DNA from: Streptomyces sp. SLBN-118
Lineage (GTDB): Bacteria > Actinomycetota > Actinomycetes > Streptomycetales > Streptomycetaceae
Assembly (NCBI RefSeq): GCF_006715635.1
Contig: NZ_VFNP01000001.1
Span: 1,364,001-1,428,000 of the forward strand
DNA: 64,000 nucleotides
Reading direction: 5' to 3'
The position numbers were made by a program, and so were the translations under genes. Numbering within the stretch: the first letter of the stretch is position 1; every line of letters starts with the position of its first letter. This document shows, one piece after another, positions 1 to 64,000 of the stretch. The notes under the pieces are model-generated. The model was not told where the DNA came from. It worked only from the letters and a program-made list of their open reading frames with translations, and did not search any database.

Positions 1-162
1 GGAGGGGAACGGACAGGCGGACCCGGTCGGTGCCATGATGCCAAGCGCTGTGGCGGTGGGCGATTTCCCGTCCGTCCGCCGGACAACAGCGCGAGCAGGC
101 CCCAGCGAGCGGGCGGCGACGGGTCGTGCCGAACCTGGTCACGGCAGTGTCTCCGGCAGTGG

Positions 163-660
163 TCACGGCGGTTTCTCCTCAGCGAGCGTGGCGCCGGGCG
201 GCCCTCCCCGCCGGGGCCGGTGGGCGGCTTCCAGGAGGCCGGTGAGACCGATGCGTTCGTGCAGATTCCCCCAGCACAGCCTGCGGGCGGTGGTGATCTC
301 GTGCACCGGTCGCAGTGCGAGTCCGGCCAAGTACCAGCCGAGCCGTACGGCCAGGAGGACCAGCAGGGCGAGCGCGTTGCCTGAAACGGTGAGCGGTTGC
401 TGCAGCATGGCGTCCTTGAGCCGTGCGGCGGTTTGGGCAACCTCCGGCGGCATCGCCGCCGCCTGCGGCGGTGCCTGGCCTGATGAGGTCACGGTTGCGG
501 AGGAGCCGGGGGGCTGAGCCCGAGATGTCTGAGAGACGACACCGCTCACGGCAGTGGACACGGTCCGCCCGACTCGCTGTTCGAACGACAGGTGGATGAC
601 GGCGATCATGTGGCGGTCGAACAAGGTCAGGGCTGATACCGCCAGCCCAGCGGCGGTTGT
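163..660 (-). pseudogene. Remnant of a sensor histidine kinase (membrane and HAMP part only)
   Basis: This reading frame has a hydrophobic segment (ALALLVLLAVRLGWYLAG) followed at once by a HAMP-like stretch (LRPVHEITTARRL, then NLHERIGLTG). That is the usual layout just before the dimerisation and ATPase domains of actinobacterial two-component kinases. The frame then runs into unrelated proline/arginine-rich sequence and stops. No H-box, N-box or G-box follows, and the N-terminal part is also atypical. It is read as the decayed middle of a kinase gene. No response regulator is beside it. The family assignment rests on the TM-HAMP pattern only. Confidence 0.5.
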
Positions 661-794
661 CATCGTGCCGTGTGACAGATCCCCCTTTAGTGCCAGGCGT
701 GCTTGTGCAGCCACAGAGTCGGCGTCGGCTCCTGATCCGAGGGCGAGGGCGAGGTGTGCGCGGACGGCAACTGCCCCTCGTGGCGGCCACGGGC

Positions 795-1215
795 TCGCTC
801 AAGCTCGCCACCTCCAGTACGGCAAGGGCTTGGGCGACATGGGGTCGCCTTGCCGGATCGCCCAGGTCGATCAGCAGAGGCTGGACGTACTCGGTGAGAT
901 GGCTGACCGCGGCTGCTGGGTGACTGCCGGCCTCGGCACGGCCCAACTCCGCGAGCACTACGGCCCGGTCGCCTTCCGGCAGAGGTTCCCGCAGGGCTCG
1001 GCGCAGGTAGCGGACCGCCGCACCGGGTTCGTCGGGCCCCGTGGCCGCGCGGGCGGCGGCGCGCAGTATGCCGAGGACCCACGGCATACCGGTCGGCTCG
1101 GCGGTGAGGAGGTGTCCGGCGGTCTCCTCAGGCGGCGAATCCTGGTCGTGCAGCAGACGGGGGGCCTGAAAGCGCGGGCACGACCGCTCGCTCGGCTCGA
1201 GAACGGTGATGGCGG
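795..1215 (-). pseudogene. Remnant of a LuxR-family ATPase regulator (middle part)
   Basis: The frame contains segments typical of the region between the ATPase and the TPR-like part of large Streptomyces LuxR/LAL regulators: LLHDQDSPPEETAGHLLTAE, then AAVRYLRRALREPLPEGDRA and VLAELGRAEAG. About 140 residues can be followed. Neither the Walker A region upstream nor the C-terminal LuxR helix-turn-helix downstream is present. It lies directly upstream of the kinase remnant on the same strand, so the two look like pieces joined by deletion. Non-functional as read. Confidence 0.55.
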
Positions 1216-1940
1216 TTCCCCCTGTACGGAATTGATCACCTTCATCGCCGGCACACGGTCGAGCGTGGGACACGGTCCACCGTCCCCCTGGGTACGGCAA
1301 ACTTGCGCGTCCCTGAGGGCTGGTCCGGCTCTCGTCCACCCTCGCTGCCGTGCTGGGTACTTGGACAGGGCAGAAATACGTATATCGCCACTGCCTCTGC
1401 GGGTACATACCCCCCACTTGAGCCATCGTGGTGGCCACTGCTGCTGTCATGGTGCTCGTGCAGCGGGCGGACCAAGGCTTCGGTCCAGACAGCATGGTCT
1501 TTCGGAACGGGCGTTCTACCCGACGCCGTGGAAGCTCTTCGATGAGCAGTCCCCGGCCGGAGATCGCATCCGCACCTGCCTCCGGGTTCGCCGGGTTGCC
1601 GGCGCCGGCCACCGCCGCGATCGACCACTTCGAGTAAATGTGCTGCCCCATCAGCGTCTTCGGTCCCGGTCGCGTGATGTCGACCCAGGAGGCGAGGGGC
1701 GGGGGGCCGAGAGAGGCCGGGCGGGCCGAGTAGGGAGACATGGCCGGAGCTTTCAGGCTGTGGAAGGAATCCGGTGCCGCCTCAGGTGGCGGGTGACAAG
1801 GTCCCGGACTCGGGGCGGGCCGCGAAGAGGCTTTGTCATGTCTTGTATAGGCTCCCGCCGGAGCCATGTGCAATAGATTCGCCTAAGAAATCTCATAAAA
1901 TCCAGTAACTTGACTCGCACTCTAACGTTCCTTGTGTGAC
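1216..1940. other. Gap with no supported gene
   Basis: Several open frames cross this stretch on both strands, but none shows a recognisable domain and their composition suits high-GC shadow frames. The end (about 1870-1940) is noticeably AT-richer than its surroundings and abuts the MITE-like element. Confidence 0.4.
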
Positions 1941-2108
1941 CTAAGGGCTGTCCCGCAATACCCGGCGGATGAGCGCGCGGCGTCAGATGCGGTGCATCGC
2001 AAGGCGGAGAGTCGTCCTCATACTGGGCGTATTCGGGCGATTCGACAACGCAGCGAGGTGCCGTAGCTGTCGTCGCGCGCCCGGCGGGTATTGCGGGACA
2101 GCCCTTAG
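1941..2108. mobile_element. MITE-like palindromic element with 23-bp perfect terminal inverted repeats
   Basis: Positions 1941-1963 and 2086-2108 are perfect inverted copies (they begin CTAAGGGCTGTCCCGCAAT). The next bases inward still pair imperfectly: the segment near 1970-2003 resembles the reverse complement of the segment near 2046-2080. The whole 168 bp could therefore fold into one long interrupted hairpin. There is no transposase frame inside. Size, structure and lack of coding capacity fit a miniature inverted-repeat transposable element or a similar dispersed Streptomyces repeat. The parent transposase is not identifiable from this window. Confidence 0.7.
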
Positions 2109-2124
2109 GGGCTGGAGGCGGCCC

Positions 2125-2340
2125 TCAGGGCGCCGCGCACTCGGCAGTCCCACACGCATCCAAACGCGCCCATACCGGGCCCAGAGCGTCCATGGCCTCC
2201 TGGTAGACCTGATAGGCATCCTCGAGCACGGCACTCCGGTCAGCGGCCGGCTCATGCCGCCTGAGCAGGGCGGCACCGGCGCGTGGGGCGGCGCCGCCGT
2301 CAATGAGCCCGACAGCGGTCGCGGCCAGTAGCCCCCGTTA
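2125..2340 (-). pseudogene. Unrecognised C-terminal gene fragment
   Basis: A frame on the minus strand is open from a stop near 2340 down to TGA at 2125-2127. Its composition looks coding (for example SAVLEDAYQVYQEAMDALG and WARLDACGTAECAAP), with alternating charged and hydrophobic residues like an alpha-helical protein end. No convincing start codon with a ribosome binding site is present. It abuts the MITE-like element. It is most likely the 3' end of a gene lost by rearrangement; the family is not recognised. Confidence 0.3.
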
Positions 2341-2572
2341 CCTCTTTCGTGACTCCGCAACGGGGCGTCCGGCCTTCGGGCCCGGCCAGTGCCCGAGAGC
2401 CCAGCAGACTGACCGCAGCGACGAGGCCGGACACCGATCCTCCAGTTTCAGGGCAAAGCGCAGCAAGTTCTCGTTCTCATGTGCGGGCCTGGCCGCACAT
2501 GTCCGCGGCATGCCATCGCCTTCAATGTGTTGTGCCGGAAGTTCCGGCGTGCGTACTGCGCTCTTCCCATGA

Positions 2573-3253
2573 TCAGAAGTTGGCCGCTGCGGCCGTAGCA
2601 ATTACCTCGGCGACGCGTGCGGGCTGGGAGACCAGCACGGCGTGGCTCGCAGGTACGGACGTGGTGGCTGCCCCGATACGCTCGGCCATCCACCGCTGGG
2701 CCTCGGGCAACAGGGCCCTGTCGTTCTCGGCCACCACGTACCAGGACGGGATCGTGAGCCAGGCCGGCTCTCCCGAGGCCGTGGAGAAGCATGACTCCGC
2801 GGCCGGCTTCTGCACGCTGGCCAGCACAGCGGCGCGGGAGGGATGGACGTCTGCAGCAAACAGCCGACCGTACTGGTCGGGGTCGATCCACTGCCGGCCC
2901 TGTTCATCGACGCAGACCGCTTTGCCGACGGTGGACGGGTAGCGGGACATGATGTCATTGCCGTTCTCACCCTTGTGAGGGGCGAAGGCCGCTATGTAAA
3001 CCAGGGCGGACACATTTGGGGTGCCCTGCGCTGCGTTGGTGATAATGGCGCCGCCGTATGACCAGCCGGCCAGAACGACGGGCCCCGGCAGCCGGTCCAC
3101 AATCTGCCGGGTGTACGCCACGTCAGCCCCCACAGAGGTCAGCGGCAGCTGCACAGCGTGGACCCGGTGCCCGGCCGCGTGCAGGAGCGGGATCACCTCG
3201 CTCCAACTCGACCCGTCGGCCCACAGTCCGTGTACCACCACAATGTCTGTCAC
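2573..3253 (-). CDS. Alpha/beta-fold hydrolase
   Basis: About 226 residues, close to the usual size of small single-domain esterase-like hydrolases. The N terminus has the oxyanion-hole motif HGLWADGSSW, the nucleophile elbow is GWSYGG (Ser at about residue 65), an acid lies in ENDRALLP, and the catalytic His is in PASHAVL near the C terminus, so the triad is complete. GTG at 3251-3253 is chosen over the in-frame TTG at 3260-3262 because an AAGGA ribosome site lies 9 nt before it. The group resembles the salicylate esterase/MES-like hydrolases. There is no operon partner and the substrate cannot be inferred. It is the first clearly intact gene from the left edge. Confidence 0.85.
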   Translation of the reverse strand: MTDIVVVHGLWADGSSWSEVIPLLHAAGHRVHAVQLPLTSVGADVAYTRQIVDRLPGPVVLAGWSYGGAIITNAAQGTPNVSALVYIAAFAPHKGENGNDIMSRYPSTVGKAVCVDEQGRQWIDPDQYGRLFAADVHPSRAAVLASVQKPAAESCFSTASGEPAWLTIPSWYVVAENDRALLPEAQRWMAERIGAATTSVPASHAVLVSQPARVAEVIATAAAANF

Positions 3254-3710
3254 GACAATCAATCCTTGTACTCGGATCCGTATCCACCCTGCTGTGCACG
3301 CCGGGTTTAGCTTTCGAGAGTCGAGACTGTCGGACTCGGAGCCGTCCCGCGATCACGGAATTCCCGTGAGATTTCCGTGCGGCCGTCCCACGTGTTCTCC
3401 CGGACGGAGATACGACGTAGCAGCCTGCATCAAATCCTGGTACCTGCCCTGGCCGCCGGCTGGGCAAATGGGCTCAACCGCCCAACACAGGTACCCGAAC
3501 ACGTAGTTCGACGATCCTGGGTGATGGCCGAATTTCCAGCTGAACAAGGACGGCGATGGATCCGCCGGACCGCCTTGGCATGAGTCGAGTCCGGCCCTTT
3601 CGGCCCGGCGAGCGCGGGAGGCCCGGGGACGGCGCGGCCACGTCAACGACGGCAAGCAGGCTCCACATGCGGGTCTACCCGCCCACCGCGGCATGATTCA
3701 CTCAGCAGCT
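3254..3710. other. Gap with no supported gene
   Basis: About 450 bp between two minus-strand genes. Short frames exist on both strands but show no family signature. It presumably includes the promoter of the hydrolase gene and the 3' end region of the phosphatase gene. No clear terminator hairpin was found. Confidence 0.35.
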
Positions 3711-5531
3711 TCAGCGCGCGTCGGACGCCTCTGCTTGCGTGGCCATCCCTGTGGCAGATGGCTCGTCAGGGCGCTGGGGGCCGATGAGGCGGGCCAGCAG
3801 GAGGGCGATGTCGTCGCTGCGCCGCGGTGCCGGCTTGACCCCGGCAAGGAGTTTGTCCGCCAGGACCTCGAGGTCGGCTGTCGCGGCCCCTGCCAGCCCT
3901 GCCAGAAAGTCTTCGATGGCCACTCCGATGTCTCCCCCCGCGGCTTCAAGGAGCCCGTCGGTGGTGACCGCCAGCACGCTGCCGGGTCGGATGGGGATCT
4001 GCTCGCTCGGGTACTGGGCCTGCGGGTCGACACCGAGCGGGAGGCCACCAGCGATTTCGAGGAGGCGCGGTGGCTCACCCGGAGCGATCAGGGCAGGTGC
4101 CAGATGGCCCGCCGTGCAGGCCTCGAGCGTCCCCTCGGCAGGGCGGATCAGCAGATAGCAACAGGTGGCGAGCATCGCCCGGTCCGGGTCCGGGCTGAAC
4201 TCGACCAGCAGCCGATTCGTCCGTGCCAGAACGCCCGCGGGACCGTGACCCTCACAGGCATAAGCATGAATGGCCGTGCGGAGCTTGCCCATCAGCGAGG
4301 CAGCATGCACGCTGTGGCCCTGGACGTCGCCGATCACCAGTGCCACCGCGCCGTCGGGAAGGCGGATGGCGTCGTACCAGTCACCGCCGATCCACATGCC
4401 CGACGTGGCCGCCTGGTAGCGCGCGGCGATCGTCAAACCGGGGGCCGACAGCGGCCCTTGGGGCAGGATTCCGCGCTGCAGGTCCAAGGCCAGAGCGTGC
4501 TGCGACTCGTACATCCTCGCCCGCTCCAGGGACTGGGCGAGCAGTCCGGCGAGGGCAACGAGCAGCGCCCGCTCCTCGGGACCGAACTCCTGGGGCGAAG
4601 GGAACCCCATCAGGCAGACCCCGATCGGCCCTTGGGAATCCGCCATGGGAATCGCCGCCCACGCCCGGCTGCGTGATCCTTCGGCGGCCTGCTGCGCCTG
4701 CTGCGGGTATGCGGCAGCCCGGTCGGCGACGGAAGCGACGAACACCGGGGCATGGCGCGCAAGGGCGTCCTGCAACAGAGAGCACGCGCCTGTGTCCGCA
4801 TCGCATAGGACAGCCAGTTCCTCCTCCTGATAGCCGCAGGAGGCCACGACCGACAGCCGATCGCACTGGGACGCCACCACGGCGAGCCCGCTCGCGCCGA
4901 AGTCCTGCAACCCCACCTGAGTGGCCGCCATGATGTCCTTGACTGTCACGGCGGCGGCCAACGAGGCGGTGAGCTGCTGCATCCGCCGATTGCGGGTCGC
5001 ACTGTCGCGGAGCCGTCGCTTCTCGGCTTCCTGACGCTCATGAGCGGCCGTGGTGTCCATCACCACCCCGACCATCCTCGTCGGAACTCCCGCCGCATCG
5101 GAGAGCACACGCCCGCGGGCCTCCAGCGAGCGCCAGCCACCCTCACCCGCCGGGATCCGGTAGGCGATCTGGTAGTTGCCACCGGCCTCCGCCATCGACT
5201 GCAGCGCACCCATGAACTCGGGCAGATCGGATTCCGGAATCCTCGACAGGAAGGTGTCGAGATGAGCGGGGCTGTCCTCGGGCAGGCCGTGAAGGCGGAA
5301 GGTGGGCGGATCACAGTCGATCTCTCCGGTGGCGACGTCCCAGCAGAAGAACCCGGCCTGGACCGGGCCTGCGCTCGGCTGGAACGGAGAGTTCGACGGC
5401 TGGTGATCCGTGCCGGCGTCCTTGGCACCGTGCCCTTCCGTCCGCCGGTCCGGGGCGGGCAGCGCGGAAGTAGTGCCCCCTGCGATGCCCTTGCCGGCGC
5501 TGGGCCCGGACTGCAATCCGACCTCTGTCAC
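3711..5531 (-). CDS. PAS-GAF-SpoIIE (PP2C-type) protein phosphatase
   Basis: 606 residues. After a low-complexity N terminus (about 1-55) come a PAS-like sensor domain (about 60-160, FFCWDVATGEIDCD), a short linker, a GAF domain (about 190-345) and a SpoIIE/PP2C phosphatase domain (about 365-590). Metal-binding motifs are visible: GGDWYD, GDVQGHS (usually GDVxGHG) and RSDDIALLLARL. Such proteins dephosphorylate anti-anti-sigma factors and are abundant in Streptomyces, where they feed into sigma-B-like stress and development switches. GTG at 5529-5531 follows GGGGAG by about 6 nt. No adjacent anti-sigma factor kinase or STAS gene is seen, so the partner is unknown. Its 3' end lies in an accessory region. 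Confidence 0.9.
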   Translation of the reverse strand: MTEVGLQSGPSAGKGIAGGTTSALPAPDRRTEGHGAKDAGTDHQPSNSPFQPSAGPVQAGFFCWDVATGEIDCDPPTFRLHGLPEDSPAHLDTFLSRIPESDLPEFMGALQSMAEAGGNYQIAYRIPAGEGGWRSLEARGRVLSDAAGVPTRMVGVVMDTTAAHERQEAEKRRLRDSATRNRRMQQLTASLAAAVTVKDIMAATQVGLQDFGASGLAVVASQCDRLSVVASCGYQEEELAVLCDADTGACSLLQDALARHAPVFVASVADRAAAYPQQAQQAAEGSRSRAWAAIPMADSQGPIGVCLMGFPSPQEFGPEERALLVALAGLLAQSLERARMYESQHALALDLQRGILPQGPLSAPGLTIAARYQAATSGMWIGGDWYDAIRLPDGAVALVIGDVQGHSVHAASLMGKLRTAIHAYACEGHGPAGVLARTNRLLVEFSPDPDRAMLATCCYLLIRPAEGTLEACTAGHLAPALIAPGEPPRLLEIAGGLPLGVDPQAQYPSEQIPIRPGSVLAVTTDGLLEAAGGDIGVAIEDFLAGLAGAATADLEVLADKLLAGVKPAPRRSDDIALLLARLIGPQRPDEPSATGMATQAEASDAR

Positions 5532-5998
5532 CGGGCACTCCCCGTTGTAGGCAACGACGTCTCATGAGAGTCGTATGACGAGGTATCAGCGTAGAACCGC
5601 GATGCCCGCCGTACGGAGACGTGATCAGCCGGGCACCTGAAAGGGTGACGCTGTCGCAGGAACTGGACCTTCTCCCCAAGCATGTCCCGAGGGCGGAACG
5701 TGCGGACCGGGGGGAGTTGGGCATCGATGGTCGACGTCTCCGTCAGCCAGCGTGCCGGACCCGCGCCGGTGGCGCATGACCGAAGGAAGGGCGTCAACAC
5801 GGTGGCGAACCACTCCGGGAGTGAGGAGCGCGGGCCAGGTTGTGCAGGTGCCTCTTTACGCCGGGGTATTGCCTCCGCCGGGGACCCGATCAAGGGTTCG
5901 CGCTCCGATAATCATACCCAGCGAACGGTCGGGGCGACGGTGTGCCCGAGTCTTCGCCACTGTAGTCCGCACAAAGTCAACTGGATAAGGAGAGCGCC
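5532..5998. other. Divergent intergenic region upstream of the phosphatase and terpene synthase genes
   Basis: About 470 bp between oppositely oriented genes, so it should hold both promoters. A minus-strand open frame inside it (about 5528-5893) has no recognisable domain and is not annotated. The last 100 bp are relatively AT-rich, ending in the AAGGAGA ribosome site of the terpene synthase. Confidence 0.4.
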
Positions 5999-7015
5999 GT
6001 GCAAGAATTCTCGTTCGATCTCCCCTTCCCCTCGCGGATCAGCCAAGACGTCGAATCGGCAGCGGCTCACCATATGGCCTGGATTCAGGAGCATAGACTA
6101 CTGGGCCATGAATCCCTGCGCGAGTACTACCGATGGGACGTGCCCGGCGTTGCTGCCCGCTTCTGGCCACATGCGAGCGGAGCAGACCTGGAGTTGGGGA
6201 CGGATATCGCAGGCTGGTTCCTCTTGGTAGATGACCAGTTCGACGGCCCGCTGGGAATACAGCCCGACAGAGTCGCACAGATCATCCAGCAACTCATCGA
6301 TGTCGTGCACTCACCTCCCGGGGCGACGCCGAAGGGGGATCCCACCCCCGCGGCACGCGGGCTGGCCTCGATCTGGTCTCGCCAGGTCCGCGGTATGTCC
6401 GCATCCTGGCAGCGGCGGTCGTCCCGGAACTGGGAAGACTTCCTCAACGCCTACACCAGCGAGACCATCAACCGCCAAAGCGGTATCGTGCCCGACGTCA
6501 ATACATACCTCAGCCTGCGCCACAAGGCAGGGCTGGAAAATGTACTGATCGACTACGCCGAACGCATCGGTCATTACGAATTACCTGAGGCCGTCTTCTC
6601 CATGCCGGAAATCCAGAAGATGCACAATGCGACGGTCCAGGTCGTCAACATCATTCAGGACGCGTTCTCCGTGGCCAAGGAAGAAGCCAGAGGCGACTTC
6701 CACAATCTGGTGATCGTGCTGCAGCATCACCGACACTATTCACGACGGGAAGCCCTCGCGGAGACCCAATCGATAGTACGCCGCCACACCGACGAATTCC
6801 TGCACCTCAAATCTGAGCTCCCGGCACTTTTCGATGCCGATGCCCTTCCCCTGCCCGACCGGGAGAACGCTTACTTGTTCGTCGATGACCTCCAGGCGCA
6901 GATGAGAGCCTGTCACGACTGGTGCCGTGCCTCCGACCGCTACTCCCGAGTGATCCGCGCGCGGCCTGACCAGCCCACCTATCTCGAGGAGATGCACATG
7001 GAAGGCCTCGGCTGA
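5999..7015 (+). CDS. Class I terpene synthase (probable sesquiterpene cyclase)
   Basis: 338 residues, the usual length of bacterial single-domain terpene cyclases, which ionise a prenyl diphosphate with three Mg2+ ions and cyclise the cation. The aspartate-rich motif is DDQFD at 78-82. A pyrophosphate-sensor Arg (R174) lies 46 residues before the second metal motif, as is normal, and the C-terminal Arg-Tyr pair is R314-Y315. The second motif, canonically NDxxSxxxE, reads QDAFSVAKE at 220-228, so the first Asn is Gln. GTG at 5999 follows AAGGAGA by about 6 nt. No prenyltransferase or P450 gene is adjacent; it stands alone between a phosphatase gene and gene debris. A sesquiterpene product is likely from size, but the product cannot be predicted. 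Confidence 0.92.
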   Translation: MQEFSFDLPFPSRISQDVESAAAHHMAWIQEHRLLGHESLREYYRWDVPGVAARFWPHASGADLELGTDIAGWFLLVDDQFDGPLGIQPDRVAQIIQQLIDVVHSPPGATPKGDPTPAARGLASIWSRQVRGMSASWQRRSSRNWEDFLNAYTSETINRQSGIVPDVNTYLSLRHKAGLENVLIDYAERIGHYELPEAVFSMPEIQKMHNATVQVVNIIQDAFSVAKEEARGDFHNLVIVLQHHRHYSRREALAETQSIVRRHTDEFLHLKSELPALFDADALPLPDRENAYLFVDDLQAQMRACHDWCRASDRYSRVIRARPDQPTYLEEMHMEGLG

Positions 7016-7076
7016 CGCCAAGAGTGCGCGGGCACCTGATCACACCACCTCGGGTTGTCCGCCGGCTCGTCCTCAC

Positions 7077-7187
7077 GCCGCCAGACCGGGTGGCGTGAGC
7101 TCGGTGTCAGCCCTCACGTGGACCGCCTTCTCGGTCAGTTCGCGGTACGCGGACCACAGCCGCGGCTCCGGCTCGGCGGTCACCGGG
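7077..7187 (-). pseudogene. Possible small C-terminal coding fragment
   Basis: A minus-strand frame reads PEPRLWSAYRELTEKAVHVR and ends at a TGA near 7077, just after the terpene synthase stop. The residue pattern looks like a genuine protein end, but the open stretch is only about 36 codons from a possible GTG and no family is recognised. It may be the tail of a gene lost by rearrangement. Weak evidence. Confidence 0.2.
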
Positions 7188-7350
7188 CGTTCTCCAGAGC
7201 GGTGCGCGCGGCACCGCCGCGCGCTTCGGGGCCGGCTCAAGGACGGTCGACTCCTCGGCCACCGGCGCCTCGGGAGGCGGGCCGTCCGTCGTCGGCCGCG
7301 CGGGTGCCCGCTTCTCGGCAGTCGCCACGGCCCCCTGACGCCGCGTCGGG

Positions 7351-7875
7351 GTGCGCGGTCCGTGCACGCGGGGCCGGGCCGACCTGGCGGTGGTCGTCCA
7401 GGTGCGGGAGCGCGCCGGTCACGGCTTCCGTACCGTCCATCTCCTCGACGACCCGTACGCAGCCGTACTGCCCCTCGGTCATCCGCTCGCCGGCAAAGAG
7501 GTCATCGACCTGAACGAGCTCGCAGGCGAGCAGCGGGTCGGCAGCGAACCGTCCGGCCCCTGCCTCGAGCCGGTGATCGACTCCTGCGCGGCGGCCGGCT
7601 TCAGCCCCGACTTCGTCATCCAGAGCGAGGACTACGCCACCGCGCAGGGATTCGTCGCGGCCGGTCTCGGTGTCGGTCTGATGCCGAGGCTGGGGCTGCG
7701 CAACCGGCATCCCGGCGTCGTCGTGCGCCCGGTCCGCAACCCCGAGCCTGTCCGTGTGATCTCGGCCGCCGCACGGGAGACCGCCCTCGAACAGCCCGCC
7801 CTGCGCGGCCTGTTGGACGCGCTGCGGGACGCGGCCGCCACCGCCGGCCCGTCCGATGGATCCGCGGCGGACTGA
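7351..7875 (+). pseudogene. LysR-type regulator fragment (effector-binding domain only)
   Basis: 174 codons match the C-terminal substrate-binding half of LysR regulators: a periplasmic-binding-like fold with HPLAGKEVIDLNEL, a glycine-rich AQGFVAAGLGVGLMPRLGL segment, and a normal end. The N-terminal winged helix-turn-helix is missing: a TGA at 7336-7338 closes the frame just upstream, and no HTH sequence is found in the other two frames immediately before it. A LysR regulator without its DNA-binding domain cannot work normally, so it is called a pseudogene truncated at the 5' side. The neighbouring debris suggests deletion. Confidence 0.75.
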
Positions 7876-7924
7876 CCGCGGCCCGTTCGGCGCGGGCCTG
7901 CGGCGAGGGCTGCAGGGGCACATG

Positions 7925-8345
7925 TCAGGCGGTGCGAGCGGAGTCGGCAGCGGGTATGGCAGCCAGGGTCACGACGCTGGAGAAGATCTCCCGGTCGTGC
8001 TGCCGTGCCCTGATCCGGACCCGGTCGGAGTCCACCGTCCACTCCGTCTGAAGCCGGCAGGGGGCGTACATCTCGGCGTACTTCACGAAGTCGCAGTCCA
8101 TGCCGGTGACGGCCATCGGCCGCGGGGGCCGTGGCCAGGGCGGCCTAGCGGGCGGGCTCCAGGAGCAGCATGCCCGGGGCGTGGTCGACAAGGTGGTCGA
8201 AGAGGATGGGGTGGGTTGTGTCGACACGCAACTGCCAGCGGTCGGGTCGGTCGGTGGCAGCGAGCACCACGTCCTCGAAGCGGTCGCGGCCGAATGGCGT
8301 GAGGCATGCCGGCGGCGGCAGCAAGAGCAGACGCACACGGTTGTA
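7925..8345 (-). pseudogene. Broken AfsA/ScbA-type gamma-butyrolactone biosynthesis gene (hotdog domain)
   Basis: AfsA-family proteins make the beta-ketoacyl intermediate of gamma-butyrolactone signalling molecules. Here one frame (about 8336 to 8148) carries a typical AfsA-hotdog stretch, RFEDVVLAATDRPDRWQLRV, then HPILFDHLVDHAPGM, and ends at an in-frame TAG (8145-8147). The sequence continues in another frame (about 8110 to 7925) with MDCDFVKYAEMYAPC and IFSSVVTLAAI, the expected C-terminal end. The 5' part is missing and an IS5 transposase fragment abuts it at about 8345-8400. An internal stop, a frameshift and 5' truncation make it non-functional. Confidence 0.75.
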
Positions 8346-8399
8346 ACGGCCAGGAGACCCGGTGCCACTTCATCGCTGGCGAGGCCCGGCTACCCAGCA

Positions 8400-9000
8400 G
8401 CCGTTGCCGTCGGAACGCTGCTTGTGCGCCACGTTGCGCCCTTTTGTAGACCGCCCTGTCGAAACGGGGCGGCCGGCCGCCCCGGCTGCCCCGCCTGGCC
8501 GGTTGCGGATCTGGTCGGCTCGCTCGGCAATGGTGTGGGCGGTGCCCCGAAGCCGAAGCCAGGCCCGGATGGCTTTGGAGCTGTAGTCCTTGTCGCCGAT
8601 GATGTGGGACGGCCTTGTCCGGGGCCGGACGGGACCGATGCGAGGCACCCGTATTGCGTCCATGACCGCGGTGAACCGGGTGCAGTCGTTGGTGTTTCTG
8701 CCGGCGACGACGAAGGCCAGCGGCCGCCCGACAGCGTCGCAGGCCAGGTGGATCTTGCTGGTCATTCCGCCTCTGGAGCGGCCGAGTGCCGGGCTGCGGA
8801 GCCCCCCTTTTCGGCACCGGCTGTGTGCTGGTGGGCTCGCACGATCGAGGAGTCGACCGACACCAGCCAGTCGATGTCTCCGGCCGCGTCGGCCTTCGCC
8901 TGTGCAGTGCGGAACATCCGATCGAAGGTGCCGTCCCTGGCCCAGCGGCGGAAACGAGTATGCAACTGCGTAGTCGTGCTCAGGCTGTTGGGGTCGGGGG
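8400..9000 (-). mobile_element. Remnant of an IS5-family insertion sequence
   Basis: Two overlapping minus-strand frames hold transposase parts in order: RFRRWARDGTFDRMF and DIDWLVSVDSSIVRAHQH (first catalytic Asp), then after a frame change SRGGMTSKIHLACDAVGRPL and HIIGDKDYSSKAIRAW (second Asp), followed by a damaged KGRNVAH where the catalytic Glu region should be. IS5 elements of this group do use a frameshift between two ORFs, but here further frame changes occur near the C terminus, the N-terminal DUF4096 part is missing, and no terminal inverted repeats are seen. It is a dead fragment inserted into, or left beside, the AfsA-like gene. Confidence 0.75.
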
Positions 9001-9036
9001 CTGTGACAATGGGGAGCCGAGAGGGAGGGAACTCCG

Positions 9037-9684
9037 GTGTCCATGATCGCAGGCCGTACAGCGAACACGCTCCCTGCTTCGTCGGCGCTTGCCCGCGCCT
9101 GCGTCGCCGTGGTCGTCGTCGGGGTCGCTGTCTCCGCGTGGGAGCCGTACGACCGGATGACCTGGCTGCTGGAAGTGGTGTGGGTGCTGATCGGACTGCC
9201 GCTGGCCGTTCTGTTCTGGCGGCGTTTCCCACTGACGGGCCTTCTTTGCTGTCTGCTCGCCGTGCACGCACTGGTGCTGGCGGTGGGCGGGCACTACACG
9301 TATGCCCGGGTGCCGCTGGGAGGGTGGCTACAGGACACCCTGGGGCTTGCCCGGAATCCGTACGACCGGTTCGGGCACCTGATGCAGGGCTTTGTACCGG
9401 CCATCGGGGTACGCGAGTTGCTGAGCCGGACCTCACCCCTTCGCGGGAGCCGTTGGCTGGCGCCACTCACGGTCTGCAGCTGCCTGGCCTTCAGCGCGGG
9501 CTTTGAGATGTTCGAATGGGCGACGGCGGTCATTGGCGGCCATGCGGCGGACGACTTCCTGGCCACGCAGGGCGATGTGTGGGACACCCAGTGGGACATG
9601 TTCTGCGCACTGATCGGCGCTACGGTCGCGCTGCTGCTGCTCAGCAGGTGGCATGACCGGCAGTTGGCGCGGCTGGCCGGCTGA
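9037..9684 (+). CDS. DUF2238 (YjdF-like) integral membrane protein
   Basis: 215 residues with about six hydrophobic segments (roughly 18-36, 43-60, 65-82, 120-130, 140-160, 190-205). It has the conserved features of the YjdF/DUF2238 family: a YDRFGHLMQGF segment, a GFEMFEWATA segment and GDVWDTQWDM near the C terminus. Family members sit in the inner membrane and their function is not established. GTG at 9037 follows a purine-rich GAGGGAGGGA; an ATG two codons later (9043) is an alternative. It stands between two pieces of transposon debris, yet its frame is complete. Confidence 0.8.
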   Translation: MSMIAGRTANTLPASSALARACVAVVVVGVAVSAWEPYDRMTWLLEVVWVLIGLPLAVLFWRRFPLTGLLCCLLAVHALVLAVGGHYTYARVPLGGWLQDTLGLARNPYDRFGHLMQGFVPAIGVRELLSRTSPLRGSRWLAPLTVCSCLAFSAGFEMFEWATAVIGGHAADDFLATQGDVWDTQWDMFCALIGATVALLLLSRWHDRQLARLAG

Positions 9685-9689
9685 CCCGA

Positions 9690-9830
9690 GGAACCAGTCC
9701 CCGCCGGCGCTGTCGGCGGCCACCCAGCCGAAGGGCACCGTCGCCCGGCGGCAGCGTTCGATCATGCGGCGGCCCAACTCCACAATTTTGGGCAGCCCCT
9801 GCGACTGCCTCGACACCTGCACACCCCCGC
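9690..9830 (-). mobile_element. Possible IS701-like transposase fragment
   Basis: A minus-strand frame reads LPKIVELGRRMIERC then VPFGWVAADSAGGD. This pattern (Met-Ile-Glu-Arg, then Val-Pro-Phe/Ala-x-Trp-Val-x-x-Asp) is seen in the catalytic core of IS701/DDE-superfamily transposases common in Streptomyces. Only about 40 residues can be recognised and no inverted repeats are present. The identification is tentative. Confidence 0.35.
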
Positions 9831-9877
9831 GGCCGCACGACCAGGAGGCGACCGCAGGAATGATCACGCCGGACCCA

Positions 9878-10700
9878 TCACACCCGGCGCAGTGAATTGA
9901 GAAACGGAGTCCTTGTGCGGCGGTCAAAGGCGGTGGTGTAACTCTCGATGGTCGCATGCGCCCGGACCAGCTTGCCGGTCGCGTCACGGCCGGCCAGGTA
10001 GTCGGTCGCGGCACTGGCGGCGAGGGTGTTCAGCAGGGCCGTACCGATCGAACCGCCCACCTGCTGCATGGCGTTGACGGTCGCCGAGGCGACACGCGCG
10101 TCCTCGGCCGCGACCCCACCAGTGGCCAGCTGCATGGCCGGCGGAATGACCAGGCCCAGGCCCAGACCGATGACGACCAGCTGCGGCAGCACCGCGCTCA
10201 GGTAGTGGGAGCCGACGCCGATGCCGGTCAGCCAGGCCATGCCGGCCGTGGCCACGGCGAAGCCCAGCGGGATGACCGCCTTCGAGCCGATGCGGGGAAG
10301 CAGGACGGTGGTGCCGAGCTGCGCCATCACCATCAGCGCGCCCACCATCGGCAGGAACGCCACGCCCGTTTTCGTAGGGCTGAAACCGAGGTTGAGCTGC
10401 AGGTAGTAGGTGAGGAAGAGGAACACGCCGAACATGCCCGCGCCGGCGATCAACACCGCGAGGAACGAGGCCGCCCGGTTGCGGTCGAGCAGGATCCGCA
10501 GCGGCAGCAGCGGGTGTTCCGCTCGGTTCTGCCACCAGGCGAAGGCCGCCAGGAGCAGACCGCCCGCGATCAGGAAGCCCCAGGTCAGCGGCGAGCCCCA
10601 GTCATGAGTCTCGGCGTGGGAGAAGCCGTTGACCAGCGAGAAGAGGCCGGTGGCGACGAGGATCGTGCCGGGTACGTCCAGCTTGGAGCCGGCAGCGTCG
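9878..10700 (-). pseudogene. 5'-truncated MFS drug-efflux pump (C-terminal half)
   Basis: About 270 recognisable residues correspond to transmembrane segments 7-14 of a DHA2-family (EmrB/QacA-like) multidrug transporter: KLDVPGTILVATGLFSLVNG, HPLLPLRIL, GFSPTKTGVAFLPM, and a C-terminal QQVGGSIGTALLNTLAASAA. The first half (TM1-6 with motifs A and C) is absent. Upstream of about 10,700 the frame continues into sequence that reads instead as a transposase helix-turn-helix on the other strand. The last residues (FDRRTRTPFLNS) also look unlike the family. It is a fragment, probably cut by transposition and deletion. Confidence 0.75.
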
Positions 10701-10734
10701 CCGTGGTTACTCAGCAGGATGCTCGGCGAGCGTG

Positions 10735-10860
10735 CCCTGTCCTTCGCGAGCACATCCGGATGCTGGCGGCCGAGTTGTTCGTCCTCGGACACGACAATGT
10801 CGCGGTCGCCAAGCAATCACGTGTCAGCGTGAGGTCGATACAGCGTGGCACCAGGCGTGA
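10735..10860 (+). mobile_element. IS630-type transposase helix-turn-helix fragment
   Basis: The plus strand reads REHIRMLAAELFVLGHDNV, then VAKQSRVSVRSIQR, followed in a shifted frame by Trp-His-Gln-Ala. This matches the start of the N-terminal winged-helix domain of IS630-like transposases, in which an arginine-rich helix is followed by RVSxRSxQRWxxA. No catalytic DDE part follows. It marks the upstream boundary of the truncated MFS gene. Short but characteristic. Confidence 0.45.
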
Positions 10861-10861
10861 C

Positions 10862-11447
10862 ACCTGTCGCACTGCCATTCTCACCTCGTCAGGTCGCCCA
10901 CCTGCACGAACATAGGCAGCCGAGCATCTGCGGTGGCTGTGACGTTGTTCAGCGGCCCCGGCATGTCGGCTTCCAGCGGCCCCAGTTGGTGAGGGTTCTG
11001 TAGCTTCCCGACATCCTGAAGTGGCCCCGGGAATTGGCTTGTGCCGGGACCAGCCGCGGCGCGGTCAGCTCCGCGTGGTTGAGAGCGGCATGGCGTCGGC
11101 CCATTCCCCGAAAGCGCCGGCATCGTCGACTTCCCGTTGCAGCAGGGCGAACAACGGACTCAGGTCCGTGCCCGGGAGGTACGTCGATGGCCACGAAGTG
11201 CTCCCCGCGCCATTCGCTGAGTAGCCCGGATTCCTTGATCGAGTTCTTGACGAGGTGGATGCGGGCCATCACCGCTTCCGACAACGCCCGCGGCGCCCCG
11301 CGGCTCAGCCGGGGGTAGTCCTCCGGGAACAGGCCGACCTGCGGCGCACTGCCACTGCGCATCCGTGAGCTCATGTCGCCGCACCACAAAGCGCACATGC
11401 TCAGCCCAGGCGCTGGTCGCCCCACCGCAAGAGCCATCATAAACGCC
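10862..11447. other. Transposon debris with no intact gene
   Basis: The minus strand at about 11,345-11,395 reads VVRRHELTDAQWQ, which resembles the N terminus of IS5-family transposases (DUF4096), but the following sequence leaves the family quickly. Another minus-strand frame (about 11,150-11,330) reads MARIHLVKNSIKESGLL and SEWRGEHFVAID and is not recognised. No complete gene is supported. Confidence 0.35.
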
Positions 11448-13346
11448 TCAGACATCGTCGCGGAGTACCGGGCGCAGGGTCTCGATCACCGTGGGATCTT
11501 CGATGGTGGAAGGGAGTTCGGGGTCGTGGCCGTCGGCGATGTCGCGCATGGTGCGGCGCAGGATCTTTCCCGATCGCGTCTTGGGCAGCGCGGCGACCAC
11601 GTCGACCTGGCGCAGCGCCGCCACGGGGCCGATCGTCTCCCTTACTGCGGTGACGAGTTCCGCGGCGACTTCGGGCGCGTCGCGGTCAAGGCCGGATTTG
11701 AGCACGACGAATCCGCGTGGCACCTGTCCCTTGAGCGGGTCGGCCACGCCGACGACTGCGCACTCGGCGACATCCGGGTGGGCGGCGAGCACTTCCTCCA
11801 TCGCGCCGGTGGACAGCCGGTGTCCGGCGACGTTGATCACGTCGTCGATGCGGCCCATGATGTAGACGTAGCCGTCCTCGTCCTTGCGGCCGCCGTCGCC
11901 GGTGAGGTAGTAGCCGCTGTACGCGGACAGGTACGAGCGCACATACCTCTCGTCGTCCTGCCACAGCGTGGGCAGCGTTCCGGGTGGCAGCGGCAGCCGG
12001 ATGGCCACCGCGCCGTCGGTGCCAGGGGGCTCTTCGCTGCCCGCTTGGTCGAGGATGCGTACGTCGTACCCGGGCATCGGCACCGTGGGTGAGCCTGCCT
12101 TGATCGGGTGTGGCTCAACGCCCATGGGATTGGCGACGATCGGCCATCCGGTCTCGGTCTGCCACCAGTTGTCGACCACGGGCACACCGAGCAGGTCGGT
12201 CGCCCAGCGGTGGGTCTCCGGGTCCAGACGTTCGCCGGCCAGGAACAAGTGGCGCAGCGATCCGATGTCGTGGGCGGGGAGAAGTGCTCCGTGCGGGTCC
12301 TCCTTCTTCACTGCGCGGATTGCGGTGGGCGCGGTGAACAGTGCGGTTACGCGGTGTTCGGCGATCACCCGCCACAGCGCACCGGCGTCCGGCGTGCCCA
12401 CGGGCTTGCCTTCGTAGAGCACGGTGGTGCAGCCGGTGATCAGGGGGGCGTAGACGATGTAGGAGTGGCCGACGACCCAGCCGACGTCGGAGGCCGCCCA
12501 GAAGACTTCGCCGGGGTGGGTGTCGTAGATGTTCTCCAGGGACCATTGCAGCGCGACCGCGTGGCCGCCGTTGTCGCGCACGACGCCTTTGGGGCGGCCG
12601 GTGGTGCCGGAGGTGTAGAGGATGTAGAGCGGGTCGGTGGCGCCCACGGGGACGCAGTCCACCGGCTTGGCTGTCGCCAGGGCCTGGTCCCAGTCGAGAT
12701 CACGGTCGGTCAGGTCGGCCATGGATTGTGGCCGCCGGCGGATGATGCAGTGCTCCGGCTGGTGCTCGGCCAGGGCGAGGGCGGCGTCCAGCAGGGGCTT
12801 GTACGGCACGACGCGGGTCGGTTCGATGCCGCACGATGCGGCGATGACGACTTTGGGGCGGGCGTCGTCGATGCGCACGGCGAGCTCGTGCGCGGCGAAT
12901 CCGCCGAAGACGACCGAGTGGACGGCGCCGATGCGGGCACAGGCGAGCATGGCGACGACCGCTTCGGGAATCATCGGCATATAGATCGCGACGCGGTCGC
13001 CCTTGGCCACACCGAGTCCGGCCAGGACTCCGGCGAACTGCGCGACCTGGTCACGCAACTCCCGAAAGGTGAAAGACACCTTGCTGCCGGTGACCGGACT
13101 GTCGTAGACCAGGGCGAGTTGTTCGCCGCGCCCGGCGTCGACATGGCGGTCCAGTGCGTTGTGGCACGTGTTCAATTGCCCGTCGGGGAACCACCGGTAC
13201 AGCGGAGCCTGTGACTCGTCGAGGGCACGGGTCGGCGCCACGGCCCAGTCGATGGCACGGGCGGCGTCCAGCCAGAAGCCTTCCGGATCCTCCAGACTGC
13301 GCCGGTACTCGGCCGCATAGCCGCCCTGCTTCGGCGTCTGCGTCAT
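11448..13346 (-). CDS. prpE: Propionyl-CoA synthetase (propionate-CoA ligase)
   Basis: 632 residues, full length for the ACS/PrpE branch of the ANL superfamily, which activates a short-chain acid with ATP through an acyl-AMP to acyl-CoA. An N-terminal ACAS_N segment (about 10-65) precedes the AMP-binding domain. The P-loop is YTSGTTGRPKG (244-254), followed by the PrpE-type VRDNGGHAVALQW stretch; WWQTETGWP lies in the middle, and the catalytic, acetylatable Lys is K594 in RSGKILR. PrpE is favoured over acetyl-CoA synthetase by the RDNGGHAVALQW region and length, but substrate range is not proven. ATG at 13344-13346 is preceded by GAGGAGAGG; the longer upstream frame lacks a ribosome site. Monocistronic; an activity-modulating acetyltransferase is not nearby. 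Confidence 0.9.
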   Translation of the reverse strand: MTQTPKQGGYAAEYRRSLEDPEGFWLDAARAIDWAVAPTRALDESQAPLYRWFPDGQLNTCHNALDRHVDAGRGEQLALVYDSPVTGSKVSFTFRELRDQVAQFAGVLAGLGVAKGDRVAIYMPMIPEAVVAMLACARIGAVHSVVFGGFAAHELAVRIDDARPKVVIAASCGIEPTRVVPYKPLLDAALALAEHQPEHCIIRRRPQSMADLTDRDLDWDQALATAKPVDCVPVGATDPLYILYTSGTTGRPKGVVRDNGGHAVALQWSLENIYDTHPGEVFWAASDVGWVVGHSYIVYAPLITGCTTVLYEGKPVGTPDAGALWRVIAEHRVTALFTAPTAIRAVKKEDPHGALLPAHDIGSLRHLFLAGERLDPETHRWATDLLGVPVVDNWWQTETGWPIVANPMGVEPHPIKAGSPTVPMPGYDVRILDQAGSEEPPGTDGAVAIRLPLPPGTLPTLWQDDERYVRSYLSAYSGYYLTGDGGRKDEDGYVYIMGRIDDVINVAGHRLSTGAMEEVLAAHPDVAECAVVGVADPLKGQVPRGFVVLKSGLDRDAPEVAAELVTAVRETIGPVAALRQVDVVAALPKTRSGKILRRTMRDIADGHDPELPSTIEDPTVIETLRPVLRDDV

Positions 13347-13699
13347 GTCAATGGTCCTCTCCTCGTTCCGTTTGCGGACTGGAAGATGTGGACCGCCCCA
13401 CGCCCGTTCCGTGCGGGCAGTGCCACGGTCAATCCCTCGCAATCCTTCCGTCCGGCGCCCGGGTAGGTCATAAGCCATTCTTCCGCGGTCGCCGAACGCA
13501 GCAACGCAGATGGCGAGAAGTGGCAAAACGAGCCGTTTGGCGAGGTCAGCCGCCGGACCATTGCAGGGTCGGCGGTCTTGAGCCGAGCCCATGGTGCCGA
13601 CCGTTCCCTTGAGGGCTCGCCGGCCACGCTCGGGCCATCACAACCGGCGGTACAGCGTGTATCCGCAACGATGCACACCGTAACGCTACCGTCGGCTGC
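13347..13699. other. Divergent promoter region of prpE and the DUF2254 fragment
   Basis: About 350 bp between two divergently oriented starts. No further gene is supported. The prpE ribosome site lies at its left end. No clear repeat or operator was recognised. Confidence 0.35.
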
Positions 13700-13975
13700 G
13701 TGAGTGATCGCAGCTATCCACGACCCCACGTCCTGACGCCCCTGCGCGAGCATCTGCGGGACACCTTCTGGTTCGCGCCGACCGCGGGACTGGTCTGCGT
13801 TCTCGTGCTGTGGGGGGCGGCCGCGGAGCTGGACACATGGATCGTCTCCTCTCTGCAGGACCAGCAGGAGTACGAGGCCATCGACGACCTCATCGCGTTC
13901 GCCGACGATGCCAAGACCATCGTCGCCACGATCAGCTCGGCGATGATGACCTTCATCGGTGTCGTCTTCAGGCGG
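13700..13975 (+). pseudogene. 3'-truncated DUF2254 membrane protein
   Basis: From GTG at 13,700, about 92 codons match the start of DUF2254 predicted membrane proteins: LREHLRDTFWFAPTAGLV, a first TM segment, and AKTIVATISSAMMTFIGVVF, where the family normally continues into ITLVALQMAS. Here the match ends abruptly at about 13,975, and the downstream DNA is the 3' part of an aldehyde dehydrogenase gene read on the other strand. The remaining 350 or so residues of the family are missing. The junction is a fusion point between two broken genes. Confidence 0.7.
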
Positions 13976-13985
13976 CAAGGGGTCG

Positions 13986-15199
13986 TCAGGACGGCGGCGG
14001 GCCCAGGAGCGTCACCGGCGGGAGGTACGCCGAGGTGTCCTGGCCGGGCAGGAACGCGTCATCGGCCAGCCTGCCACGGTGCAGCGGCACAGCCCCGCGG
14101 TCGATCGCCTCGGCCACATGGTCGCCCAGTTCCTTGGCCTTCGCCGCGTTGATCAGCGGGCCGAAGTCAAGGTTCGGCAGCGGGTCGGTGGCCCTCTCGA
14201 CGGCGAGGGGGTGTCCCGTACGGATGGAGCGTACGGCGGGGAGACAGGCCGCCAGGAAGTCGGCGAACAGCTCGCGCTGGACCACGAATCGCGGGTATGC
14301 GGTGCAGCGCTGCTTGCCGTAGTCGAAGAGCTTGGGGATCACGGCGGTGAGTGCGTCCCAGTCGCTGAAGTTCCACAGGCCCCAGTGTTCAGGCCCTCCT
14401 GCTCCAGGATGTGCCGCTTGCCGAGGTCGGCGACGGCGGTGGCGATACGGGCCCCGGTGTCACGGCCGCCGACGAAGGAGACGCAGCCGATCTCCGGGGC
14501 GCGCACCAGCGCTTCGGAGAGCTGGCCGCCGCTGCCGCTGACCAGGGTGAGCGGGATGCCCTCGCGGGCGGCGAGCGCGGAGGCCAGGGTGAGGCAGGCG
14601 ACGCCACCGTCGGTCGGGGTCTTGGCGATGACCGCGTTGCCCGCGAGCGCCTGCACCAGCATGGCGTGGACCAGCACGGACATCGGGTAGTTCCAGCTGG
14701 CGATGTTGGAGACAGGGCCGGGCAGCGGTGTGCGGCCCTGAAGCATCGGCTCGATGCCGTCGACGTACCAGCGCACTCCGTCGATCGCACGGTCCACGTC
14801 GGCCTGGGCGAGCCGCCACGGTTTGCCGATCTCCCAGACCAGCAACAGGGCGAGCAGCTCTCGGTGTTCGGTCAGGGCGTCGAGTGCGGCACCGACACGG
14901 GCCCTGCGCTCTTCGAGGGGGACGTGCCGCCAGGCGCGGTGCTGGTCCAGCGAGGCGCGTACCGCCTGCTGGGCTGTCTCGGCGTCGAGTCGCGGCGGGC
15001 CCGCGATGGGGCTGCCGTCGACGGGGCTGGTCGCGGGCAGGGCGCTGCCGTCGGCCTGCCACTGCGCAGACCAGAGGTTGAGCACACGCTCGTCCCGGAA
15101 GGCCTCGGGGGCGACGGCGAGAGCGCGCTGCCAGGCGTCGGACCAGGCTGTGCCGGGCTTGAGGATGAGAGTGGATGCTGCAGGGAGGGTGGGTGCCAT
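13986..15199 (-). pseudogene. Frameshifted and truncated aldehyde dehydrogenase
   Basis: From ATG 15,197-15,199 the frame encodes the N-terminal NAD(P)-binding part: SNIASWNYPMSVLVHAMLVQ, AKTPTDGG and SFVGGRDTGARIA, then LEQEGLNT at about 14,385. The expected WGLWNFSDWDALTAVIPKLF follows in another frame, so one base appears lost. The second frame (14,342 to 13,986) carries DYGKQRCTAYPRFVV with the catalytic Cys and ends after TLLGPPPS, before the conserved C-terminal E-x-F-G-P-V region. The frameshift plus 3' truncation make it a pseudogene. It resembles the NAD-dependent ALDH group found with benzoate/acyl metabolism, but the substrate is unknown. Confidence 0.75.
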
Positions 15200-15288
15200 G
15201 AGGGTGGTCTCCGCTCGAAAGGGGGCGGGAGGGGCCGGTCGGTGGGCCATGAGTGTGTGGCACGCACTCGGCGTCATGGGGCGGTGAC

Positions 15289-15383
15289 GCCAACGGGACC
15301 ATGGAGTGCGGGACTGCGTCAACGCGGCCGCGTCACGACGTCAGCGGGACGTCAACGGGACTATGTGGCCGTGTCAGCGGGAC
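15289..15383. promoter_or_regulatory. Helically phased direct repeats (GTCARCGGGAC), SARP-box-like
   Basis: Exact copies of GTCARCGGGAC start at 15,340, 15,351 and 15,373 (spacings 11 and 22 bp, one and two helical turns). Weaker copies start at 15,289 (GCCAACGGGAC) and 15,318 (GTCAACGCGG). On the minus strand they read GTCCCGYTGAC, 90-185 bp upstream of the aldehyde dehydrogenase start. Direct repeats with 11/22-bp pitch are the known arrangement of binding sites for Streptomyces antibiotic regulatory proteins (SARPs). The 15,373 copy overlaps the end of the sucD-like remnant. The function is inferred only. Confidence 0.45.
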
Positions 15384-15387
15384 GCGC

Positions 15388-15865
15388 GAGGCCGTTCGAG
15401 GACCAGGCGCGAGGTCACGGTGGGGGTCACTCCGACACGTACCCCTGCCGCTTCGAGCACCTCCTCTTGGTGTACGCCGCTGCGCGCCCCCTCGGCCTCA
15501 CCTCCGATCTCCCGCTGTCCCCGAGGAGCACGGTGAGTTCCGGTTCGGGTCCTGTTCGAAGGCGGCGAGACCGTCGATGGGCCCGGTGCCGACGACTGGG
15601 TAGACGCCGACGCCGGCTGCGGACGAGAAACCTATGTCCCGCAACTCGTACATGAGTTGACGGCTGAGCGTGCCGGACTGGAGACGAATCCGATGCGGCC
15701 GGGCTTTGATGTCGGCGGGATGATGTCGGCGTCGGACCTGCCGGGCTGATCAGACCCAGGCAATTGGGGGCGATGACCTCGGTGCCGCGCTGTGCGGCGT
15801 GGGCCTGCAAGATCAGCGCCTCACATATGCGGGCGCACATATGGTGCCCGGTACATGATCGTGTG
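15388..15865 (-). pseudogene. Degraded succinyl-CoA ligase alpha subunit (sucD-like)
   Basis: Pieces of the SucD family appear in order on the minus strand but in different frames: RGTEVIAPNCLGLISP (CoA/phosphohistidine region), then RQLMYELRDIGFSSA and GTGPIDGLAAFE, then EIGGEAEGA, and finally EEVLEAAGVRVGVTPT, the normal C terminus. Between EIGGEAEGA and EEVLEAAGV about 40 residues of the family are missing, including the catalytic-His loop region. Frame changes and this internal deletion show the gene is dead. It is a duplicate of a TCA-cycle gene or of a biosynthetic-cluster homologue. Confidence 0.6.
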
Positions 15866-15913
15866 CTCCTATTGAAGGGACGGGTTTGGGCAAAGGCCGT
15901 GCGGGTGCCTGTG

Positions 15914-18013
15914 ATGAACGAGCAGATACCGATCGAGGAGCTGATCAGCGGGGCTGCCCGGGACGCCGGTGGTTGGCTGGGGGAACTGCCGGTGGCATTG
16001 CTGGCCACCAGTGCCGACGGGACGATCGTCCGCTGGAACCGTGCCGCGCAGGAGCTGCTCGGTTACGAGCCGCCGCAGGTGGTGGGCCGCCACATCGCTG
16101 ACCTCCTCCACCCCGGAGCCGACCGTAGCCTGGGGCGCTCATTGTGGGAGACCGCGGCGACCGGCCGGGGTGTGATGGGCACGGTGACGGCCTGGCACCG
16201 TGAAGGGCACCCGTTGGAACTGGAAATCTGGGCGTGCCCGGTGCCCGGCCGGCAGCGCGAAGCCTCCACGGTGCTGGTCTTCGCCGCCGATGCGCATGGG
16301 GTACGCCGCATCCGTGGGTCGTCGGCGGTGTGGGAGGGGCTGTTTGCGCGCTCGCCGGTCGGTATCGCGGTCTTCGACACGCAGTTGCGCTTCCTTCAGG
16401 TGAATTCAGCGCTTGAGGCCATGAACGGTCTTCCGGAGTCCGCTCACGTGGGACGACGCCTGGTTGAGGTGCTCCCGGCGGTGAACGCGGGCGAGATGGA
16501 GGAACCGATGCGCCGGTCCCTGGACACGGGAGAGCCGATCCTGGACCGCCGCCGTACCGGCCGTACGCCGGCCGACCCGCACCATGACCGCGTGTGGTCC
16601 TGCTCGTACGTCCGCGTGGAGGACCCGGCCGGCCAGCCGGTCGGTGTGATCGCCTCGATCCTCGACATCACCGAACAGCAGCAGGATCACGCGGAAGCTG
16701 AAGCGAGCCGCCGCAGGCTCGCCCTGCTCAATGAGGCCAGCCTCCGCATCGGTGCCAGCCTGGAGCTGGAGCGCACCGCCCAGGAACTTGCCGAGCTCGC
16801 CGTCCCCCGCCTCGCGGACGCCGTCACCGTCGATGTCCTGGACTCCCTCGCCGGCAGCGACGAACTCGGCACGGGGCTTATAGGCGGCGTCGCCCTGCGG
16901 CGCCTGGGCAAGGCACCGCTGACCGGCTCACAGGTCGCCGACATACTCGCTCCGCTCGGCAGAACTCTGACGTTCCCCGCGTCCGCCCCCTACACCCAGG
17001 CGCTCATCGGCCGGCAGCCGTTCCTGATAGCTCACTTCGACGAACGGGCCATCGCCCCCGCAGCGCGCCACTCCGCCAAGCCCGCACAGCTGCTCCGGAT
17101 CGGCGTGCACTCCTTCATGATGGCGCCGCTCGTCGCACGGGGCGTGGTGCTGGGCGTGGCCTCGTTCTACCGCTCCCGCCCCGTAGGCCCATTCTTGCCC
17201 GACGACGTCACTCTCGCCGACGAGCTGTGTGCCCTGGCGGCGATCAACGTCGACAACGCGCGCCTCTACCACCGCGAGCACGAGACCGCAGTGGTCCTCC
17301 AGCGCAGCATGCTGCCGCAGCACATCACCTCGCCGCCCGGCATCGAGGTGGCCCACCGCTACCTGCCCGCCAGCGACGTCAACGAGGTCGGCGGCGACTG
17401 GTACGACGTCCTGGCCCTGCCCGACGGCAAGGCCGCACTGCTGATCGGTGACGTGATGGGTCACGGCATCGCCGCCGCTGCGGTGATGGGACGGCTGTCC
17501 TCCACCGTACGAGCCCTGGGGCGCCTTGATCTTTCCCCCATCGACGTGTTGCGGCAGCTGGAATCCGTCCTCGCCGACCTCAGCGAGCCGATGCTCGCCA
17601 CGTTCCTTTATGCCGTCTGCGACCCGGCCACCGGGCTCTGCAGCATCACCCGGGCCGGACACCCGCCACCGGCCCTCGTGGAGCCGGACGGCACCGTCCG
17701 CCTGCTGGACGTCCCGCCGGGCGCCCCTTTGGGGGTCGGCGGAACGGACTTCACCACCATCGAGATCACCACGCAGCCGGGGAGCCTCCTGGTCCTCTAC
17801 ACCGACGGACTGGTCGAAGCCCGCAACCGCGACATCGACGAGCGGCTGGACGAACTGACTCGCCTCCTCGCCCAGCCCGCACAGCCCGCACAGCCCGGAC
17901 AGCCACTGGATCACCTGTGCGACGCGCTGATCAGCCACCTCTCCCCAACCGCCGCCGACGACGACATCGCCCTGCTCATCGCCCGCATCGGCACGAACCT
18001 TCCGGACAGCTGA
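15914..18013 (+). CDS. PAS-PAS-GAF-SpoIIE (PP2C-type) phosphatase
   Basis: About 699 residues from ATG 15,914 (in-frame GTGs at 15,905 and 15,911 are equally possible; no strong ribosome site decides). Two PAS domains (about 20-130 and 140-255; ADGTIVRWNRAAQELLGY is typical), a GAF domain (about 270-445) and a SpoIIE phosphatase domain (about 460-695) follow in order. Metal-ligand motifs are intact: GGDWYDV, GDVMGHGIAAA, LYTDGLVEA and ADDDIALLIAR. A Gln-Pro-Ala repeat (QPAQPAQPGQP) sits in a loop near the C terminus. It is probably a cytosolic sensor phosphatase acting on anti-anti-sigma proteins. No partner genes are adjacent. It is the second of three such phosphatases in the window. Confidence 0.9.
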   Translation: MNEQIPIEELISGAARDAGGWLGELPVALLATSADGTIVRWNRAAQELLGYEPPQVVGRHIADLLHPGADRSLGRSLWETAATGRGVMGTVTAWHREGHPLELEIWACPVPGRQREASTVLVFAADAHGVRRIRGSSAVWEGLFARSPVGIAVFDTQLRFLQVNSALEAMNGLPESAHVGRRLVEVLPAVNAGEMEEPMRRSLDTGEPILDRRRTGRTPADPHHDRVWSCSYVRVEDPAGQPVGVIASILDITEQQQDHAEAEASRRRLALLNEASLRIGASLELERTAQELAELAVPRLADAVTVDVLDSLAGSDELGTGLIGGVALRRLGKAPLTGSQVADILAPLGRTLTFPASAPYTQALIGRQPFLIAHFDERAIAPAARHSAKPAQLLRIGVHSFMMAPLVARGVVLGVASFYRSRPVGPFLPDDVTLADELCALAAINVDNARLYHREHETAVVLQRSMLPQHITSPPGIEVAHRYLPASDVNEVGGDWYDVLALPDGKAALLIGDVMGHGIAAAAVMGRLSSTVRALGRLDLSPIDVLRQLESVLADLSEPMLATFLYAVCDPATGLCSITRAGHPPPALVEPDGTVRLLDVPPGAPLGVGGTDFTTIEITTQPGSLLVLYTDGLVEARNRDIDERLDELTRLLAQPAQPAQPGQPLDHLCDALISHLSPTAADDDIALLIARIGTNLPDS

Positions 18014-18048
18014 GGGCAGCGCCCCACCGGCGAGACAGAGGTGCCTCC

Positions 18049-18357
18049 TCAAAAGTGCCCTGTCTCCAGAGCCCCCAGCCGCACCTCGGTGCGGTACAGC
18101 CCACGTGTCTGATCGCTGAAGCGCTCGTACGGTCCACCGAATGACGCCTTGAAGGCAAGAAAGGCCTGTTCACTGCTCCACCGGTCGACAACGAGATATC
18201 GATCCGCGGTCTCATCGACGCGACGAAACAGATCAGTTCCCAAGTAACCGGGCGATTTTCCGAACAAGTCCGCCCAGTCGCCGGCTGAGCCGTAGACACG
18301 CTCAAATTCCGAATGGCGAGTCGCATCGACTTCGTACTCGTACATCAGCACGTACAT
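18049..18357 (-). CDS. ABM (antibiotic biosynthesis monooxygenase)-domain protein
   Basis: 102 residues, a single ferredoxin-like ABM domain. The start MYVLMYEYEVDATRHSEFE, a conserved GYLGTDLFRR strand and RYLVVDRWSSEQAF near the middle are typical. Members are small homodimeric heme-independent oxygenases, heme-degrading enzymes or enzymes of unknown role; the sequence does not tell which. It is convergent with the upstream phosphatase gene and has no clear operon partner. Confidence 0.75.
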   Translation of the reverse strand: MYVLMYEYEVDATRHSEFERVYGSAGDWADLFGKSPGYLGTDLFRRVDETADRYLVVDRWSSEQAFLAFKASFGGPYERFSDQTRGLYRTEVRLGALETGHF

Positions 18358-18676
18358 TTCGCACCCTCAGGCCTGACACGGACGGCGAGGTCTCGGCTTC
18401 CGCAAGCCATGCACAGCACGCCGGAAGCATCCCTTCGTGCCAGACGGGAAGTGGCGGCTGTTTGCCTGGTGACTGCCGCTGCGGTCCGGCAATGCCCTGG
18501 CAGCTGAACAGCCAAGTCGTACGGAACTCTACCCCGCGGTGCGAGCCGCCGCGCGATTCCGCCACCTCGGTGCGGCGACGACCGGGCCCCGCATCCGCCC
18601 AGGGCCCTCGAACTCGCCTGCTGGATCGACTGCCTCCGACGGCCCAGAAAGCCAAACCCCTGGCGGGGCGCGTCTG
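18358..18676. other. Gap with no supported gene
   Basis: About 320 bp between the ABM gene start and the pyrF remnant. Open frames are short and unrecognised. It should contain the promoter of the ABM gene. Confidence 0.35.
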
Positions 18677-18946
18677 CTACGGAGTGAGACTGGCTCGGAC
18701 GAAACGGAATGCGGCCGCCGGGTCCGTGGCACGGGTGACCGTCCGGCCGACGACGACATGCGAGGCGCCAGCAATGATCGCCGCACGCGGCGTCCCGGGG
18801 CGGGCGTGCTCGGCCGGGGATTCGCCAGGCAGTGTGACTCCCGGAGTGACGATCACGGCGTCGGGACCCAGGGCGCTGCGCAAGGCCGCGACGTCCGGCG
18901 GCGAGGCGATCACGCCATGGCAGCCGGCCTTCCGCGATTGTCGCAA
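18677..18946 (-). pseudogene. C-terminal fragment of orotidine-5'-phosphate decarboxylase (pyrF-like)
   Basis: The frame reads GCHGVIASPPDVAALRSALG, VTPGVTLPGE and SHVVVGRTVTRATDPAAAF, which is the end of actinobacterial OMP decarboxylase (the VTPG phosphate loop and GR(x)I/VTRAxDPAAA). The whole N-terminal two thirds, with the catalytic Lys-Asp network, is missing, so the fragment is inactive. A functional pyrF would be expected elsewhere in the genome, so this is a stray copy. Confidence 0.65.
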
Positions 18947-19073
18947 TCCAAGGCGACGATGATCTGGCTGGTCGGATCCACGGCGTTATTGTGCCGCCAC
19001 CCCCACCAGGGCCATCACCAGGGCCGCCAACATGACCCGTTGATCGTTTCCTGTCACAGCAAGGGCGGCAAGA

Positions 19074-19892
19074 TCAACCCTCGTTGTCGCGCGGGGTAAT
19101 GCGGAAAGCAAAGGGAACAGTCCCGGGGTCCAGCGCAGTCACACCCCCGTCCACGGTCAGTACAGCGCCGTTGACGAAGGACGCAGCCGGGGACAGCAGC
19201 CAGGCGATGGCCTCGGCGACCTCACGAGGCTCCCCGGGACGGCGTGCCGGCAGCAGCCGGGTGGCCTCCTCATATGCTCCGTCGACCTCACCCGAGGCCA
19301 ATCCAAAGTCCTCGGCGAACCGGGCCATGCGGCGGTCGGCCATCTCCGTGCGCACCCAACTGGGGCAAACGGTGTTGGCCCGCAAGCCCTGAGGCCCGTA
19401 GTCCACAGACAGCGAACGGCACAACTGCAGCAGTGCCGCCTTGGACGTTGCGTAGGCGGCGTTGCCCACCCCGTTACGCAGGGCAGAGACCGAAGCGACC
19501 GCGACGACGGATCCTCGGGCCCGGAGCAAGTGCGGCAATGCCGCCCGCATCAGAAGGAAGGGGCCGGTGAGATTGATACGAAGCACTGCATCCCAGTCTT
19601 CATCGGACAACTCCCCCACACCCCCGCTGCGTCCCACTCCCGCATTGACGACCAACCCATCGAGTCGACCGAATCGCGCGACGGCGGTTTCGACGAGGCG
19701 GAGAACAGCGTCCGGGTCGGCGGTATCAGCCGGGCAGGCCAGGGCTCCGGTTTCCCTGGCGACGCGGTGCAAAGGCTCCTGTCGTCGCCCGGAGATGACA
19801 ACGTCGTGCCCGGCCGCCCGAAGCAGCCGTGCAGTTGCCGCACCAATCCCCGTTCCTCCCCCGGTCACGACCACAACACGCTGATCCGGCAC
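19074..19892 (-). CDS. Short-chain dehydrogenase/reductase (SDR)
   Basis: 272 residues, a classical SDR with Rossmann fold. The cofactor loop is TGGGTGIG (near residue 10), NAG appears in VVNAGVGRSGG, the catalytic Ser lies in VASVSA, and YATSK supplies the Tyr-Lys pair. The C terminus has LLSPAASFVNGAVLTVDGG as in beta-ketoacyl reductase-like SDRs. GTG at 19,890-19,892 is preceded by AGGAGG at 10 nt; the longer frame has no ribosome site. No operon partner, so the substrate is unknown. Confidence 0.88.
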   Translation of the reverse strand: MPDQRVVVVTGGGTGIGAATARLLRAAGHDVVISGRRQEPLHRVARETGALACPADTADPDAVLRLVETAVARFGRLDGLVVNAGVGRSGGVGELSDEDWDAVLRINLTGPFLLMRAALPHLLRARGSVVAVASVSALRNGVGNAAYATSKAALLQLCRSLSVDYGPQGLRANTVCPSWVRTEMADRRMARFAEDFGLASGEVDGAYEEATRLLPARRPGEPREVAEAIAWLLSPAASFVNGAVLTVDGGVTALDPGTVPFAFRITPRDNEG

Positions 19893-20277
19893 GAGCGTTC
19901 GGCCTCCTGTCACTATCGAAGCGGGTGACTTGATTCCTTCTCTCCCCAAAGGGAGGGGATTCCTGCCTCACGTCGGCTGGGGACCGGCGGTCCGAAAGCC
20001 AGTCCGGGGCGTCCTCGGAGGTACCCGGTGATCTTGTGTGGCTGCGGATCAGCGAGGCAGAGCCAGTGTGACTGACTCGGCTGCATCAAACCGAAGTTGA
20101 ACTCTGCGCCTACGGGCAGGCCAACGGCGAACCCCGGATCCGGTGCGCGGCTACGTTCGGCCCCTTTGGGCCACGAAGCCCTGGACTACTCAGTGATTAC
20201 GGATCGACAGGCGCTACAGGGCCACGAAGAGCCGCGCGGGCGCCAGGGCATCAGCCCGGCGCTTGTCCGCGAGGAAC
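19893..20277. other. Gap with no supported gene
   Basis: About 385 bp between the SDR start and the end of the Ebo operon. Short frames only. The segment GGGCCACGAAG occurs twice (near 20,168 and 20,220). No clear terminator for the Ebo operon was found. This gap marks the change from the debris-rich left part to the well-ordered middle region. Confidence 0.35.
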
Positions 20278-20478
20278 TCAGTTCGAGTGCGGCCGACCGT
20301 CTCGGACCCATGTCACCACAACCAGGGCTGCGGTGACGTACATCAGGACGCTGAAGGTGGCTACGGACTCGACGTACTGCTCGTAGCCGTCTGCGCGCAG
20401 CTGAAGCGCAAGGGAACCAAGCGCAGTCCCAAGCGCTGCGGTACCGGCGGCCATGGCGACGAACGGGGCCTTCGTCAT
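20278..20478 (-). CDS. Small membrane protein, last gene of the Ebo-type operon
   Basis: 66 residues with two hydrophobic segments (about 6-27 and 40-58; VATFSVLMYVTAALVVVTWV) and a short polar tail, so it is probably a two-pass inner-membrane protein. ATG at 20,476-20,478 overlaps the stop of the preceding Tat-leader protein by 4 nt (ATGA), which indicates translational coupling. The family is not recognised. The position at the end of the operon suggests a membrane partner of the trafficking system. Confidence 0.6.
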   Translation of the reverse strand: MTKAPFVAMAAGTAALGTALGSLALQLRADGYEQYVESVATFSVLMYVTAALVVVTWVRDGRPHSN

Positions 20479-20663
20479 TGGTGCTTCCTCCGGCCTCGGC
20501 CGGGGGCGGTCGCCTGGGATGTCATCGGGGCCGCGGCGCAGGCCGGGCCCGCGGCGGCGCCGATGAGGCCGGCGGCGGTCGCACCGGCGGCGACGCCGAG
20601 CATGCCTCGTCTGCTGAGCCTGTGGGCGAGCTCGGGGTCGCTGTTGGCGGCGGAGCGGCTCAT
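20475..20663 (-). CDS. Tiny Tat-leader protein in the Ebo-type operon
   Basis: 62 residues. A Tat-like leader is clear: LSRRGMLGVAAGATAAGLIG, with the twin arginines at about 18-19, a hydrophobic core and a possible cleavage after an Ala-rich stretch (GPACAAA). Only about 20 residues would remain after cleavage. It lies 33 nt after the phosphodiesterase gene and overlaps the next small gene by 4 nt. Such a short mature part suggests a membrane-anchored or substrate-chaperone role, but the function is unknown. Confidence 0.6.
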   Translation of the reverse strand: MSRSAANSDPELAHRLSRRGMLGVAAGATAAGLIGAAAGPACAAAPMTSQATAPGRGRRKHQ

Positions 20664-20696
20664 GTGGATAACTCCTCGTTGTCAGTGGCGTCTGCT

Positions 20697-22091
20697 TCAG
20701 TGGAGTCCAGCGAGGTGAAGCAGCAGGGACTTCACGTCGGTCGCTTTCACGCGGCCGCTTACACCGCGGGGGGTGGAGCACACAATGAGCGGACCTTCTT
20801 CGTCGCTCGTGGGGAGGCGGCCATGGCTGCCGCGAATAGGTGAGGGGTCCAGGGGCACGACAGCGAGGCGGTAGCGCATACCGAGCTTCTTGCGGGCGAT
20901 CGCCTTCGCCGCCCTGACGCGTACGTAGGGGTCGAGCGGGTCCATGAACAGTTCGGCGGGGTCGTAGCCCGGTTTGCGGTGGATCTCGACGAGCTGCGCG
21001 AAGTCGGGGGCACGGGTTTCGTCGAGCCAGTAGTAGTACGTGAACCAGGCATCCGGTTCGGCGACGGCGACGAGTTCGCCGGACCGGGGATGGTCCAGGC
21101 CGTGGGTCTTCTTGCCTTCGTCGTCGAGGATTTGCTCGATGCCGGGCAGGTCCGCGAGGGCTCGGCGGGTGGCGTCGAGGTCCTCGGGGCGGCGGACGTA
21201 GATGTGGGCGAGCTGGTGGTCGGCCACGGCGAAGGCACGGGAGGCCATCGGGTCGAGGTACTCCATGCCGTCCTGCGTGTGGACCTCGAGCAGGCCCGCG
21301 CGGCGCAGGGCCCGGTTGATGTCGACGGGGCGGCTGACCGGGGTGATGCCGTACTCGGACAGCGCCACCACCGTGCGGCCCTCCCGCCGGGCGTCCTCCA
21401 GCAGCGGGGCGAGGGCGGCGTCCAGGTCGGTGGCGGCCTGGTGGGAGCGGGGGTCGTCGGGTCCGTAGCGCTGCAGGTCGTAGTCGAGGTGGGGGAGGTA
21501 GCACAGGGTCAGGTCGGGGTGGCGGGTGCGCATGATGTGCCGGGTGGCGTCGATGATCCACTGGCTGGAGACCAGGTCGGCGCCCGGGCCCCAGAAGTGG
21601 AAGAGGGGGAAGGTGCCGAGTGTGTGGGTGAGTTCGTCGTGCAGGGCGGGGGGTCGGGTGTAGCAGTCGGGTTCCTTGCGGCCGTCGGCGTAGTAGACGG
21701 GGCGTGGGGTGACGGTGATGTCGGTGTCGGCACCCATGGCGTACCACCAGCAGATGTTGGCGACGGTGTAGCCGGGGTGGGTGCGGCGGGCGGCGTCCCA
21801 GAGTTTGTCGCCGCCGACCAGCCCGTTGTGCTGGCGCCACAGCAGTACCTCGCCGAGTTCGCGGAAGTACCAGCCGTTGCCGACGACGCCGTGCTCGGCG
21901 GGCAGCGCACCGGTGAGGAAGGTGGACTGCGCGGCGCAGGTGACGGCGGGCAGCACCGTGGAAAGGGGGGCCTGGGAGCCGTTTCGGGCGAGGGCTTGGA
22001 GGTTGGGCATGTTTGCCAGCAGCTGTGGGGTGAGGCCGACGACGTCCAGTACCAGCAGGGGGGTGGGCGTGGGCTGTTCGGCGTCGGTCAT
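20697..22091 (-). CDS. Nucleotide pyrophosphatase/phosphodiesterase-family protein (alkaline phosphatase superfamily)
   Basis: 464 residues. It has the NPP/autotaxin-type layout: LVLDVVGL with a metal Asp (D16), catalytic Thr51 in LPAVTCAAQSTFLTG, EHGVVGNGWYF, and PHLDYDLQRYG with further metal ligands. These enzymes cleave phosphodiesters or pyrophosphates with two Zn2+ ions. No signal peptide is visible, so it appears cytosolic. It overlaps the eboE stop by 4 nt. In Ebo-type loci a phosphodiesterase of this kind is a usual companion, perhaps processing a phosphorylated or prenyl-diphosphate intermediate (inference). Confidence 0.85.
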   Translation of the reverse strand: MTDAEQPTPTPLLVLDVVGLTPQLLANMPNLQALARNGSQAPLSTVLPAVTCAAQSTFLTGALPAEHGVVGNGWYFRELGEVLLWRQHNGLVGGDKLWDAARRTHPGYTVANICWWYAMGADTDITVTPRPVYYADGRKEPDCYTRPPALHDELTHTLGTFPLFHFWGPGADLVSSQWIIDATRHIMRTRHPDLTLCYLPHLDYDLQRYGPDDPRSHQAATDLDAALAPLLEDARREGRTVVALSEYGITPVSRPVDINRALRRAGLLEVHTQDGMEYLDPMASRAFAVADHQLAHIYVRRPEDLDATRRALADLPGIEQILDDEGKKTHGLDHPRSGELVAVAEPDAWFTYYYWLDETRAPDFAQLVEIHRKPGYDPAELFMDPLDPYVRVRAAKAIARKKLGMRYRLAVVPLDPSPIRGSHGRLPTSDEEGPLIVCSTPRGVSGRVKATDVKSLLLHLAGLH

Positions 22092-23257
22092 GGGAGTTCC
22101 TTGAGTCCGAGGTTGGCCAACAGGCCGCGGGCCAGGGCGAGTTCGGCTGCAATGCCGTCGGCGAGCTGGGTGCGGCTACGGGGGCGCAGCTCGGGCGGCA
22201 GGGCCTGCCAGGTGTAGGTCTCGACCTCGAGGTGGCGGGTGAGCGGGACCGGACCGCCGACCAGCCGGGTCAGCGTGTCCTGGAGCACAGGGAGGGTGGA
22301 GGTGAGCGGAGGGGCGGGCGGGGCGTGCAGCGGGACATGGAAATGCGCGCGCCAGGGGGCGGTCTCGGGCAGCGCCGGGCCCGCCAGGGCTTCGTCGAGG
22401 TCGTCCGTGCCCCGCAGGCCGGCCGCGGTGCGGGTACGGGTCTGATGCAGGAAACGCGGCTCGGCGAAGGCTGCCAACGCGGCCCGCACGTCGGGGAGGT
22501 GGGGTTGTTCGGCATGGAGCGCGGCGGACAGCTGCGCCTTGGGGATGGTGATGCCCGCTGCGGTGAGTGCGGTCAGGGCGGTACGTGGTTCTTCGAAGGA
22601 GGTGGCGAGGTGGCAGGTGTCGATGCAGATGCCGATGCGGGGGGAAGCGATCACGGCAAGGGGACGTATGGCGTCCGCGGTGGTCTCGACGATGCAGCCG
22701 GGCTCCGGCTCCAGTCCGATGCGTATCGACTTCCCGGTCAGCTCCTCCAGAGCGTCCAGGCGCTCGGCGAGGGTGGCCAGTGCGGCGTGCGCGGCCTCGG
22801 CGGCCGCATCGCCGAAGGGGGTACGCCAGGCCAGCGGGAGGGTGGAGATGGTGCCCTCGGTGACATCGTCCGGCAGCAGGGAGGCGAGAAGGCGGGCCAG
22901 GTCGGTGGTGTGGGCGAGCCGTTCGGGATCGGCCCAGTCCGGCTTGTAGACCCGGTACTTGACCTCCTCGGCGCCGAAGCCTTCATAGGGAAAGCCGTTG
23001 AGGGTGACGACTTCCAGGCCGCGGCGGTCGAGTTCGGCGCACAGTCTCCGCAGTGCCGCCGGGTCGGTGACCAGGGAGCGGGCGGCGTCCTTGGCGAGCC
23101 ACAGGCCGATTCCGAGACGGTCACGACCCAGGCGTCTGCGTACCGGCTCGCAGTGGCGGCGCAGTTGGGCGATGACGCCGTCAAGGGTCTCCGCGGGGTG
23201 GACATTGGTGCAGTAGGACAGGTGGACAGTGGTGCCGTCGGGGTGGCGGAACCGCAT
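22088..23257 (-). CDS. eboE: Metabolite traffic protein EboE
   Basis: 389 residues. The N terminus (HLSYCTNVHPAETLDGV) and the central sequence (LEPEPGCIVETTADAI, ICIDTCHLATSFEEP, AGITIPKAQLSAALHAE) match EboE proteins, a TIM-barrel family related to sugar isomerases. Metal-type residues (Glu, Asp, His) are retained. Ebo clusters in cyanobacteria, algae and diverse bacteria are implicated in moving metabolite precursors to the periplasm (known for scytonemin); the EboE reaction is not established. ATG is preceded by GAGGAGG; it starts 12 nt after the TatD gene stop. Confidence 0.85.
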   Translation of the reverse strand: MRFRHPDGTTVHLSYCTNVHPAETLDGVIAQLRRHCEPVRRRLGRDRLGIGLWLAKDAARSLVTDPAALRRLCAELDRRGLEVVTLNGFPYEGFGAEEVKYRVYKPDWADPERLAHTTDLARLLASLLPDDVTEGTISTLPLAWRTPFGDAAAEAAHAALATLAERLDALEELTGKSIRIGLEPEPGCIVETTADAIRPLAVIASPRIGICIDTCHLATSFEEPRTALTALTAAGITIPKAQLSAALHAEQPHLPDVRAALAAFAEPRFLHQTRTRTAAGLRGTDDLDEALAGPALPETAPWRAHFHVPLHAPPAPPLTSTLPVLQDTLTRLVGGPVPLTRHLEVETYTWQALPPELRPRSRTQLADGIAAELALARGLLANLGLKELP

Positions 23258-23269
23258 GCGCCGGCCTCC

Positions 23270-24118
23270 TCATTCCCCGCCGCGGAGGATGGAGTTGCCC
23301 TCGTGCAGGGACTCCGGTTCGGGGATGTCGAGCTGGAGGCGGCCGCTGAGGCCGTAGAAGGCGACGGGGTTGCGCCACAGGACCTGGTCGACGTCGTCCC
23401 CGGTGAAGCCTGCGGCGAGCATGGCCTCGCCGACCTTGCGGGTTTTGAGCGGGTCGCTCTTGCCCCAGTCGGCGGCCGAGTTGACCAGCACCTTCTCCGT
23501 TCCGTACGCCTTGAGGATCGCGACCATCCGGTCCTCGTCCATCTTGGTGTCCGGGTAGATGGAGAAGCCGAGCCAGCAGCCACTGTCAGTGGCGTGCTTT
23601 ACGGTCGTCTCATTGAGGTGGTCGAGCAGAACGCGGTCCGTGGGCAGCGCGGATTCGCGGATGACGTCCACCGTGCGGTGGAGGCCCGCGAGCTTGTCGC
23701 GGTGCGGGGTGTGGACGAGGGCGGGCAGGTCGTGGTCGGCGGCGAGTTGCAGCTGGGCGGCGAGTGCGGTGTCTTCGGCCGGGGTCATCGAGTCGTAGCC
23801 GATCTCGCCGACGGCGACAACGGAATCCTTGACGAGATAGCGGGGCAGCTCCTTCAGAACGGGGGTACAGCGGGGGTCGTTCGCTTCCTTGGGATTGAGG
23901 GCGATCGTGCAGTGGTGGGCGATGCCGTACTGGGATGCGCGGAAGGGCTCCCAGCCGAGCAGGGCGTCGAAATAGTCGAAGAAGGAGGCGGGCGAGGTGC
24001 GGGGCTGGCCCAGCCAGAAGGACGGTTCGACCAGGGCCCGCACACCTGCGGCGTGCATCGCCTGATAGTCGTCGGTGGTGCGGGAGGTCATATGGATATG
24101 GGGGTCGAAGATGCGCAT
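23270..24118 (-). CDS. eboB: TatD-family metal-dependent hydrolase (EboB-like)
   Basis: 282 residues. It starts with MRIFDPHIHM, whose His-x-His pair (H7, H9) is the amidohydrolase/TatD metal site. Further ligands appear in VGEIGYDS (Glu), LVHTPHRDK (His) and LLDHLNETT (His). The length fits the family. ATG 24,116-24,118 overlaps the eboA stop. The EboB group of TatD proteins is always found with EboA, EboC and EboE; its substrate is unknown. The longer upstream frame is only the eboA shadow. Confidence 0.85.
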   Translation of the reverse strand: MRIFDPHIHMTSRTTDDYQAMHAAGVRALVEPSFWLGQPRTSPASFFDYFDALLGWEPFRASQYGIAHHCTIALNPKEANDPRCTPVLKELPRYLVKDSVVAVGEIGYDSMTPAEDTALAAQLQLAADHDLPALVHTPHRDKLAGLHRTVDVIRESALPTDRVLLDHLNETTVKHATDSGCWLGFSIYPDTKMDEDRMVAILKAYGTEKVLVNSAADWGKSDPLKTRKVGEAMLAAGFTGDDVDQVLWRNPVAFYGLSGRLQLDIPEPESLHEGNSILRGGE

Positions 24119-24798
24119 CAGAACTCCTCGGACTGCTCGCCGGTCAAGGTCAGCACGCGATTGAGGTCGGGGGGCACGGCGCGGCCGGCGGCGGTGCGCT
24201 CGGCGGCGTAGTCGGCGAGCATCCTGGCCAGCTCGTCGTCGCCCGCGGTACGTCGTTCCAGGCAGGCGACGGCGTCGACGGGGACGCCGGTGAACAGGCA
24301 CTTGAGGACGGCGTGGCGCCAGGCATGCTGATCGAGGTGCTCGGCTGCGTACGGGCCCACCGCTGCGGCGACCAGCCGGGTGTCGTTGGTACGCAGCGCG
24401 TCCTCGACAAGTGTGAGGGCGGAGGGACCTTCGAGGAGGTGGTGCAGGGCGAGGAGCACGGCACGGCGTTCGGCGGCAGTGCCCTGCCGGTAGAGGCGGG
24501 CGAGGGTGGCGCTGTCGGCGCGGGCCTCGACGAGGAGCAGGGTGCGTACGGAGTCTGCGAAGTGCGGGCCGCAGGCCCGGCCGGCTGAGGCGAAGCGGAG
24601 CTCCCAGAGGGGTACGGCGTGGGGGGACGGCTCAGTCGGGGGCCTGACGGCGGGGGCGGGTGGGGCCTCGGCAGCTCCGGCGACGTCGGCGGCCCCAGCG
24701 GCCTCAGCGGCGTCGGCGGCCTCGGCGAGGGCTTCGTCGAGCCAGGCGCGGGCGTCGTCGGGGAGCAGGGTGTCGAGTTCCTTGTGGGTCGGCGTCAC
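24118..24798 (-). CDS. eboA: EboA-domain protein
   Basis: 226 residues. After an Ala/Glu-rich N-terminal linker (about 20-60), the family core is visible: WRHAVLKCLFTGVPVDAVACL followed by DDELARMLADYAAERTAAGR and a C-terminal PDLNRV. These all-helical proteins have no known fold-based activity; they occur only in Ebo loci. It overlaps the upstream TIM-barrel gene by 4 nt and the downstream TatD gene. A cytosolic helical adaptor is likely. Confidence 0.85.
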   Translation of the reverse strand: MTPTHKELDTLLPDDARAWLDEALAEAADAAEAAGAADVAGAAEAPPAPAVRPPTEPSPHAVPLWELRFASAGRACGPHFADSVRTLLLVEARADSATLARLYRQGTAAERRAVLLALHHLLEGPSALTLVEDALRTNDTRLVAAAVGPYAAEHLDQHAWRHAVLKCLFTGVPVDAVACLERRTAGDDELARMLADYAAERTAAGRAVPPDLNRVLTLTGEQSEEF

Positions 24799-25655
24799 GA
24801 TGCCGGTGCTCCCTTCAGTGGGGTCTGCGATCGGAGGAAGTCGATGGAGGCGCGGGCGAGTTCGGGTCCCGCGTGGGAGTGGCGGGGCAGTTCGACGACG
24901 GTGAGTCCCTGGTAGCCGGTGGAGGCGAGGGCTTCGAGTACGGGCGGGAAGTCGATCTCCCCATCCCCGAAGGGGAGGTGTTCATGGACGCCGCGGCGCA
25001 TGTCCTCGATCTGGACATGGCGCAGCCAGGGGGCGGCGTCGCGTACGCAGTCGGCGGGCGGGGCCGGTTCGAGGCACTGGCAGTGGCCGATGTCGAGGGT
25101 GAGCCCGAGGGGTTCGGGGTCGCCGAGGATGCCGCGAAGGTGGTGGAAGTCGGCCAGGGTGGCCAGGAGATGGCCGGGCTCGGGCTCGATGGCGAGCGGC
25201 ACCCCGGCCTCGTCCGCGGCGGCCAGGACCGGGGTGAGCGCGTCGGCCAGCCGTTTCCATGCCGTCTCGTCGTCGACCCCGGGTGGGGCGATGCCGCTGA
25301 AGCAGTGCACGGCATGGGCGCCGAGGTCGGCGGCGACCTGCACGGCGGTGGTGAGCAGGGCGGTACGGGCTGAGCGGCCGTCGGGGTCCGGGTCGAGGAG
25401 GGAGGGGCCGTGTTTGCGGCGGGGGTCGAGGACATAGCGGGCGCCGGTCTCCACCGTGACGCCCAGTCCTAACTGGGCCAGTTTGTCGGCTACTTGACTG
25501 GTGCGGGCGGACAGGTTCGGGGCGAGTGGGTCCAGGTGCATATGGTCGAGGGTGAGTCCGACACCGTCGTATCCGAGGTCCGCGAGGAGGGCGAGGACGT
25601 CGCCCAGGCGGAGGTCGGTGAGGCCGTTGGTGCCGTAGCCGAAGTGCAGGCTCAT
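24795..25655 (-). CDS. Sugar phosphate isomerase/epimerase-family TIM barrel
   Basis: 286 residues, AP-endonuclease-2/xylose isomerase-like TIM barrel. It starts with FGYGTNGLTDLRLGDVLALL; metal-type residues are seen in LAIEPEPGH (Glu), LTLDIGHCQC (Asp, His), HVQIEDMRRG (His, Glu/Asp) and VELPRHSH (Glu). These enzymes isomerise or epimerise sugars or inosose-like compounds with a divalent metal. It sits between the UbiA gene and eboA with 4-nt overlaps on both sides. Because the operon begins with an inositol-phosphate synthase, an inositol-derived substrate is possible (inference). Confidence 0.8.
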   Translation of the reverse strand: MSLHFGYGTNGLTDLRLGDVLALLADLGYDGVGLTLDHMHLDPLAPNLSARTSQVADKLAQLGLGVTVETGARYVLDPRRKHGPSLLDPDPDGRSARTALLTTAVQVAADLGAHAVHCFSGIAPPGVDDETAWKRLADALTPVLAAADEAGVPLAIEPEPGHLLATLADFHHLRGILGDPEPLGLTLDIGHCQCLEPAPPADCVRDAAPWLRHVQIEDMRRGVHEHLPFGDGEIDFPPVLEALASTGYQGLTVVELPRHSHAGPELARASIDFLRSQTPLKGAPAS

Positions 25656-26785
25656 GTGACGCTGACCTTCCGTGCGAGATTGCGGGCGAGCGGGACGAGT
25701 GCCATCACCGCGAGGGCCGTGGCACCGGCGCCGGTGCGGGCGGCGAGGGTCGCCTGGAGAGGGATCATGGCCCGGATGCCGCCGCCGACGGCCCGCTGGG
25801 TGAGCGGCGGGGAGGGGTTGAGTGCGGCGTGGAGGAGGGGCTTGGCGGCGGTGCGGACGTAGGCGGCGGCGAGTGCGGTGCTGGCGAGCCGGGCCGTGGT
25901 GAGCGTCGCCTGCGGGGCGGGGGGTCGGGGTGACGGGCGGGGGCTCTCCCCTGCCCCGCCCCTTCCCGAAGCCGCGGGCAAGCCCTCAGGCCACTCGGCG
26001 GGGACGGGCAGCGCGGGCAGCTCCCGCCCTCGCACCCGCCCCCGCCCGGCACGCGCGCTTGTCGGCGCGTCCGGGCCGTGTGGAACACCGGCCGCGAGGG
26101 CGCCGAGCCCGAGCGTCGCCGCAAGCGCGACGAGGGGTGCGACTGTCGAGCCGCCCTGCGCCTCGTGACGCGAGACGGTCGTGACCGCGTACGTGTGCGC
26201 CGCGAGGACCGCGGCGGACGGCACCGCGGCGAGAACCCCCGGTCGGCCAACGCCCGCCGCGTACGCGCCCCGCAGCACGCCGGGGACCCCCGCCCCGCCG
26301 ACGCCGGCGCCGGAGCCGGCGCCCGGCCGGGCCGCGCCCGAACTAGTCGCCACCGCGCCCAGCACCAGGTCCAGCCCCCGCGCCGCCGCCATCGCCGCCG
26401 GGCCGCCTGCCGTGTGCTTGAAGTAGAGGTCGTACGACCAGACCGTCGCCGACAATGCCGACGCCACGGCCAATGCCGGGCGGCCCGCGCGGGACGCCAG
26501 CACCAGGCCCGCACCCGTCAGCGCGCCGGCGGCCCCGAGCGCCGCCGCAGGACTGACGCGGCCCGACGGGATCGGCCGATGCGGTCGCTCCACCGCATCC
26601 TCCTCCCTGTCCGCCCAGTCGTTCAGCGCCATCCCCGCCTCGTACAGGCACAGCGAGCTGCCGACGGCGAGCAGAGTCCGGCCATTCGCTCGCACGCCCG
26701 CCGCCGCCGCGCCCGCAAGCGCATCGCCCGGCACCGTGAACAGCGCCGACACCCGCAGCAGTTCCGCCCAGGCCCGCCAGGTCAC
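25652..26785 (-). CDS. eboC: SCO3242-like UbiA-family prenyltransferase (EboC-like)
   Basis: 377 residues, about nine hydrophobic segments. The first aspartate-rich motif is NDWADREED (N/D-x-x-D-x-x-x-D), followed by VERPHRPIPSG, which binds Mg2+-prenyl diphosphate. The second motif region is reduced to YDLYFKHT. UbiA enzymes attach polyprenyl or related chains to polar acceptors in the membrane. A central Gly/Pro/Arg-rich insert (about 235-290) is longer than usual. GTG 26,783-26,785 overlaps the inositol synthase stop (GTGA). EboC is the UbiA member of Ebo clusters; here it could load an inositol-type acceptor (inference). Confidence 0.85.
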   Translation of the reverse strand: MTWRAWAELLRVSALFTVPGDALAGAAAAGVRANGRTLLAVGSSLCLYEAGMALNDWADREEDAVERPHRPIPSGRVSPAAALGAAGALTGAGLVLASRAGRPALAVASALSATVWSYDLYFKHTAGGPAAMAAARGLDLVLGAVATSSGAARPGAGSGAGVGGAGVPGVLRGAYAAGVGRPGVLAAVPSAAVLAAHTYAVTTVSRHEAQGGSTVAPLVALAATLGLGALAAGVPHGPDAPTSARAGRGRVRGRELPALPVPAEWPEGLPAASGRGGAGESPRPSPRPPAPQATLTTARLASTALAAAYVRTAAKPLLHAALNPSPPLTQRAVGGGIRAMIPLQATLAARTGAGATALAVMALVPLARNLARKVSVT

Positions 26786-27909
26786 CGCGCCTCCCGCAGT
26801 CGGCCCGCGAAGGACAGCAGCGTCTCGAACTGTTCACCCAGCGCCGCCGGACCCCCGTCCGGATCCTTGAAGTAGAAGCCCAGCTCCGGCAGGGGGCCCG
26901 CGAGGCCGACCTCATGCGCCCGCGCCACCAGTCGCGCCAGATCCAGAACCAACGGGGCCGCCAGTGCCGAGTCGCAGCCCTGCCAGATCGTCTGGAGGAC
27001 CATCCGCGAGCCCAGGAAACCCTCGAACGCGATGTGGTCCCAGGCCGTCTTCCAGTCGCCGAGCGCCGGGACGTCGTCGATATGGACCTCGCCCTCGGGC
27101 ACCATGCCCAGGGTGTCGTTGAGAACCCGGTTCTTGCCCGCGTTCTTCGCGGCCGCCGCGCCCGGGTCGGCCAGCGCCGCTCCGTCCCCGCCGCCCAGCA
27201 GGTTCGTACCCGACCACGCCCGTACCGTCAGGGCGCGCTGTACGAACATCGGGGCGAGCACGGAACGGAGCAGTGTCTGGCCCGTCTTGCCGTCGCGGCC
27301 CGCGTGGGGAAGTCCACGTGTCACGGCGACGTCGGTGAGGGCGGCGGTGCGCAGCCCGGTGGAGGGGGTGAAGTTGACGAAGGGGCACCCTGCCCGCAGG
27401 GCCGCGGCGGCGTAGAGCGAGCTGGGCGGCAGCCGCAGCGCATCGGGTTCGGGCACCGGCTCGGTGGAGGAGACGTTGACGACGACGACCCGGGCCAGCC
27501 GCCGCCGGGCCCGGAAGTCACTCATGTCCGCGGCGAAAGCGGCGATCAGTTCCTCGTCGGTCCGCGAGTCGTCGGACTGCGGCCCACCGGGACGTATCTC
27601 CGTGTCCGCGGCGGCCAGTTCACCCTGTACGGCTGCGGTGAGGCTGTGCGGCAGCACTCCGCCGGCGGCAAGCGCCTCGGCCCGTTTGGGCAGCGGGCAG
27701 TGTTCGGTGTCGTGGCCGCCGAAGACCAGCGACGCGAGGGGAGGCAGCCCCGATCCGGCGAATGGTGCGGTTTCCGTGACCATGCCGCTCGGGGGATGGA
27801 GTCCGGCGGTGATCGCCGCGCACCCCGCGACGGCCGTGGTGGCCACGGAACCGCGCGCTCCCACGAACCAGACTCCGGTGCGTGTCGTGCGGTCATTCCC
27901 GTTCGTCAC
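26782..27909 (-). CDS. Myo-inositol-1-phosphate synthase-family protein, first gene of the Ebo-type operon
   Basis: 375 residues. The NAD-binding N terminus (WFVGARGSVATTAVAG) and conserved segments (FVNFTPSTGL, AGRDGKTGQTLLRSVLAPM, NLLGGGDGAALADP, KNRVLNDTLG) place it in the inositol-3-phosphate synthase family, which cyclises glucose-6-phosphate via NAD. Key Lys residues of the synthase core (GKTGQT and a KN in AGKNRV) are present. GTG 27,907-27,909 follows GGGAGGC. It starts only 33 nt after a strong hairpin. Cyanobacterial Ebo loci carry EboD, another sugar-phosphate cyclase-type enzyme (dehydroquinate synthase-like), at this place, so this protein may fill that slot (inference). Confidence 0.85.
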   Translation of the reverse strand: MTNGNDRTTRTGVWFVGARGSVATTAVAGCAAITAGLHPPSGMVTETAPFAGSGLPPLASLVFGGHDTEHCPLPKRAEALAAGGVLPHSLTAAVQGELAAADTEIRPGGPQSDDSRTDEELIAAFAADMSDFRARRRLARVVVVNVSSTEPVPEPDALRLPPSSLYAAAALRAGCPFVNFTPSTGLRTAALTDVAVTRGLPHAGRDGKTGQTLLRSVLAPMFVQRALTVRAWSGTNLLGGGDGAALADPGAAAAKNAGKNRVLNDTLGMVPEGEVHIDDVPALGDWKTAWDHIAFEGFLGSRMVLQTIWQGCDSALAAPLVLDLARLVARAHEVGLAGPLPELGFYFKDPDGGPAALGEQFETLLSFAGRLREAR

Positions 27910-27941
27910 GGGCTGCCTCCCTGCCTTTCGGTGTGGTGGAG

Positions 27942-27981
27942 GACGGCGGGCGGGGGGTACGGCGCCTCCCCGCCCGCCGTC
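27942..27981 (-). terminator. Strong hairpin between the ThuA-domain gene and the inositol synthase gene
   Basis: GACGGCGGGCGGGG (27,942-27,955) pairs perfectly with 27,968-27,981, leaving a 12-nt loop. It lies 17 nt after the stop of the multi-domain secreted protein gene and 32 nt before the GTG of the Ebo-type operon. It can terminate the former; with so little space, the downstream operon must either use a promoter overlapping the hairpin or depend on read-through. Confidence 0.75.
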
Positions 27982-27997
27982 GTCTGGCGGGATGCGC

Positions 27998-30900
27998 CTA
28001 TGTGGGCAGTTCCCTGAGCTGGATGTCGCGGAAGGACACCTGATCGTCGGCGCCATGATTCTGGAGGCCGATATAGCCTTCCTTGAGGCTGCGGGCCGGG
28101 TCGGTGTTGGTGAAGTCGTTGATCTTCACGCCATTGAGGAAGATCTGCAGCCGCTCCCCCTGGACCCGGATCTCGTAGCTGTTCCACTGGCCGGGCGGCC
28201 GCAGGGCGCGGTCACGGGCCGCGAGGTCGGCCGACTTGAAGCCGTAAACGGCGCCCGTCGTGCGGTCGGGCGCATCGGTGGCGTCGATCTGCACCTCATA
28301 GCCGTTGTTCACTGCCGACCAGGGGTCGTCGGAGGCCGGGAAGCCCACGAAGACCCCGGAATTGTCGTCACCGTCCAGCTTCCAGTCGAGCTTGACCGAG
28401 TAGGACTTCAGCTCCTTGGCCTGGTACCAGAGCATGCCCATGCCGCCCTCGGTGCGCAGTTCACCGTCGACGACAGTGAACTTTCCGGGCCCTGCCTGCT
28501 TCCAGCCGTCCAAGGTCTTTCCGTTGAAGATCGGCCGGTATCCGGTGTTCGGCCTGCAGTCGGCCCTGACCTGCCCTGCTGCGTAGCGCAGTCCGCCGAG
28601 CAGGTGCTGTCGGAAGGCCGGTTCGGCGTAGGACTCCTTGGTGTGGCCGCCTCCCGTGTAGAAGGCGCGGCCGCCCTGGTAGGTCTGGCACCAGGCGATG
28701 GGGTGGTCGCCCTTCATGGTGCCGCCCTGGTACGTGGTTTCGTCGAGGGTGGCCAGGACCCGCGCCTGCTCACGGGGGTTGGCGCGGTAGTTGTACCACT
28801 CGTCGGTGCGGTCCCAGGCGCTGTCGAGGTGGCTGGTCGCCGGATGGGTGTGGTCCTCGACCCGCACGGTCGCGGGCTGGATCTGCGGGTGCGACTGGAA
28901 GTACGCGCCGACGAGCCCGCCGTAGAAGGCCCAGTCGTACTCGGTGTCGGCCGCGGCGTGCACGCCCATGTAGCCGCCGCCTGCGGCGACATAGCTCTCG
29001 AACGCCTTCTGCTGGTCGGCGCCCAGGACATCCCCCGTGGTGGACAGGAACACGACGGCGTCATAACGGGCGAGGTTGCTGGTGGTGAACTGTGCCGCCT
29101 CCTCGGTGGCGTCGACGGTGATATTGCTGCTCGCGCCGAGTTCGCTCAGGGCTGCGATGCCGGTCGGGATGGAGTCGTGGCGGAAGCCGGCGGTCTTGGA
29201 GAAGACCAGCACACGCTTGGCGGTCCGGTCGAGGGGCGTGTTGGAGATTTCGAAGTCGTCCACGTCGTACAGCGCTCCCTGTCCGCCCTTGAACACCAGG
29301 AACAGTTCGGTGGTCTTCCTCGGTACGGCCCTCAGCGGGACGTCGACGTCCTGGAAGGTCTCCCAGCTGCCGGTGACGGGCACGGGTGTGGAACCGAGGA
29401 TCGGACCGCTCGCCGATCCGGTGCGCACCTCAAGGAAGCCGCCCGCTCCACCCGAGGAGATCCGGGCAGTGAGCTTGGTGGAGCCGGTGAGGTTGTAGGG
29501 CTTGAAGGCGATCCAGTCGCCGTTGTCGATGTCGCCGACCGTCTTGCCGCCGTGAGCGGGGGCCTTGTCGTGGAGCTTGATGCCCGATGAGGTGGTGAAG
29601 TGCTCGGCCTGCCGGTGGCGGGGCTGGAGCTGGGCCTGGTCGTGGCTGGTGAGCGCGGCCTGGCCGCCGCCTCCGCCGTCGGTGTATTCGGCGTCGAAGA
29701 CCCCGAAGATATTGGCGTTGGGGTCGTGGCCGCCGTCGGCGGATGTCTTGATGGTGCCGGTGCAGCCGTTGGCCGAGGTGACGGGGTGGCCGTGGCTGTC
29801 ATGGCCGAGGACGTATGTCACCTTCACTTTGGCGCAGTCGATGGTCCCGTCCTCGGGGTCGGTGACCCTGACCTTGAAGGGGATCTCGTCGCCGAAGCTG
29901 AACAGCTGTCCCTCGGCGGGAAGTTGCAAGGTCACCTTGGGCGCGGTGTTGCCGACCACGACATGGACGCCGGCGGAGCCGGTGCGGCCGCTGGGGTCCA
30001 TGGCGGTGACGGTCGCGGTGTAGGTGCCGTTCTTCTTGTACGTGTGCGTGGGGCCGGCCTCGGTGGATGTGCCGCCGTCGCCGAAGTCCCAGACGTAGGT
30101 GAGTGCGTCGCCGTCGGCGTCGCTCGTGCCGGCCGAGGAGAAGCCGACCCGCAGTGGGGTCTTGCCGGAGGTCTTGGTGGCGGTCGCTGCGGCGACCGGG
30201 GAGCGTCCGCCGGTCGCGTTCTCGATGCGGTAGAGGCCGGAGTTCTCGTCACCGCCGAACCAGGCGGTGCCGTAGTCGAGCACATACAGCGCACCATCGG
30301 GGCCGAAGGCCATGTCCATGACCTGGGTGCCGGTCCACGGGACCGGGTTGATGGCCTGGACCGCGCCGTCCTCGCCCTGCTCGATCCGCTTGATCCAGCG
30401 GCGGCCGAACTCACCGGCGAAGAAGTCTCCGTCGTACGCCGCGGGGAACTTGACCGGGGAGGTGGATGCGGCGTCGTAGCGGTAGACGGGTCCGCCCATC
30501 GGGGACTCGGAGCCGCTGCCGAACTCCGGCACGGAACCACCGTCGTAAGGAATCCAGGCCGGCTGCGCGGGCGGCAGGTCGACCAGGCCGGTGTTGTACG
30601 GCGACTCGTTCTTGGGCGCCGCGCAGTCGAAGGTCGCTCCGGATGTCTTTGTCGCGAAGTCGTAGTCGACGTACGGGTTGTTCTTGCCGGTGCAGAAGGG
30701 CCAGCCGAAGTTGCCGGGCTTGGTGATCCGGGCGAACTCGACCTGTCCTCCGGGGCCGCGTTCGGGGTCGGCCGCGCCCGCGTCGGGCCCGTAGTCGCCG
30801 ACGTAGACGATGCCGGTCTTCTTGTCGACGCTGAGCCGGAAGGGGTTGCGAAAGCCCATGGCGTAGATCTCGGGACGGGTCTTGGCGGTGCCGGGCGCGA

Positions 30901-31681
30901 AGAGGTTGCCGTCGGGGACGGAGTGGCTCGCGTCGTCCTTGACCTTGATACGCAGGATCTTGCCGCGCAGGTCGTTGGTGTTTCCCGAGGTGCGGCGTGC
31001 GTCGTACGCGGGGTTGCGTCCCGGGCGTTCGTCGATCGGGGTGTACCCGTCGGAGGCGAAGGGGTTGGAGTCGTCGCCGGTCGACAGATAGAGGTTGCCC
31101 TGCGCGTCGAAGTCGATGTCGCCGCCGACGTGGCAGCAGATGCCACGGGTCGCGGGAATGTCGATGATCTTCTTCTCGCTGGCGTTGTCGAGGGTTCCGT
31201 CCGCCCTGAGCACGAAGCGCGAGAGCCGGTTGACGCCGTCGAACTTCGCCAACTCCTCGGCGGTGCCCTCATTGGGGGCGTCGCCCGCGGGGGTGTTCAG
31301 CGGGGGCGCGTAGTAGAGGTAGACGAAGCGGTTCTCGCGGAACTTGGGGTCGAGACCGATGCCTTGGAGGCCTTCCTCGTCGTGCGAGTAGACGGGGATG
31401 GTGCCGACGAGGCGGGTGTTGCCCGCGCTGTCGGTCATCCGCAGCTCGCCGTTGCGGGAGGTGTGCAGCACGCTGCGGTCGGGCAGGACCGCCAGCGACA
31501 TGGGTTCGCCGGTCTCCTCAGCACCCTTGGCGAGAGTGACCTGCTGGAATTCCTCGGCGGCCGGGGCCGGGTCGGCGGCGGATGCGGTCTGCGGCGCGGT
31601 GAGGGCGAGCGAGCCGGCGGTGAGAAGGCCGCCGGTGAGGAGTGCGAGTGCCTTGCGGGCTCTGTGCCGTTTCCTGTGCAC
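27998..31681 (-). CDS. Secreted multi-domain protein: PQQ-type sugar dehydrogenase, PKD, CBM, ThuA and DUF1080 domains
   Basis: 1227 residues. After a Sec-type signal (about 1-35) come a glucose/sorbosone dehydrogenase-like beta-propeller (about 45-500; HVGGDIDFDAQGNLYLSTGD, MAFGPDGALYVLDYG), a PKD domain (about 505-585), an NPCBM/CBM6-like jelly roll (about 690-815; DIDNGDWIAFKPYNLTG), a ThuA-like domain (about 820-1040; AAGGGYMGVHAAADTEYDW) and a C-terminal 3-keto-disaccharide hydrolase domain (DUF1080; FNGKTLDGWKQAG, DDNSGVFVGF). All five are typical of extracellular carbohydrate processing; the DUF1080 family hydrolyses 3-keto-glycosides. GTG 31,679-31,681 follows GGAGGA. It ends at a hairpin and carries in its upstream region a 27-bp element also present at the ROK gene. 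Confidence 0.88.
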   Translation of the reverse strand: MHRKRHRARKALALLTGGLLTAGSLALTAPQTASAADPAPAAEEFQQVTLAKGAEETGEPMSLAVLPDRSVLHTSRNGELRMTDSAGNTRLVGTIPVYSHDEEGLQGIGLDPKFRENRFVYLYYAPPLNTPAGDAPNEGTAEELAKFDGVNRLSRFVLRADGTLDNASEKKIIDIPATRGICCHVGGDIDFDAQGNLYLSTGDDSNPFASDGYTPIDERPGRNPAYDARRTSGNTNDLRGKILRIKVKDDASHSVPDGNLFAPGTAKTRPEIYAMGFRNPFRLSVDKKTGIVYVGDYGPDAGAADPERGPGGQVEFARITKPGNFGWPFCTGKNNPYVDYDFATKTSGATFDCAAPKNESPYNTGLVDLPPAQPAWIPYDGGSVPEFGSGSESPMGGPVYRYDAASTSPVKFPAAYDGDFFAGEFGRRWIKRIEQGEDGAVQAINPVPWTGTQVMDMAFGPDGALYVLDYGTAWFGGDENSGLYRIENATGGRSPVAAATATKTSGKTPLRVGFSSAGTSDADGDALTYVWDFGDGGTSTEAGPTHTYKKNGTYTATVTAMDPSGRTGSAGVHVVVGNTAPKVTLQLPAEGQLFSFGDEIPFKVRVTDPEDGTIDCAKVKVTYVLGHDSHGHPVTSANGCTGTIKTSADGGHDPNANIFGVFDAEYTDGGGGGQAALTSHDQAQLQPRHRQAEHFTTSSGIKLHDKAPAHGGKTVGDIDNGDWIAFKPYNLTGSTKLTARISSGGAGGFLEVRTGSASGPILGSTPVPVTGSWETFQDVDVPLRAVPRKTTELFLVFKGGQGALYDVDDFEISNTPLDRTAKRVLVFSKTAGFRHDSIPTGIAALSELGASSNITVDATEEAAQFTTSNLARYDAVVFLSTTGDVLGADQQKAFESYVAAGGGYMGVHAAADTEYDWAFYGGLVGAYFQSHPQIQPATVRVEDHTHPATSHLDSAWDRTDEWYNYRANPREQARVLATLDETTYQGGTMKGDHPIAWCQTYQGGRAFYTGGGHTKESYAEPAFRQHLLGGLRYAAGQVRADCRPNTGYRPIFNGKTLDGWKQAGPGKFTVVDGELRTEGGMGMLWYQAKELKSYSVKLDWKLDGDDNSGVFVGFPASDDPWSAVNNGYEVQIDATDAPDRTTGAVYGFKSADLAARDRALRPPGQWNSYEIRVQGERLQIFLNGVKINDFTNTDPARSLKEGYIGLQNHGADDQVSFRDIQLRELPT

Positions 31682-31862
31682 GGATGTCCTCCGGGATAGC
31701 CGGTCGAACGGGCTGCTGTGGCCTGCCCCCAGTCGCGGGGCGGGCCTGTCCTGGAACCGGAGTGCGCCGTCACACCGGGGAAATCACCTATGTCGTGTAC
31801 ACATCATGGGACGGTAGTCGGGTTCGTCCGGGACGGAAAGCCCTTGTGCAGTAAGGAAGTTC

Positions 31863-31889
31863 AACTTCTTCCCTCCGCAGGACAAAGAC
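31863..31889 (-). promoter_or_regulatory. 27-bp element shared with the ROK promoter, upstream of the secreted multi-domain gene
   Basis: Read on the minus strand this 27-mer begins TCTTTGTCC and ends AAGTTG. It matches 19 of 27 positions, without gaps, to the element at 39,333-39,359 upstream of the ROK regulator gene. The match continues a few bases further (AGRTCTTTGTCC). It lies about 180 bp before the GTG of the secreted protein. A ROK operator or another shared regulatory site is the simplest reading. Confidence 0.6.
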
Positions 31890-31911
31890 CTGCCTGAGCA
31901 CCTTGGGCCGG

Positions 31912-31937
31912 CCCGGCGGCGTACGCGCCGCCGGGCT
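31912..31937 (-). terminator. Terminator of the sugar transport/oxidation operon
   Basis: GCCCGGCGGCG, a TACG loop and CGCCGCCGGGC form a perfect 11-bp GC stem, 28 nt after the isomerase stop codon (31,966). No U-run follows, as is usual in Streptomyces. Confidence 0.7.
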
Positions 31938-31965
31938 CTCAGCTGCCGCAATGTGCCGTACAGCG

Positions 31966-32970
<1,005 letters not shown>

Positions 32971-32978
32971 GCGACCTC

Positions 32979-34244
32979 CTAGGCCTGTGTTCGAGCGGAT
33001 GTCATGGATGTCGCGGATGTCGGTACGGGGGTGTAGACGGCGTTCTTCTCGGCGCTCTCCTCCACCGCCGCGAGCACCCGCTGCACCTGCAGCCCATCCG
33101 CGAACGACGGCGCCGGGTCGCTGCCCGCCGCGATCGCCTCGACCAGATCGCGGGCCTGGTGGGTGAAGGTGTGCTCGTAGCCGAGCGCATGGCCGGGCGG
33201 CCACCACGCCGCCAGATACGGATGGTCCGGCTCGGTGACCAGGATGCGCTTGAAGCCGGAGGATGCGGCGGGCTCGGTGTGTTCGTGGAAGAACAGCTCG
33301 TTCAGCCGCTCCAGGTCGAAGGCGAGCGAGCCGAGCTCGCCGTTGATCTCCAGTCGCAGGGCGTTCTTGCGTCCCGACGCCATCCGGGTGGCCTCGAAGG
33401 AGGCGAGGGCCCCCGACGCGAGGCGCCCGGTGAACACCGCCGCGTCGTCCACGGTGACCGGCCCCCGCCCAGCCCCGCCCGGCGCGGAAAGACCGGTCGA
33501 CGCCCCCGCGAGCAGCGGGCGTTCGCGCACGAACGTCTCCGCGAGCGCCGAGACTCCCACCAGCAGCTCCCCCGCCAGATACTGCGCAAGATCCACGATG
33601 TGCGCCCCCAGATCGCCGAGCGCTCCGGAGCCCGCGTGCTCGCGCCTGAGCCGCCAGGTGAGGGGGAACTCCGGGTCGACCAGCCAGTCCTGGAGATAGG
33701 TGAAGCGCACATGCCGCAGGGCGCCGAGCCTGCCGTCGGCGATCAGCCGGCGAGCGTACGCGATCGCGGGCACCCGCCGGTAGTTGAAGCCGACCATCGC
33801 CAACTGACCGTGTTGCCTGGCTCGTTCGGCTGCCGCGACCATCGTCTCGGCCTCGGCCACCGAGTTGGCCAGTGGCTTCTCGCACAGGACGTGCTTACCC
33901 GCCACCAGCGCCGCGACGGCGATCTCCGCATGGCTGTCCCCCGGCGTGCAGATGTCGACCAGCTGCACGTCGTCGCGGGTCACGAGGTCGCGCCAGTCCG
34001 TCTCCGCCGCCGCCCAGCCGTGCCGGTCGGCGGCGGCTCGCACGGCCGTCGCGTCACGGCCGGCGATCGCGGCGAGGACCGGCCGCAGCGGCAGGTCGAA
34101 GACGCGGCCGGCGGTGCGCCACCCCTGTGAATGGGCGGCGCCCATGAACGCGTATCCGACCATGCCGACGCCGAGCGCAGGGCGACCAGCGCCCGGCGGA
34201 CCGACGGGTGCCGGGACGGCGGCCTCACTGTCCCTCTGTTCCAT
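32979..34244 (-). CDS. Gfo/Idh/MocA-family NAD(P)-dependent oxidoreductase
   Basis: 421 residues. The N-terminal Rossmann domain has [18 protein letters not shown], and [15 protein letters not shown] then [13 protein letters not shown] carries the conserved EKP Lys. The C-terminal beta-sheet domain has [19 protein letters not shown] with the Asp-His typical of inositol- and glucose-type dehydrogenases. Members oxidise a ring hydroxyl of sugars, inositols or glycosides; many make 3-keto-glycosides. ATG 34,242-34,244 follows AGGAGGAGG. It is between the transporter and the isomerase gene, so it likely acts on the imported sugar. Confidence 0.88.
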
Positions 34245-34288
34245 ACGGGTTCCTCCTCCTCGGTTGCTCGGTGGGGCGGGCAGGCCGG

Positions 34289-35335
34289 TCAGCTGAACCC
34301 CGTGGGCAGGTACTCCTCGACGTTCTCCTTGGTCACGACGGCGGAGTACAGGGTGATCGAGGCGGGGATCTCCAGTTCCGACATGCCGCTCACGCCCTTC
34401 GCCTGGCCCAGCGCGCGGGCGAGGTCGATGGCGGACGCGGCCATGGTCGGCGGATACAGGACGGTGGCCTTCAGGACGCTGTTGTCGGCCTTGATGGCGT
34501 CCATCGCGGACTTGGCACCGGCGCCGCCGACCATGAGGAAGTCCTTGCGGCCCGCCTGCGCGATCGCGCGCAGTGCGCCCACGCCCTGGTCGTCGTCGTG
34601 GTTCCACAGAGCGTCGAACCGGCTCTGGGCCTGGAGGAGTTGTGCCATCTTCGCCTGCCCGGACTCGACGGTGAACTCGGCCGCCTGGCGGGCCACCTTC
34701 TTGATGTTGGGGTAGTTCTTCAAGGCGTCGTCGAAGCCCTGGGTGCGCTGCTTGGTAAGCTCCAGGTTGTCGAGTCCGGCCAGCTCTACGACCTTGGCGT
34801 TCGGCTTGTCCTTGAGCTGCTCGCCGATGTAGTTGCCGGCGTTGAGGCCCATGCCGTAGTTGTCGCCGCCGATCCAGCAGCGGTACGCCTGCGGGGAGGC
34901 GAAGATCCGGTCCAGGTTGATGACGGGGATGCCCGCCTTCATGGCCTGCAGGCCGATCTGGGTGAGGGCCTTGCCGTCGGCGGGGAGGATGACGAGGACG
35001 TCGACCTTCTTGTTGATCAGGGTCTGGACCTGGCCGATCTGGGCGGCGGTGTCGTTGGAGCCCTCGGTGATTTCCAGCTTCACCTCGGAGTACTTCTTCG
35101 CACGCGACTTGGCGTTCTCATTGATCGCGTTGAGCCAGCCGTGGTCGGCCTGCGGTCCGGCGAAGCCGATGGTGACGGCCTTGCCCGGCTTGTCGTCCGC
35201 CGCGGGCACGTTGTTGGTGGCCGCCTCCGACTTCTTGGGCTCATTGCTGGTGCAGGCGGACAGCAGCGCGCCGGCGGAGACGGCGGCCGTGCCGAAGAGC
35301 AGTCCTCTGCGGCTGTGGGCTGGGATGTGTGGCAT
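34289..35335 (-). CDS. Sugar ABC transporter substrate-binding lipoprotein (Tat-type)
   Basis: 348 residues. The N terminus SRRGLLFGTAAVSAGALLSAC has a twin-Arg followed by a lipobox (LLSAC, Cys28), so it is probably exported by Tat and lipidated. The rest is a periplasmic-binding protein type 1 (RbsB-like) fold: VTIGFAGPQADHGWLNAINE and DVLVILPADGKALTQIG. It captures a simple sugar or polyol at the outer membrane face of the cell and hands it to the permease. No sugar can be named from sequence. It is 59 nt after the permease gene. Confidence 0.9.
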   Translation of the reverse strand: MPHIPAHSRRGLLFGTAAVSAGALLSACTSNEPKKSEAATNNVPAADDKPGKAVTIGFAGPQADHGWLNAINENAKSRAKKYSEVKLEITEGSNDTAAQIGQVQTLINKKVDVLVILPADGKALTQIGLQAMKAGIPVINLDRIFASPQAYRCWIGGDNYGMGLNAGNYIGEQLKDKPNAKVVELAGLDNLELTKQRTQGFDDALKNYPNIKKVARQAAEFTVESGQAKMAQLLQAQSRFDALWNHDDDQGVGALRAIAQAGRKDFLMVGGAGAKSAMDAIKADNSVLKATVLYPPTMAASAIDLARALGQAKGVSGMSELEIPASITLYSAVVTKENVEEYLPTGFS

Positions 35336-35394
35336 GACGGATCAACCCTTCGGCTGGGCGGGGCGGCAGATGGGGGAAGTGGGTGTGACCGGGG

Positions 35395-36429
35395 TCAGTG
35401 TTCTGAGCCGCGCAGGGTGCGGTTCTGCACCAGGACGGCGGCGACGATGATCGCGCCCTTCGCGATCTGCTGGACGGCGCTCTCCAGGTTGTTGAGGGCG
35501 AAGATGTTGGTGATCGTGGTGAAGACGAGGACGCCAAGCACCGAGCCGACGATGGTGCCCCTGCCGCCGCTGAGCAGCGTGCCGCCGATGATCGCCGCGG
35601 CGATGGCGTCGAGTTCGTAGAGATTGCCGTTGGTGTTCTGTCCCGAACCGGCCAGGACGATCAGCATGAACGCGGCGATGCCGCAGCACAGTCCGGAGAG
35701 CAGATAGAGGTAGAGCCGCTGGCGGCGTACGTCGATACCGGCGAGGCGGGCGGCTTCCGCGTTACCGCCGACTGCGACGGTGCGCCGTCCGAAGGTGGTG
35801 CGGTTCAGCAGCAGCCAGCCGACGACCGTGACCGCCGCGAAGACGAGGACGAGGGGCGGGATGCCGAGGATGTACGCGTCCTTGATACCGAGGTCCAGCA
35901 CGGAGTTGACGGTGACCATCTGGGTCTTGCCGTCGGTGATCTGCAGGGCGAGACCGCGGGCCGATGCGAGCATCGCGAGGGTCGCGATGAACGGCACCAT
36001 CCCGCCGTACGCGATGAGCAGACCGTTCACCAGACCGCAGCCCAGGCCGACGACCACGGCGGTGAAGAGGATGCCCGCGAAGCCGTACTCCTGCGTCGCC
36101 ACCGTTGTCGCCCACACCGACGCGAGGGCCACGATCGCGCCGACCGACAGGTCGATGCCTCCGCTGGTGATCACAAAGGTCATGCCGACGGTGACGACAC
36201 CGATGATCGACGCCTGGGTGAGGACGAGCTGAAGATTGCTGGTGGCGAGGAACGCGTCGGGCTTGGTGATGCCGCCGACCACGATCAGTACGGCAAGGAC
36301 GCCGAGCAGCGACAGATTGCGGACGTCCGTGCGCAGTCCCAGAGGTCGACGCCAACCTCCCGCTGCCGGTGCGGACTTGGTGGTGGGTATCGGCGCGTCC
36401 TGCCGCGCCGGAGATGCCGGCTGCGTCAT
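35395..36429 (-). CDS. Sugar ABC transporter permease (RbsC-like)
   Basis: 344 residues with about ten hydrophobic segments, BPD_transp_2 (ribose/xylose/arabinose class) family. TSGGIDLSVGAIVALASV is the conserved loop with the Gly-Gly-Ile-Asp-Leu-Ser signature, followed by GLVNGLLIAYGGMVPFIATL. A single permease forming a homodimer is usual in this class. ATG overlaps the ATPase stop by 4 nt. Confidence 0.92.
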   Translation of the reverse strand: MTQPASPARQDAPIPTTKSAPAAGGWRRPLGLRTDVRNLSLLGVLAVLIVVGGITKPDAFLATSNLQLVLTQASIIGVVTVGMTFVITSGGIDLSVGAIVALASVWATTVATQEYGFAGILFTAVVVGLGCGLVNGLLIAYGGMVPFIATLAMLASARGLALQITDGKTQMVTVNSVLDLGIKDAYILGIPPLVLVFAAVTVVGWLLLNRTTFGRRTVAVGGNAEAARLAGIDVRRQRLYLYLLSGLCCGIAAFMLIVLAGSGQNTNGNLYELDAIAAAIIGGTLLSGGRGTIVGSVLGVLVFTTITNIFALNNLESAVQQIAKGAIIVAAVLVQNRTLRGSEH

Positions 36430-37949
36430 GCCGTGGGGCTCCCTTCCATCACAAGGTCGAGTACGCGGTGCTCGTCCAGCTCCCGGGCGTCGGCCCTGTG
36501 CACGACGCTTCCCTCGCGGAGCACCAGCACCCGGTCGGCGAGGCCGAGGACTTCGGGCACCTCGCTCGATACGAGAAGTACGGCGAGCCCTTCGTCGGCC
36601 AGCCGGCGGATCACGGCATACAGATCGGCGCGCGCGCCGACGTCGACGCCGCGGGTGGGCTCGTCGAGGAGCAGCACCCGGCAGCCGCGCAGCAGCCAGC
36701 GGGCGAGCACGGCCTTTTGCTGGTTGCCGCCGGAGAGGGTGCGGATCGGTGCGTCGGGGTTGTCGGGGCGCAGGGAGAGTTCCCTGGTCGCCTGCTGTGC
36801 CACTGCCCGTTCCGCACGGCGGTCGAGCCAGCCGCCGCGGGAGAAGCGGGAGAGGGAGGAGACGGAGACATTGCGGGTGACGGACTCCTGCATCAGCAGG
36901 CCCTGCGCCTTGCGCTCCTCGGGGGCGAGCCCGATTCCGGCGCGCACGGCGGCACGGACGCTTCCGGGGCGCAGCACGTTGCCGTCGACGAGGACGCGTC
37001 CGGCGCTGGGCTTGCGGGCGCCGTAGATCGTCTCCAGGATCTCGGAGCGTCCGGAGCCCACGAGTCCGGCGAGTCCGACGATCTCTCCCGGTCGCAGTTC
37101 GAGGTCGAGGGGCGCGAACTCCCCTTCCCCGGCGAGTCCTTCGACCTTCAGGACCGGCTGCCGGTCCGCGGCGTGTGCCGCGTGGGGCCGGTCGGGGAAG
37201 AGATATTCGACGGTCCGGCCGGTCATCATGGCAACGATGTCGTGGGTGGGAGTGTCCCGTGCGGGCAGTCCGACGGCGACCGCCCGGCCGTCCTTGAGGA
37301 CGGTCACCCGGTCGCCGATGCGGCGGATCTCTTCGAGACGGTGGGAGATGTAGACCACGGCGACTCCGGCGGCGGTCAGATTGCCGACGATACGGAAGAG
37401 ATTGTCGACCTCGTCCGGGTCGAGGGCGGCGGACGGCTCGTCCATCACGATCAGGCGTACGTCGTGGGAGAGCGCGCGGGCCATCGAGACGATCTGCTGC
37501 TGGGCGGCGGAAAGGTCGCCGACGATACGGCCCGGGTCGATCTCGGGGTGGCCAAGTCGCTTGAGAATCACGGCTGTTGCGGACCTGGCTTCCTTGCCTC
37601 GCACGACAAAACCGGCGGAGGTCGGTTCGTGTCCGAGGAAGACGTTCTCGGCGACGGAGAGTCCTTCGACGAGGTCGAGCTCCTGGTAGATGGTGGCGAT
37701 ACCGAGCCGCATGGCGGCGATGGGCGAGGGGAGGGAGACCTTCCCGCCACGCCAGGTGATCTCTCCGCCGTCGGGCTGATGGGCTCCGGCGAGCACCTTG
37801 ATGAGGGTTGATTTACCGGCGCCGTTCTGGCCGAGGAGGCAGTGGACCTCGCCGGCCTGAACCTCCAGTTCCACTCCCTCGAGCGCGCGGACGCCGGGGA
37901 ACCATTTGGTGATGCCGGACATGGTGAGCAGGGGTGGTTCTGGTGCCAT
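36426..37949 (-). CDS. Sugar ABC transporter ATP-binding protein (RbsA-like, double domain)
   Basis: 507 residues with two ABC domains. First domain: Walker A GQNGAGKST, signature LSAAQQQ (near canonical), Walker B LIVMDEPSA. Second domain: degenerate Walker A GLVGSGRSE, signature LSGGNQQK and Walker B LLLDEPTRGVD. The degenerate second P-loop is normal for RbsA/XylG/MglA proteins. ATG at 37,947-37,949 is 94 nt after the ROK stop. It drives uptake of a monosaccharide, polyol or small glycoside. Confidence 0.93.
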   Translation of the reverse strand: MAPEPPLLTMSGITKWFPGVRALEGVELEVQAGEVHCLLGQNGAGKSTLIKVLAGAHQPDGGEITWRGGKVSLPSPIAAMRLGIATIYQELDLVEGLSVAENVFLGHEPTSAGFVVRGKEARSATAVILKRLGHPEIDPGRIVGDLSAAQQQIVSMARALSHDVRLIVMDEPSAALDPDEVDNLFRIVGNLTAAGVAVVYISHRLEEIRRIGDRVTVLKDGRAVAVGLPARDTPTHDIVAMMTGRTVEYLFPDRPHAAHAADRQPVLKVEGLAGEGEFAPLDLELRPGEIVGLAGLVGSGRSEILETIYGARKPSAGRVLVDGNVLRPGSVRAAVRAGIGLAPEERKAQGLLMQESVTRNVSVSSLSRFSRGGWLDRRAERAVAQQATRELSLRPDNPDAPIRTLSGGNQQKAVLARWLLRGCRVLLLDEPTRGVDVGARADLYAVIRRLADEGLAVLLVSSEVPEVLGLADRVLVLREGSVVHRADARELDEHRVLDLVMEGSPTA

Positions 37950-38043
37950 GACTATCCCCTCGGCGGGTGCGGCCGGTGAGCGGGCAGGGCGGTTCCAGGT
38001 GCACGTGCGGGTCGTACCTACCGGCCGGGTCGATAGGGGCGGA

Positions 38044-39234
38044 TCAGGCCGGTGAGAACAGGTGGTCGCTGATGAGCCGGGCCGCGCCGATCACTCCGGC
38101 GGTCGGCCCCAACTCGCCCAGGACGATGGGGAGATTGCCGGTTGCCAGGGGCAGCGACTGGCGGTAGACCTGGGTGCGCACGCTCGCCAGGAGCGTATGG
38201 CCGAGGCCGGTCACCCCGCCGCCGATGACCACGAGCCCCGGGTTGAAGAAACTGACCAGTCCGGCGATGACCTGGCCGACGCGGTTGCCGCCCTCACGGA
38301 TGAGTTCGAGCGAGGTGGTGTCTCCCGCGGCAGCGGCGGCCGCGACGTCGATCGCCGTGAGCCGGCCCGCCCCCTCCAGCCTGGCGGCGAGCTCGTCCGA
38401 CCGGCCGGTGCGGGCCGCATCCTCGGCGTCCCGGGCGAGCGCGGCACCGCTGAAGTAGGCCTCCAGGCAGCCCTTGTTCCCGCAGGCGCAGCCGCGGCCG
38501 TCGGGTTCGACCTGGATATGGCCGATGTCGCCGGCGCTGCCCGTCGTACCGCGGTAGACCTCGCCGCCGACGACGATGCCGCAGCCGATGCCCGTGCCGA
38601 TCTTGATGCAGAGGAAGTCGCCCACGGAGCGCGCGACGCCCGCGTGCTGCTCCCCCATCGCCATCAGGTTCACATCGTTGTCGACCATGACCGGGCAGCC
38701 GAGTTCCTGGCTGAGCGCCTCGCGGACGGGGAAGCCGTCCCATCCGGGCATGATCGGCGGCGCGACCGGCACGCCTTCCGGGAAACGGACCGGCCCGGGG
38801 ACGCCGATGCCCGCGCCGTCAAAGCCCTCGGCCAGTCCGGATGCCTTGAGCTTCGCCGCCATCGACAGCACCTGCTCGAAGACGGCGACCGGGCCCTCGC
38901 GGACATCCATGGGGTGGTTGAGGTGGCCGAGCACTTCGAGCTCGGCGCTGGTGACGGCCACGTCGACGGAGGTGGCGCCGATGTCGACGCCGAGGAAGCG
39001 CAGCGCGGGGGCGAGCCGGATGTTGTGGGAGCGACGCCCGCCGCGGGATGCGGCGAGACCGTCCGCGACGACGAGCCCGGTCTCGAGCAGCCGGTCGACC
39101 TCGACGGCGAGCTTGGAACGGGACAGATCCACCTGGTCGCCCAGCTGGGCACGGGAGTTGGGCCCGCCGTCGCGCAATAGCCGGAGCAGTCGCGCCTGGT
39201 GCGCGTTCGCGGGTCGAGCCGTCATGCGTCTCAC
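38044..39234 (-). CDS. ROK-family transcriptional regulator
   Basis: 396 residues. An N-terminal MarR-like winged helix (about 10-65; SRAQLGDQVDLSRSKLAVEV) is followed by a ROK sugar-kinase-like domain (from about 85: LRFLGVDIGATSVDVAV). The zinc-binding Cys motif is CACGNKGCLE, with GHIQVEP before it. ROK repressors release DNA on binding a sugar. GTG 39,232-39,234 has GGAGG at 5 nt; the ATG three codons later is 14 nt away and less likely. It is the first gene of the transporter operon and probably controls it, and by a shared site also the secreted multi-domain gene. Confidence 0.9.
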   Translation of the reverse strand: MRRMTARPANAHQARLLRLLRDGGPNSRAQLGDQVDLSRSKLAVEVDRLLETGLVVADGLAASRGGRRSHNIRLAPALRFLGVDIGATSVDVAVTSAELEVLGHLNHPMDVREGPVAVFEQVLSMAAKLKASGLAEGFDGAGIGVPGPVRFPEGVPVAPPIMPGWDGFPVREALSQELGCPVMVDNDVNLMAMGEQHAGVARSVGDFLCIKIGTGIGCGIVVGGEVYRGTTGSAGDIGHIQVEPDGRGCACGNKGCLEAYFSGAALARDAEDAARTGRSDELAARLEGAGRLTAIDVAAAAAAGDTTSLELIREGGNRVGQVIAGLVSFFNPGLVVIGGGVTGLGHTLLASVRTQVYRQSLPLATGNLPIVLGELGPTAGVIGAARLISDHLFSPA

Positions 39235-39293
39235 GTGCCCCTCCCCGCCGATTCGGCCGCGTTCGTTGTTCTTTCGAGGGGAACGTAGCAGCG

Positions 39294-39317
39294 CTTTGCC
39301 CAACTGGGAAGAACTTG
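39294..39317 (+). promoter_or_regulatory. Second, inverted and looser copy of the shared element
   Basis: CTTTGCCCAACTGGGAAGAA and the following CTTG resemble the shared 27-bp element (CTTTGTCC ... GGGAAxAAGTTG) but in the opposite orientation and two bases shorter. It lies about 60 bp before the ROK start and 15 bp from the other copy, so the two could form a pair of facing binding sites. Confidence 0.4.
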
Positions 39318-39332
39318 CGCGGGGTTCGGGTG

Positions 39333-39359
39333 CAACTTTCCCCACACTCGGGACAAAGA
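39333..39359 (-). promoter_or_regulatory. 27-bp shared element upstream of the ROK gene
   Basis: Minus-strand sequence begins TCTTTGTCCCGAG and ends GAAAGTTG. It shares 19 of 27 positions with 31,863-31,889 and lies about 100 bp before the ROK GTG. It is the candidate autoregulatory operator. The inner part differs more than the two ends, as expected for a two-half-site protein contact. Confidence 0.6.
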
Positions 39360-39473
39360 TCTGATCGCCGTCGATCGAGTCCTGGAGACTCAGGACGGAG
39401 GCGGGAGCCGAGGCCGTTCCGGGCGTGGGCCGAGGCACACGCCTCGGCCTTCGCCTGAACGGGCGTTGCTCGC

Positions 39474-39920
39474 CTACGACCCCTGACGAACGGTCTGGAT
39501 TCGCGCGGTCGCGGTCGCCACAGCCACCGGCCTGCCGTCAGGACCTATGAGCTCACCGGCGAGAAAGCAGACATCCTTGCCGCGCTGCACAATCCGCCCC
39601 CGCCCCGTGAGCCGGCCGGGGCGGGCAGGGCGGAGGAACTGGACATGAAGATCGACAGTCGGCGCGAACTGGTTCTCCGGCAGCGTCGCGACCAGCGCCG
39701 GGCCCAGAGTGTCATCGAGCATCGCGGCCAAGAACCCGCCCTGGATCACACCGACAGGGTTCGCGAACTGATCGCCCGCCAAAAACGCGACCTCGATCGT
39801 CCCCTGCTCCGGATCCACCTCCACCAGCTCCCAGCCGAGAAGCACCGCCGCAGGTGGCGGTGGGACCCGCCCCGCCTGCACATCCCAGAACAAGCCGCGC
39901 CTATGCGTATCCATCTCCAT
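39474..39920 (-). CDS. PaaI-type hotdog-fold thioesterase
   Basis: About 148 residues with the 4HBT/PaaI hotdog core: FANPVGVIQGGFLAAMLDDT (catalytic-site Asn, Gln/Gly and Asp positions) and a following PTVDLHVQFLRPARPG strand. It hydrolyses acyl-CoA or aryl-CoA esters. Three close ATGs (39,927-39,929, 39,918-39,920 and 39,912-39,914) compete and none has a strong ribosome site, so the start is uncertain by a few codons. It lies downstream of the Nudix gene on the same strand, separated by about 230 bp. Confidence 0.8.
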   Translation of the reverse strand: MEMDTHRRGLFWDVQAGRVPPPPAAVLLGWELVEVDPEQGTIEVAFLAGDQFANPVGVIQGGFLAAMLDDTLGPALVATLPENQFAPTVDLHVQFLRPARPGRLTGRGRIVQRGKDVCFLAGELIGPDGRPVAVATATARIQTVRQGS

Positions 39921-40153
39921 GAGGCACATTGAACAGGCAGCAACTGACAGCCCCCCGGCAGCTGCCTCGTGCCTACGCGTGGGCACGGTTCTCTGCGGCA
40001 GTCCTGCGGACAACATCCCGGTCCCCCGCCCGGCCATCGACGGCTACCGGCCTCCCCGACCCGCCCCGCGCGACGCGCCGCGGCCCGCCTCGCGCCGCGC
40101 GCACGGGGTGGATCGTCAGAAGCCCGCCGAGCCCCGCCACGGCGCAATCCGCG

Positions 40154-40630
40154 TCACGTCCGGCCGGATTCGAGCAGCTCTTCCAGCCGGTCGATGAAGA
40201 CCCGCTGGCCCGTCACCAGCTTCTCCCTGGCCTCGTCCAGGCCGAACCACTCCGCCCGGTCGATCTCCGGGAACTCCTGGATACGGCCGGAGCCCCGCGG
40301 CCATTCCATGGTGAAAGTTCCGGGCACCACGAGGTCCGTGTCGAGGTCGCCCTCCAGCACCCACGCGGTGACAATCTTTCCGCTGGTCTGGCGGGCATCA
40401 CCGAGCGGCTGCCACTCACCCTCGGGCGGCGCCAGGCCCAGTTCCTCCTCGAACTCCCGCCGGGCGGCGGCCATCGGCTCCTCCTCCGGGAGGTACTCCC
40501 CCTTCGGCACGGACCATGCCGCGGTGTCACGCCCCTGCCAGAACGGCCCTCCCATATGGCCGAGGAGCACCTCGATGCCAGGACTCCGCCTGCGATACAG
40601 CAGCAGGCCCGCGCTTCGCTTCGCCACCAT
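40154..40630 (-). CDS. Nudix hydrolase
   Basis: 158 residues. The Nudix box is intact, from GEYLPEEEP to REFEEELGL (G-x5-E-x7-REUxEExGU pattern), near residue 50-70. VAKRSAGLLLYRRR at the start and SVPKGEY before the box are typical of NUDIX proteins in the diadenosine/MutT-like group. The substrate is unknown. Stop is 19 nt from the following KAS III gene start region on the same strand, so they may be co-transcribed. Confidence 0.88.
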   Translation of the reverse strand: MVAKRSAGLLLYRRRSPGIEVLLGHMGGPFWQGRDTAAWSVPKGEYLPEEEPMAAARREFEEELGLAPPEGEWQPLGDARQTSGKIVTAWVLEGDLDTDLVVPGTFTMEWPRGSGRIQEFPEIDRAEWFGLDEAREKLVTGQRVFIDRLEELLESGRT

Positions 40631-40649
40631 GCCGTTCAGTGTGCCCCGC

Positions 40650-41588
40650 TCACGGGCAGCGGATGACCTGACCCGCGTACGAGAGGTTGCCGCCGAAGCC
40701 GAAGAGCAGCACCGGGTCGCCCGACTCGATCTCCCCGCGCTCGACGAGTTTGGAGAACGCCATGGGGATCGAGGCGGCGGAGGTGTTCCCGGACTCCACC
40801 ACATCGCGGGCGATGACGGCGTTGACCGCGCCGATCTTCTGGGCGACAGGCTCGATGATCCGGAGGTTCGCCTGGTGGAGGACGACCGCAGCCAGTTCCT
40901 CGGGGGTGACGCCCGCCCGCTCGCAGACCTTGCGGGCGATGGGCGGGAGCTGGGTGGTGGCCCAGCGGTAGACGGACTGGCCCTCCTGCGCGAAACGGGA
41001 CGGGGTGCCCTCGATCCGTACGGCGTGGCCCATCTCGGGCACCGAGCCCCACAGCACCGGTCCGATCTCCGGTTCCGCGCTCGTCTCGATGACTGCCGCG
41101 CCTGCGCCATCGCCGACGAGCACGCAGGTGGAGCGGTCGCTCCAGTCGACGATGTCCGCCATCTTGTCGGCGCCGATGACCAGTGCGCGGGTGGCGGCTC
41201 CGGCACGTACGGCATGGTCGGCCGTGGCGAGCGCGTGGGTGAAGCCGGCGCAGACGACATTGAGGTCCATGACGGCGGGCGAGCCCATGCCGAGGCGGGC
41301 TGCGACGCGGGCGGCCATGTTGGGCGAGCGGTCGATCGCGGTGGAGGTGGCGACCAGTACAAGGTCAATGTCGGCGGGCGTGAGACCGGCGGAGGCGAGC
41401 GCCTTCGCGGCGGCGTGCGCGGCCAGCTCGTCGACCGGCTCGTCGGGTCCCCCCACATGCCGGGTCTCGATCCCGACGCGGCTGCGGATCCACTCGTCGC
41501 TGGTGTCGACCACCTTCGCCAGGTCGGCGTTGGTGAGCACCTTTGCGGGCTGGTAGTGGCCGAGCGCGACGATGCGTGAGCCGGTCAT
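40650..41588 (-). CDS. Stand-alone beta-ketoacyl-ACP synthase III (FabH-like)
   Basis: 312 residues. The catalytic triad is complete: Cys113 in NVVCAGFTHA, His238 in LHQANLRI and Asn268 in SGNTSAAS. GFGGNLSYAG at the C terminus is normal. KAS III condenses an acyl-CoA with malonyl-ACP. It is not beside fab genes, so it is probably a paralogue with its own starter preference rather than the main FabH. ATG/GTG start at 41,586-41,588. Confidence 0.88.
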   Translation of the reverse strand: MTGSRIVALGHYQPAKVLTNADLAKVVDTSDEWIRSRVGIETRHVGGPDEPVDELAAHAAAKALASAGLTPADIDLVLVATSTAIDRSPNMAARVAARLGMGSPAVMDLNVVCAGFTHALATADHAVRAGAATRALVIGADKMADIVDWSDRSTCVLVGDGAGAAVIETSAEPEIGPVLWGSVPEMGHAVRIEGTPSRFAQEGQSVYRWATTQLPPIARKVCERAGVTPEELAAVVLHQANLRIIEPVAQKIGAVNAVIARDVVESGNTSAASIPMAFSKLVERGEIESGDPVLLFGFGGNLSYAGQVIRCP

Positions 41589-41866
41589 GAGCGGTTCCCC
41601 CTGGGTGCGGACAGTGGAATCACCCAGTCTTGGCGGCTACCACCCGGTACGACGGCAGGTGATCCCACAGGATTCGGGGGCCGGAATTTGGAGCCTTCCG
41701 AAGGGTGCTGAGTCGCTTGACTGCCGGGAACGGCCACGAAAAGTCCGGCGCCGAGCGCGTCCAGCAGGAAGTGCGGCACCAGGAACTGCTCACCCCGCTT
41801 GTGCAGGAGAATGAGATCGTCCAGGTCACCTCGCCGCACGACCGTACAGAATCGGAATTGATCGCC

Positions 41867-42730
41867 ATGGGACGGGTCACCGAGCGCCGCCGCACCATCC
41901 GCATCAGGGACGGCGCTGTCTCGTCCCGCCCGGACACCCTCGTGGCCGAGGAGCCGCTGGAGATCCGTCTCAACGGCAAACCGCTCGCCATCACCATGCG
42001 CACCCCGGGCGACGACTTCGCACTCGCCGCGGGTTTCCTGGTCAGCGAGGGTGTGCTCGGGTCCGCGGACGAGTTGCAGTCGATCGTGTACTGCGCCGGG
42101 GCCGCGGTGGGGGCACCCCCAGCGGTAGCTGGGGGAGGCACCAACACCTACAACGTGGTGGACGTGCAGCTCGCGTCCGGTGTGCCCGTGCCCGACATCA
42201 CCCTTGAGCGCAACGTCTACACCGCGTCCTCCTGCGGTCTGTGCGGCAAGGCCAGCCTCGACGCCGTACGCACCACGGCCCGCTTCCCGATCGCCGACAC
42301 TCCCCCGCTCCGCGTCGAGCCCTCACTGCTCGCCGGCCTCCCCGACCGGCTGCGGGCAGCACAGCGGGTCTTCGACCGGACCGGGGGTCTGCACGCGGCG
42401 GCGCTGTTCTCCGAGGAGGGCGAGCTGCTCGACATACGGGAGGACGTCGGCCGGCACAACGCCGTCGACAAACTCGTCGGCCGGGCCCTCCAGGACGGGA
42501 GGCTGCCGCTGTCCCGGGTGATCCTGCTGGTGTCGGGGCGGGCATCGTTCGAGCTGGCGCAGAAGGCGGTCATGGCCGGAATCCCGGTGCTGGCCGCTGT
42601 CTCCGCGCCGTCCTCGCTCGCCGTCGACCTGGCCGCCGAAACGGGCCTGACCCTGGTCGGTTTTCTGCGCGGCGCCAATATGAACGTCTACGCGGGCGAC
42701 GAGCGGATCGCCCTGGGCACCGGGGTCTGA
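41867..42730 (+). CDS. fdhD: Formate dehydrogenase accessory sulfurtransferase FdhD
   Basis: 287 residues. The sulfur-transferring CxxC is CGLCGKAS (Cys123, Cys126); LRNVYTASS precedes it, GLHAAALF and EDVGRHNAVDKLVG are family hallmarks. FdhD moves sulfur from IscS to the molybdenum cofactor of formate dehydrogenase. Residues about 83-91 (APPAVAGGG) are encoded by a short palindromic repeat inserted in frame. ATG 41,867 is chosen because the family starts with VTERRRTIRI; the longer frame upstream has no ribosome site. No fdh gene is adjacent. Confidence 0.9.
   Translation: MGRVTERRRTIRIRDGAVSSRPDTLVAEEPLEIRLNGKPLAITMRTPGDDFALAAGFLVSEGVLGSADELQSIVYCAGAAVGAPPAVAGGGTNTYNVVDVQLASGVPVPDITLERNVYTASSCGLCGKASLDAVRTTARFPIADTPPLRVEPSLLAGLPDRLRAAQRVFDRTGGLHAAALFSEEGELLDIREDVGRHNAVDKLVGRALQDGRLPLSRVILLVSGRASFELAQKAVMAGIPVLAAVSAPSSLAVDLAAETGLTLVGFLRGANMNVYAGDERIALGTGV
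42107..42142. repeat. Short palindromic repeat inside fdhD
   Basis: CCCCCAGC (42,116-42,123), a GGTA loop and GCTGGGGG (42,128-42,135) form a perfect 8-bp stem, with further pairing of GGTG/CACC outside. Its length keeps the frame and it encodes APPAVAGGG. It looks like the short dispersed palindromes found in many Streptomyces intergenic regions. Confidence 0.6.
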
Positions 42731-42752
42731 GGCGCCCGCGCCGCACGGGATG

Positions 42753-42789
42753 AGGACCCGGCCGATGGGGAGCGCCCAGGCCGGGTCCT
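42753..42789 (+). terminator. Terminator after fdhD
   Basis: AGGACCCGGCC (42,753-42,763) pairs with GGCCGGGTCCT (42,779-42,789), an 11-bp stem with a 15-nt loop, followed by TT. It is 23 nt after the fdhD stop and lies before the convergent phosphatase gene. Confidence 0.75.
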
Positions 42790-42902
42790 TCCGTATGTTC
42801 GTCGTCAGCGGTGCGGTAACGGCGACGGCTGAGCGAAGAGTTCGTGAATGCGGGTGGCTGGATTGGGTCGTTCGAGCCGGGCGGGCCGTGGGCGTGCTGA
42901 CC

Positions 42903-44264
42903 TCAGTCGGAGGTGGCGGTGGCCGACTCGGGGCTTTCGTGACGTGGAGGGATACGGACGGCGATGAGTGCCACATCGTCATTGCTGGCCTCTGCGAGGC
43001 CGCTGAGCAATTCGTCGCAGAAGGACTCGAGGGGTTCCTGGGCGAGAGCGGCGGCGTGCTGGCGCAGCCGGGCACCGCCGCGGTCGAGGTCTTCTGCACG
43101 TCGTTCGATGAGGCCGTCGGTGTAGAACAGGACGGTCGAGTTCCACGGCAGGACTTCGGTGGCGTCAGAGCGTCGCTGGGTGGGTTCCACCCCCAGCAGC
43201 ATGCTGCGGCCCTCGGTCAGGAATCGCGTGTCACCTTCCGCGGTGATCAACAGCGGAGTGGGATGGCCGGCGGCGGCGTACTGCAGCTTCCACGGCTGGG
43301 CCTCGGCGGGCTTCTCCACCAGTGCGTAGATGCAGGTCAGGGTCCGGTGAGGGTAGAGAATGCCGATGGCCGCGTCCAGTCGGCCCAGGATCTTGCCCGG
43401 TGGCTCTTTACGGTCGGCGGCGATGCCGCGCAGCATGTTGCGCATATGGCTCATGGCCACGGTGGCTTGCAGGTCGTGGCCTGCGACGTCCCCGATGATG
43501 AGGGTCATGGCACCGCCGGGCAGCACGAACGAGTCGTACCAGTCGCCACCGACCTGGTTGGTGGCCAGTGCGGGCTGGTAGCGGGCGGCCAACTCGAGAG
43601 GGCCGTCGATGGGCAGATCGGGCAGCAGGGAGCGTTGGATGCGCTCCCCTGTGTGCTGTACCTCGCCATGCAAACGTGCGTTCTCGACAGCGAGCGCGAC
43701 GCGGTGGGCCAGGTCCTCCGCCAGCGGAAGACTGTCCTCTCCCAGCCCGCCGGTGGCCTCTGTGCGAGCCAGGGTGAGGGCGCCCAGCACCTGGCGGCGG
43801 GCCCGCAGCGGTGCGATCACCACCGTGTCGGCTCCCAGGTGGTCGAACAGTTCCAGCTCCCTGGCATGCAGTGGATCGGCCGCGCCCGCAGGGGCGGTGA
43901 ACGTCGTGACGAGCAGTGGCCCGGCACCGCGCAGCGCTCGGGCCACCGAGGCGGCCGATTTCTCGGCGGGTGGCAGCTCACCCTCGTACAGCCCCGGTGA
44001 CAGCAGATCCGGCTCACGGTGCTCGACCACCTGGCGGCACAGGCGGCCGCGTTCGTCGAGCAGATCCACCGCGCACCAGTCCGCGAGACCCGGAACCACC
44101 GTGCGGCACAGGCGTCGCAGACCCTCGTCGATGTCGAGGGTGCTGGCCAGCGCTTCAGAGGCGTTGGTCAGCAGCGTCAGCCGGTCCAGGGCATGCTGCA
44201 CTGCCCGGTCCACGTCATGGACGGCCTCGGTTCGCTCGTCGTGGCTGTGCGGCTTCGAAGCCAT
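42903..44264 (-). CDS. GAF-SpoIIE (PP2C-type) phosphatase
   Basis: 453 residues: a short helical start, a GAF domain (about 45-205) and a SpoIIE phosphatase domain (about 215-445). Metal motifs are GGDWYDSF, GDVAGHDLQA, FYTDGLIERR and NDDVALIAVR; all are intact although the GHG position reads GHD. It probably dephosphorylates an anti-anti-sigma factor in a sensory cascade. ATG 44,262-44,264 follows GAAGAGG at 9 nt. The third such gene in the window; the upstream gene is a 2Fe-2S protein. Confidence 0.9.
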   Translation of the reverse strand: MASKPHSHDERTEAVHDVDRAVQHALDRLTLLTNASEALASTLDIDEGLRRLCRTVVPGLADWCAVDLLDERGRLCRQVVEHREPDLLSPGLYEGELPPAEKSAASVARALRGAGPLLVTTFTAPAGAADPLHARELELFDHLGADTVVIAPLRARRQVLGALTLARTEATGGLGEDSLPLAEDLAHRVALAVENARLHGEVQHTGERIQRSLLPDLPIDGPLELAARYQPALATNQVGGDWYDSFVLPGGAMTLIIGDVAGHDLQATVAMSHMRNMLRGIAADRKEPPGKILGRLDAAIGILYPHRTLTCIYALVEKPAEAQPWKLQYAAAGHPTPLLITAEGDTRFLTEGRSMLLGVEPTQRRSDATEVLPWNSTVLFYTDGLIERRAEDLDRGGARLRQHAAALAQEPLESFCDELLSGLAEASNDDVALIAVRIPPRHESPESATATSD

Positions 44265-44312
44265 GCGCGTGCACCTCTTCCGGGGGCCTGACTCCATGCT
44301 GCAACGCAGGGG

Positions 44313-44732
44313 TCAGGCACGGCGCGAGGTGCGGGCGCGGCGGCGGGTTTCCGCCGGGGCCGGGATCGTCTGAAGTTCGAGCGTGGCCGGGAGTTCCGCG
44401 AGGCCGGGGCCGCCGGCCCGTGCCCAGGCCAGGACGTCGTCCGTCGCGTCGTCGTCGAGCGCCCAGCCGATCCAGGCGGCGCGGGCCCCTCGGCGACGGC
44501 CCTCCGTGGAGGGCTGGACCACGATCACATTCGCCTGGCCGCAGGGGCCGAGGCATTCGCTCGTACGCACCGCGAGCCGCCCGCCGGAGTCCGCGGCTGC
44601 GGCGCGCAGCCGCGCCAACTGGCCCTCGTGGTCGGTACCGGGGTTCTTGCCGGGGTCGCCGCAGCAGCACCCGCGGCATACGACCAGGGTGCAGGGGCGG
44701 GAGCCGTAGGGGCGGATCGCGTACGTCGTCAC
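44313..44732 (-). CDS. Thioredoxin-like [2Fe-2S] protein
   Basis: 139 residues. Cysteine pattern CRGCCCGDPGKNP followed by ECLGPCGQANVIVV fits a thioredoxin-fold 2Fe-2S ferredoxin (four Cys), as in small (2Fe-2S) ferredoxin domain proteins of Streptomyces. It probably carries electrons in the cytosol; the partner is unknown. GTG 44,730-44,732 is the start. It lies 48 nt before the SpoIIE phosphatase gene on the same strand, so co-transcription is possible. Confidence 0.8.
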   Translation of the reverse strand: MTTYAIRPYGSRPCTLVVCRGCCCGDPGKNPGTDHEGQLARLRAAAADSGGRLAVRTSECLGPCGQANVIVVQPSTEGRRRGARAAWIGWALDDDATDDVLAWARAGGPGLAELPATLELQTIPAPAETRRRARTSRRA

Positions 44733-45176
44733 GTGGCGATCTTGTCAGTCAGGGAGGGGGGCGGGGGCTGGGGGTACGGGGTTGTCCGGTGCGGAGGGTG
44801 GCCGTCTGGGGTGCGGGGTGCCCGGTGCCGCGGAGGTGGGCGCCCGGGTCCGCTCCGGGGTGGAGCCGGGACTGCATGATTTACGGCGCGTCTCTGCCAT
44901 GCCGTTGAGAGCGGGCGTCCCCGCGCCACACATCACGCTCTACGTCCCGACCCCACCCGCTCCGCGGCCCCTTGCCGGGCTCGGCAGTTGGTCGCGCCGC
45001 GAAGCCGACCGCCGGGCCACGTACGTGGGTGCCAGGCTGCGCCGCGAAGCCGGCGCTTGGGGGATGCCGGGGCGCCAGCCCCCACTTTCCCTTGCACCTT
45101 GAGGGTCTGGGGGCTTGCCCTCAGTCCCTTGAAGGGGCGGGGGTGGGATCAGCCGCGCCGCGCCGCCGCCGCGCAG
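44733..45176. other. Intergenic stretch with repeats and no gene
   Basis: About 440 bp. GCGCCGCGAAGCCG occurs twice (44,994-45,007 and 45,039-45,052). Stretches such as GGGGGCTTGCCC and CCTTGAAGGGG give small hairpins. It is typical low-information Streptomyces intergenic DNA; no supported reading frame. Confidence 0.45.
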
Positions 45177-46292
45177 TCAAGGGGTTCGGGGCGCAGCCCC
45201 GGTTTCGGGATGGGGGTACCTCCCACGGCCGCCAGGCCGTAGGGGGAGGGCGGGGTGGGGGAAAGGCACCGCGGTCACCGCCGCGTCCCGCGCCCGGCGC
45301 TTCGCCAGCACCGCGCACACCATCAGCTGCATCTGGTGGAAAAGCATCAACGGCAGTACCGCCACACTCGCCTGCGCCCCGAACAGCACGCTCGCCATCG
45401 GCAGCCCCGCCGCCAGGCTCTTCTTCGAGCCCGCGAACTGGATCGTGATCCGGTCCTCCCGGCCGAAGCCGAGCCGCTTCGCGCCGTACCAGGTCAGCGC
45501 GAGCATCGCCGCAAGTAGCAGCGCCTCGACCAGGAGCAGCGCGCCCAGGCGCAGGGGCGTCACCTGGTGCCAGACGCCGGCGACCATGCCTTCACTGAAG
45601 GCCGTGTAGACGACGAGCAGGATCGCGGCCCGGTCGACATGGCCGAGCGCCTGCTTGTGGCGGATCAGGAAGCCACCGATCCACCGCCTGAGCAACTGCC
45701 CTGCCAGGAACGGCACCAGCAGTTGCAGGACGATCTTCACGAGGGCGTCCGCGGAGAAGCCGCCCCCGGTGCCGCCGAGCAGGAGGGCCGCGAGGAGCGG
45801 GGTCAGGACGATGCCCGCGAGGCTGGAGAAGGAGCCCGCGCAGATCGCCGCGGGGACGTTGCCGCGGGCGATGGACGTGAAGGCGATCGAGGACTGGATC
45901 GTCGACGGGACGAGGCAGAGGAAGAGCAGGCCGCTGTAGAGCTGTGGGGTGAGCACGAGCGGTTCGAGGCCTCGGGCGGCGAGACCGAGGAGCGGGAAGG
46001 CCAGGAAGGTCGCGCCGAGGACCGTCAGGTGGAGTCGCCAGTGCCGCAGGCCGTCGAGGGCCTCGCGCGTGGACAGTCGCGCGCCGTACAGGAAGAAGAG
46101 CAGGGCGACCGCTCCGGTCGACGCTCCCCCAGCGATTTCAGCCGCTCCTCCCGACGCCGGGAGCAGCGCCGCGAGGGCGACCGTCCCGAGCAGCGCCAGG
46201 ATGTACGGGTCGAACGGCAGCCAGGACGGCAGCTGCAACGTGCGGCGGCTCATGTACTCCACTTGCTCTCGGTCCGGGGTGTTCTTCTCCAT
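45177..46292 (-). CDS. Bile acid:sodium symporter (SBF)-family transporter
   Basis: 371 residues with about nine hydrophobic segments. Family signatures include LVPSTIQSSIAFTSIARGNV and FAGSKKSLAAGLPMASVLF, which resemble the Na+-binding crossover region of SBF/ASBT-like proteins (YfeH/DUF4137 subgroup). It probably transports an organic anion or a related compound. The C-terminal tail (about 335-371, LPLRPGGRGRYPHPET) is encoded partly by a palindromic repeat and looks added. ATG 46,290-46,292 has GGGAGGAG just before it; ATG 46,251-46,253 is an alternative. Divergent from a LysR gene that probably controls it. Confidence 0.82.
   Translation of the reverse strand: MEKNTPDREQVEYMSRRTLQLPSWLPFDPYILALLGTVALAALLPASGGAAEIAGGASTGAVALLFFLYGARLSTREALDGLRHWRLHLTVLGATFLAFPLLGLAARGLEPLVLTPQLYSGLLFLCLVPSTIQSSIAFTSIARGNVPAAICAGSFSSLAGIVLTPLLAALLLGGTGGGFSADALVKIVLQLLVPFLAGQLLRRWIGGFLIRHKQALGHVDRAAILLVVYTAFSEGMVAGVWHQVTPLRLGALLLVEALLLAAMLALTWYGAKRLGFGREDRITIQFAGSKKSLAAGLPMASVLFGAQASVAVLPLMLFHQMQLMVCAVLAKRRARDAAVTAVPFPHPALPLRPGGRGRYPHPETGAAPRTP
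45218..45248. repeat. Palindromic repeat within the end of the SBF transporter gene
   Basis: CTCCCACGGCC, a GCCA loop and GGCCGTAGGGGGAG form a near-perfect stem. The core CCACGGCCGCCAGGCCG is repeated exactly at 61,035-61,051. It is one of the dispersed short palindromes of this genome; here it adds codons to the gene's 3' end. Confidence 0.6.
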
Positions 46293-46339
46293 GCTCCTCC
46301 CGATGGAGGTGATCGGGAATCCCGTATACCGCTCTGACT

Positions 46340-46360
46340 GTCATCACGGATCACGATGAC
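46340..46360. promoter_or_regulatory. LysR-type operator between the SBF transporter and LysR genes
   Basis: GTCATC-N9-GATGAC is a perfect 6-bp inverted repeat; its inner part reads ATC-N9-GAT, the classical T-N11-A LysR box. It sits 16 nt before the lysR GTG and 48 nt before the transporter ATG, the usual place for a divergent LysR regulator to bind. Confidence 0.6.
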
Positions 46361-46376
46361 GCGTTAACCTCGGAAG

Positions 46377-47252
46377 GTGTACGACCCGGCTCAGCTGCGT
46401 ACCTTCCTCGCCGTCGCCCAGACCCTGAGTTTCACCCAGGCCGCCCGTCGGCTCGGTCTGCGTCAGTCGACGGTGAGCCAGCATGTGCGGCGGCTGGAGG
46501 ACGCGACCGGGCGCCCGTTGTTCACGCGGGACACGCACAGCGTGGAGCTCACCGAGGACGGCGAGGCGATGCTCGGTTTCGCCCGGACGATCCTTCAGGC
46601 ACACGAGCGCGCGTCCGCGTTCTTCGCGGGAACGCGGCTGCGCGGGCGGCTGCGTTTCGGGGTGTCGGAGGACTTCGTACTGACACGGCTCCCGGAGATC
46701 CTTCAGGCGTTCCGGCGCGATCACCCGGGGGTCGATCTGGAGCTGACGGTCGAGCTGTCGGGCACCTTGCACGAGCGGCTGGAGGCGGGCCGGCTCGATC
46801 TCGTGCTGGCCAAGCGACGCGCGGGTGACACGCATGGCGAGCTGGTCTGGCAGGACACGCTGACCTGGATCGGCGCCCCGCAGTTGCGGCTGGATCCGGA
46901 CCGCCCGGTGCCGTTGATCGTCTTTCCGCCGCCGGGGATCACGCGTGCCCGGGCGCTGGAGGTCCTTGAGGCCGACGGCCGCGCCTGGCACATCACCTGT
47001 ACGAGTACGAGTCTGAGCGGACTGATCGCCGCCGCGCGGGCCGGGCTCGGCGTGATGGCCCACACCCGCGGGCTGATTCCGCCCGGCCTGGTTCCGGTTC
47101 CGGCCCGTGCGGGTCTGCCCGAGCTCGGCGATGTGGACTTCGTCCTGCTGCACGGCCGCCGCGCGGGAGCGGGCCGCGAGGCGCGGGGCGCGGCGGACGC
47201 TCTGGCGGCGTCGATCCTCGCGGGCGGGGACCGGCTGCACCGCGGGCGGTGA
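46377..47252 (+). CDS. LysR-family transcriptional regulator
   Basis: 291 residues. Winged HTH at the N terminus (about 5-60; LSFTQAARRLGLRQSTVSQH) and a periplasmic-binding-like effector domain (about 90-285). GTG 46,377 follows GGAAG closely. It is divergent from the SBF transporter, with a LysR box between, so it very likely regulates that gene in response to a transported or related ligand. Confidence 0.9.
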   Translation: MYDPAQLRTFLAVAQTLSFTQAARRLGLRQSTVSQHVRRLEDATGRPLFTRDTHSVELTEDGEAMLGFARTILQAHERASAFFAGTRLRGRLRFGVSEDFVLTRLPEILQAFRRDHPGVDLELTVELSGTLHERLEAGRLDLVLAKRRAGDTHGELVWQDTLTWIGAPQLRLDPDRPVPLIVFPPPGITRARALEVLEADGRAWHITCTSTSLSGLIAAARAGLGVMAHTRGLIPPGLVPVPARAGLPELGDVDFVLLHGRRAGAGREARGAADALAASILAGGDRLHRGR

Positions 47253-47584
47253 CAGCGGGCTCACCAGGGCGGCGGTGTCGTGATCTTCGGTACGATCGCG
47301 ATCGCCCGGCTCACCACACAGGCGGCGCAGGCGACACAGGTTCAGACCAAGGCTCGTATCCGTAGAGCGACGGTGATCGCACCGTACAGATTCGGTGGAG
47401 ATTCCCGTCCGGCGTACTTACCGGGCGGTCAGAATGGCGCAGGAGCCTGCACCATGTTGCCGGACATCTGCGCCTGACCTGTGGTGATGCCATTTCGTCC
47501 ACAGTTCGTGAAGCCTCTCCCGCCCCGCCGCAGTGTGGGGTACCGTCACGGCGCTGTGCGGGGAGCGCCACGAGGAGCAGGCCA
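47253..47584. other. Promoter region of the acyl-CoA synthetase gene
   Basis: About 330 bp with no supported gene. The last part contains GAGGAG, the ribosome site of the next gene. Confidence 0.35.
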
Positions 47585-49408
47585 TTGCGCGAGTTCACTG
47601 TCCCACCCATGGCCGCGGCGCCTCAGGTAGGCGGACTTGCGGACGCGGTCTTCGACCATGCCGAGGACGATCCCCAGCGGGTCGCCCTCGGTCGCAAGGA
47701 CGCGGCGGGCACCTGGCAGGACATGAGCTCCGCGCAGTTCCGCGACGAGGTGCTGGCCCTGTCCAAGGGGCTGCTCGCGCACGGCGTGCGGTTCGGGGAC
47801 CGCGTCGCGATCATGTGCCGTACGCGCTACGAGTGGACGCTCTTCGACTTCGCGCTGTGGACCGTCGGCGCCCAGTCGGTGCCCGTCTACCCCACCTCCT
47901 CCGCCGAGCAGGTCTTCTGGATGCTGCACGACTCCGAGGTCTCGGCCTGCATGGTCGAGCACGAGGACCACGCCATGACCATCGGCTCGGTGATCGACCG
48001 GCTGCCTCAGCTGAAACGGCTGTGGCAGCTGGACGCCGGGGCCGTCGCCGAACTGATGGAGGCGGGCGTGCACATCGACGACGAGGTGGTCCACCGGCAC
48101 AGACGTGCGGTCACTCCCGACTCGATCGCCACCGTCATCTACACCTCCGGCACCACCGGCCGCCCCAAGGGCTGTGTGATCACCCACGCCAACTTCATGT
48201 TCGAAACCGACACCCTGATCCAGCGCTGGGAGCCGGTCTTCCACTCCAAACCCGGCGACGAGGCCTCGACCCTGCTCTTTCTGCCACTCGCCCATGTCTT
48301 CGGGCGGATGGTCGAGATCGCGGCGGTGCGCGGCCGGGTCAAGCTCGGCCATCAGCCGGTGCTGCAGGCGAGCGCGCTGCTGCCGGACCTGGCGGCGTTC
48401 CGGCCGACGTTCATCCTGGCCGTGCCGTACATCTTCGAGAAGGTCTTCAACGCCGCGCGCCGCAGGGCGGAGGCCGACGGGAAGACGGGCCCGTTCGACA
48501 AGGCCGTCGAGGTCGCGGTGCGATACGCGGAAGCCATGGAGCACCGTGCCTTCGGGCTCGGCCCGGGACCGTCGGCGGGGCTGCGCATGCAGCACCAGTT
48601 CTTCGAGAAGGTCGTGTACGGGAAGGTCCGCGACGCGATGGGCGGCCGGGTACGGCACGCGATGTCCGGCGGCTCCGGCATGAACCGGCGGCTCGGGCTC
48701 TTCTTCGAGGGCGCGGGCGTCACCGTCTTCGAGGGGTACGGGCTCACCGAGTCGACCGCGGCGGCAACAGCGAACCCGCCGGAGCGCACGCGCTACGGCA
48801 CGGTCGGCCAGCCGATCCCCGGCACCACGGTGCACATCGCCGAGGACGGCGAGGTGTGGCTGCACGGAGCGCACATCTTCGGCGGTTATCTCGGCGACCC
48901 GAAGTCCACCGACGCCGTGCTGAACGACGGCTGGCTGGCCACGGGCGACCTCGGGGCACTCGACGAGGACGGCTACCTGACCATCACCGGCCGCAAGAAG
49001 GAAATCCTGGTGACCTCGGGCGGCAAGAGTGTCTCGCCCGTGGGTCTGGAGGAGCGGGTGCGCAACCATCCCCTGGTGGCGCAGTGCATCGTCGTCGGCA
49101 ACGACCGTCCGTACATCGCCGCGCTGGTCACCGTGGACCAGGAGGCCGTCGACCACTGGCTCGCCATGCAGAACAAGGCGCCACTGCCGCCCGCCGAGCT
49201 GGTGCGCGACCCGGAACTGGAGATGGAGATCCGCCGGGCCGTGGTGGCCGCCAACACCCTGGTGTCCAAGGCCGAGTCGATCCGTACGTTCCGGATCCTG
49301 GCACACCCCTTCAGCGAGGAGCACGGGCTGCTCACCCCCTCGCTGAAGCTCAAGCGGAAGGCGATCGAGGCGGCGTACTCGGTCGAGGTGGACGCGCTGT
49401 ACGAGTGA
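47585..49408 (+). CDS. Long-chain fatty acid-CoA ligase (FadD-like)
   Basis: 607 residues, normal for long-chain AMP-dependent synthetases. AMP-binding motif is YTSGTTGRPKGC; FLPLAHVFGRM, GYGLTEST and ATGDLGALDEDGYL are further family marks; the hinge and catalytic Lys are in ITGRKKEIL and a C-terminal LKLKRKAI. It activates fatty acids with ATP and CoA. TTG at 47,585 has GAGGAG at 8 nt. The large reading frame on the opposite strand (47,546-49,441) is a shadow. Confidence 0.92.
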   Translation: MREFTVPPMAAAPQVGGLADAVFDHAEDDPQRVALGRKDAAGTWQDMSSAQFRDEVLALSKGLLAHGVRFGDRVAIMCRTRYEWTLFDFALWTVGAQSVPVYPTSSAEQVFWMLHDSEVSACMVEHEDHAMTIGSVIDRLPQLKRLWQLDAGAVAELMEAGVHIDDEVVHRHRRAVTPDSIATVIYTSGTTGRPKGCVITHANFMFETDTLIQRWEPVFHSKPGDEASTLLFLPLAHVFGRMVEIAAVRGRVKLGHQPVLQASALLPDLAAFRPTFILAVPYIFEKVFNAARRRAEADGKTGPFDKAVEVAVRYAEAMEHRAFGLGPGPSAGLRMQHQFFEKVVYGKVRDAMGGRVRHAMSGGSGMNRRLGLFFEGAGVTVFEGYGLTESTAAATANPPERTRYGTVGQPIPGTTVHIAEDGEVWLHGAHIFGGYLGDPKSTDAVLNDGWLATGDLGALDEDGYLTITGRKKEILVTSGGKSVSPVGLEERVRNHPLVAQCIVVGNDRPYIAALVTVDQEAVDHWLAMQNKAPLPPAELVRDPELEMEIRRAVVAANTLVSKAESIRTFRILAHPFSEEHGLLTPSLKLKRKAIEAAYSVEVDALYE

Positions 49409-49415
49409 GGTGAAC

Positions 49416-49449
49416 TGCCCGGCGTGGAGCAGCAGTTCCACGCCGGGCA
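49416..49449 (+). terminator. Terminator after the acyl-CoA synthetase gene
   Basis: TGCCCGGCGTGGA (49,416-49,428) pairs perfectly with TCCACGCCGGGCA (49,437-49,449), a 13-bp stem with an 8-nt loop, 8 nt after the stop. It may also serve the degraded gene on the opposite strand. Confidence 0.85.
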
Positions 49450-49862
49450 GCGGACCCGCTGTCCAGGCCGATGCCGTCCGTCCTCGCTGAGCAAGGGCTG
49501 GCGCGGGTGTTCCAGATCGGCGCGGGCGGGGCCCTGGAGGCTGAGTGCGCCGAGGAGCAGCGCGCCCCCAAGCACCGGCCGGGCGAAGTAGGTTCCCGAG
49601 GGGAAGCGGACGACTCCCCCGCCCGACGCGTTGGCGGCGGTGATGGCCTTGTTGATGGCCGCGGTGTCGTTGGTGGAGCCGTTGCCCACCGCTCCGTGGT
49701 CACGGACGTTGAATCCGGCCGCGCCGGGTGCGGGTGCCGTAGCGGCCGCGAGCTGCGGCGTTTGGGGCCGGGCTCCCGCCGGGGGGGCGACGCCCAGCGC
49801 CAGCGCGAAGCCCAGTAAGGCGGTGGCTGCGGTTCTCCGTAAGCGCTTCTTGGTCGTCCTCC
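49420..49862 (-). pseudogene. Truncated glycoside hydrolase family 28 (polygalacturonase-like) gene
   Basis: An N-terminal signal peptide (RRTAATALLGFALALGVAPP) is followed by FNVRDHGAVGNGSTNDTAAI and NKAITAANASGGGVVRFPSG, which is the start of GH28/pectinase beta-helix proteins. Then about 150 residues are missing, and in another frame TDGIGLDSGSAA resembles the conserved NTDGID-DS motif of GH28. After that the sequence ends at the fadD terminator. The catalytic core is lost. It is a deletion-derived pseudogene. Confidence 0.7.
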
Positions 49863-50639
49863 TCAGACGAGCTGGTAGCCGCGCAGATTGGTGAGGAGCA
49901 TGTGACAGTTCTGAAGCGAGCCCGAACTGTCGCCGAGGGAGCGGTAGATGCCCCACTTGGGGCGCACCCGGTCCGCGAGGAAGGTGTCGACGCCCGACTT
50001 CGACTTGTCGACCACCGTCGTGCCGCCGCTCTTGAGGACCCAGCGGACCGAACCCGACGTACCGCTGCCGATCTTGATCTGGAAGTCGACATCGGTCCAC
50101 TTGTTGTGCAGCGGCTCCAGGTTCGTCCGGCCGACGAGGACATCGCCCTCGATGACCCTGAGCTCGATGGTCTGTACGCCGTTGACGCGGCGCAGCGACT
50201 GCACGACGATCGGCGACGATCCGGTGCCGGGCTGCTTCATCTGCATGATGTGCGTGAAGCTCGTGGTCGCCTTCAGCGTGCTGGGGATGTACATCGAGTA
50301 CGTGACGCGCCAGGTCTGGCCGGACTTCCATTGGAGGTAGGAGCTGCCGTTGCGGCAGCCGGTGACCTCGTGGCGCTGTCGGTCCCTCATGGTGTCCCGG
50401 TCCACCGTGTGCATGGTGAACCGGAAGTGGTCCCCCTCGGCGGCGATGTGCGGCGCGCCCGCCGGGTGGGAGCCCGCCCGGTCGTCCTCGATCGTCTCGA
50501 AAGCCTTGAGCCTGTCGCGGCTCGCCGACGGCGACCAGCGCAGCTGCCAGGAGGCGGCGCTGGCGGGGAGGGCGGGCATGCCGACCGCGGCGGCACCGCC
50601 CAGCGCGGCGCCCAGGACGGTTCTTCTGGTGGGGGTCAT
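49863..50639 (-). CDS. Tat-exported jelly-roll polysaccharide lyase-like protein
   Basis: 258 residues. A Tat-like leader (TRRTVLGAALGGAAAVGMPA) is followed by a concanavalin-like region: QWKSGQTWRVTYSMYIPS, HIMQMKQPGTG and DVDFQIKIGSGTSGSVRW, which resembles secreted polysaccharide lyases of the heparin lyase/PL20 jelly-roll type. It is probably secreted to cut uronic acid polymers. It lies between a broken GH28 gene and another broken lyase fragment, so a pectin/uronan-degrading locus has decayed around it. ATG 50,637-50,639. Confidence 0.7.
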   Translation of the reverse strand: MTPTRRTVLGAALGGAAAVGMPALPASAASWQLRWSPSASRDRLKAFETIEDDRAGSHPAGAPHIAAEGDHFRFTMHTVDRDTMRDRQRHEVTGCRNGSSYLQWKSGQTWRVTYSMYIPSTLKATTSFTHIMQMKQPGTGSSPIVVQSLRRVNGVQTIELRVIEGDVLVGRTNLEPLHNKWTDVDFQIKIGSGTSGSVRWVLKSGGTTVVDKSKSGVDTFLADRVRPKWGIYRSLGDSSGSLQNCHMLLTNLRGYQLV

Positions 50640-50645
50640 CTGCTG

Positions 50646-50804
50646 TCACCTGGCCCGGAGTTGATCGTTCATGATGAGAAAGGCGCCGAGACCGTGGAAG
50701 CCATTGGTCTTCCGGTCGCGGTTGATGCTGTAGTCCCCGACATTCGTCCCGAGGGAGATGTCGGTGAGATTGGTGCGGCCGTCGCCGCCGGTCTCGTCCG
50801 TTCA
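50646..50804 (-). pseudogene. C-terminal fragment of an unidentified secreted protein
   Basis: The minus strand reads GGDGRTNLTDISLGTNVGDY and SINRDRKTNGFHGLGAF, ending at TGA 50,646-50,648. A TGA closes the frame upstream at about 50,807. The style is that of a secreted beta-helix or lyase C terminus, but the family is not certain. The 5' part is gone. Confidence 0.4.
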
Positions 50805-50981
50805 CATGAGTGTCCGACGTTCAGCTATGTGCCATAGGGTTGCGTCTTGGTGAGGCGTGGTCAATGGTCCGGACCGATAAGGTCGGATCTGTATCAGGCC
50901 AACTTCGGCGTCGGGAATGCGTCCCCCAAGGTGGTCGTTGACCATGGGAGTACCAACCGACGACGTAAGGATCGACCGCTC

Positions 50982-51824
50982 GTGAGCAAGGTCCCCACCC
51001 TCACCCTCAACAATGGCGTCGCGATGCCGCAGCTCGGCTTCGGTGTCTGGCAGGTACCCGACGACGAGGCGGCGAAGGCGGTTGGCACGGCTCTGGAAGC
51101 CGGCTACCGCAGCATCGACACAGCGGCCATCTACGAGAACGAAGAGGGCACCGGACGTGCCGTGGCCGCATCCGGGATCGCCCGCGACGAACTGTTCATC
51201 ACGACGAAGCTGTGGAACAGCTCGTCCGAGAAATGGACGCGTGACGCCGTCCTGCGTGAATTCGACGCCTCGCTGAAGAAGCTGGGCCTCGACCACGTCG
51301 ACCTCTACCTGATCCACTGGCCGCGCGCGATGCGCGAGGACTACCTCACGATCTGGAAGACGTTCACCGAGATCGAGCAGAGCGGCCGAGCGAAGGCGGT
51401 CGGTGTCTCCAACTTCAAGGCGCCGCAGCTCAGTCGCCTCATCGAGGACTCCGGCGTCGTCCCGGCCGTCAACCAGGTCGAGCTGCACCCGCAGCTCCAG
51501 CAGGCGGAGCTGCGCGCCTTCCACGCCGAGCACGGCATCCGCACCGAGGCATGGTCCCCGCTGGGCCAGGGCAAGGGCCTCCTCGAAGTCCCGACGGTCG
51601 TCGCCATCGCGCAGAAGCACGACAGGACGTCCGCCCAGGTGGTGCTGCGCTGGCACCTGCAGACGGGGAACGTGGTCATTCCCAAGTCGGTCACTCCGTC
51701 GCGTATCGCCGAGAACTTCGATGTGTTCGGCTTCGAGCTGGACGACGAGGACATGCAGGCCATGGCGGCCCTGGACGAGGGCAGGCGGCTGGGCCCCGAC
51801 CCGGACGGCTTCGACTGGAACTGA
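50982..51824 (+). CDS. Aldo/keto reductase (2,5-diketo-D-gluconate reductase-like)
   Basis: 280 residues. The tetrad is present: Asp in GYRSIDTAAIYENE with Tyr, Lys in TTKLWNSSS and His in LYLIHWPRA. VGVSNFKAPQL and IPKSVTPSRIAEN (NADPH site) are typical of AKR5-type enzymes. It reduces carbonyls with NADPH. GTG 50,982 with AAGG upstream; the frame could start earlier at 50,847 but lacks a ribosome site. Confidence 0.9.
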   Translation: MSKVPTLTLNNGVAMPQLGFGVWQVPDDEAAKAVGTALEAGYRSIDTAAIYENEEGTGRAVAASGIARDELFITTKLWNSSSEKWTRDAVLREFDASLKKLGLDHVDLYLIHWPRAMREDYLTIWKTFTEIEQSGRAKAVGVSNFKAPQLSRLIEDSGVVPAVNQVELHPQLQQAELRAFHAEHGIRTEAWSPLGQGKGLLEVPTVVAIAQKHDRTSAQVVLRWHLQTGNVVIPKSVTPSRIAENFDVFGFELDDEDMQAMAALDEGRRLGPDPDGFDWN

Positions 51825-51842
51825 CGTCCCCGATCAACGCAA

Positions 51843-51885
51843 GGGGCGCGCCCCGGTTGCCGAACAGCGGCCGGGGGCACGCCCG
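51843..51885. terminator. Imperfect terminator hairpin after the aldo/keto reductase gene
   Basis: GGGCGCGCCCCGG and CCGGGGGCACGCCC pair with one mismatch and one bulge, about 20 nt after the stop. Confidence 0.5.
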
Positions 51886-51986
51886 TTGGCGGCCAGGGCA
51901 GGGGTCGGCTCCCGCCGACGGACCCCCTGATGAGATACGACTTGCTGTCGAACCACGCACTGAGCAGCGAGTACAGGAGGCGGCAC

Positions 51987-52727
51987 GTGTCACGTCCGGT
52001 CACCATCGTCACAGGAGGCAGCCGGGGTATCGGCGCAGCGACATGCGTCCGGCTGGCGGCCGACGGCCACGACCTGGCCCTGGCGTACGTCAGCAACAGT
52101 GCCGCGGCGGACGAGGTCGCCACCGCTGTACGTGCGGCCGGCGCCCGCTGCGTCACGGTGAAGGCGGACACATCCGACGAGGCCGACGTGGAGCGGGTGT
52201 TCGACACCGCCGCGCGCGAACTCGGCCCGGTGACAGGCCTGGTCAACAATGCCGGAGTGACCGGCCCGCTCGGCAGACTCACCGACACCCGCACCTCGGA
52301 CCTGCGCCGCGTGGTCGAGGTGAACCTCCTGGGCTACCTGCTGTGCTGTCGGCGGGCCGCCCGCGACATGGCGGCGCTCGGCTCCGGCGCCATCGTCAAC
52401 ATCTCCTCCGCGGCCGCGACGCTGGGCAGCCCCGGCGAGTACGTTCACTACGCCGCGACCAAGGCGGCCACCGACGCCCTGACCGTAGGACTGGCCAAGG
52501 AGCTCGGCGCGGACGGCATCCGGGTCAACGCGGTCGCGCCCGGAGTCATCTACACAGACATGCACGCCACCATGGGCGACCCCGACCGCCCCGCCAAAGC
52601 GGCCGCCACGATCCCACTCGGCCGCCCGGGCGAACCGGAGGAAATCGCCGCGGCGGTCGCCTGGCTGATGTCGCCGGAAGCCTCGTACACGACGGGCACG
52701 GTTGTGAGGGTCTCGGGCGGCCGGTGA
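51987..52727 (+). CDS. SDR-family oxidoreductase (FabG-like)
   Basis: 246 residues. Cofactor loop TGGSRGIG, LVNNAGVTGPLG, catalytic Ser in NISSAA and YAATK give a full classical SDR set. GTG 51,987 follows AGGAGG at 6 nt. Its stop overlaps the next start by 4 nt (GTGA), so it is coupled with the Nudix gene. The sugar- or ketoacyl-type substrate is unknown. Confidence 0.9.
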   Translation: MSRPVTIVTGGSRGIGAATCVRLAADGHDLALAYVSNSAAADEVATAVRAAGARCVTVKADTSDEADVERVFDTAARELGPVTGLVNNAGVTGPLGRLTDTRTSDLRRVVEVNLLGYLLCCRRAARDMAALGSGAIVNISSAAATLGSPGEYVHYAATKAATDALTVGLAKELGADGIRVNAVAPGVIYTDMHATMGDPDRPAKAAATIPLGRPGEPEEIAAAVAWLMSPEASYTTGTVVRVSGGR

Positions 52728-53260
52728 CCGACATCGTGTCCGAACTGGTGGATCGCGTGGACGAGCGGGACCGCGAGCTGGGCGTGGTCGACCGAGGTGA
52801 CGCCATCCGCAATCGGTGGCTGCACCGGGTGGCGACCGTCGTGTGCCGCGACGCTTCGGGCCGGATCCTCATGCACCGGCGACCGGCGAACACCTCGCGC
52901 TTCCCGGGCCAGTACAACTGGCTGCTCGGCGGAGCGGTGGAAGCGGGCGAGTCCTACGCGGAAGCCGCCGCAAGGGAACTCGCCGAAGAAGCCGGGATAC
53001 GAGCCCCGGTCCGGTTCGCCTTCAAGTTCCTCTGTCAGGGCGTGATCAGCCCGTACTGGCTCGGTGTGCACGAGGCCGTGATCGAGGGCGAGGTGAGGCC
53101 GGATCCACGGGAGATCGCGTGGTACGACTGGCTGCCCGAACCCGCGCTGCGGGAGGCACTGGATCAGTGGCCTTTCGTTCCCGACTGCCGAGACGCTTTC
53201 GCAAGGTACACCGCACCGCCCGGACGGCTGCCTTCCAGCGGGGATGCGATTGCTCCGTAA
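52724..53260 (+). CDS. Nudix hydrolase coupled to the SDR gene
   Basis: 178 residues. The Nudix box runs from GGAVEAGESYAEAA to RELAEEAGI near the middle. It resembles the YfcD-like NUDIX group related to IPP isomerase (RVATVVCRDASGRILMHRR). GTG 52,724 overlaps the SDR stop. Cytosolic; the nucleotide or diphosphate substrate is unknown. Confidence 0.85.
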   Translation: MTDIVSELVDRVDERDRELGVVDRGDAIRNRWLHRVATVVCRDASGRILMHRRPANTSRFPGQYNWLLGGAVEAGESYAEAAARELAEEAGIRAPVRFAFKFLCQGVISPYWLGVHEAVIEGEVRPDPREIAWYDWLPEPALREALDQWPFVPDCRDAFARYTAPPGRLPSSGDAIAP

Positions 53261-53364
53261 TGCAACCAAAGGCCGCTCCGCGGCGAGCGCGTCGATTCCT
53301 CATATTTACGCCCCATATGCCTAGGGTTGGTGCTCCGCAGTCCCCTTCCCCCTGGAGAGATCCA

Positions 53365-53781
53365 ATGGAGCGTTTCAAACGTGCGTCGGTGACCGGAATC
53401 GCGACAGCCGCCGTGCTGGCCGGTTCGGTCGGAGTGGCCATGGCCGTCGTCTCCCCCGCGCCAACCGCGACGGGCACCGGCCGTGACAACGCGAGACCGG
53501 CCCACGAAGTCCCGACGCTGACGGCGAGAGCCACGACCGACGGCGTCCAGGCCTGGCAGGAGTTCCGGGTGTACGGCAAGGCCAAGAATCTGCCTCCGGG
53601 GACCCGGGTGACGCTGCAGCAGAAGCAGAACGGCAGGTGGGTCACCCTGCCCGCCTCCATGAACCTCACGCACCGGTCGACCTACAAGATGCGGGTCTAC
53701 CTCGGTCTCAAGGGCCGCAACACGCTCCGGATCGTCGGCGGAGGCACCGTTTCGCCGCCCCTCAAGGTGCGGGTGCACTGA
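53365..53781 (+). CDS. Small secreted protein of unknown function
   Basis: 138 residues. A Sec signal peptide (about 1-30; ATAAVLAGSVGVAMAV) precedes a beta-rich domain of about 85 residues: VQAWQEFRVYGKAKNLPPG and VTLQQKQNGRWVTLPASMNL, an Ig-like/beta-sandwich pattern as in bacterial 'GRWVTL' domain repeats. ATG 53,365 follows GGAGAG. The role is unknown; probably secreted or wall-associated. Confidence 0.75.
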   Translation: MERFKRASVTGIATAAVLAGSVGVAMAVVSPAPTATGTGRDNARPAHEVPTLTARATTDGVQAWQEFRVYGKAKNLPPGTRVTLQQKQNGRWVTLPASMNLTHRSTYKMRVYLGLKGRNTLRIVGGGTVSPPLKVRVH

Positions 53782-53804
53782 GTCCCCACGGCTCGAACGA
53801 CAAG

Positions 53805-53844
53805 CGAAGCCCTCGCCGCCGTCAGGCGTCCGGCGAGGGCTTCG
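53805..53844 (+). terminator. Terminator after the small secreted protein gene
   Basis: CGAAGCCCTCGCCG (53,805-53,818) pairs perfectly with 53,831-53,844, a 14-bp stem with a 12-nt loop, between convergent genes. Confidence 0.85.
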
Positions 53845-53864
53845 CCCACCCCTCTCGTCCTGAA

Positions 53865-54737
53865 TCAGTCCCGGCGTGCCGTGTGCACCGTGCGCGCGGT
53901 GAGGAAGTAGGCGTCCGGGCGGTGAAGCAGGCCCTGCGGGTCCTCCGGGTCCAGCAGCCGGTCGAGCACGGCGACATCCTCCGCCGCCAGCCGTCCCTCC
54001 AGCAGCTTGCGCTGCCAGGCAAGGCCCGTGACCAGATGTTCGCGTACGGCCTCGGGCGCCGGCGCGGGGATGTCGAGCAGGAACGAACGCGTCCCGCTCG
54101 GCGTGAGGCCCGCCGCGCCCATCAGCGCCCGCCAGTCCTCGACCTCGTCCTTCGCTCCGGGCAGCCCGGCCCGCATCTCGTTGAACCACTCGCTCTGGGC
54201 CGCGTCCAGCCTGCTCTCCAGCCCCGGCCTGCCGATGCCGATGTCGCGCGGCAGATGACGCATGGGCAGTCCGCCCTCCGCGATCGCGATCAGCCCGCCC
54301 GGACGCAGCAGCCGGGCGAAGCCGCCGAGCGCGGCGCGCTGGTCGCCGATGTGGTGCAGCGAATTGCCCGCCCAGATCAGATCCGCCTCGCCCAACTCTT
54401 CGATGCCGTCGGGGAGTTCGGCGTGGCGGGTACGGACACGGTCGCCGAGCCCGGCGCGCTCGGCGCGGGCGCGGGCCCGTTCGAGCAGCGGCTCGGTGGC
54501 GTCGACTGCCACCACTTCCGCGTACGGGAACGCTTCGGCGAAGAGCAGGGTCATGACTCCCGGCCCGCTGCCGATGTCCAGGATCCGCCGGACCCCGGCA
54601 GCCGGCACCAACTCGCCGAGCCAGGCCGTCGCCTGCTCGTACAGCGGGCCCTGGAACTGCGCGTTGCGCTCGAGCAGCCCGCTCATCTCGTCCCAGTCGA
54701 TCTGCGTCGTGTCGTGATTGTCGTGGTGATGACTCAT
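53865..54737 (-). CDS. SAM-dependent methyltransferase
   Basis: 290 residues. Class I methyltransferase with motif I LDIGSGPGVMTLL, an acidic loop AVDATEPLLERARA and a motif-IV-like DLIWAGNSLHHIGD. The His-rich N terminus (MSHHHDNHD) may bind metal. The target is unknown. It ends at a bidirectional hairpin. Confidence 0.85.
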   Translation of the reverse strand: MSHHHDNHDTTQIDWDEMSGLLERNAQFQGPLYEQATAWLGELVPAAGVRRILDIGSGPGVMTLLFAEAFPYAEVVAVDATEPLLERARARAERAGLGDRVRTRHAELPDGIEELGEADLIWAGNSLHHIGDQRAALGGFARLLRPGGLIAIAEGGLPMRHLPRDIGIGRPGLESRLDAAQSEWFNEMRAGLPGAKDEVEDWRALMGAAGLTPSGTRSFLLDIPAPAPEAVREHLVTGLAWQRKLLEGRLAAEDVAVLDRLLDPEDPQGLLHRPDAYFLTARTVHTARRD

Positions 54738-54763
54738 ACACCCAGCGTCGCGCCACGGTGCCG

Positions 54764-55725
54764 TCAGCGCGAGTCTTGTTGCCGTTCCGGCAAGGCCGCG
54801 CCGGTGCGGTGTTCCTGCGGGCTGATGCCGCGTACGCGCTTGAAGGCGGCGCTCAGCGCGAACGAGCCGCTGTAGCCGACATTTCTGGCCACCGCCTCGA
54901 CCGTCGCGTCGGTGTCGCGGAGAAGATCCGCGCGAGCGCGAGCCGCCACCCCGTGAGGTACGCCATCGGCGGCTCCCCCACCAGATCGTTGAAGCGGCGG
55001 GCGAGCCCCGCCCTGGAGACCCCGCATGCGGCGGCCAGCGAAGCCACCGTCCACGGGTGCGCCGGGTCGTCCTGAAGCTGCCGCAGCGCCCGGCCCACCA
55101 CCGGGTCGCCCATGGCCAGATACCAGGCGGGCGCCTCGGCGCCGGGGCGCGAGAACCAGGCCCGCACCATGGCGATCAGCACCAGATCCAGGATCCGGTC
55201 GAGCACCACGCTCTGGCCCGGCTCGTCCCGGGAGATCTCGTCGTCGAGCACCGGCATCAGCGGGCAGTCCCAGACGTCGGCGGGCAGATGGAGCAGCTCG
55301 GGCAGCGTGTCGAGCAGCCGCGCGCTGACCTCGCCCTTCATCTGGTACGTCCCGACCAGCATGGTGGCCGAGCCATGAGGGTCGTTGCCCCAGCTGCGCA
55401 CGCCCAAGTGCATTGACTGCGCGAGAGGTTCGCCCTGGAGTGTGTGGCAGGTGCCGCCGGGACCGATCAGCGCCGTCGGTTCGCGGGTCAGCTGGTCCGC
55501 CGCGGTGTAGGGGCCCGGGCCACGGGCGATCGCGACATCGCCGGGACGCAAGCGCACCGGGTCACCGTCGTCCGGCACGATCCACGCCTCGCCCGCGGTC
55601 ATGCACAGCAGGGAGAGCGGGGCCCGGTCCTCGATCCGTACGGACCACGGCGGCTCCATCACCATCCGCAGGAGGAAGGCTCCCCTGGCGCGCGGTCCGT
55701 CCAGAAGTCCCGCGAGAGCGTCCAT
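54764..55725 (-). pseudogene. Frameshifted AraC-family regulator (cupin sensor domain)
   Basis: From ATG 55,723-55,725 the frame gives an AraC_binding_6/cupin domain (DALAGLLDGPRARGAF, RLRPGDVAIARGPGPY) and the first HTH (SLAAACGVSRAGLARRF, GEPPMAYLTGWRLALA). At about 54,925 the frame changes: the second HTH is read one base off as LRDTDATVEAVARNVGYSG and SFALSAAFKRVRGISPQEHR. A one-base loss or two-base gain explains it. Both halves look otherwise normal, so the change is recent or a sequencing error. It is divergent from the NmrA gene, its likely target. Confidence 0.8.
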
Positions 55726-55806
55726 GCCCCTCAGCGTAGACGGACGCATATGGCATTGAGCCTTTGGCGCATGGAGAGTCCAGGCGGCGGCCGCGAACCT
55801 TGAGGC

Positions 55807-56640
55807 ATGACAGAGAACCTGAAGCAGGAAACGGTGTTGGTGACAGCGGCCACGGGCAAGACCGGCCGACGCGTGGCGGAGCGGCTGGCGGCGCGTGGTG
55901 TGAACGTGCGGGCCGGGTCGCGCAAGGGACCGGTCGTCTTCGACTGGGAGGACGAGTCGACCTGGGGACCGGCGCTGCGGGGCGCGGATGCGGCGTACGT
56001 CGCGTATTTCCCGGACCTCGCGGCCCCGGGCGCGCCCGGGGCGATGCGGGCCCTCGGCCGGGTGGCGGCCGAGAGCGGAGTGGGACGTCTGGTGCTGCTC
56101 TCCGGCCGCGGCGAGCCGGACGCGGTGGTCGCGGAGAGTGCGCTGCGGGAGTCGGGCGTGGACCTGACGGTCGTACGGGCCAGTTTCTTCGCCCAGAACT
56201 TCAGCGAGGGCGCGATGTACGAGGGGGTGCTCACCGGCGAGATCCCCTTCCCCGCGGGCGAGACCGCAGAGCCCTTCGTCGACGCGGACGACCTGGCGGA
56301 CGTGGTGGTCGCCGCGCTCACCGAGGGCGGTCATGCCGGACGGATCCATGAGCTGACGGGTCCCCGGCTGCTCACCTTCGGCGAGGTGGCGGCGGAGATA
56401 GGCCGGGCATCGGGCCGCGAGGTGCGCTACGTCCCGGTGTCCGGGGTGCAGTACGCCGAGATGCTCCAGCAGTTCGGGTTCCCCGGACCGGAGTCGGAGT
56501 GGCTGTCGGAACTGTTCACGGTGCTGCTCGACGGGCACAACGCGTCGCTGACGGACGGGGTGCGCCGCGTGCTGGGCCGCGAGCCGAAGGACTTCGCGGA
56601 CTTCGCGCGGGACGCGGCGGGCGGGGGTGCGTGGGCGTAA
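55807..56640 (+). CDS. NmrA-family NAD(P)-binding protein (SDR-a5-like)
   Basis: 277 residues. VLVTAATGKTGRRVAERLAA is the atypical Rossmann loop of NmrA/quinone-reductase-like SDRs. FVDADDLADVVVAALTEGG and RIHELTGPRLLTFGEVA are usual. It may act as an NAD(P)H-dependent quinone/redox sensor or oxidoreductase. ATG 55,807 directly opposite the AraC gene suggests control by it. Confidence 0.85.
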   Translation: MTENLKQETVLVTAATGKTGRRVAERLAARGVNVRAGSRKGPVVFDWEDESTWGPALRGADAAYVAYFPDLAAPGAPGAMRALGRVAAESGVGRLVLLSGRGEPDAVVAESALRESGVDLTVVRASFFAQNFSEGAMYEGVLTGEIPFPAGETAEPFVDADDLADVVVAALTEGGHAGRIHELTGPRLLTFGEVAAEIGRASGREVRYVPVSGVQYAEMLQQFGFPGPESEWLSELFTVLLDGHNASLTDGVRRVLGREPKDFADFARDAAGGGAWA

Positions 56641-56666
56641 GGGCGGGGGCTCCTCCCCGCAGCCAC

Positions 56667-56694
56667 GGGGGCAGGGCCGGGTGGCCCTGCCCCC
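56667..56694. terminator. Bidirectional terminator between NmrA and the pterin dehydratase genes
   Basis: GGGGGCAGGGCC (56,667-56,678) and its complement (56,683-56,694) form a 12-bp stem with a 4-nt loop between convergent genes. Confidence 0.8.
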
Positions 56695-56700
56695 CGGCCG

Positions 56701-57006
56701 TCAGCTCGCGCCGTGGCCCGCGGCGATCTCTTCCACCCGCTGGGCCAGCTCGAAGTCCTTTTCGGTGACCGCGCCGCCCGCGTCATGGCTGTTCACGGAC
56801 AGGGACAGGGTGTTGTAGCCGAGCGTCAGATCCGAGTGGTGGTTCAGCTCCTCCTGGATCTGGGCGATGTGCACGACCATCGCGGTCGCCGCGAAATGCG
56901 TGGACAGGCGGTAGGCGCGGGCGATGCGGTCGCCCTCCTGGGACCAGCCGGGGAGCTCCCGCAGGCGGTCCTCGATCTCCTTCTGCGACAGCGGCTCTGT
57001 GGGCAT
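56701..57006 (-). CDS. Pterin-4a-carbinolamine dehydratase
   Basis: 101 residues, exactly the size of PCD/DCoH proteins. The signature [E/H]LNHHSDL is present with the following TLGYNTLSLSVNSHDAGG. It recycles the oxidised pterin cofactor of aromatic hydroxylases. ATG 57,004-57,006. Short intergenic distance to the FBP gene on the other strand. Confidence 0.9.
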   Translation of the reverse strand: MPTEPLSQKEIEDRLRELPGWSQEGDRIARAYRLSTHFAATAMVVHIAQIQEELNHHSDLTLGYNTLSLSVNSHDAGGAVTEKDFELAQRVEEIAAGHGAS

Positions 57007-57125
57007 GACCAGGATCCTTTCGGAAAACGGCTCAGGAAGCGGCTCGGGAAGCGCTCAAGGAGTCGGCTGAGGAAGCGGCGGCGATGTCGGCCACCATAAT
57101 TGGGATGCCCGCCCGAAGGCGCTCT

Positions 57126-57647
57126 GTGTACGTTCCACCGGTGGAAACACTGACCGAAAAGCAGATACGCGGATCCTTCGTCAACTGTACGAAGGGCGAG
57201 GCGGCGCGCATGAAGCTGCCCGCCGATTTCGCCGAACTCCCCTGGGACGACCTCGACTTCCTCGGCTGGACCGATCCCGGCGCTCCCCTGCGCGCGCATA
57301 TCGTCCTTCCCCGCGAGGACGGGCCGGTCGGCATCACCCTGCGCGTGCCTTCCACCGGACGGACCAGCGCCGTGAAGTCCAGCATGTGCCAGGTCTGCCT
57401 CACCGGGCATGCCTCGTCCGGCGTGACCCTCTTCGCCGCGCCCCTGGCCGGCGCGGCGGGCCGGGAGGGCAACACGGTGGGCTCGTATCTCTGCGCCGAC
57501 CTCGCCTGCTCGCTCTACGTCCGCGGGCGGAAGCTGCCGAAGGTGCGCGGCGGCCTGCACGAGGAGACGCTCACCCTGGACGAACGGATCACCCGCACGG
57601 TCGACAACCTGACCGCCTTCGCCGACAAGGTGCAGGGCCTGCGCTGA
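57126..57647 (+). CDS. FBP-type (EF-G-binding-like) zinc-finger protein
   Basis: About 173 residues. TEKQIRGSFVNCTKGEAARM and PWDDLDFLGWTDPGA match the FBP/YbiB-like family related to elongation factor G-binding proteins; the C-terminal treble-clef zinc finger is SMCQVCLTG and YLCADLACSLYV (four Cys). Members bind ribosome-related factors (fusidic acid resistance type). GTG 57,126 has GAAGG at 6 nt; GTG 57,141 starts the conserved part. Confidence 0.85.
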   Translation: MYVPPVETLTEKQIRGSFVNCTKGEAARMKLPADFAELPWDDLDFLGWTDPGAPLRAHIVLPREDGPVGITLRVPSTGRTSAVKSSMCQVCLTGHASSGVTLFAAPLAGAAGREGNTVGSYLCADLACSLYVRGRKLPKVRGGLHEETLTLDERITRTVDNLTAFADKVQGLR

Positions 57648-57661
57648 CAGCCGACCCGAGT

Positions 57662-59203
57662 TCAGGCTCGGGAATCCAGGACCTGTTCGATGGTGTCGGC
57701 CTGCTCGGCGGGCTTGTCGGGGCGGTGACGCAGTACGCGCGCGAAGCGCAGCGCGACGCCGGCCGGGTAGCGCGAGGAGCGCTGGACTCCGTCGTACGCG
57801 ATCTCGACGACAAGCTCGGGACGAACGGTGACCGTGAACCCGTCGTCCGCGGTGGCCAGTTCGCCCAGCCGTTCCGTCTGCCAGCGCAGCATCTCGTCGG
57901 TGAGGCCTTTGAAGGTCTTGCCGAGCATGACGTACGCGCCGTCGGCGGCGCGTGCGCCGAGGTGGAGGTTGGACAGGAGTCCGGTGCGCCTGCCATGGCC
58001 CCGTTCGACGGCCAGGACGACGAGGTCGAGGGTGTGGACGGGCTTGACCTTGAGCCAGGAGCGGCCGCGGCGGCCTGCGGTGTAGGGCGCGTCGAGAGCT
58101 TTGACGAGGACGCCCTCGTGTCCGCGGCGCAGGGTCTCGGCGAAGAACTCCTCGGCGGCGGCGATCTGCCCCGCCTCCGCCGGGTCCTCGACGACCCTGC
58201 GCCGCACACGCATCGGCTCCTGTACGAGGCGGGAGAGCACAGCGTGCCGTTCGGCGCCGGTGAGGTCGAGCGTCGGCTCCCCGTCGGCGGCGAGCACATC
58301 GAAGAAGACGGGTGAGAGGGGGAGGGTGGCCCGGGCGGCGTCCACGTCGACGCGGGAGCCGACGCGGGAGGCGATGTCCTGGAAGGAGACGGGGCGTCCG
58401 CTGTTCGCGTCCAGGGCGATGAGCTCGCCGTCCAGGATGAACCGATCACCTGTCATGTCTCGTGCCGCGGAGGTGACTTCGGGGAGCCGGTCGGTGATGT
58501 CGTCCAGTGATCTGGTGTACACACGGATGTCCTCACCGGCGCGATGCACCTGAACCCGGATGCCGTCGAGCTTCTCCTCGACGACGCAGGCGGTCGTGAG
58601 GACCCGGACGGCCTCGGTGACCGACTTCGCCGTGTGGGCGAGCATCGGGAGGACGGGGGTACCGACGCGCAGCCGGAACCGCGCCAGGGCGGCCGGCCCG
58701 TCGGCCAGCAGGGCGCGGGCGACGCGGGGCAGCGATCCGTCGAGCATGACGGCCCGGCGCACGTCGGCGGCGGGCGCGGCGGCGGCTTTGGCGACAGCCT
58801 CCAGCGCGACCGCGTCGAGCGCGCCCTGGCGGACCTCGCCGATGAGCAGCCGCCTCAGAAACTCCTGTTCCCGGGCGGTGGCGGCGGCCATCAGCTCACG
58901 CACGAGGCGCTTGCGCTCGGCCTGTGACCCGAGCCCCGTGACACCGGCGAGCCGGGTCAGGGCGGCGTCGGTGTCCGACACGGTGAGGCTGGGAGTCCCG
59001 GCAGGAGGCACGGGTTCCTTGAGTACGCTCCAGCCGATCCCGATACGTCCCTGCGGGAGGCGTCCGGCGAGATAGGAGATGACGAGCCCGACGTCATCGG
59101 GCTCGGCCTCGGCGAACAGCCCAGCGAGCGCGGCGATCTTCCGCGAGCGGGCGGAGGTGGCGGCGACGTCGCGCGACGCGTCGGCGAGCCGTACGAGAAG
59201 CAT
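57662..59203 (-). CDS. ATP-dependent DNA ligase LigB-like
   Basis: 513 residues: N-terminal DNA-binding helical domain (about 1-190), adenylation domain with active Lys in VVEEKLDGIRVQVHR, motif RFILDGELIALD, EGVLVKALDAPY and SWLKVKP, and a C-terminal OB fold. It is one of the actinobacterial non-replicative ATP ligases (the NAD+ ligase is the essential one). ATG 59,201-59,203. Confidence 0.9.
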   Translation of the reverse strand: MLLVRLADASRDVAATSARSRKIAALAGLFAEAEPDDVGLVISYLAGRLPQGRIGIGWSVLKEPVPPAGTPSLTVSDTDAALTRLAGVTGLGSQAERKRLVRELMAAATAREQEFLRRLLIGEVRQGALDAVALEAVAKAAAAPAADVRRAVMLDGSLPRVARALLADGPAALARFRLRVGTPVLPMLAHTAKSVTEAVRVLTTACVVEEKLDGIRVQVHRAGEDIRVYTRSLDDITDRLPEVTSAARDMTGDRFILDGELIALDANSGRPVSFQDIASRVGSRVDVDAARATLPLSPVFFDVLAADGEPTLDLTGAERHAVLSRLVQEPMRVRRRVVEDPAEAGQIAAAEEFFAETLRRGHEGVLVKALDAPYTAGRRGRSWLKVKPVHTLDLVVLAVERGHGRRTGLLSNLHLGARAADGAYVMLGKTFKGLTDEMLRWQTERLGELATADDGFTVTVRPELVVEIAYDGVQRSSRYPAGVALRFARVLRHRPDKPAEQADTIEQVLDSRA

Positions 59204-59439
59204 GGGGCCATGGTCCCTCGCGGCAGGGGTGAGCGCACGCGCTGCCGCACACCGCTCGGCCCGCGGTCCGTCCGTCCGGCTGCTCCGGCTGCTTCGGCGC
59301 ATCCCGATGGCGGGCAAAGGTCCGGCTGATCAGCGCCCCTGCCCTTCGGGGCGCGGCGTGCGGTGCACGCATCCGTTCATCAGACGCTTATCGGCGCCCT
59401 GTGTGATCTTCTGAGACCCACGATCCAGGGGGCGAACGC

Positions 59440-60426
59440 GTGCTGAACGAGATGGTTTTCCGCAGTGAGGACGTGCCGGCGGCGGACCGGTTGGACTACT
59501 GGGCCGAGCGTGTGGGGCAAACCCATGCTCCTGTGCGCATGAGCAGCGACCACGCCCACGACTTCCGGGCCACCCAGCGTGTGCTGGACCTCGGTGCCGT
59601 GTCGGTGTGGCCGGCCACGTTCCAGCAGCTGGTCATCCGGCGCACGCCGAAACTGATCCGTCAGTCCGATCCGGAGCTGTACCACCTCTCACTTGTCGTG
59701 GGCGGGACGGGGATTGGCAGGTGGGACGGCCACGAGGCCGTCTACCGGCCGTCCGACCTGCACATCAACGACACCTCGGTGCCGTGGGAGATCCGCACCG
59801 GCAGTGCCCCCGTCACGGCTGTGGGACTCGAGGTCCCCAAATCGCTGTTGGCACTCCCGCACGGCGTGACCGGCCGCACGATCCCACGGCGGGTACCGGC
59901 CGGGGCGGGGATCGGCGCGTTGCTGACGCAGTTCCTCACCCAGCTGATCGCGGACACCACCCCCTACCAGCCTTCCGACGGCGCTCGGCTGGGAACGGTC
60001 CTGACCGATCTGGTCGCCGCACTCTTCGCCCACACCCTCGAAGCCGAGAGCGTCCTCCCCCCGGACACCCACCGACGGACCCTCGTCCTGCGCATCAAGA
60101 ACTTCATCCAGGAGCATCTGCACGACCCGCAGCTCACTCCGGCCGTGATCGCTGCGGCGCACCACATCTCCATCAGCTATCTGCACCGCCTCTTCGAGGA
60201 CGAGGAGGCCACCGTCGCTGCCTGGATCCGTCTGCGGCGCCTGGAGGCCGCCCGCCGCGACCTCACCGATCCGGCACTGCAGTCCACCCCCATCCACGCC
60301 ATCGCCGCCCGCTGGGGTTTCTTCCGCGCGGCCGACTTCAGCCGTGCGTTCCGCACTGCGTACAACCTTCCGCCGAAGGATTACCGGCACCACGCGATGA
60401 GTGGACCGAAGTCGACTCGCAGTTAG
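59440..60426 (+). CDS. AraC-family transcriptional regulator
   Basis: 328 residues. An AraC_binding_2 domain (about 15-190; MVFRSEDVPAADRLDYWAER) and a C-terminal HTH_18 (about 220-320; NFIQEHLHDPQLTPAVIAAA, SYLHRLFEDEEATVAAWIR and GFFRAADFSRAFRTAYNLPP). GTG 59,440. The effector is unknown. Divergent from ligB. Confidence 0.88.
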   Translation: MLNEMVFRSEDVPAADRLDYWAERVGQTHAPVRMSSDHAHDFRATQRVLDLGAVSVWPATFQQLVIRRTPKLIRQSDPELYHLSLVVGGTGIGRWDGHEAVYRPSDLHINDTSVPWEIRTGSAPVTAVGLEVPKSLLALPHGVTGRTIPRRVPAGAGIGALLTQFLTQLIADTTPYQPSDGARLGTVLTDLVAALFAHTLEAESVLPPDTHRRTLVLRIKNFIQEHLHDPQLTPAVIAAAHHISISYLHRLFEDEEATVAAWIRLRRLEAARRDLTDPALQSTPIHAIAARWGFFRAADFSRAFRTAYNLPPKDYRHHAMSGPKSTRS

Positions 60427-60438
60427 GGCCTGTCCGGG

Positions 60439-60867
60439 TCAGGAGCTGATGTCGTAGGCCTTGGAGCAGGCTGCCCGGGCGCCGTTGGTGACACACAGCT
60501 TCATGACGAAGGTGTGGTCCTCGGGCAGGTCGCCACCCTTGCACGTGCGGGAGGGTGAGGGCTTTCCCTTACTGCTGACGCTCCGGTTGGCGCTGATCCC
60601 TGCCGTCGCCCAGAAGCCGTCGCCGCGGTCGTCGGTGACACACAGGTTGTCGCCGGGCCCTCCGCCGGCGGGCGGGTCCTGGACCCACTCGGCGGTGGCG
60701 GCGTAATTACCGTCGATGTAGGCAGTGATCATACGGCCGTTGCCGTAGTAGAACGAAGAGAAGGTGATGCCGGCGGCGTTCGCGGGAGCGGCTCCTTGGA
60801 TCAGGAGAGTTCCGGCGAGCATGGACCCGGCAGCGGCCAGGGTCCCCATACGGGCAGCCAAACGCAT
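60439..60867 (-). CDS. Small secreted cysteine-containing protein
   Basis: 142 residues. A signal peptide (about 1-30; LAAAGSMLAGTLLIQGAAP) and a mature part with five Cys near DNLCVTDDRGDGFWATAG, RTCKGGDLPEDHTF and MKLCVTNGARAACSKAYD, probably disulfide-bonded. ATG 60,865-60,867 follows AAGGAG at 8 nt. The family is not recognised; common as a small extracellular protein of Streptomyces. Confidence 0.75.
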   Translation of the reverse strand: MRLAARMGTLAAAGSMLAGTLLIQGAAPANAAGITFSSFYYGNGRMITAYIDGNYAATAEWVQDPPAGGGPGDNLCVTDDRGDGFWATAGISANRSVSSKGKPSPSRTCKGGDLPEDHTFVMKLCVTNGARAACSKAYDISS

Positions 60868-61202
60868 TGTCACGACTCCTTCCAGGCGGCTCGAGCCCTT
60901 GCTCGAACCGTGCGGAATCAATGATTTCGAAAAGGGAGGCGGGAGTCGTTAGCAGTCAGTCCACAGCCCACTTGGCAATGCGTCTACTTCCTCGGCTGCG
61001 GCTTCCAGTATTCGCGGGGGTGTACCCAGCACATCCACGGCCGCCAGGCCGCAGGAGCGAGGGAGGGGTTGGGGAACAGGCCCCCGCACACATCCGCCGC
61101 ATCCGTAACGGCTGATCCACGTCTCCCCTCGGTTCACTCAACTCCCCTACCTTTACGTCGACTTGATCGCATCGACGCATTCGACACAAAGGCAGGGAAA
61201 CC
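60868..61202. other. Divergent intergenic region with a palindromic repeat
   Basis: About 335 bp between two secreted-protein genes. The stretch 61,035-61,056 repeats the palindrome core found at 45,223-45,239. The rest should hold both promoters. No gene seen. Confidence 0.5.
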
Positions 61203-62267
61203 ATGGGGAACCTCAAGCGCGCGGCCCTGACAACCACCGTCGCGGCCGGACTGTTCGCCTCCGCGCTGCTCGCGCCCGCGGAGGCGGCCACGCCCGGTTC
61301 GGTGGATCCGGGGCAGTTGCCCTACTCCTCCGCCACCTGGGTCGGCGTTCACAATGCCTACGAGAAGGCCAAGTACCCGTACTTCGCCGACGCACTCGAC
61401 TCCGGCGCCGGGATGCTCGAACTCGACGTCTGGACCAACGTGTTCGGCCGGTCGTGGCGCGTGTCGCACAGCAACCCCCTTGGCAACAACAACAATTGCG
61501 AGAACGCCTCCAGCCCCGCCCAACTGCGCACCAGGGCCAGAAATCAGGACCTCGGCGGCTGTCTCTCGGACATGAAGGCATGGCACGACGCCCACCCCGG
61601 CCACCGGCCCATCCTCATCAAGGTGGAGATGAAGGACGGCTTCCAGAACAACAACGGCCGCGGCCCCGCCGCGCTCGACGCGCTGCTCTCCGCCCGGCTC
61701 GGCGACGCCCTGTTCCGCCCGGCCGATCTGGCGGGGGGTCTCCCGGATCTCGACACGGCGGTCAGGACGAACGGCTGGCCCGCCCGCTCGGCCATGGCGG
61801 GCAAGTTCGTGGTGGAGCTCATCCCCGGCACGGTCGAGGAGGGCAATCCTGCGGACTCACTGTGGACGGACCGCGAGTACGCGATGCATCTGCGCGCTCT
61901 CGCCGCCGCGGGACGCCTCCGGGATGCGGCCGCGTTCCCTGCTGTGCACGGCGCCGCCGCGGGTGATCCCCGTACCCGGTACGCCGACGCGGGTATCCGC
62001 CCTTGGTTCGTGCTTTTCGACGGCGACGCCGGTACGTACACGGGCGGGACCGTCGACACCTCGTGGTACGACCGGAACCACTACCTCGTCGTCATGACGG
62101 ACGCACACAACGTGGCGCCGGCGATCGACGACACCAACCCGACCGAGACGCAGGCGCGGGACCGCGTCAATCTGCTGGCGGGCCGTTACGCGAGCGTCGC
62201 CTCGGCCGACTGGTACCCCCTGCCGTCGGTGCTCGCGACGGTGGTACCGAGGGGCAGCGGTCAGTGA
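61203..62267 (+). CDS. Secreted PI-PLC-like phosphodiesterase
   Basis: 354 residues. A Sec signal (about 1-30; LTTTVAAGLFASALLAPAEA) is followed by a PLC-like TIM barrel: WVGVHNAYEKAKYP has the first catalytic His, MLELDVWTNVFGRSW the metal Glu/Asp, and VSHSNPLGNN the second His. It belongs to the Ca2+-dependent PI-PLC/GDPD superfamily and is probably secreted to cleave phospholipids or related phosphodiesters. ATG 61,203 follows GGCAGGGAAACC (weak). Confidence 0.8.
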   Translation: MGNLKRAALTTTVAAGLFASALLAPAEAATPGSVDPGQLPYSSATWVGVHNAYEKAKYPYFADALDSGAGMLELDVWTNVFGRSWRVSHSNPLGNNNNCENASSPAQLRTRARNQDLGGCLSDMKAWHDAHPGHRPILIKVEMKDGFQNNNGRGPAALDALLSARLGDALFRPADLAGGLPDLDTAVRTNGWPARSAMAGKFVVELIPGTVEEGNPADSLWTDREYAMHLRALAAAGRLRDAAAFPAVHGAAAGDPRTRYADAGIRPWFVLFDGDAGTYTGGTVDTSWYDRNHYLVVMTDAHNVAPAIDDTNPTETQARDRVNLLAGRYASVASADWYPLPSVLATVVPRGSGQ

Positions 62268-62325
62268 CGGAACGTTACGCCCTTCTTAGGCCTAACCCGC
62301 GGTAACAGGGAGCGGCCGGGATGGT

Positions 62326-63063
62326 TTATCGTTCACGCATGCGGGGAGACGAGAGTCGTCCCCACCCTGTGCCGCCCCGGCCGGAAACCCCCGTTCCGGC
62401 CGGGGCTTCCTTCTCGAGCACCAGCAACGCAGGTCCGACCAGCGCGGACAGACGGTCGTTCGCGCAGGTCAGCAGGTCCAGCCGGGCGCGACAATCCTCG
62501 CAGTCCTCCATGTGGAGGCACATCTCCCCGGCCTGCCTCGGCGACTCGGCCGCCTCCCCCACATGCGCGGGTATCCGCTTCCAGTGCCTCCCGCACCCGG
62601 GGTCGTCGGGTACCCCGGGGTGCGCGCGAAGAAATGCCTGCCGCATGCCCTCCTGCGCCCGGTGCAGCAGCACCGCCGTCGCTCCGTGTCCGGCGCCCAC
62701 ACGGTGTCCCACCACGTCAAGGGGGTGATCCTCGGCCTCGGCCAGCCAGAGCGCCTTGACCCAGCGCTCCGGCAGCTGTCGCAGGACGCGCGCGAGGAGC
62801 TCGACGTACGCGATCCGACGGTCCGGATCCCCGTCCGCGTCAGAAAGGTTACGCACAGTGGTCGCCAGATATGCGGGCACGTCGTCGACCGAGTACCCCG
62901 AGGACAGCTGCCGCCAGACCCGGAAGTGCGCCTCGGCGACGAGATCGTCGGCCACCCAGGGATTGCCGGTGAGGGAGCGTGCGTACGCGACGAGCTGTGG
63001 CTGCCGCCCTGAATACAGCCGCGCGTACTCGTCCGAGTCCAATGTCGCGGGACTCTCGGACAT
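62326..63063 (-). CDS. Sigma-70-like factor with a C-terminal zinc-binding Cys/His segment
   Basis: 245 residues. Region 2 (about 20-80; QPQLVAYARSLTGNPWVADD, AEAHFRVWRQL) and region 4 (about 90-150; LARVLRQLPERWVKALWLAE) fit ECF-type sigma factors. A C-terminal extra part has MCLHMEDCEDCRARLDLL, an HxxxCxxC arrangement like the zinc-finger of anti-sigma factors (ZAS). It may be a sigma factor with built-in anti-sigma-like control. ATG 63,061-63,063 follows AGGAG. Its last codons overlap a strong hairpin. Confidence 0.78.
   Translation of the reverse strand: MSESPATLDSDEYARLYSGRQPQLVAYARSLTGNPWVADDLVAEAHFRVWRQLSSGYSVDDVPAYLATTVRNLSDADGDPDRRIAYVELLARVLRQLPERWVKALWLAEAEDHPLDVVGHRVGAGHGATAVLLHRAQEGMRQAFLRAHPGVPDDPGCGRHWKRIPAHVGEAAESPRQAGEMCLHMEDCEDCRARLDLLTCANDRLSALVGPALLVLEKEAPAGTGVSGRGGTGWGRLSSPRMRER
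62374..62406. terminator. Terminator hairpin overlapping the 3' coding end of the sigma-like gene
   Basis: GCCCCGGCCGGAA and TTCCGGCCGGGGC (62,374-62,386 and 62,394-62,406) form a 13-bp stem with a 7-nt loop, located inside the last codons of the sigma-like gene and about 107 nt after the PI-PLC gene stop. A smaller hairpin (GACGA-GAG-TCGTC) lies at about 62,348-62,360. Confidence 0.6.
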
Positions 63064-63218
63064 AAGGAGACTCCTGTCCCATTTGCTATGAATCCGAAGC
63101 TCCCGAGCGTAACCAGCGAGCCTCCGGCTTCATAATTTTGTGACGCAGGTCACATTGACCTAGATCGCCTCCGTATGGCCTTCGCGCGCCGCAGACGGGC
63201 CGTACTACGGTTTCGGGT

Positions 63219-64000
63219 ATGACAACTGTCGCGTCCGGCACCGGAGTGGGCCCGCTGCTGCGTGGCTGGCGCGACCGGCGCCGGATCAGCCAGCTGGAAC
63301 TGGCCCTGCGGGCCGACTCCTCCGCGCGGCACATCAGCTTCATCGAGACGGGACGCTCCCGCCCGAGCGAGGAGATGATCCTGCGCCTCGCGGAGCACCT
63401 CGACGTTCCCGTACGGGAGCGCAACGCCCTGCTCCTGGCGGCCGGTTACGCGCCCCGATTCACCGAGACGCCTCTCGACGATCCGTCGATGGGCGCACTG
63501 CGCGAGGGGATGGAGCGGCTGCTGACGGGCTACGAACCGTATCCGGCGATCGTCGTCGACGGCTCGTACACCGTCGTCGCCGCGAACCGGGGCATCGCGA
63601 TGCTGCTGGAGGGGCTGCCGGAGCACCTGCTCACGCCGCCCCTCAACGCCATGCGGATCACGCTCCACCCCGAGGGCCTCGCCCCGCGGATCCGCAATCT
63701 CCGGGAGTGGCGCGCTCACCTGCTGGCCCAGATGGAACGGCAGATCGCACTGGTCCGCTCCGGGCCGCTGCGCGCGCTGTACGACGAGGTCGCCGCCTAT
63801 CCCCTTCCGGGGACCGGCGCCGACCCCGAGGACGGTGAGGACCCGGTGCCCCATCCGTATTTCGCGCTTCCGCTGCAGATCGAGCACGAGGGGCGGGTGC
63901 TGTCCTTCGTCTCGTCCATCTCCACCTTCAACACTCCGATGGATGTGACCGTCGCCGAGCTGGCCATCGAGACCCTTCTCCCCGCGGATCCGGCGACGGC
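63219..64000 (+). CDS. XRE-family regulator with MmyB-like ligand-binding domain (partial)
   Basis: 260 codons are visible before the window ends, with no stop. An N-terminal HTH_XRE (about 10-70; LRGWRDRRRISQLELALRAD, ISFIETGRSRPS) is followed by an MmyB-like PAS domain (about 100-255; GYEPYPAIVVDGSYTVVAAN). The full-length family is about 270 residues, so only a few are missing. ATG 63,219. It may control a nearby divergent gene; divergent from the sigma-like factor. Confidence 0.88.
   Translation, partial: MTTVASGTGVGPLLRGWRDRRRISQLELALRADSSARHISFIETGRSRPSEEMILRLAEHLDVPVRERNALLLAAGYAPRFTETPLDDPSMGALREGMERLLTGYEPYPAIVVDGSYTVVAANRGIAMLLEGLPEHLLTPPLNAMRITLHPEGLAPRIRNLREWRAHLLAQMERQIALVRSGPLRALYDEVAAYPLPGTGADPEDGEDPVPHPYFALPLQIEHEGRVLSFVSSISTFNTPMDVTVAELAIETLLPADPAT

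Follow-up and report, generated by a model that had tools for sequence, protein, structure and literature searches.

We have identified a variant of the ebo operon in Streptomyces sp. SLBN-118 in which a MIPS-type cyclase stands in the place of EboD; the operon is filed as an ebo variant because the EboD sugar phosphate cyclase is absent. The cyclase belongs to a clade distinct from housekeeping ino1, and the arrangement recurs at most of the EboE loci sampled. It is tentatively hypothesized, at somewhat less than an even chance, that this variant provides a prenyl lipid or cofactor, derived from a cyclitol, for oxidation outside the cytoplasm.

The window, which is the whole stretch of 64,000 nucleotides that was analysed, carries nine ORFs in a tight minus-strand chain (20278-27909) with successive gaps or overlaps of -4, -4, -4, -1, 12, -4, 33 and -4 nt, running in the order of the first nine lines below from the MIPS-type cyclase to two small ORFs. 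An earlier note on this DNA had described such a nine-gene chain with overlaps and short gaps, and all nine ORFs are present (-4 to 33 nt). This chain belongs to a larger locus (20278-39438, minus strand), of which it forms the downstream half; a conserved sugar locus lies directly upstream on the same strand. The note missed these upstream oxidation and import genes, which travel with the operon.

26782..27909, minus: MIPS-type cyclase, 375 aa, GTG start (PF07994, 120 bits; PF01658, 101 bits)
25652..26785, minus: UbiA-superfamily prenyltransferase of the SCO3242 family, EboC counterpart (PF01040; NF045897, 376 bits)
24795..25655, minus: TIM1, xylose-isomerase-like TIM barrel (PF01261, 152 bits)
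24118..24798, minus: EboA-domain protein (NF035938, 162.3 bits)
23270..24118, minus: EboB-like TatD-type hydrolase (PF01026, 48 bits)
22088..23257, minus: EboE (NF035939, 427.9 bits, cut-off 250; PF01261)
20697..22091, minus: EboF-like NPP-type phosphodiesterase (PF01663, 232 bits)
20475..20663, minus: 62-aa ORF, the leader being all that remains of a Tat-exported TIM-barrel gene (N-terminal match to relatives' ORFs)
20278..20478, minus: DUF6405 small membrane protein (PF19943, 98 bits)
27998..31681, minus: GSDH-PKD-CBM6-ThuA-DUF1080 protein, 1227 aa (Pfam)
31966..32970, minus: TIM2, sugar phosphate isomerase/epimerase-like (PF01261, 148 bits)
32979..34244, minus: Gfo/Idh/MocA oxidoreductase (PF01408)
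34289..35335, minus: sugar ABC importer, substrate-binding protein (PF13407)
35395..36429, minus: sugar ABC importer, permease (PF02653)
36426..37949, minus: sugar ABC importer, ATPase (PF00005, two stretches)
38044..39438, minus: ROK-family protein, probably a repressor (PF00480, 200 bits)

Both MIPS domains (PF07994 and PF01658) are above cut-off in the operon cyclase, which reaches only 27.2 of 638 bits with the housekeeping (mycothiol) ino1 model TIGR03450. In the MIPS tree, from which the PDB sequences (1u1i, 6k96) were left out, the ebo-linked actinobacterial copies form a 31-row set (support 100/99) that haloarchaeal rows join at 96/96. Housekeeping rows lie apart, and the MIPS of Gemmatirosa falls outside the ebo-plus-haloarchaeal set. 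A genome-wide search for EboD with PF01761 (DHQ_synthase) returned a sole gene on contig C2, away from the ebo locus, bearing out the earlier claim that EboD is absent and that a sugar phosphate cyclase fills its slot. Residues N236, K259, K287 and K348 are invariant in the alignment (24/24 ebo-linked, 7/7 solo and 5/5 haloarchaeal MIPS rows) and correspond to the catalytic positions N255, K278, K306 and K367 of A. fulgidus Ino1. Three of these four are the positions changed in 3qw2, 3qvw and 3qvx; K306 is presumably a catalytic position. Because the catalytic residues are kept, it is plausible that the enzyme makes a cyclitol phosphate.

The UbiA protein scores 376 bits with the SCO3242-family model NF045897 (cut-off 260) and 122 of 250 bits, under cut-off, with the EboC equivalog model NF035940. 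Its first Asp-rich motif, NDxxDxxxD, reads NDWADREED. A second Asp-rich motif is typical of the UbiA superfamily; none of the DxxxD type was seen by eye at the expected place in 12 aligned EboC, SCO3242 and haloarchaeal sequences, an alignment made without a reference UbiA. Matches of TIM1 to the hydroxypyruvate isomerase, IolO and IolE models are far under cut-off. EboA passes the EboA-domain model NF035938 (162.3 bits, cut-off 50) and reaches 66 of 320 bits with the stricter family model NF035937; its predicted structure is all-helical (pLDDT 93.7). The TatD-type EboB (PF01026) and NPP-type EboF (PF01663) are both over cut-off. The earlier gene list stands for the conserved seven-gene core of the chain and fails for its last two members. 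The supposed Tat-leader protein is really what a truncation has left of a TIM barrel exported by the Tat route: it matches the N-terminus of relatives' Tat-leader TIM-barrel ORFs downstream of EboF, such a barrel occurs in 39 of 54 relatives, and the sole match in this genome is the remnant itself. The supposed two-TM gene is present as a DUF6405 protein but is not conserved, having no match outside the window in the relatives' loci that were fetched.

Of the 57 EboE loci sampled, 50 have a MIPS gene on the same strand and no more than 10 kb away, in keeping with the conserved gene order that had been suggested as a check; at 49 an SCO3242-type UbiA is present as well, and EboD replaces MIPS at one. 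Since MIPS stands apart from housekeeping ino1 and its EboE linkage recurs, we found the reverse of what the earlier note had named as counting against it, namely grouping with ordinary ino1 copies and no conserved linkage. Comparable sets of genes are present in one record from Gemmatirosa and in three from haloarchaea. EboA is not annotated in any of the haloarchaeal sets, and in the single one scanned the TIM barrel proteins fall far under the EboE cut-off. A search of a limited literature collection found no paper on the MIPS-type ebo variant, and none on the upstream sugar locus.

The upstream half of the locus encodes the ROK protein, the ABC sugar importer, the Gfo/Idh/MocA oxidoreductase, TIM2 and the GSDH-ThuA-DUF1080 protein. 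The gene for the last lies 88 nt upstream of MIPS and is a conserved neighbour; from the look of its N-terminus, the protein appears to be secreted. Its GSDH domain scores 118 bits with PF07995, but only 49.8 of 434.55 with TIGR03606. PqqC was not found in this genome (pqqC is present in 8 of 53 genomes), and PQQ for this protein could be taken up from outside. TIM2 was found in 59 of 59 loci and reaches 37 of 290 bits with the IolE model, while the Gfo/Idh/MocA protein reaches 353 of 650 bits with the levoglucosan dehydrogenase model and 107 of 355 with that of IolG.

Genes of the ScyE and GSDH families are found near ebo/MIPS loci more often than expected. We take their products, like DUF7133 proteins, to be beta-propellers; ScyE-family proteins have NHL-repeat matches. 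In this genome, a second MIPS-EboA pair lies directly behind a ScyD/ScyE-family gene. Of 24 full-length ScyE-family matches, ten are no more than 15 kb from an ebo/MIPS anchor, where about 0.1 would be expected, and all ten are on the same strand; for GSDH the figure is 31 of the 150 matches listed (about 0.7 expected). These expectations assume random placement in 8 Mb per genome and overstate independence because the genomes are related. In both S. camelliae and NBC_00019, a ScyE gene immediately precedes the MIPS-ebo operon. The GSDH linkage in Streptomyces may be one inherited arrangement. ScyE or GSDH occurs within 15 kb at no fewer than 35 of 57 EboE loci, a lower bound in that some contigs end early. 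Among the matches listed, neither was seen within 15 kb at 22 of the 57, one of which (G170) has a GSDH gene by a separate query. EboD-type loci lie near a PQQ propeller in Salipiger and near a DUF7133 protein and a c-type cytochrome in Ketogulonicigenium. By annotation or queries of the stretch fetched, five of nine ebo-type loci outside Actinobacteria (Azospirillum, Deinococcus, Mycetohabitans, Halobaculum and Gemmatirosa) showed no ScyE/GSDH-type gene. Genes for blue-copper proteins, cytochrome c, multicopper oxidase or bd oxidase lie beside several ebo/propeller loci.

The oxidation hypothesis draws on the observed gene content, clade, linkage and residue conservation; we infer each enzymatic step, the product, the UbiA substrate and the role of the operon. 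Counting against it are the EboE loci and the loci outside Actinobacteria at which neither ScyE nor GSDH was seen, the position of the Gemmatirosa MIPS outside the ebo-plus-haloarchaeal set, the haloarchaeal sets with no annotated EboA, and the presence of pqqC in some of the genomes. The earlier note's proposal of a cyclitol that is made, prenylated in the membrane and trafficked is borne out in part, for the cyclase; prenylation of this cyclitol by UbiA and any trafficking would be hypothetical. The divergent MIPS would make a cyclitol phosphate, probably of the inositol type from glucose 6-phosphate, instead of the EboD product. Cytoplasmic processing by TIM1, EboB, EboE and EboF would follow, a prenyl chain would be added in the membrane by the SCO3242-family UbiA, and EboA may be a helical scaffold. 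Upon reaching the outer face, the prenylated product would act as a cofactor, an assembly factor or an electron acceptor for secreted beta-propeller-type oxidoreductases. In this genome these would be the upstream GSDH protein and the ScyD/ScyE-family protein beside the second MIPS-EboA pair. The ABC system would import the oxidised sugar, to be handled by MocA and TIM2. A broader version, quite unlikely in our estimation, is that ebo systems make a class of membrane redox lipid for such oxidoreductases in Bacteria and Archaea. This would be a prenylated, quinol-like compound derived from a cyclitol, with inositol phosphate as its precursor where MIPS is the cyclase and a C7 cyclitol where EboD is, acting as cofactor or electron acceptor of ScyE, GSDH and DUF7133 proteins and passing electrons to the blue-copper, cytochrome c, multicopper oxidase or bd oxidase partners.

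The strongest rival, although rather unlikely, is the translocation model of Klicki et al., in which the operon makes a carrier lipid, a prenylated cyclitol, that takes small molecules through the membrane to enzymes outside. In Nostoc, all of the ebo deletions made lead to a build-up of the monomer that also accumulates when scyE is deleted. Yet this monomer is confined to the cytoplasm in ebo mutants, whereas in the scyE mutant it gets to the periplasm (periplasmic preparations gave about 6% versus 21%), a localisation that favours transport over cofactor supply and thus counts against the oxidation hypothesis (PMC6282210). Some MIPS-type ebo loci adjoin NRPS or type II PKS genes, and export of an intermediate would fit these. 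Against translocation, the authors did not find a lipid-linked monomer (PMC6282210), the window locus has an ABC importer with no recognised cargo-producing pathway, and the recurrent neighbour is itself an oxidase-type gene whose arrangement varies by lineage. The same NRPS/PKS neighbours could instead point to a dedicated natural product, a prenylated cyclitol with its own bioactivity. An isoprenoid-cyclitol product was suggested for ebo by Yurchenko et al. (PMC5133447), and the MIPS homologue Ari2 (6k96), named a five-membered-cyclitol-phosphate synthase in the PDB, is described as acting in aristeromycin biosynthesis. We consider this improbable: ebo genes adjoin MIPS in 69 of 80 named relatives and similar haloarchaeal sets exist, so the genes look more like a helper pathway than one for a strain-specific metabolite.

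It is less probable still that this is an ordinary sugar or inositol locus, with MIPS feeding catabolism or lipids and ebo adjacency incidental. The upstream MocA (weak IolG), TIM barrels (weak IolE) and sugar importer would suit such a locus, as would seven named loci (9 kb of downstream sequence each) with a GSDH gene downstream of MIPS and no ebo genes. Nevertheless, 42 of 43 EboE-positive Streptomycetaceae have at least two MIPS genes, compared with 7 of 78 EboE-negative ones, even where the extra copy is unlinked to EboE (G083, G100), and the unlinked copies placed in the tree fall within the ebo clade. That a housekeeping ino1 copy lies beside ebo by chance has next to no likelihood; the Pfam families are identical, but the reading is contradicted by the EboE linkage (50/57) and the deep separation in the tree, along with the TIGR03450 score far under cut-off and the separate housekeeping-type copy at C1:3883440.

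The non-orthologous swap of MIPS for EboD supports a cyclitol as the entry metabolite of ebo. It is common in the Actinobacteria sampled, with single records in Gemmatirosa and three haloarchaea. We know of no ebo system whose product has been established. The MIPS variant offers a labelable substrate (glucose or inositol) and a genetically easy host in Streptomyces coelicolor, and the ScyE/GSDH pairing sharpens the vague label of metabolite traffic into a specific, testable idea of ebo function.

In S. coelicolor, SCO3242 and SCO3243 lie within what we take to be the full gene order SCO3237-3243. These two genes, near the CDA genes, encode a putative transferase and a myo-inositol phosphate synthase, and are listed in a table of the CDA cluster without a function (PMC3610822). 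They are apparently of the same families as the window UbiA and MIPS. The best PDB match of the latter is the Archaeoglobus-type inositol-1-phosphate synthase 1u1i, with which it has the fold family and the catalytic Asn and Lys residues in common. Ari2 (6k96) is of the same fold family; in comparison with both, the ebo MIPS clade is distinct and ebo-linked, and its substrate and product may differ. The Nostoc punctiforme scytonemin scy-ebo system, in which Ebo genes work with periplasmic ScyE, has a different cyclase, but is similar in that the ScyD/ScyE-family gene of this genome adjoins a MIPS-EboA pair. Yurchenko et al. mention, as data not shown, a fusion protein from Actinobacteria that joins EboA with a xylose-isomerase-like domain (PMC5133447). 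The classical eboABCDEF cluster shares EboA, TatD/EboB, a UbiA/EboC-like protein, EboE and EboF in one operon (PMC5133447, PMC6282210), whereas the window operon has a MIPS-type cyclase for EboD, a UbiA of the SCO3242 family, and an extra TIM barrel, TIM1.

The ebo operon variant that lacks EboD and carries an inositol-phosphate-synthase-type cyclase (MIPS) is real and widespread, and in the genome of Streptomyces sp. SLBN-118 it is joined to a sugar-oxidation locus. No published account of this variant was found in the literature searched. The nine tightly packed minus-strand ORFs described in the earlier note were confirmed by an ORF and gap check, and their Pfam and NCBIfam matches and upstream neighbors are as follows.

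20278-27909, minus strand: nine ORFs, namely MIPS, SCO3242-family prenyltransferase (UbiA), TIM barrel (TIM1), EboA domain, TatD (EboB), EboE, NPP-type phosphodiesterase (EboF), short ORF, DUF6405
27998-31681, minus strand, upstream of the chain: GSDH-PKD-CBM6-ThuA-DUF1080 protein
Upstream of the GSDH-protein gene, minus strand: second TIM barrel (TIM2), Gfo/Idh/MocA oxidoreductase, sugar ABC importer, ROK protein

The genome has three MIPS genes and one DHQ_synthase gene; because the latter sits on a contig other than the operon's, the absence of EboD, likewise claimed previously, was borne out. The short ORF, whose Tat-signal match is weak in Pfam/NCBIfam, was taken for a Tat-leader protein. 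The leader stands, and the ORF's status as a gene of its own does not, as its 62 amino acids resemble the N-terminus of longer ORFs (mostly 350-400 codons) that follow EboF in relatives and encode a Tat-leader xylose-isomerase-like TIM barrel. This gene, scored as present at a core match above 250 bits, was found in 39/54 operon loci with enough downstream sequence; no full copy was found in SLBN-118, where the sole match is the remnant itself. DUF6405 had no match among the relatives' loci compared. Downstream of the chain lies a short-chain dehydrogenase gene (19074-19949, minus strand), and none was found near the operon in 59 relatives' operon loci with enough upstream sequence.

The upstream sugar genes were sought within 9.5 kb in the 59 loci found by similarity that had UbiA and at least 6 kb of upstream sequence. 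TIM2 was present in all 59, the GSDH gene in 55 and the ThuA-DUF1080 part in 50, with GSDH lying downstream instead in a few. At seven loci without ebo genes, GSDH is always downstream of MIPS, and ABC/ROK genes are upstream in six. More distant loci keep part of the sugar-locus genes in changed order (GSDH is downstream in genomes G317 and G170, for example), and in others none was seen.

EboE occurred in 43 of 121 Streptomycetaceae genomes sampled, and two or more MIPS genes were carried by 42/43 EboE-positive versus 7/78 EboE-negative genomes. Across 57 EboE loci (47 from this sample and one each from ten genomes elsewhere in a 396-genome sample of the phylum), a MIPS on the same strand lay no more than 10 kb away at 50, and SCO3242-type UbiA was present as well at 49; the linkage whose absence would have counted against the earlier note is thus recurrent. 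One locus (G490), with DHQ_synthase in place of MIPS, is a classical ebo operon. No MIPS domain lies near the remaining six: G063, apparently split over contigs; G083 and G100, with an ebo-clade MIPS elsewhere in the genome; the second EboE locus of G033; a lone EboE in G029; and a broken, sub-threshold EboE in G391. The G083 operon (L009 8519-10251) has a mere MIPS fragment in place, and its intact ebo-clade MIPS accompanies sugar-oxidation genes on another contig (L024/L072). In the actinobacterial genome G391, where the ebo locus looks degraded, a MIPS and TIM1-type gene pair (L047 7252-9414) lies near frames resembling TsaD/TsaB by eye.

Among the best 80 of 568 loci found by similarity, which are the nearest relatives and nearly all Streptomyces, ebo genes adjoin MIPS in 69; four end at a contig edge before ebo genes could show, and seven have none beside MIPS despite 9 kb downstream. 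In Streptomyces sp. JH14 each end of a 6.58-Mb contig carries the locus, the two copies facing opposite ways (L101, L102), as if within terminal inverted repeats. MIPS-type ebo operons also occur on Streptomyces plasmids (L151, L157, L158, L163), where they adjoin or are embedded in gene groups for type II PKS, NRPS or aromatic prenyltransferase/multicopper oxidase.

In a 56-row tree, actinobacterial ebo-linked MIPS group with their unlinked offshoots in a single set of 31 rows (support 100/99), which five haloarchaeal rows join at 96/96; Gemmatirosa MIPS falls outside this combined set. The seven housekeeping rows form a separate set (100/99) across a long branch, and long-branch and composition effects were flagged by the tree tool at this split. 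The ebo MIPS therefore did not group with housekeeping ino1. The closest solved structure to the window MIPS is Archaeoglobus Ino1. Since the positions altered in the Ino1 mutants solved as 3qw2, 3qvw and 3qvx are unchanged in the window copy, and N236, K259, K287 and K348 are invariant in the alignment (24/24 ebo rows, 7/7 rows without adjoining ebo genes and 5/5 haloarchaeal rows), the MIPS-type enzyme is probably active.

The genome's second, divergent MIPS (L004 9722-12895; ~674-677 kb of contig C1) is sister to the window copy (97/97). It is directly preceded by a ScyD/ScyE-family gene, the sole family match in the genome (246 bits, cut-off 80), and followed by an overlapping EboA gene; no other ebo genes were found in the 19 kb examined. 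ScyE, GSDH and DUF7133 proteins are taken here to be beta-propellers. In 53 genomes with an EboE match, 10/24 full-length ScyE matches (~0.1 expected) and 31 among the 150 GSDH matches listed (~0.7 expected) lay within 15 kb of EboE or an ebo-type MIPS, expectations that presume random placement and ignore kinship. At least 35/57 EboE loci, and 6/7 further MIPS anchors (one being half of a split operon), have ScyE or GSDH nearby; speaking against the pattern, at 22/57 neither was within 15 kb among the matches listed, where some may be missed. In S. camelliae and NBC_00019, ScyE directly precedes MIPS, with genes for multicopper oxidase and cytochrome ubiquinol oxidase close by. PqqC was absent from 45/53 of these genomes, SLBN-118 included, with which PQQ supply by uptake could be compatible.

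Outside Actinobacteria, plasmid records of Natronococcus, Halobaculum and Halocatena carry TatD, TIM, UbiA, TIM, MIPS and NPP genes, in one direction or divergent, with no EboA annotated. In Natronococcus, the one haloarchaeon profiled, the EboE model (cut-off 250) gives the TIM barrels 21-28 bits and the EboC model gives UbiA 197 of 250 bits, so by those cut-offs the haloarchaeal sets are relatives rather than members. Two haloarchaeal GSDH neighbors (L142 16568-19231; L145 3-1829) contain a plastocyanin/azurin-type copper domain. The Gemmatirosa set comprises TIM1, MIPS, UbiA, EboF, EboB and EboE, with no EboA match, and two Halomarina records have MIPS without ebo genes. Classical EboD-type operons were found in Ketogulonicigenium, Azospirillum, Mycetohabitans, Salipiger and Deinococcus; a PQQ propeller lies near that of Salipiger, and that of Ketogulonicigenium has a DUF7133 protein next to a c-type cytochrome. 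Against the propeller pattern, at 5/9 ebo-type loci outside Actinobacteria no ScyE, GSDH or propeller-type gene was found in the stretch examined. A different MIPS-led cluster, common to two phyla (Hymenobacter volaticus plasmid, L146 9959-18660; Roseomonas haemaphysalidis plasmid, L147 9977-19289), holds MIPS, Gfo/Idh/MocA, YcaO, TIM barrel and PIG-L deacetylase genes with no ebo genes annotated, and is possibly a cyclitol pathway of a new type.

We infer the following function for the MIPS-type variant. MIPS would form a cyclitol phosphate, which TIM1, EboB, EboE and EboF would modify and UbiA would then prenylate, with EboA as a putative scaffold; the prenylated product would support secreted oxidases. 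Direct support from sequence is limited to the MIPS step. In an alignment of 12 EboC/SCO3242/haloarchaeal UbiA proteins the first Asp-rich motif is conserved throughout and no second one was seen, so EboC/SCO3242-type chemistry may be unlike that of ordinary quinone prenyltransferases. The EboA model is all-helical (pLDDT 93.7), and structure comparison gave no specific fold match. A rival is translocation by the ebo genes. Klicki et al. (PMC6282210) report that the intermediate which builds up in the scyE mutant accumulates in every ebo mutant as well. They first considered a cofactor role but, since the intermediate is retained in the cytoplasm of ebo mutants, came to favor translocation; this retention is the strongest evidence against a product serving secreted oxidases.
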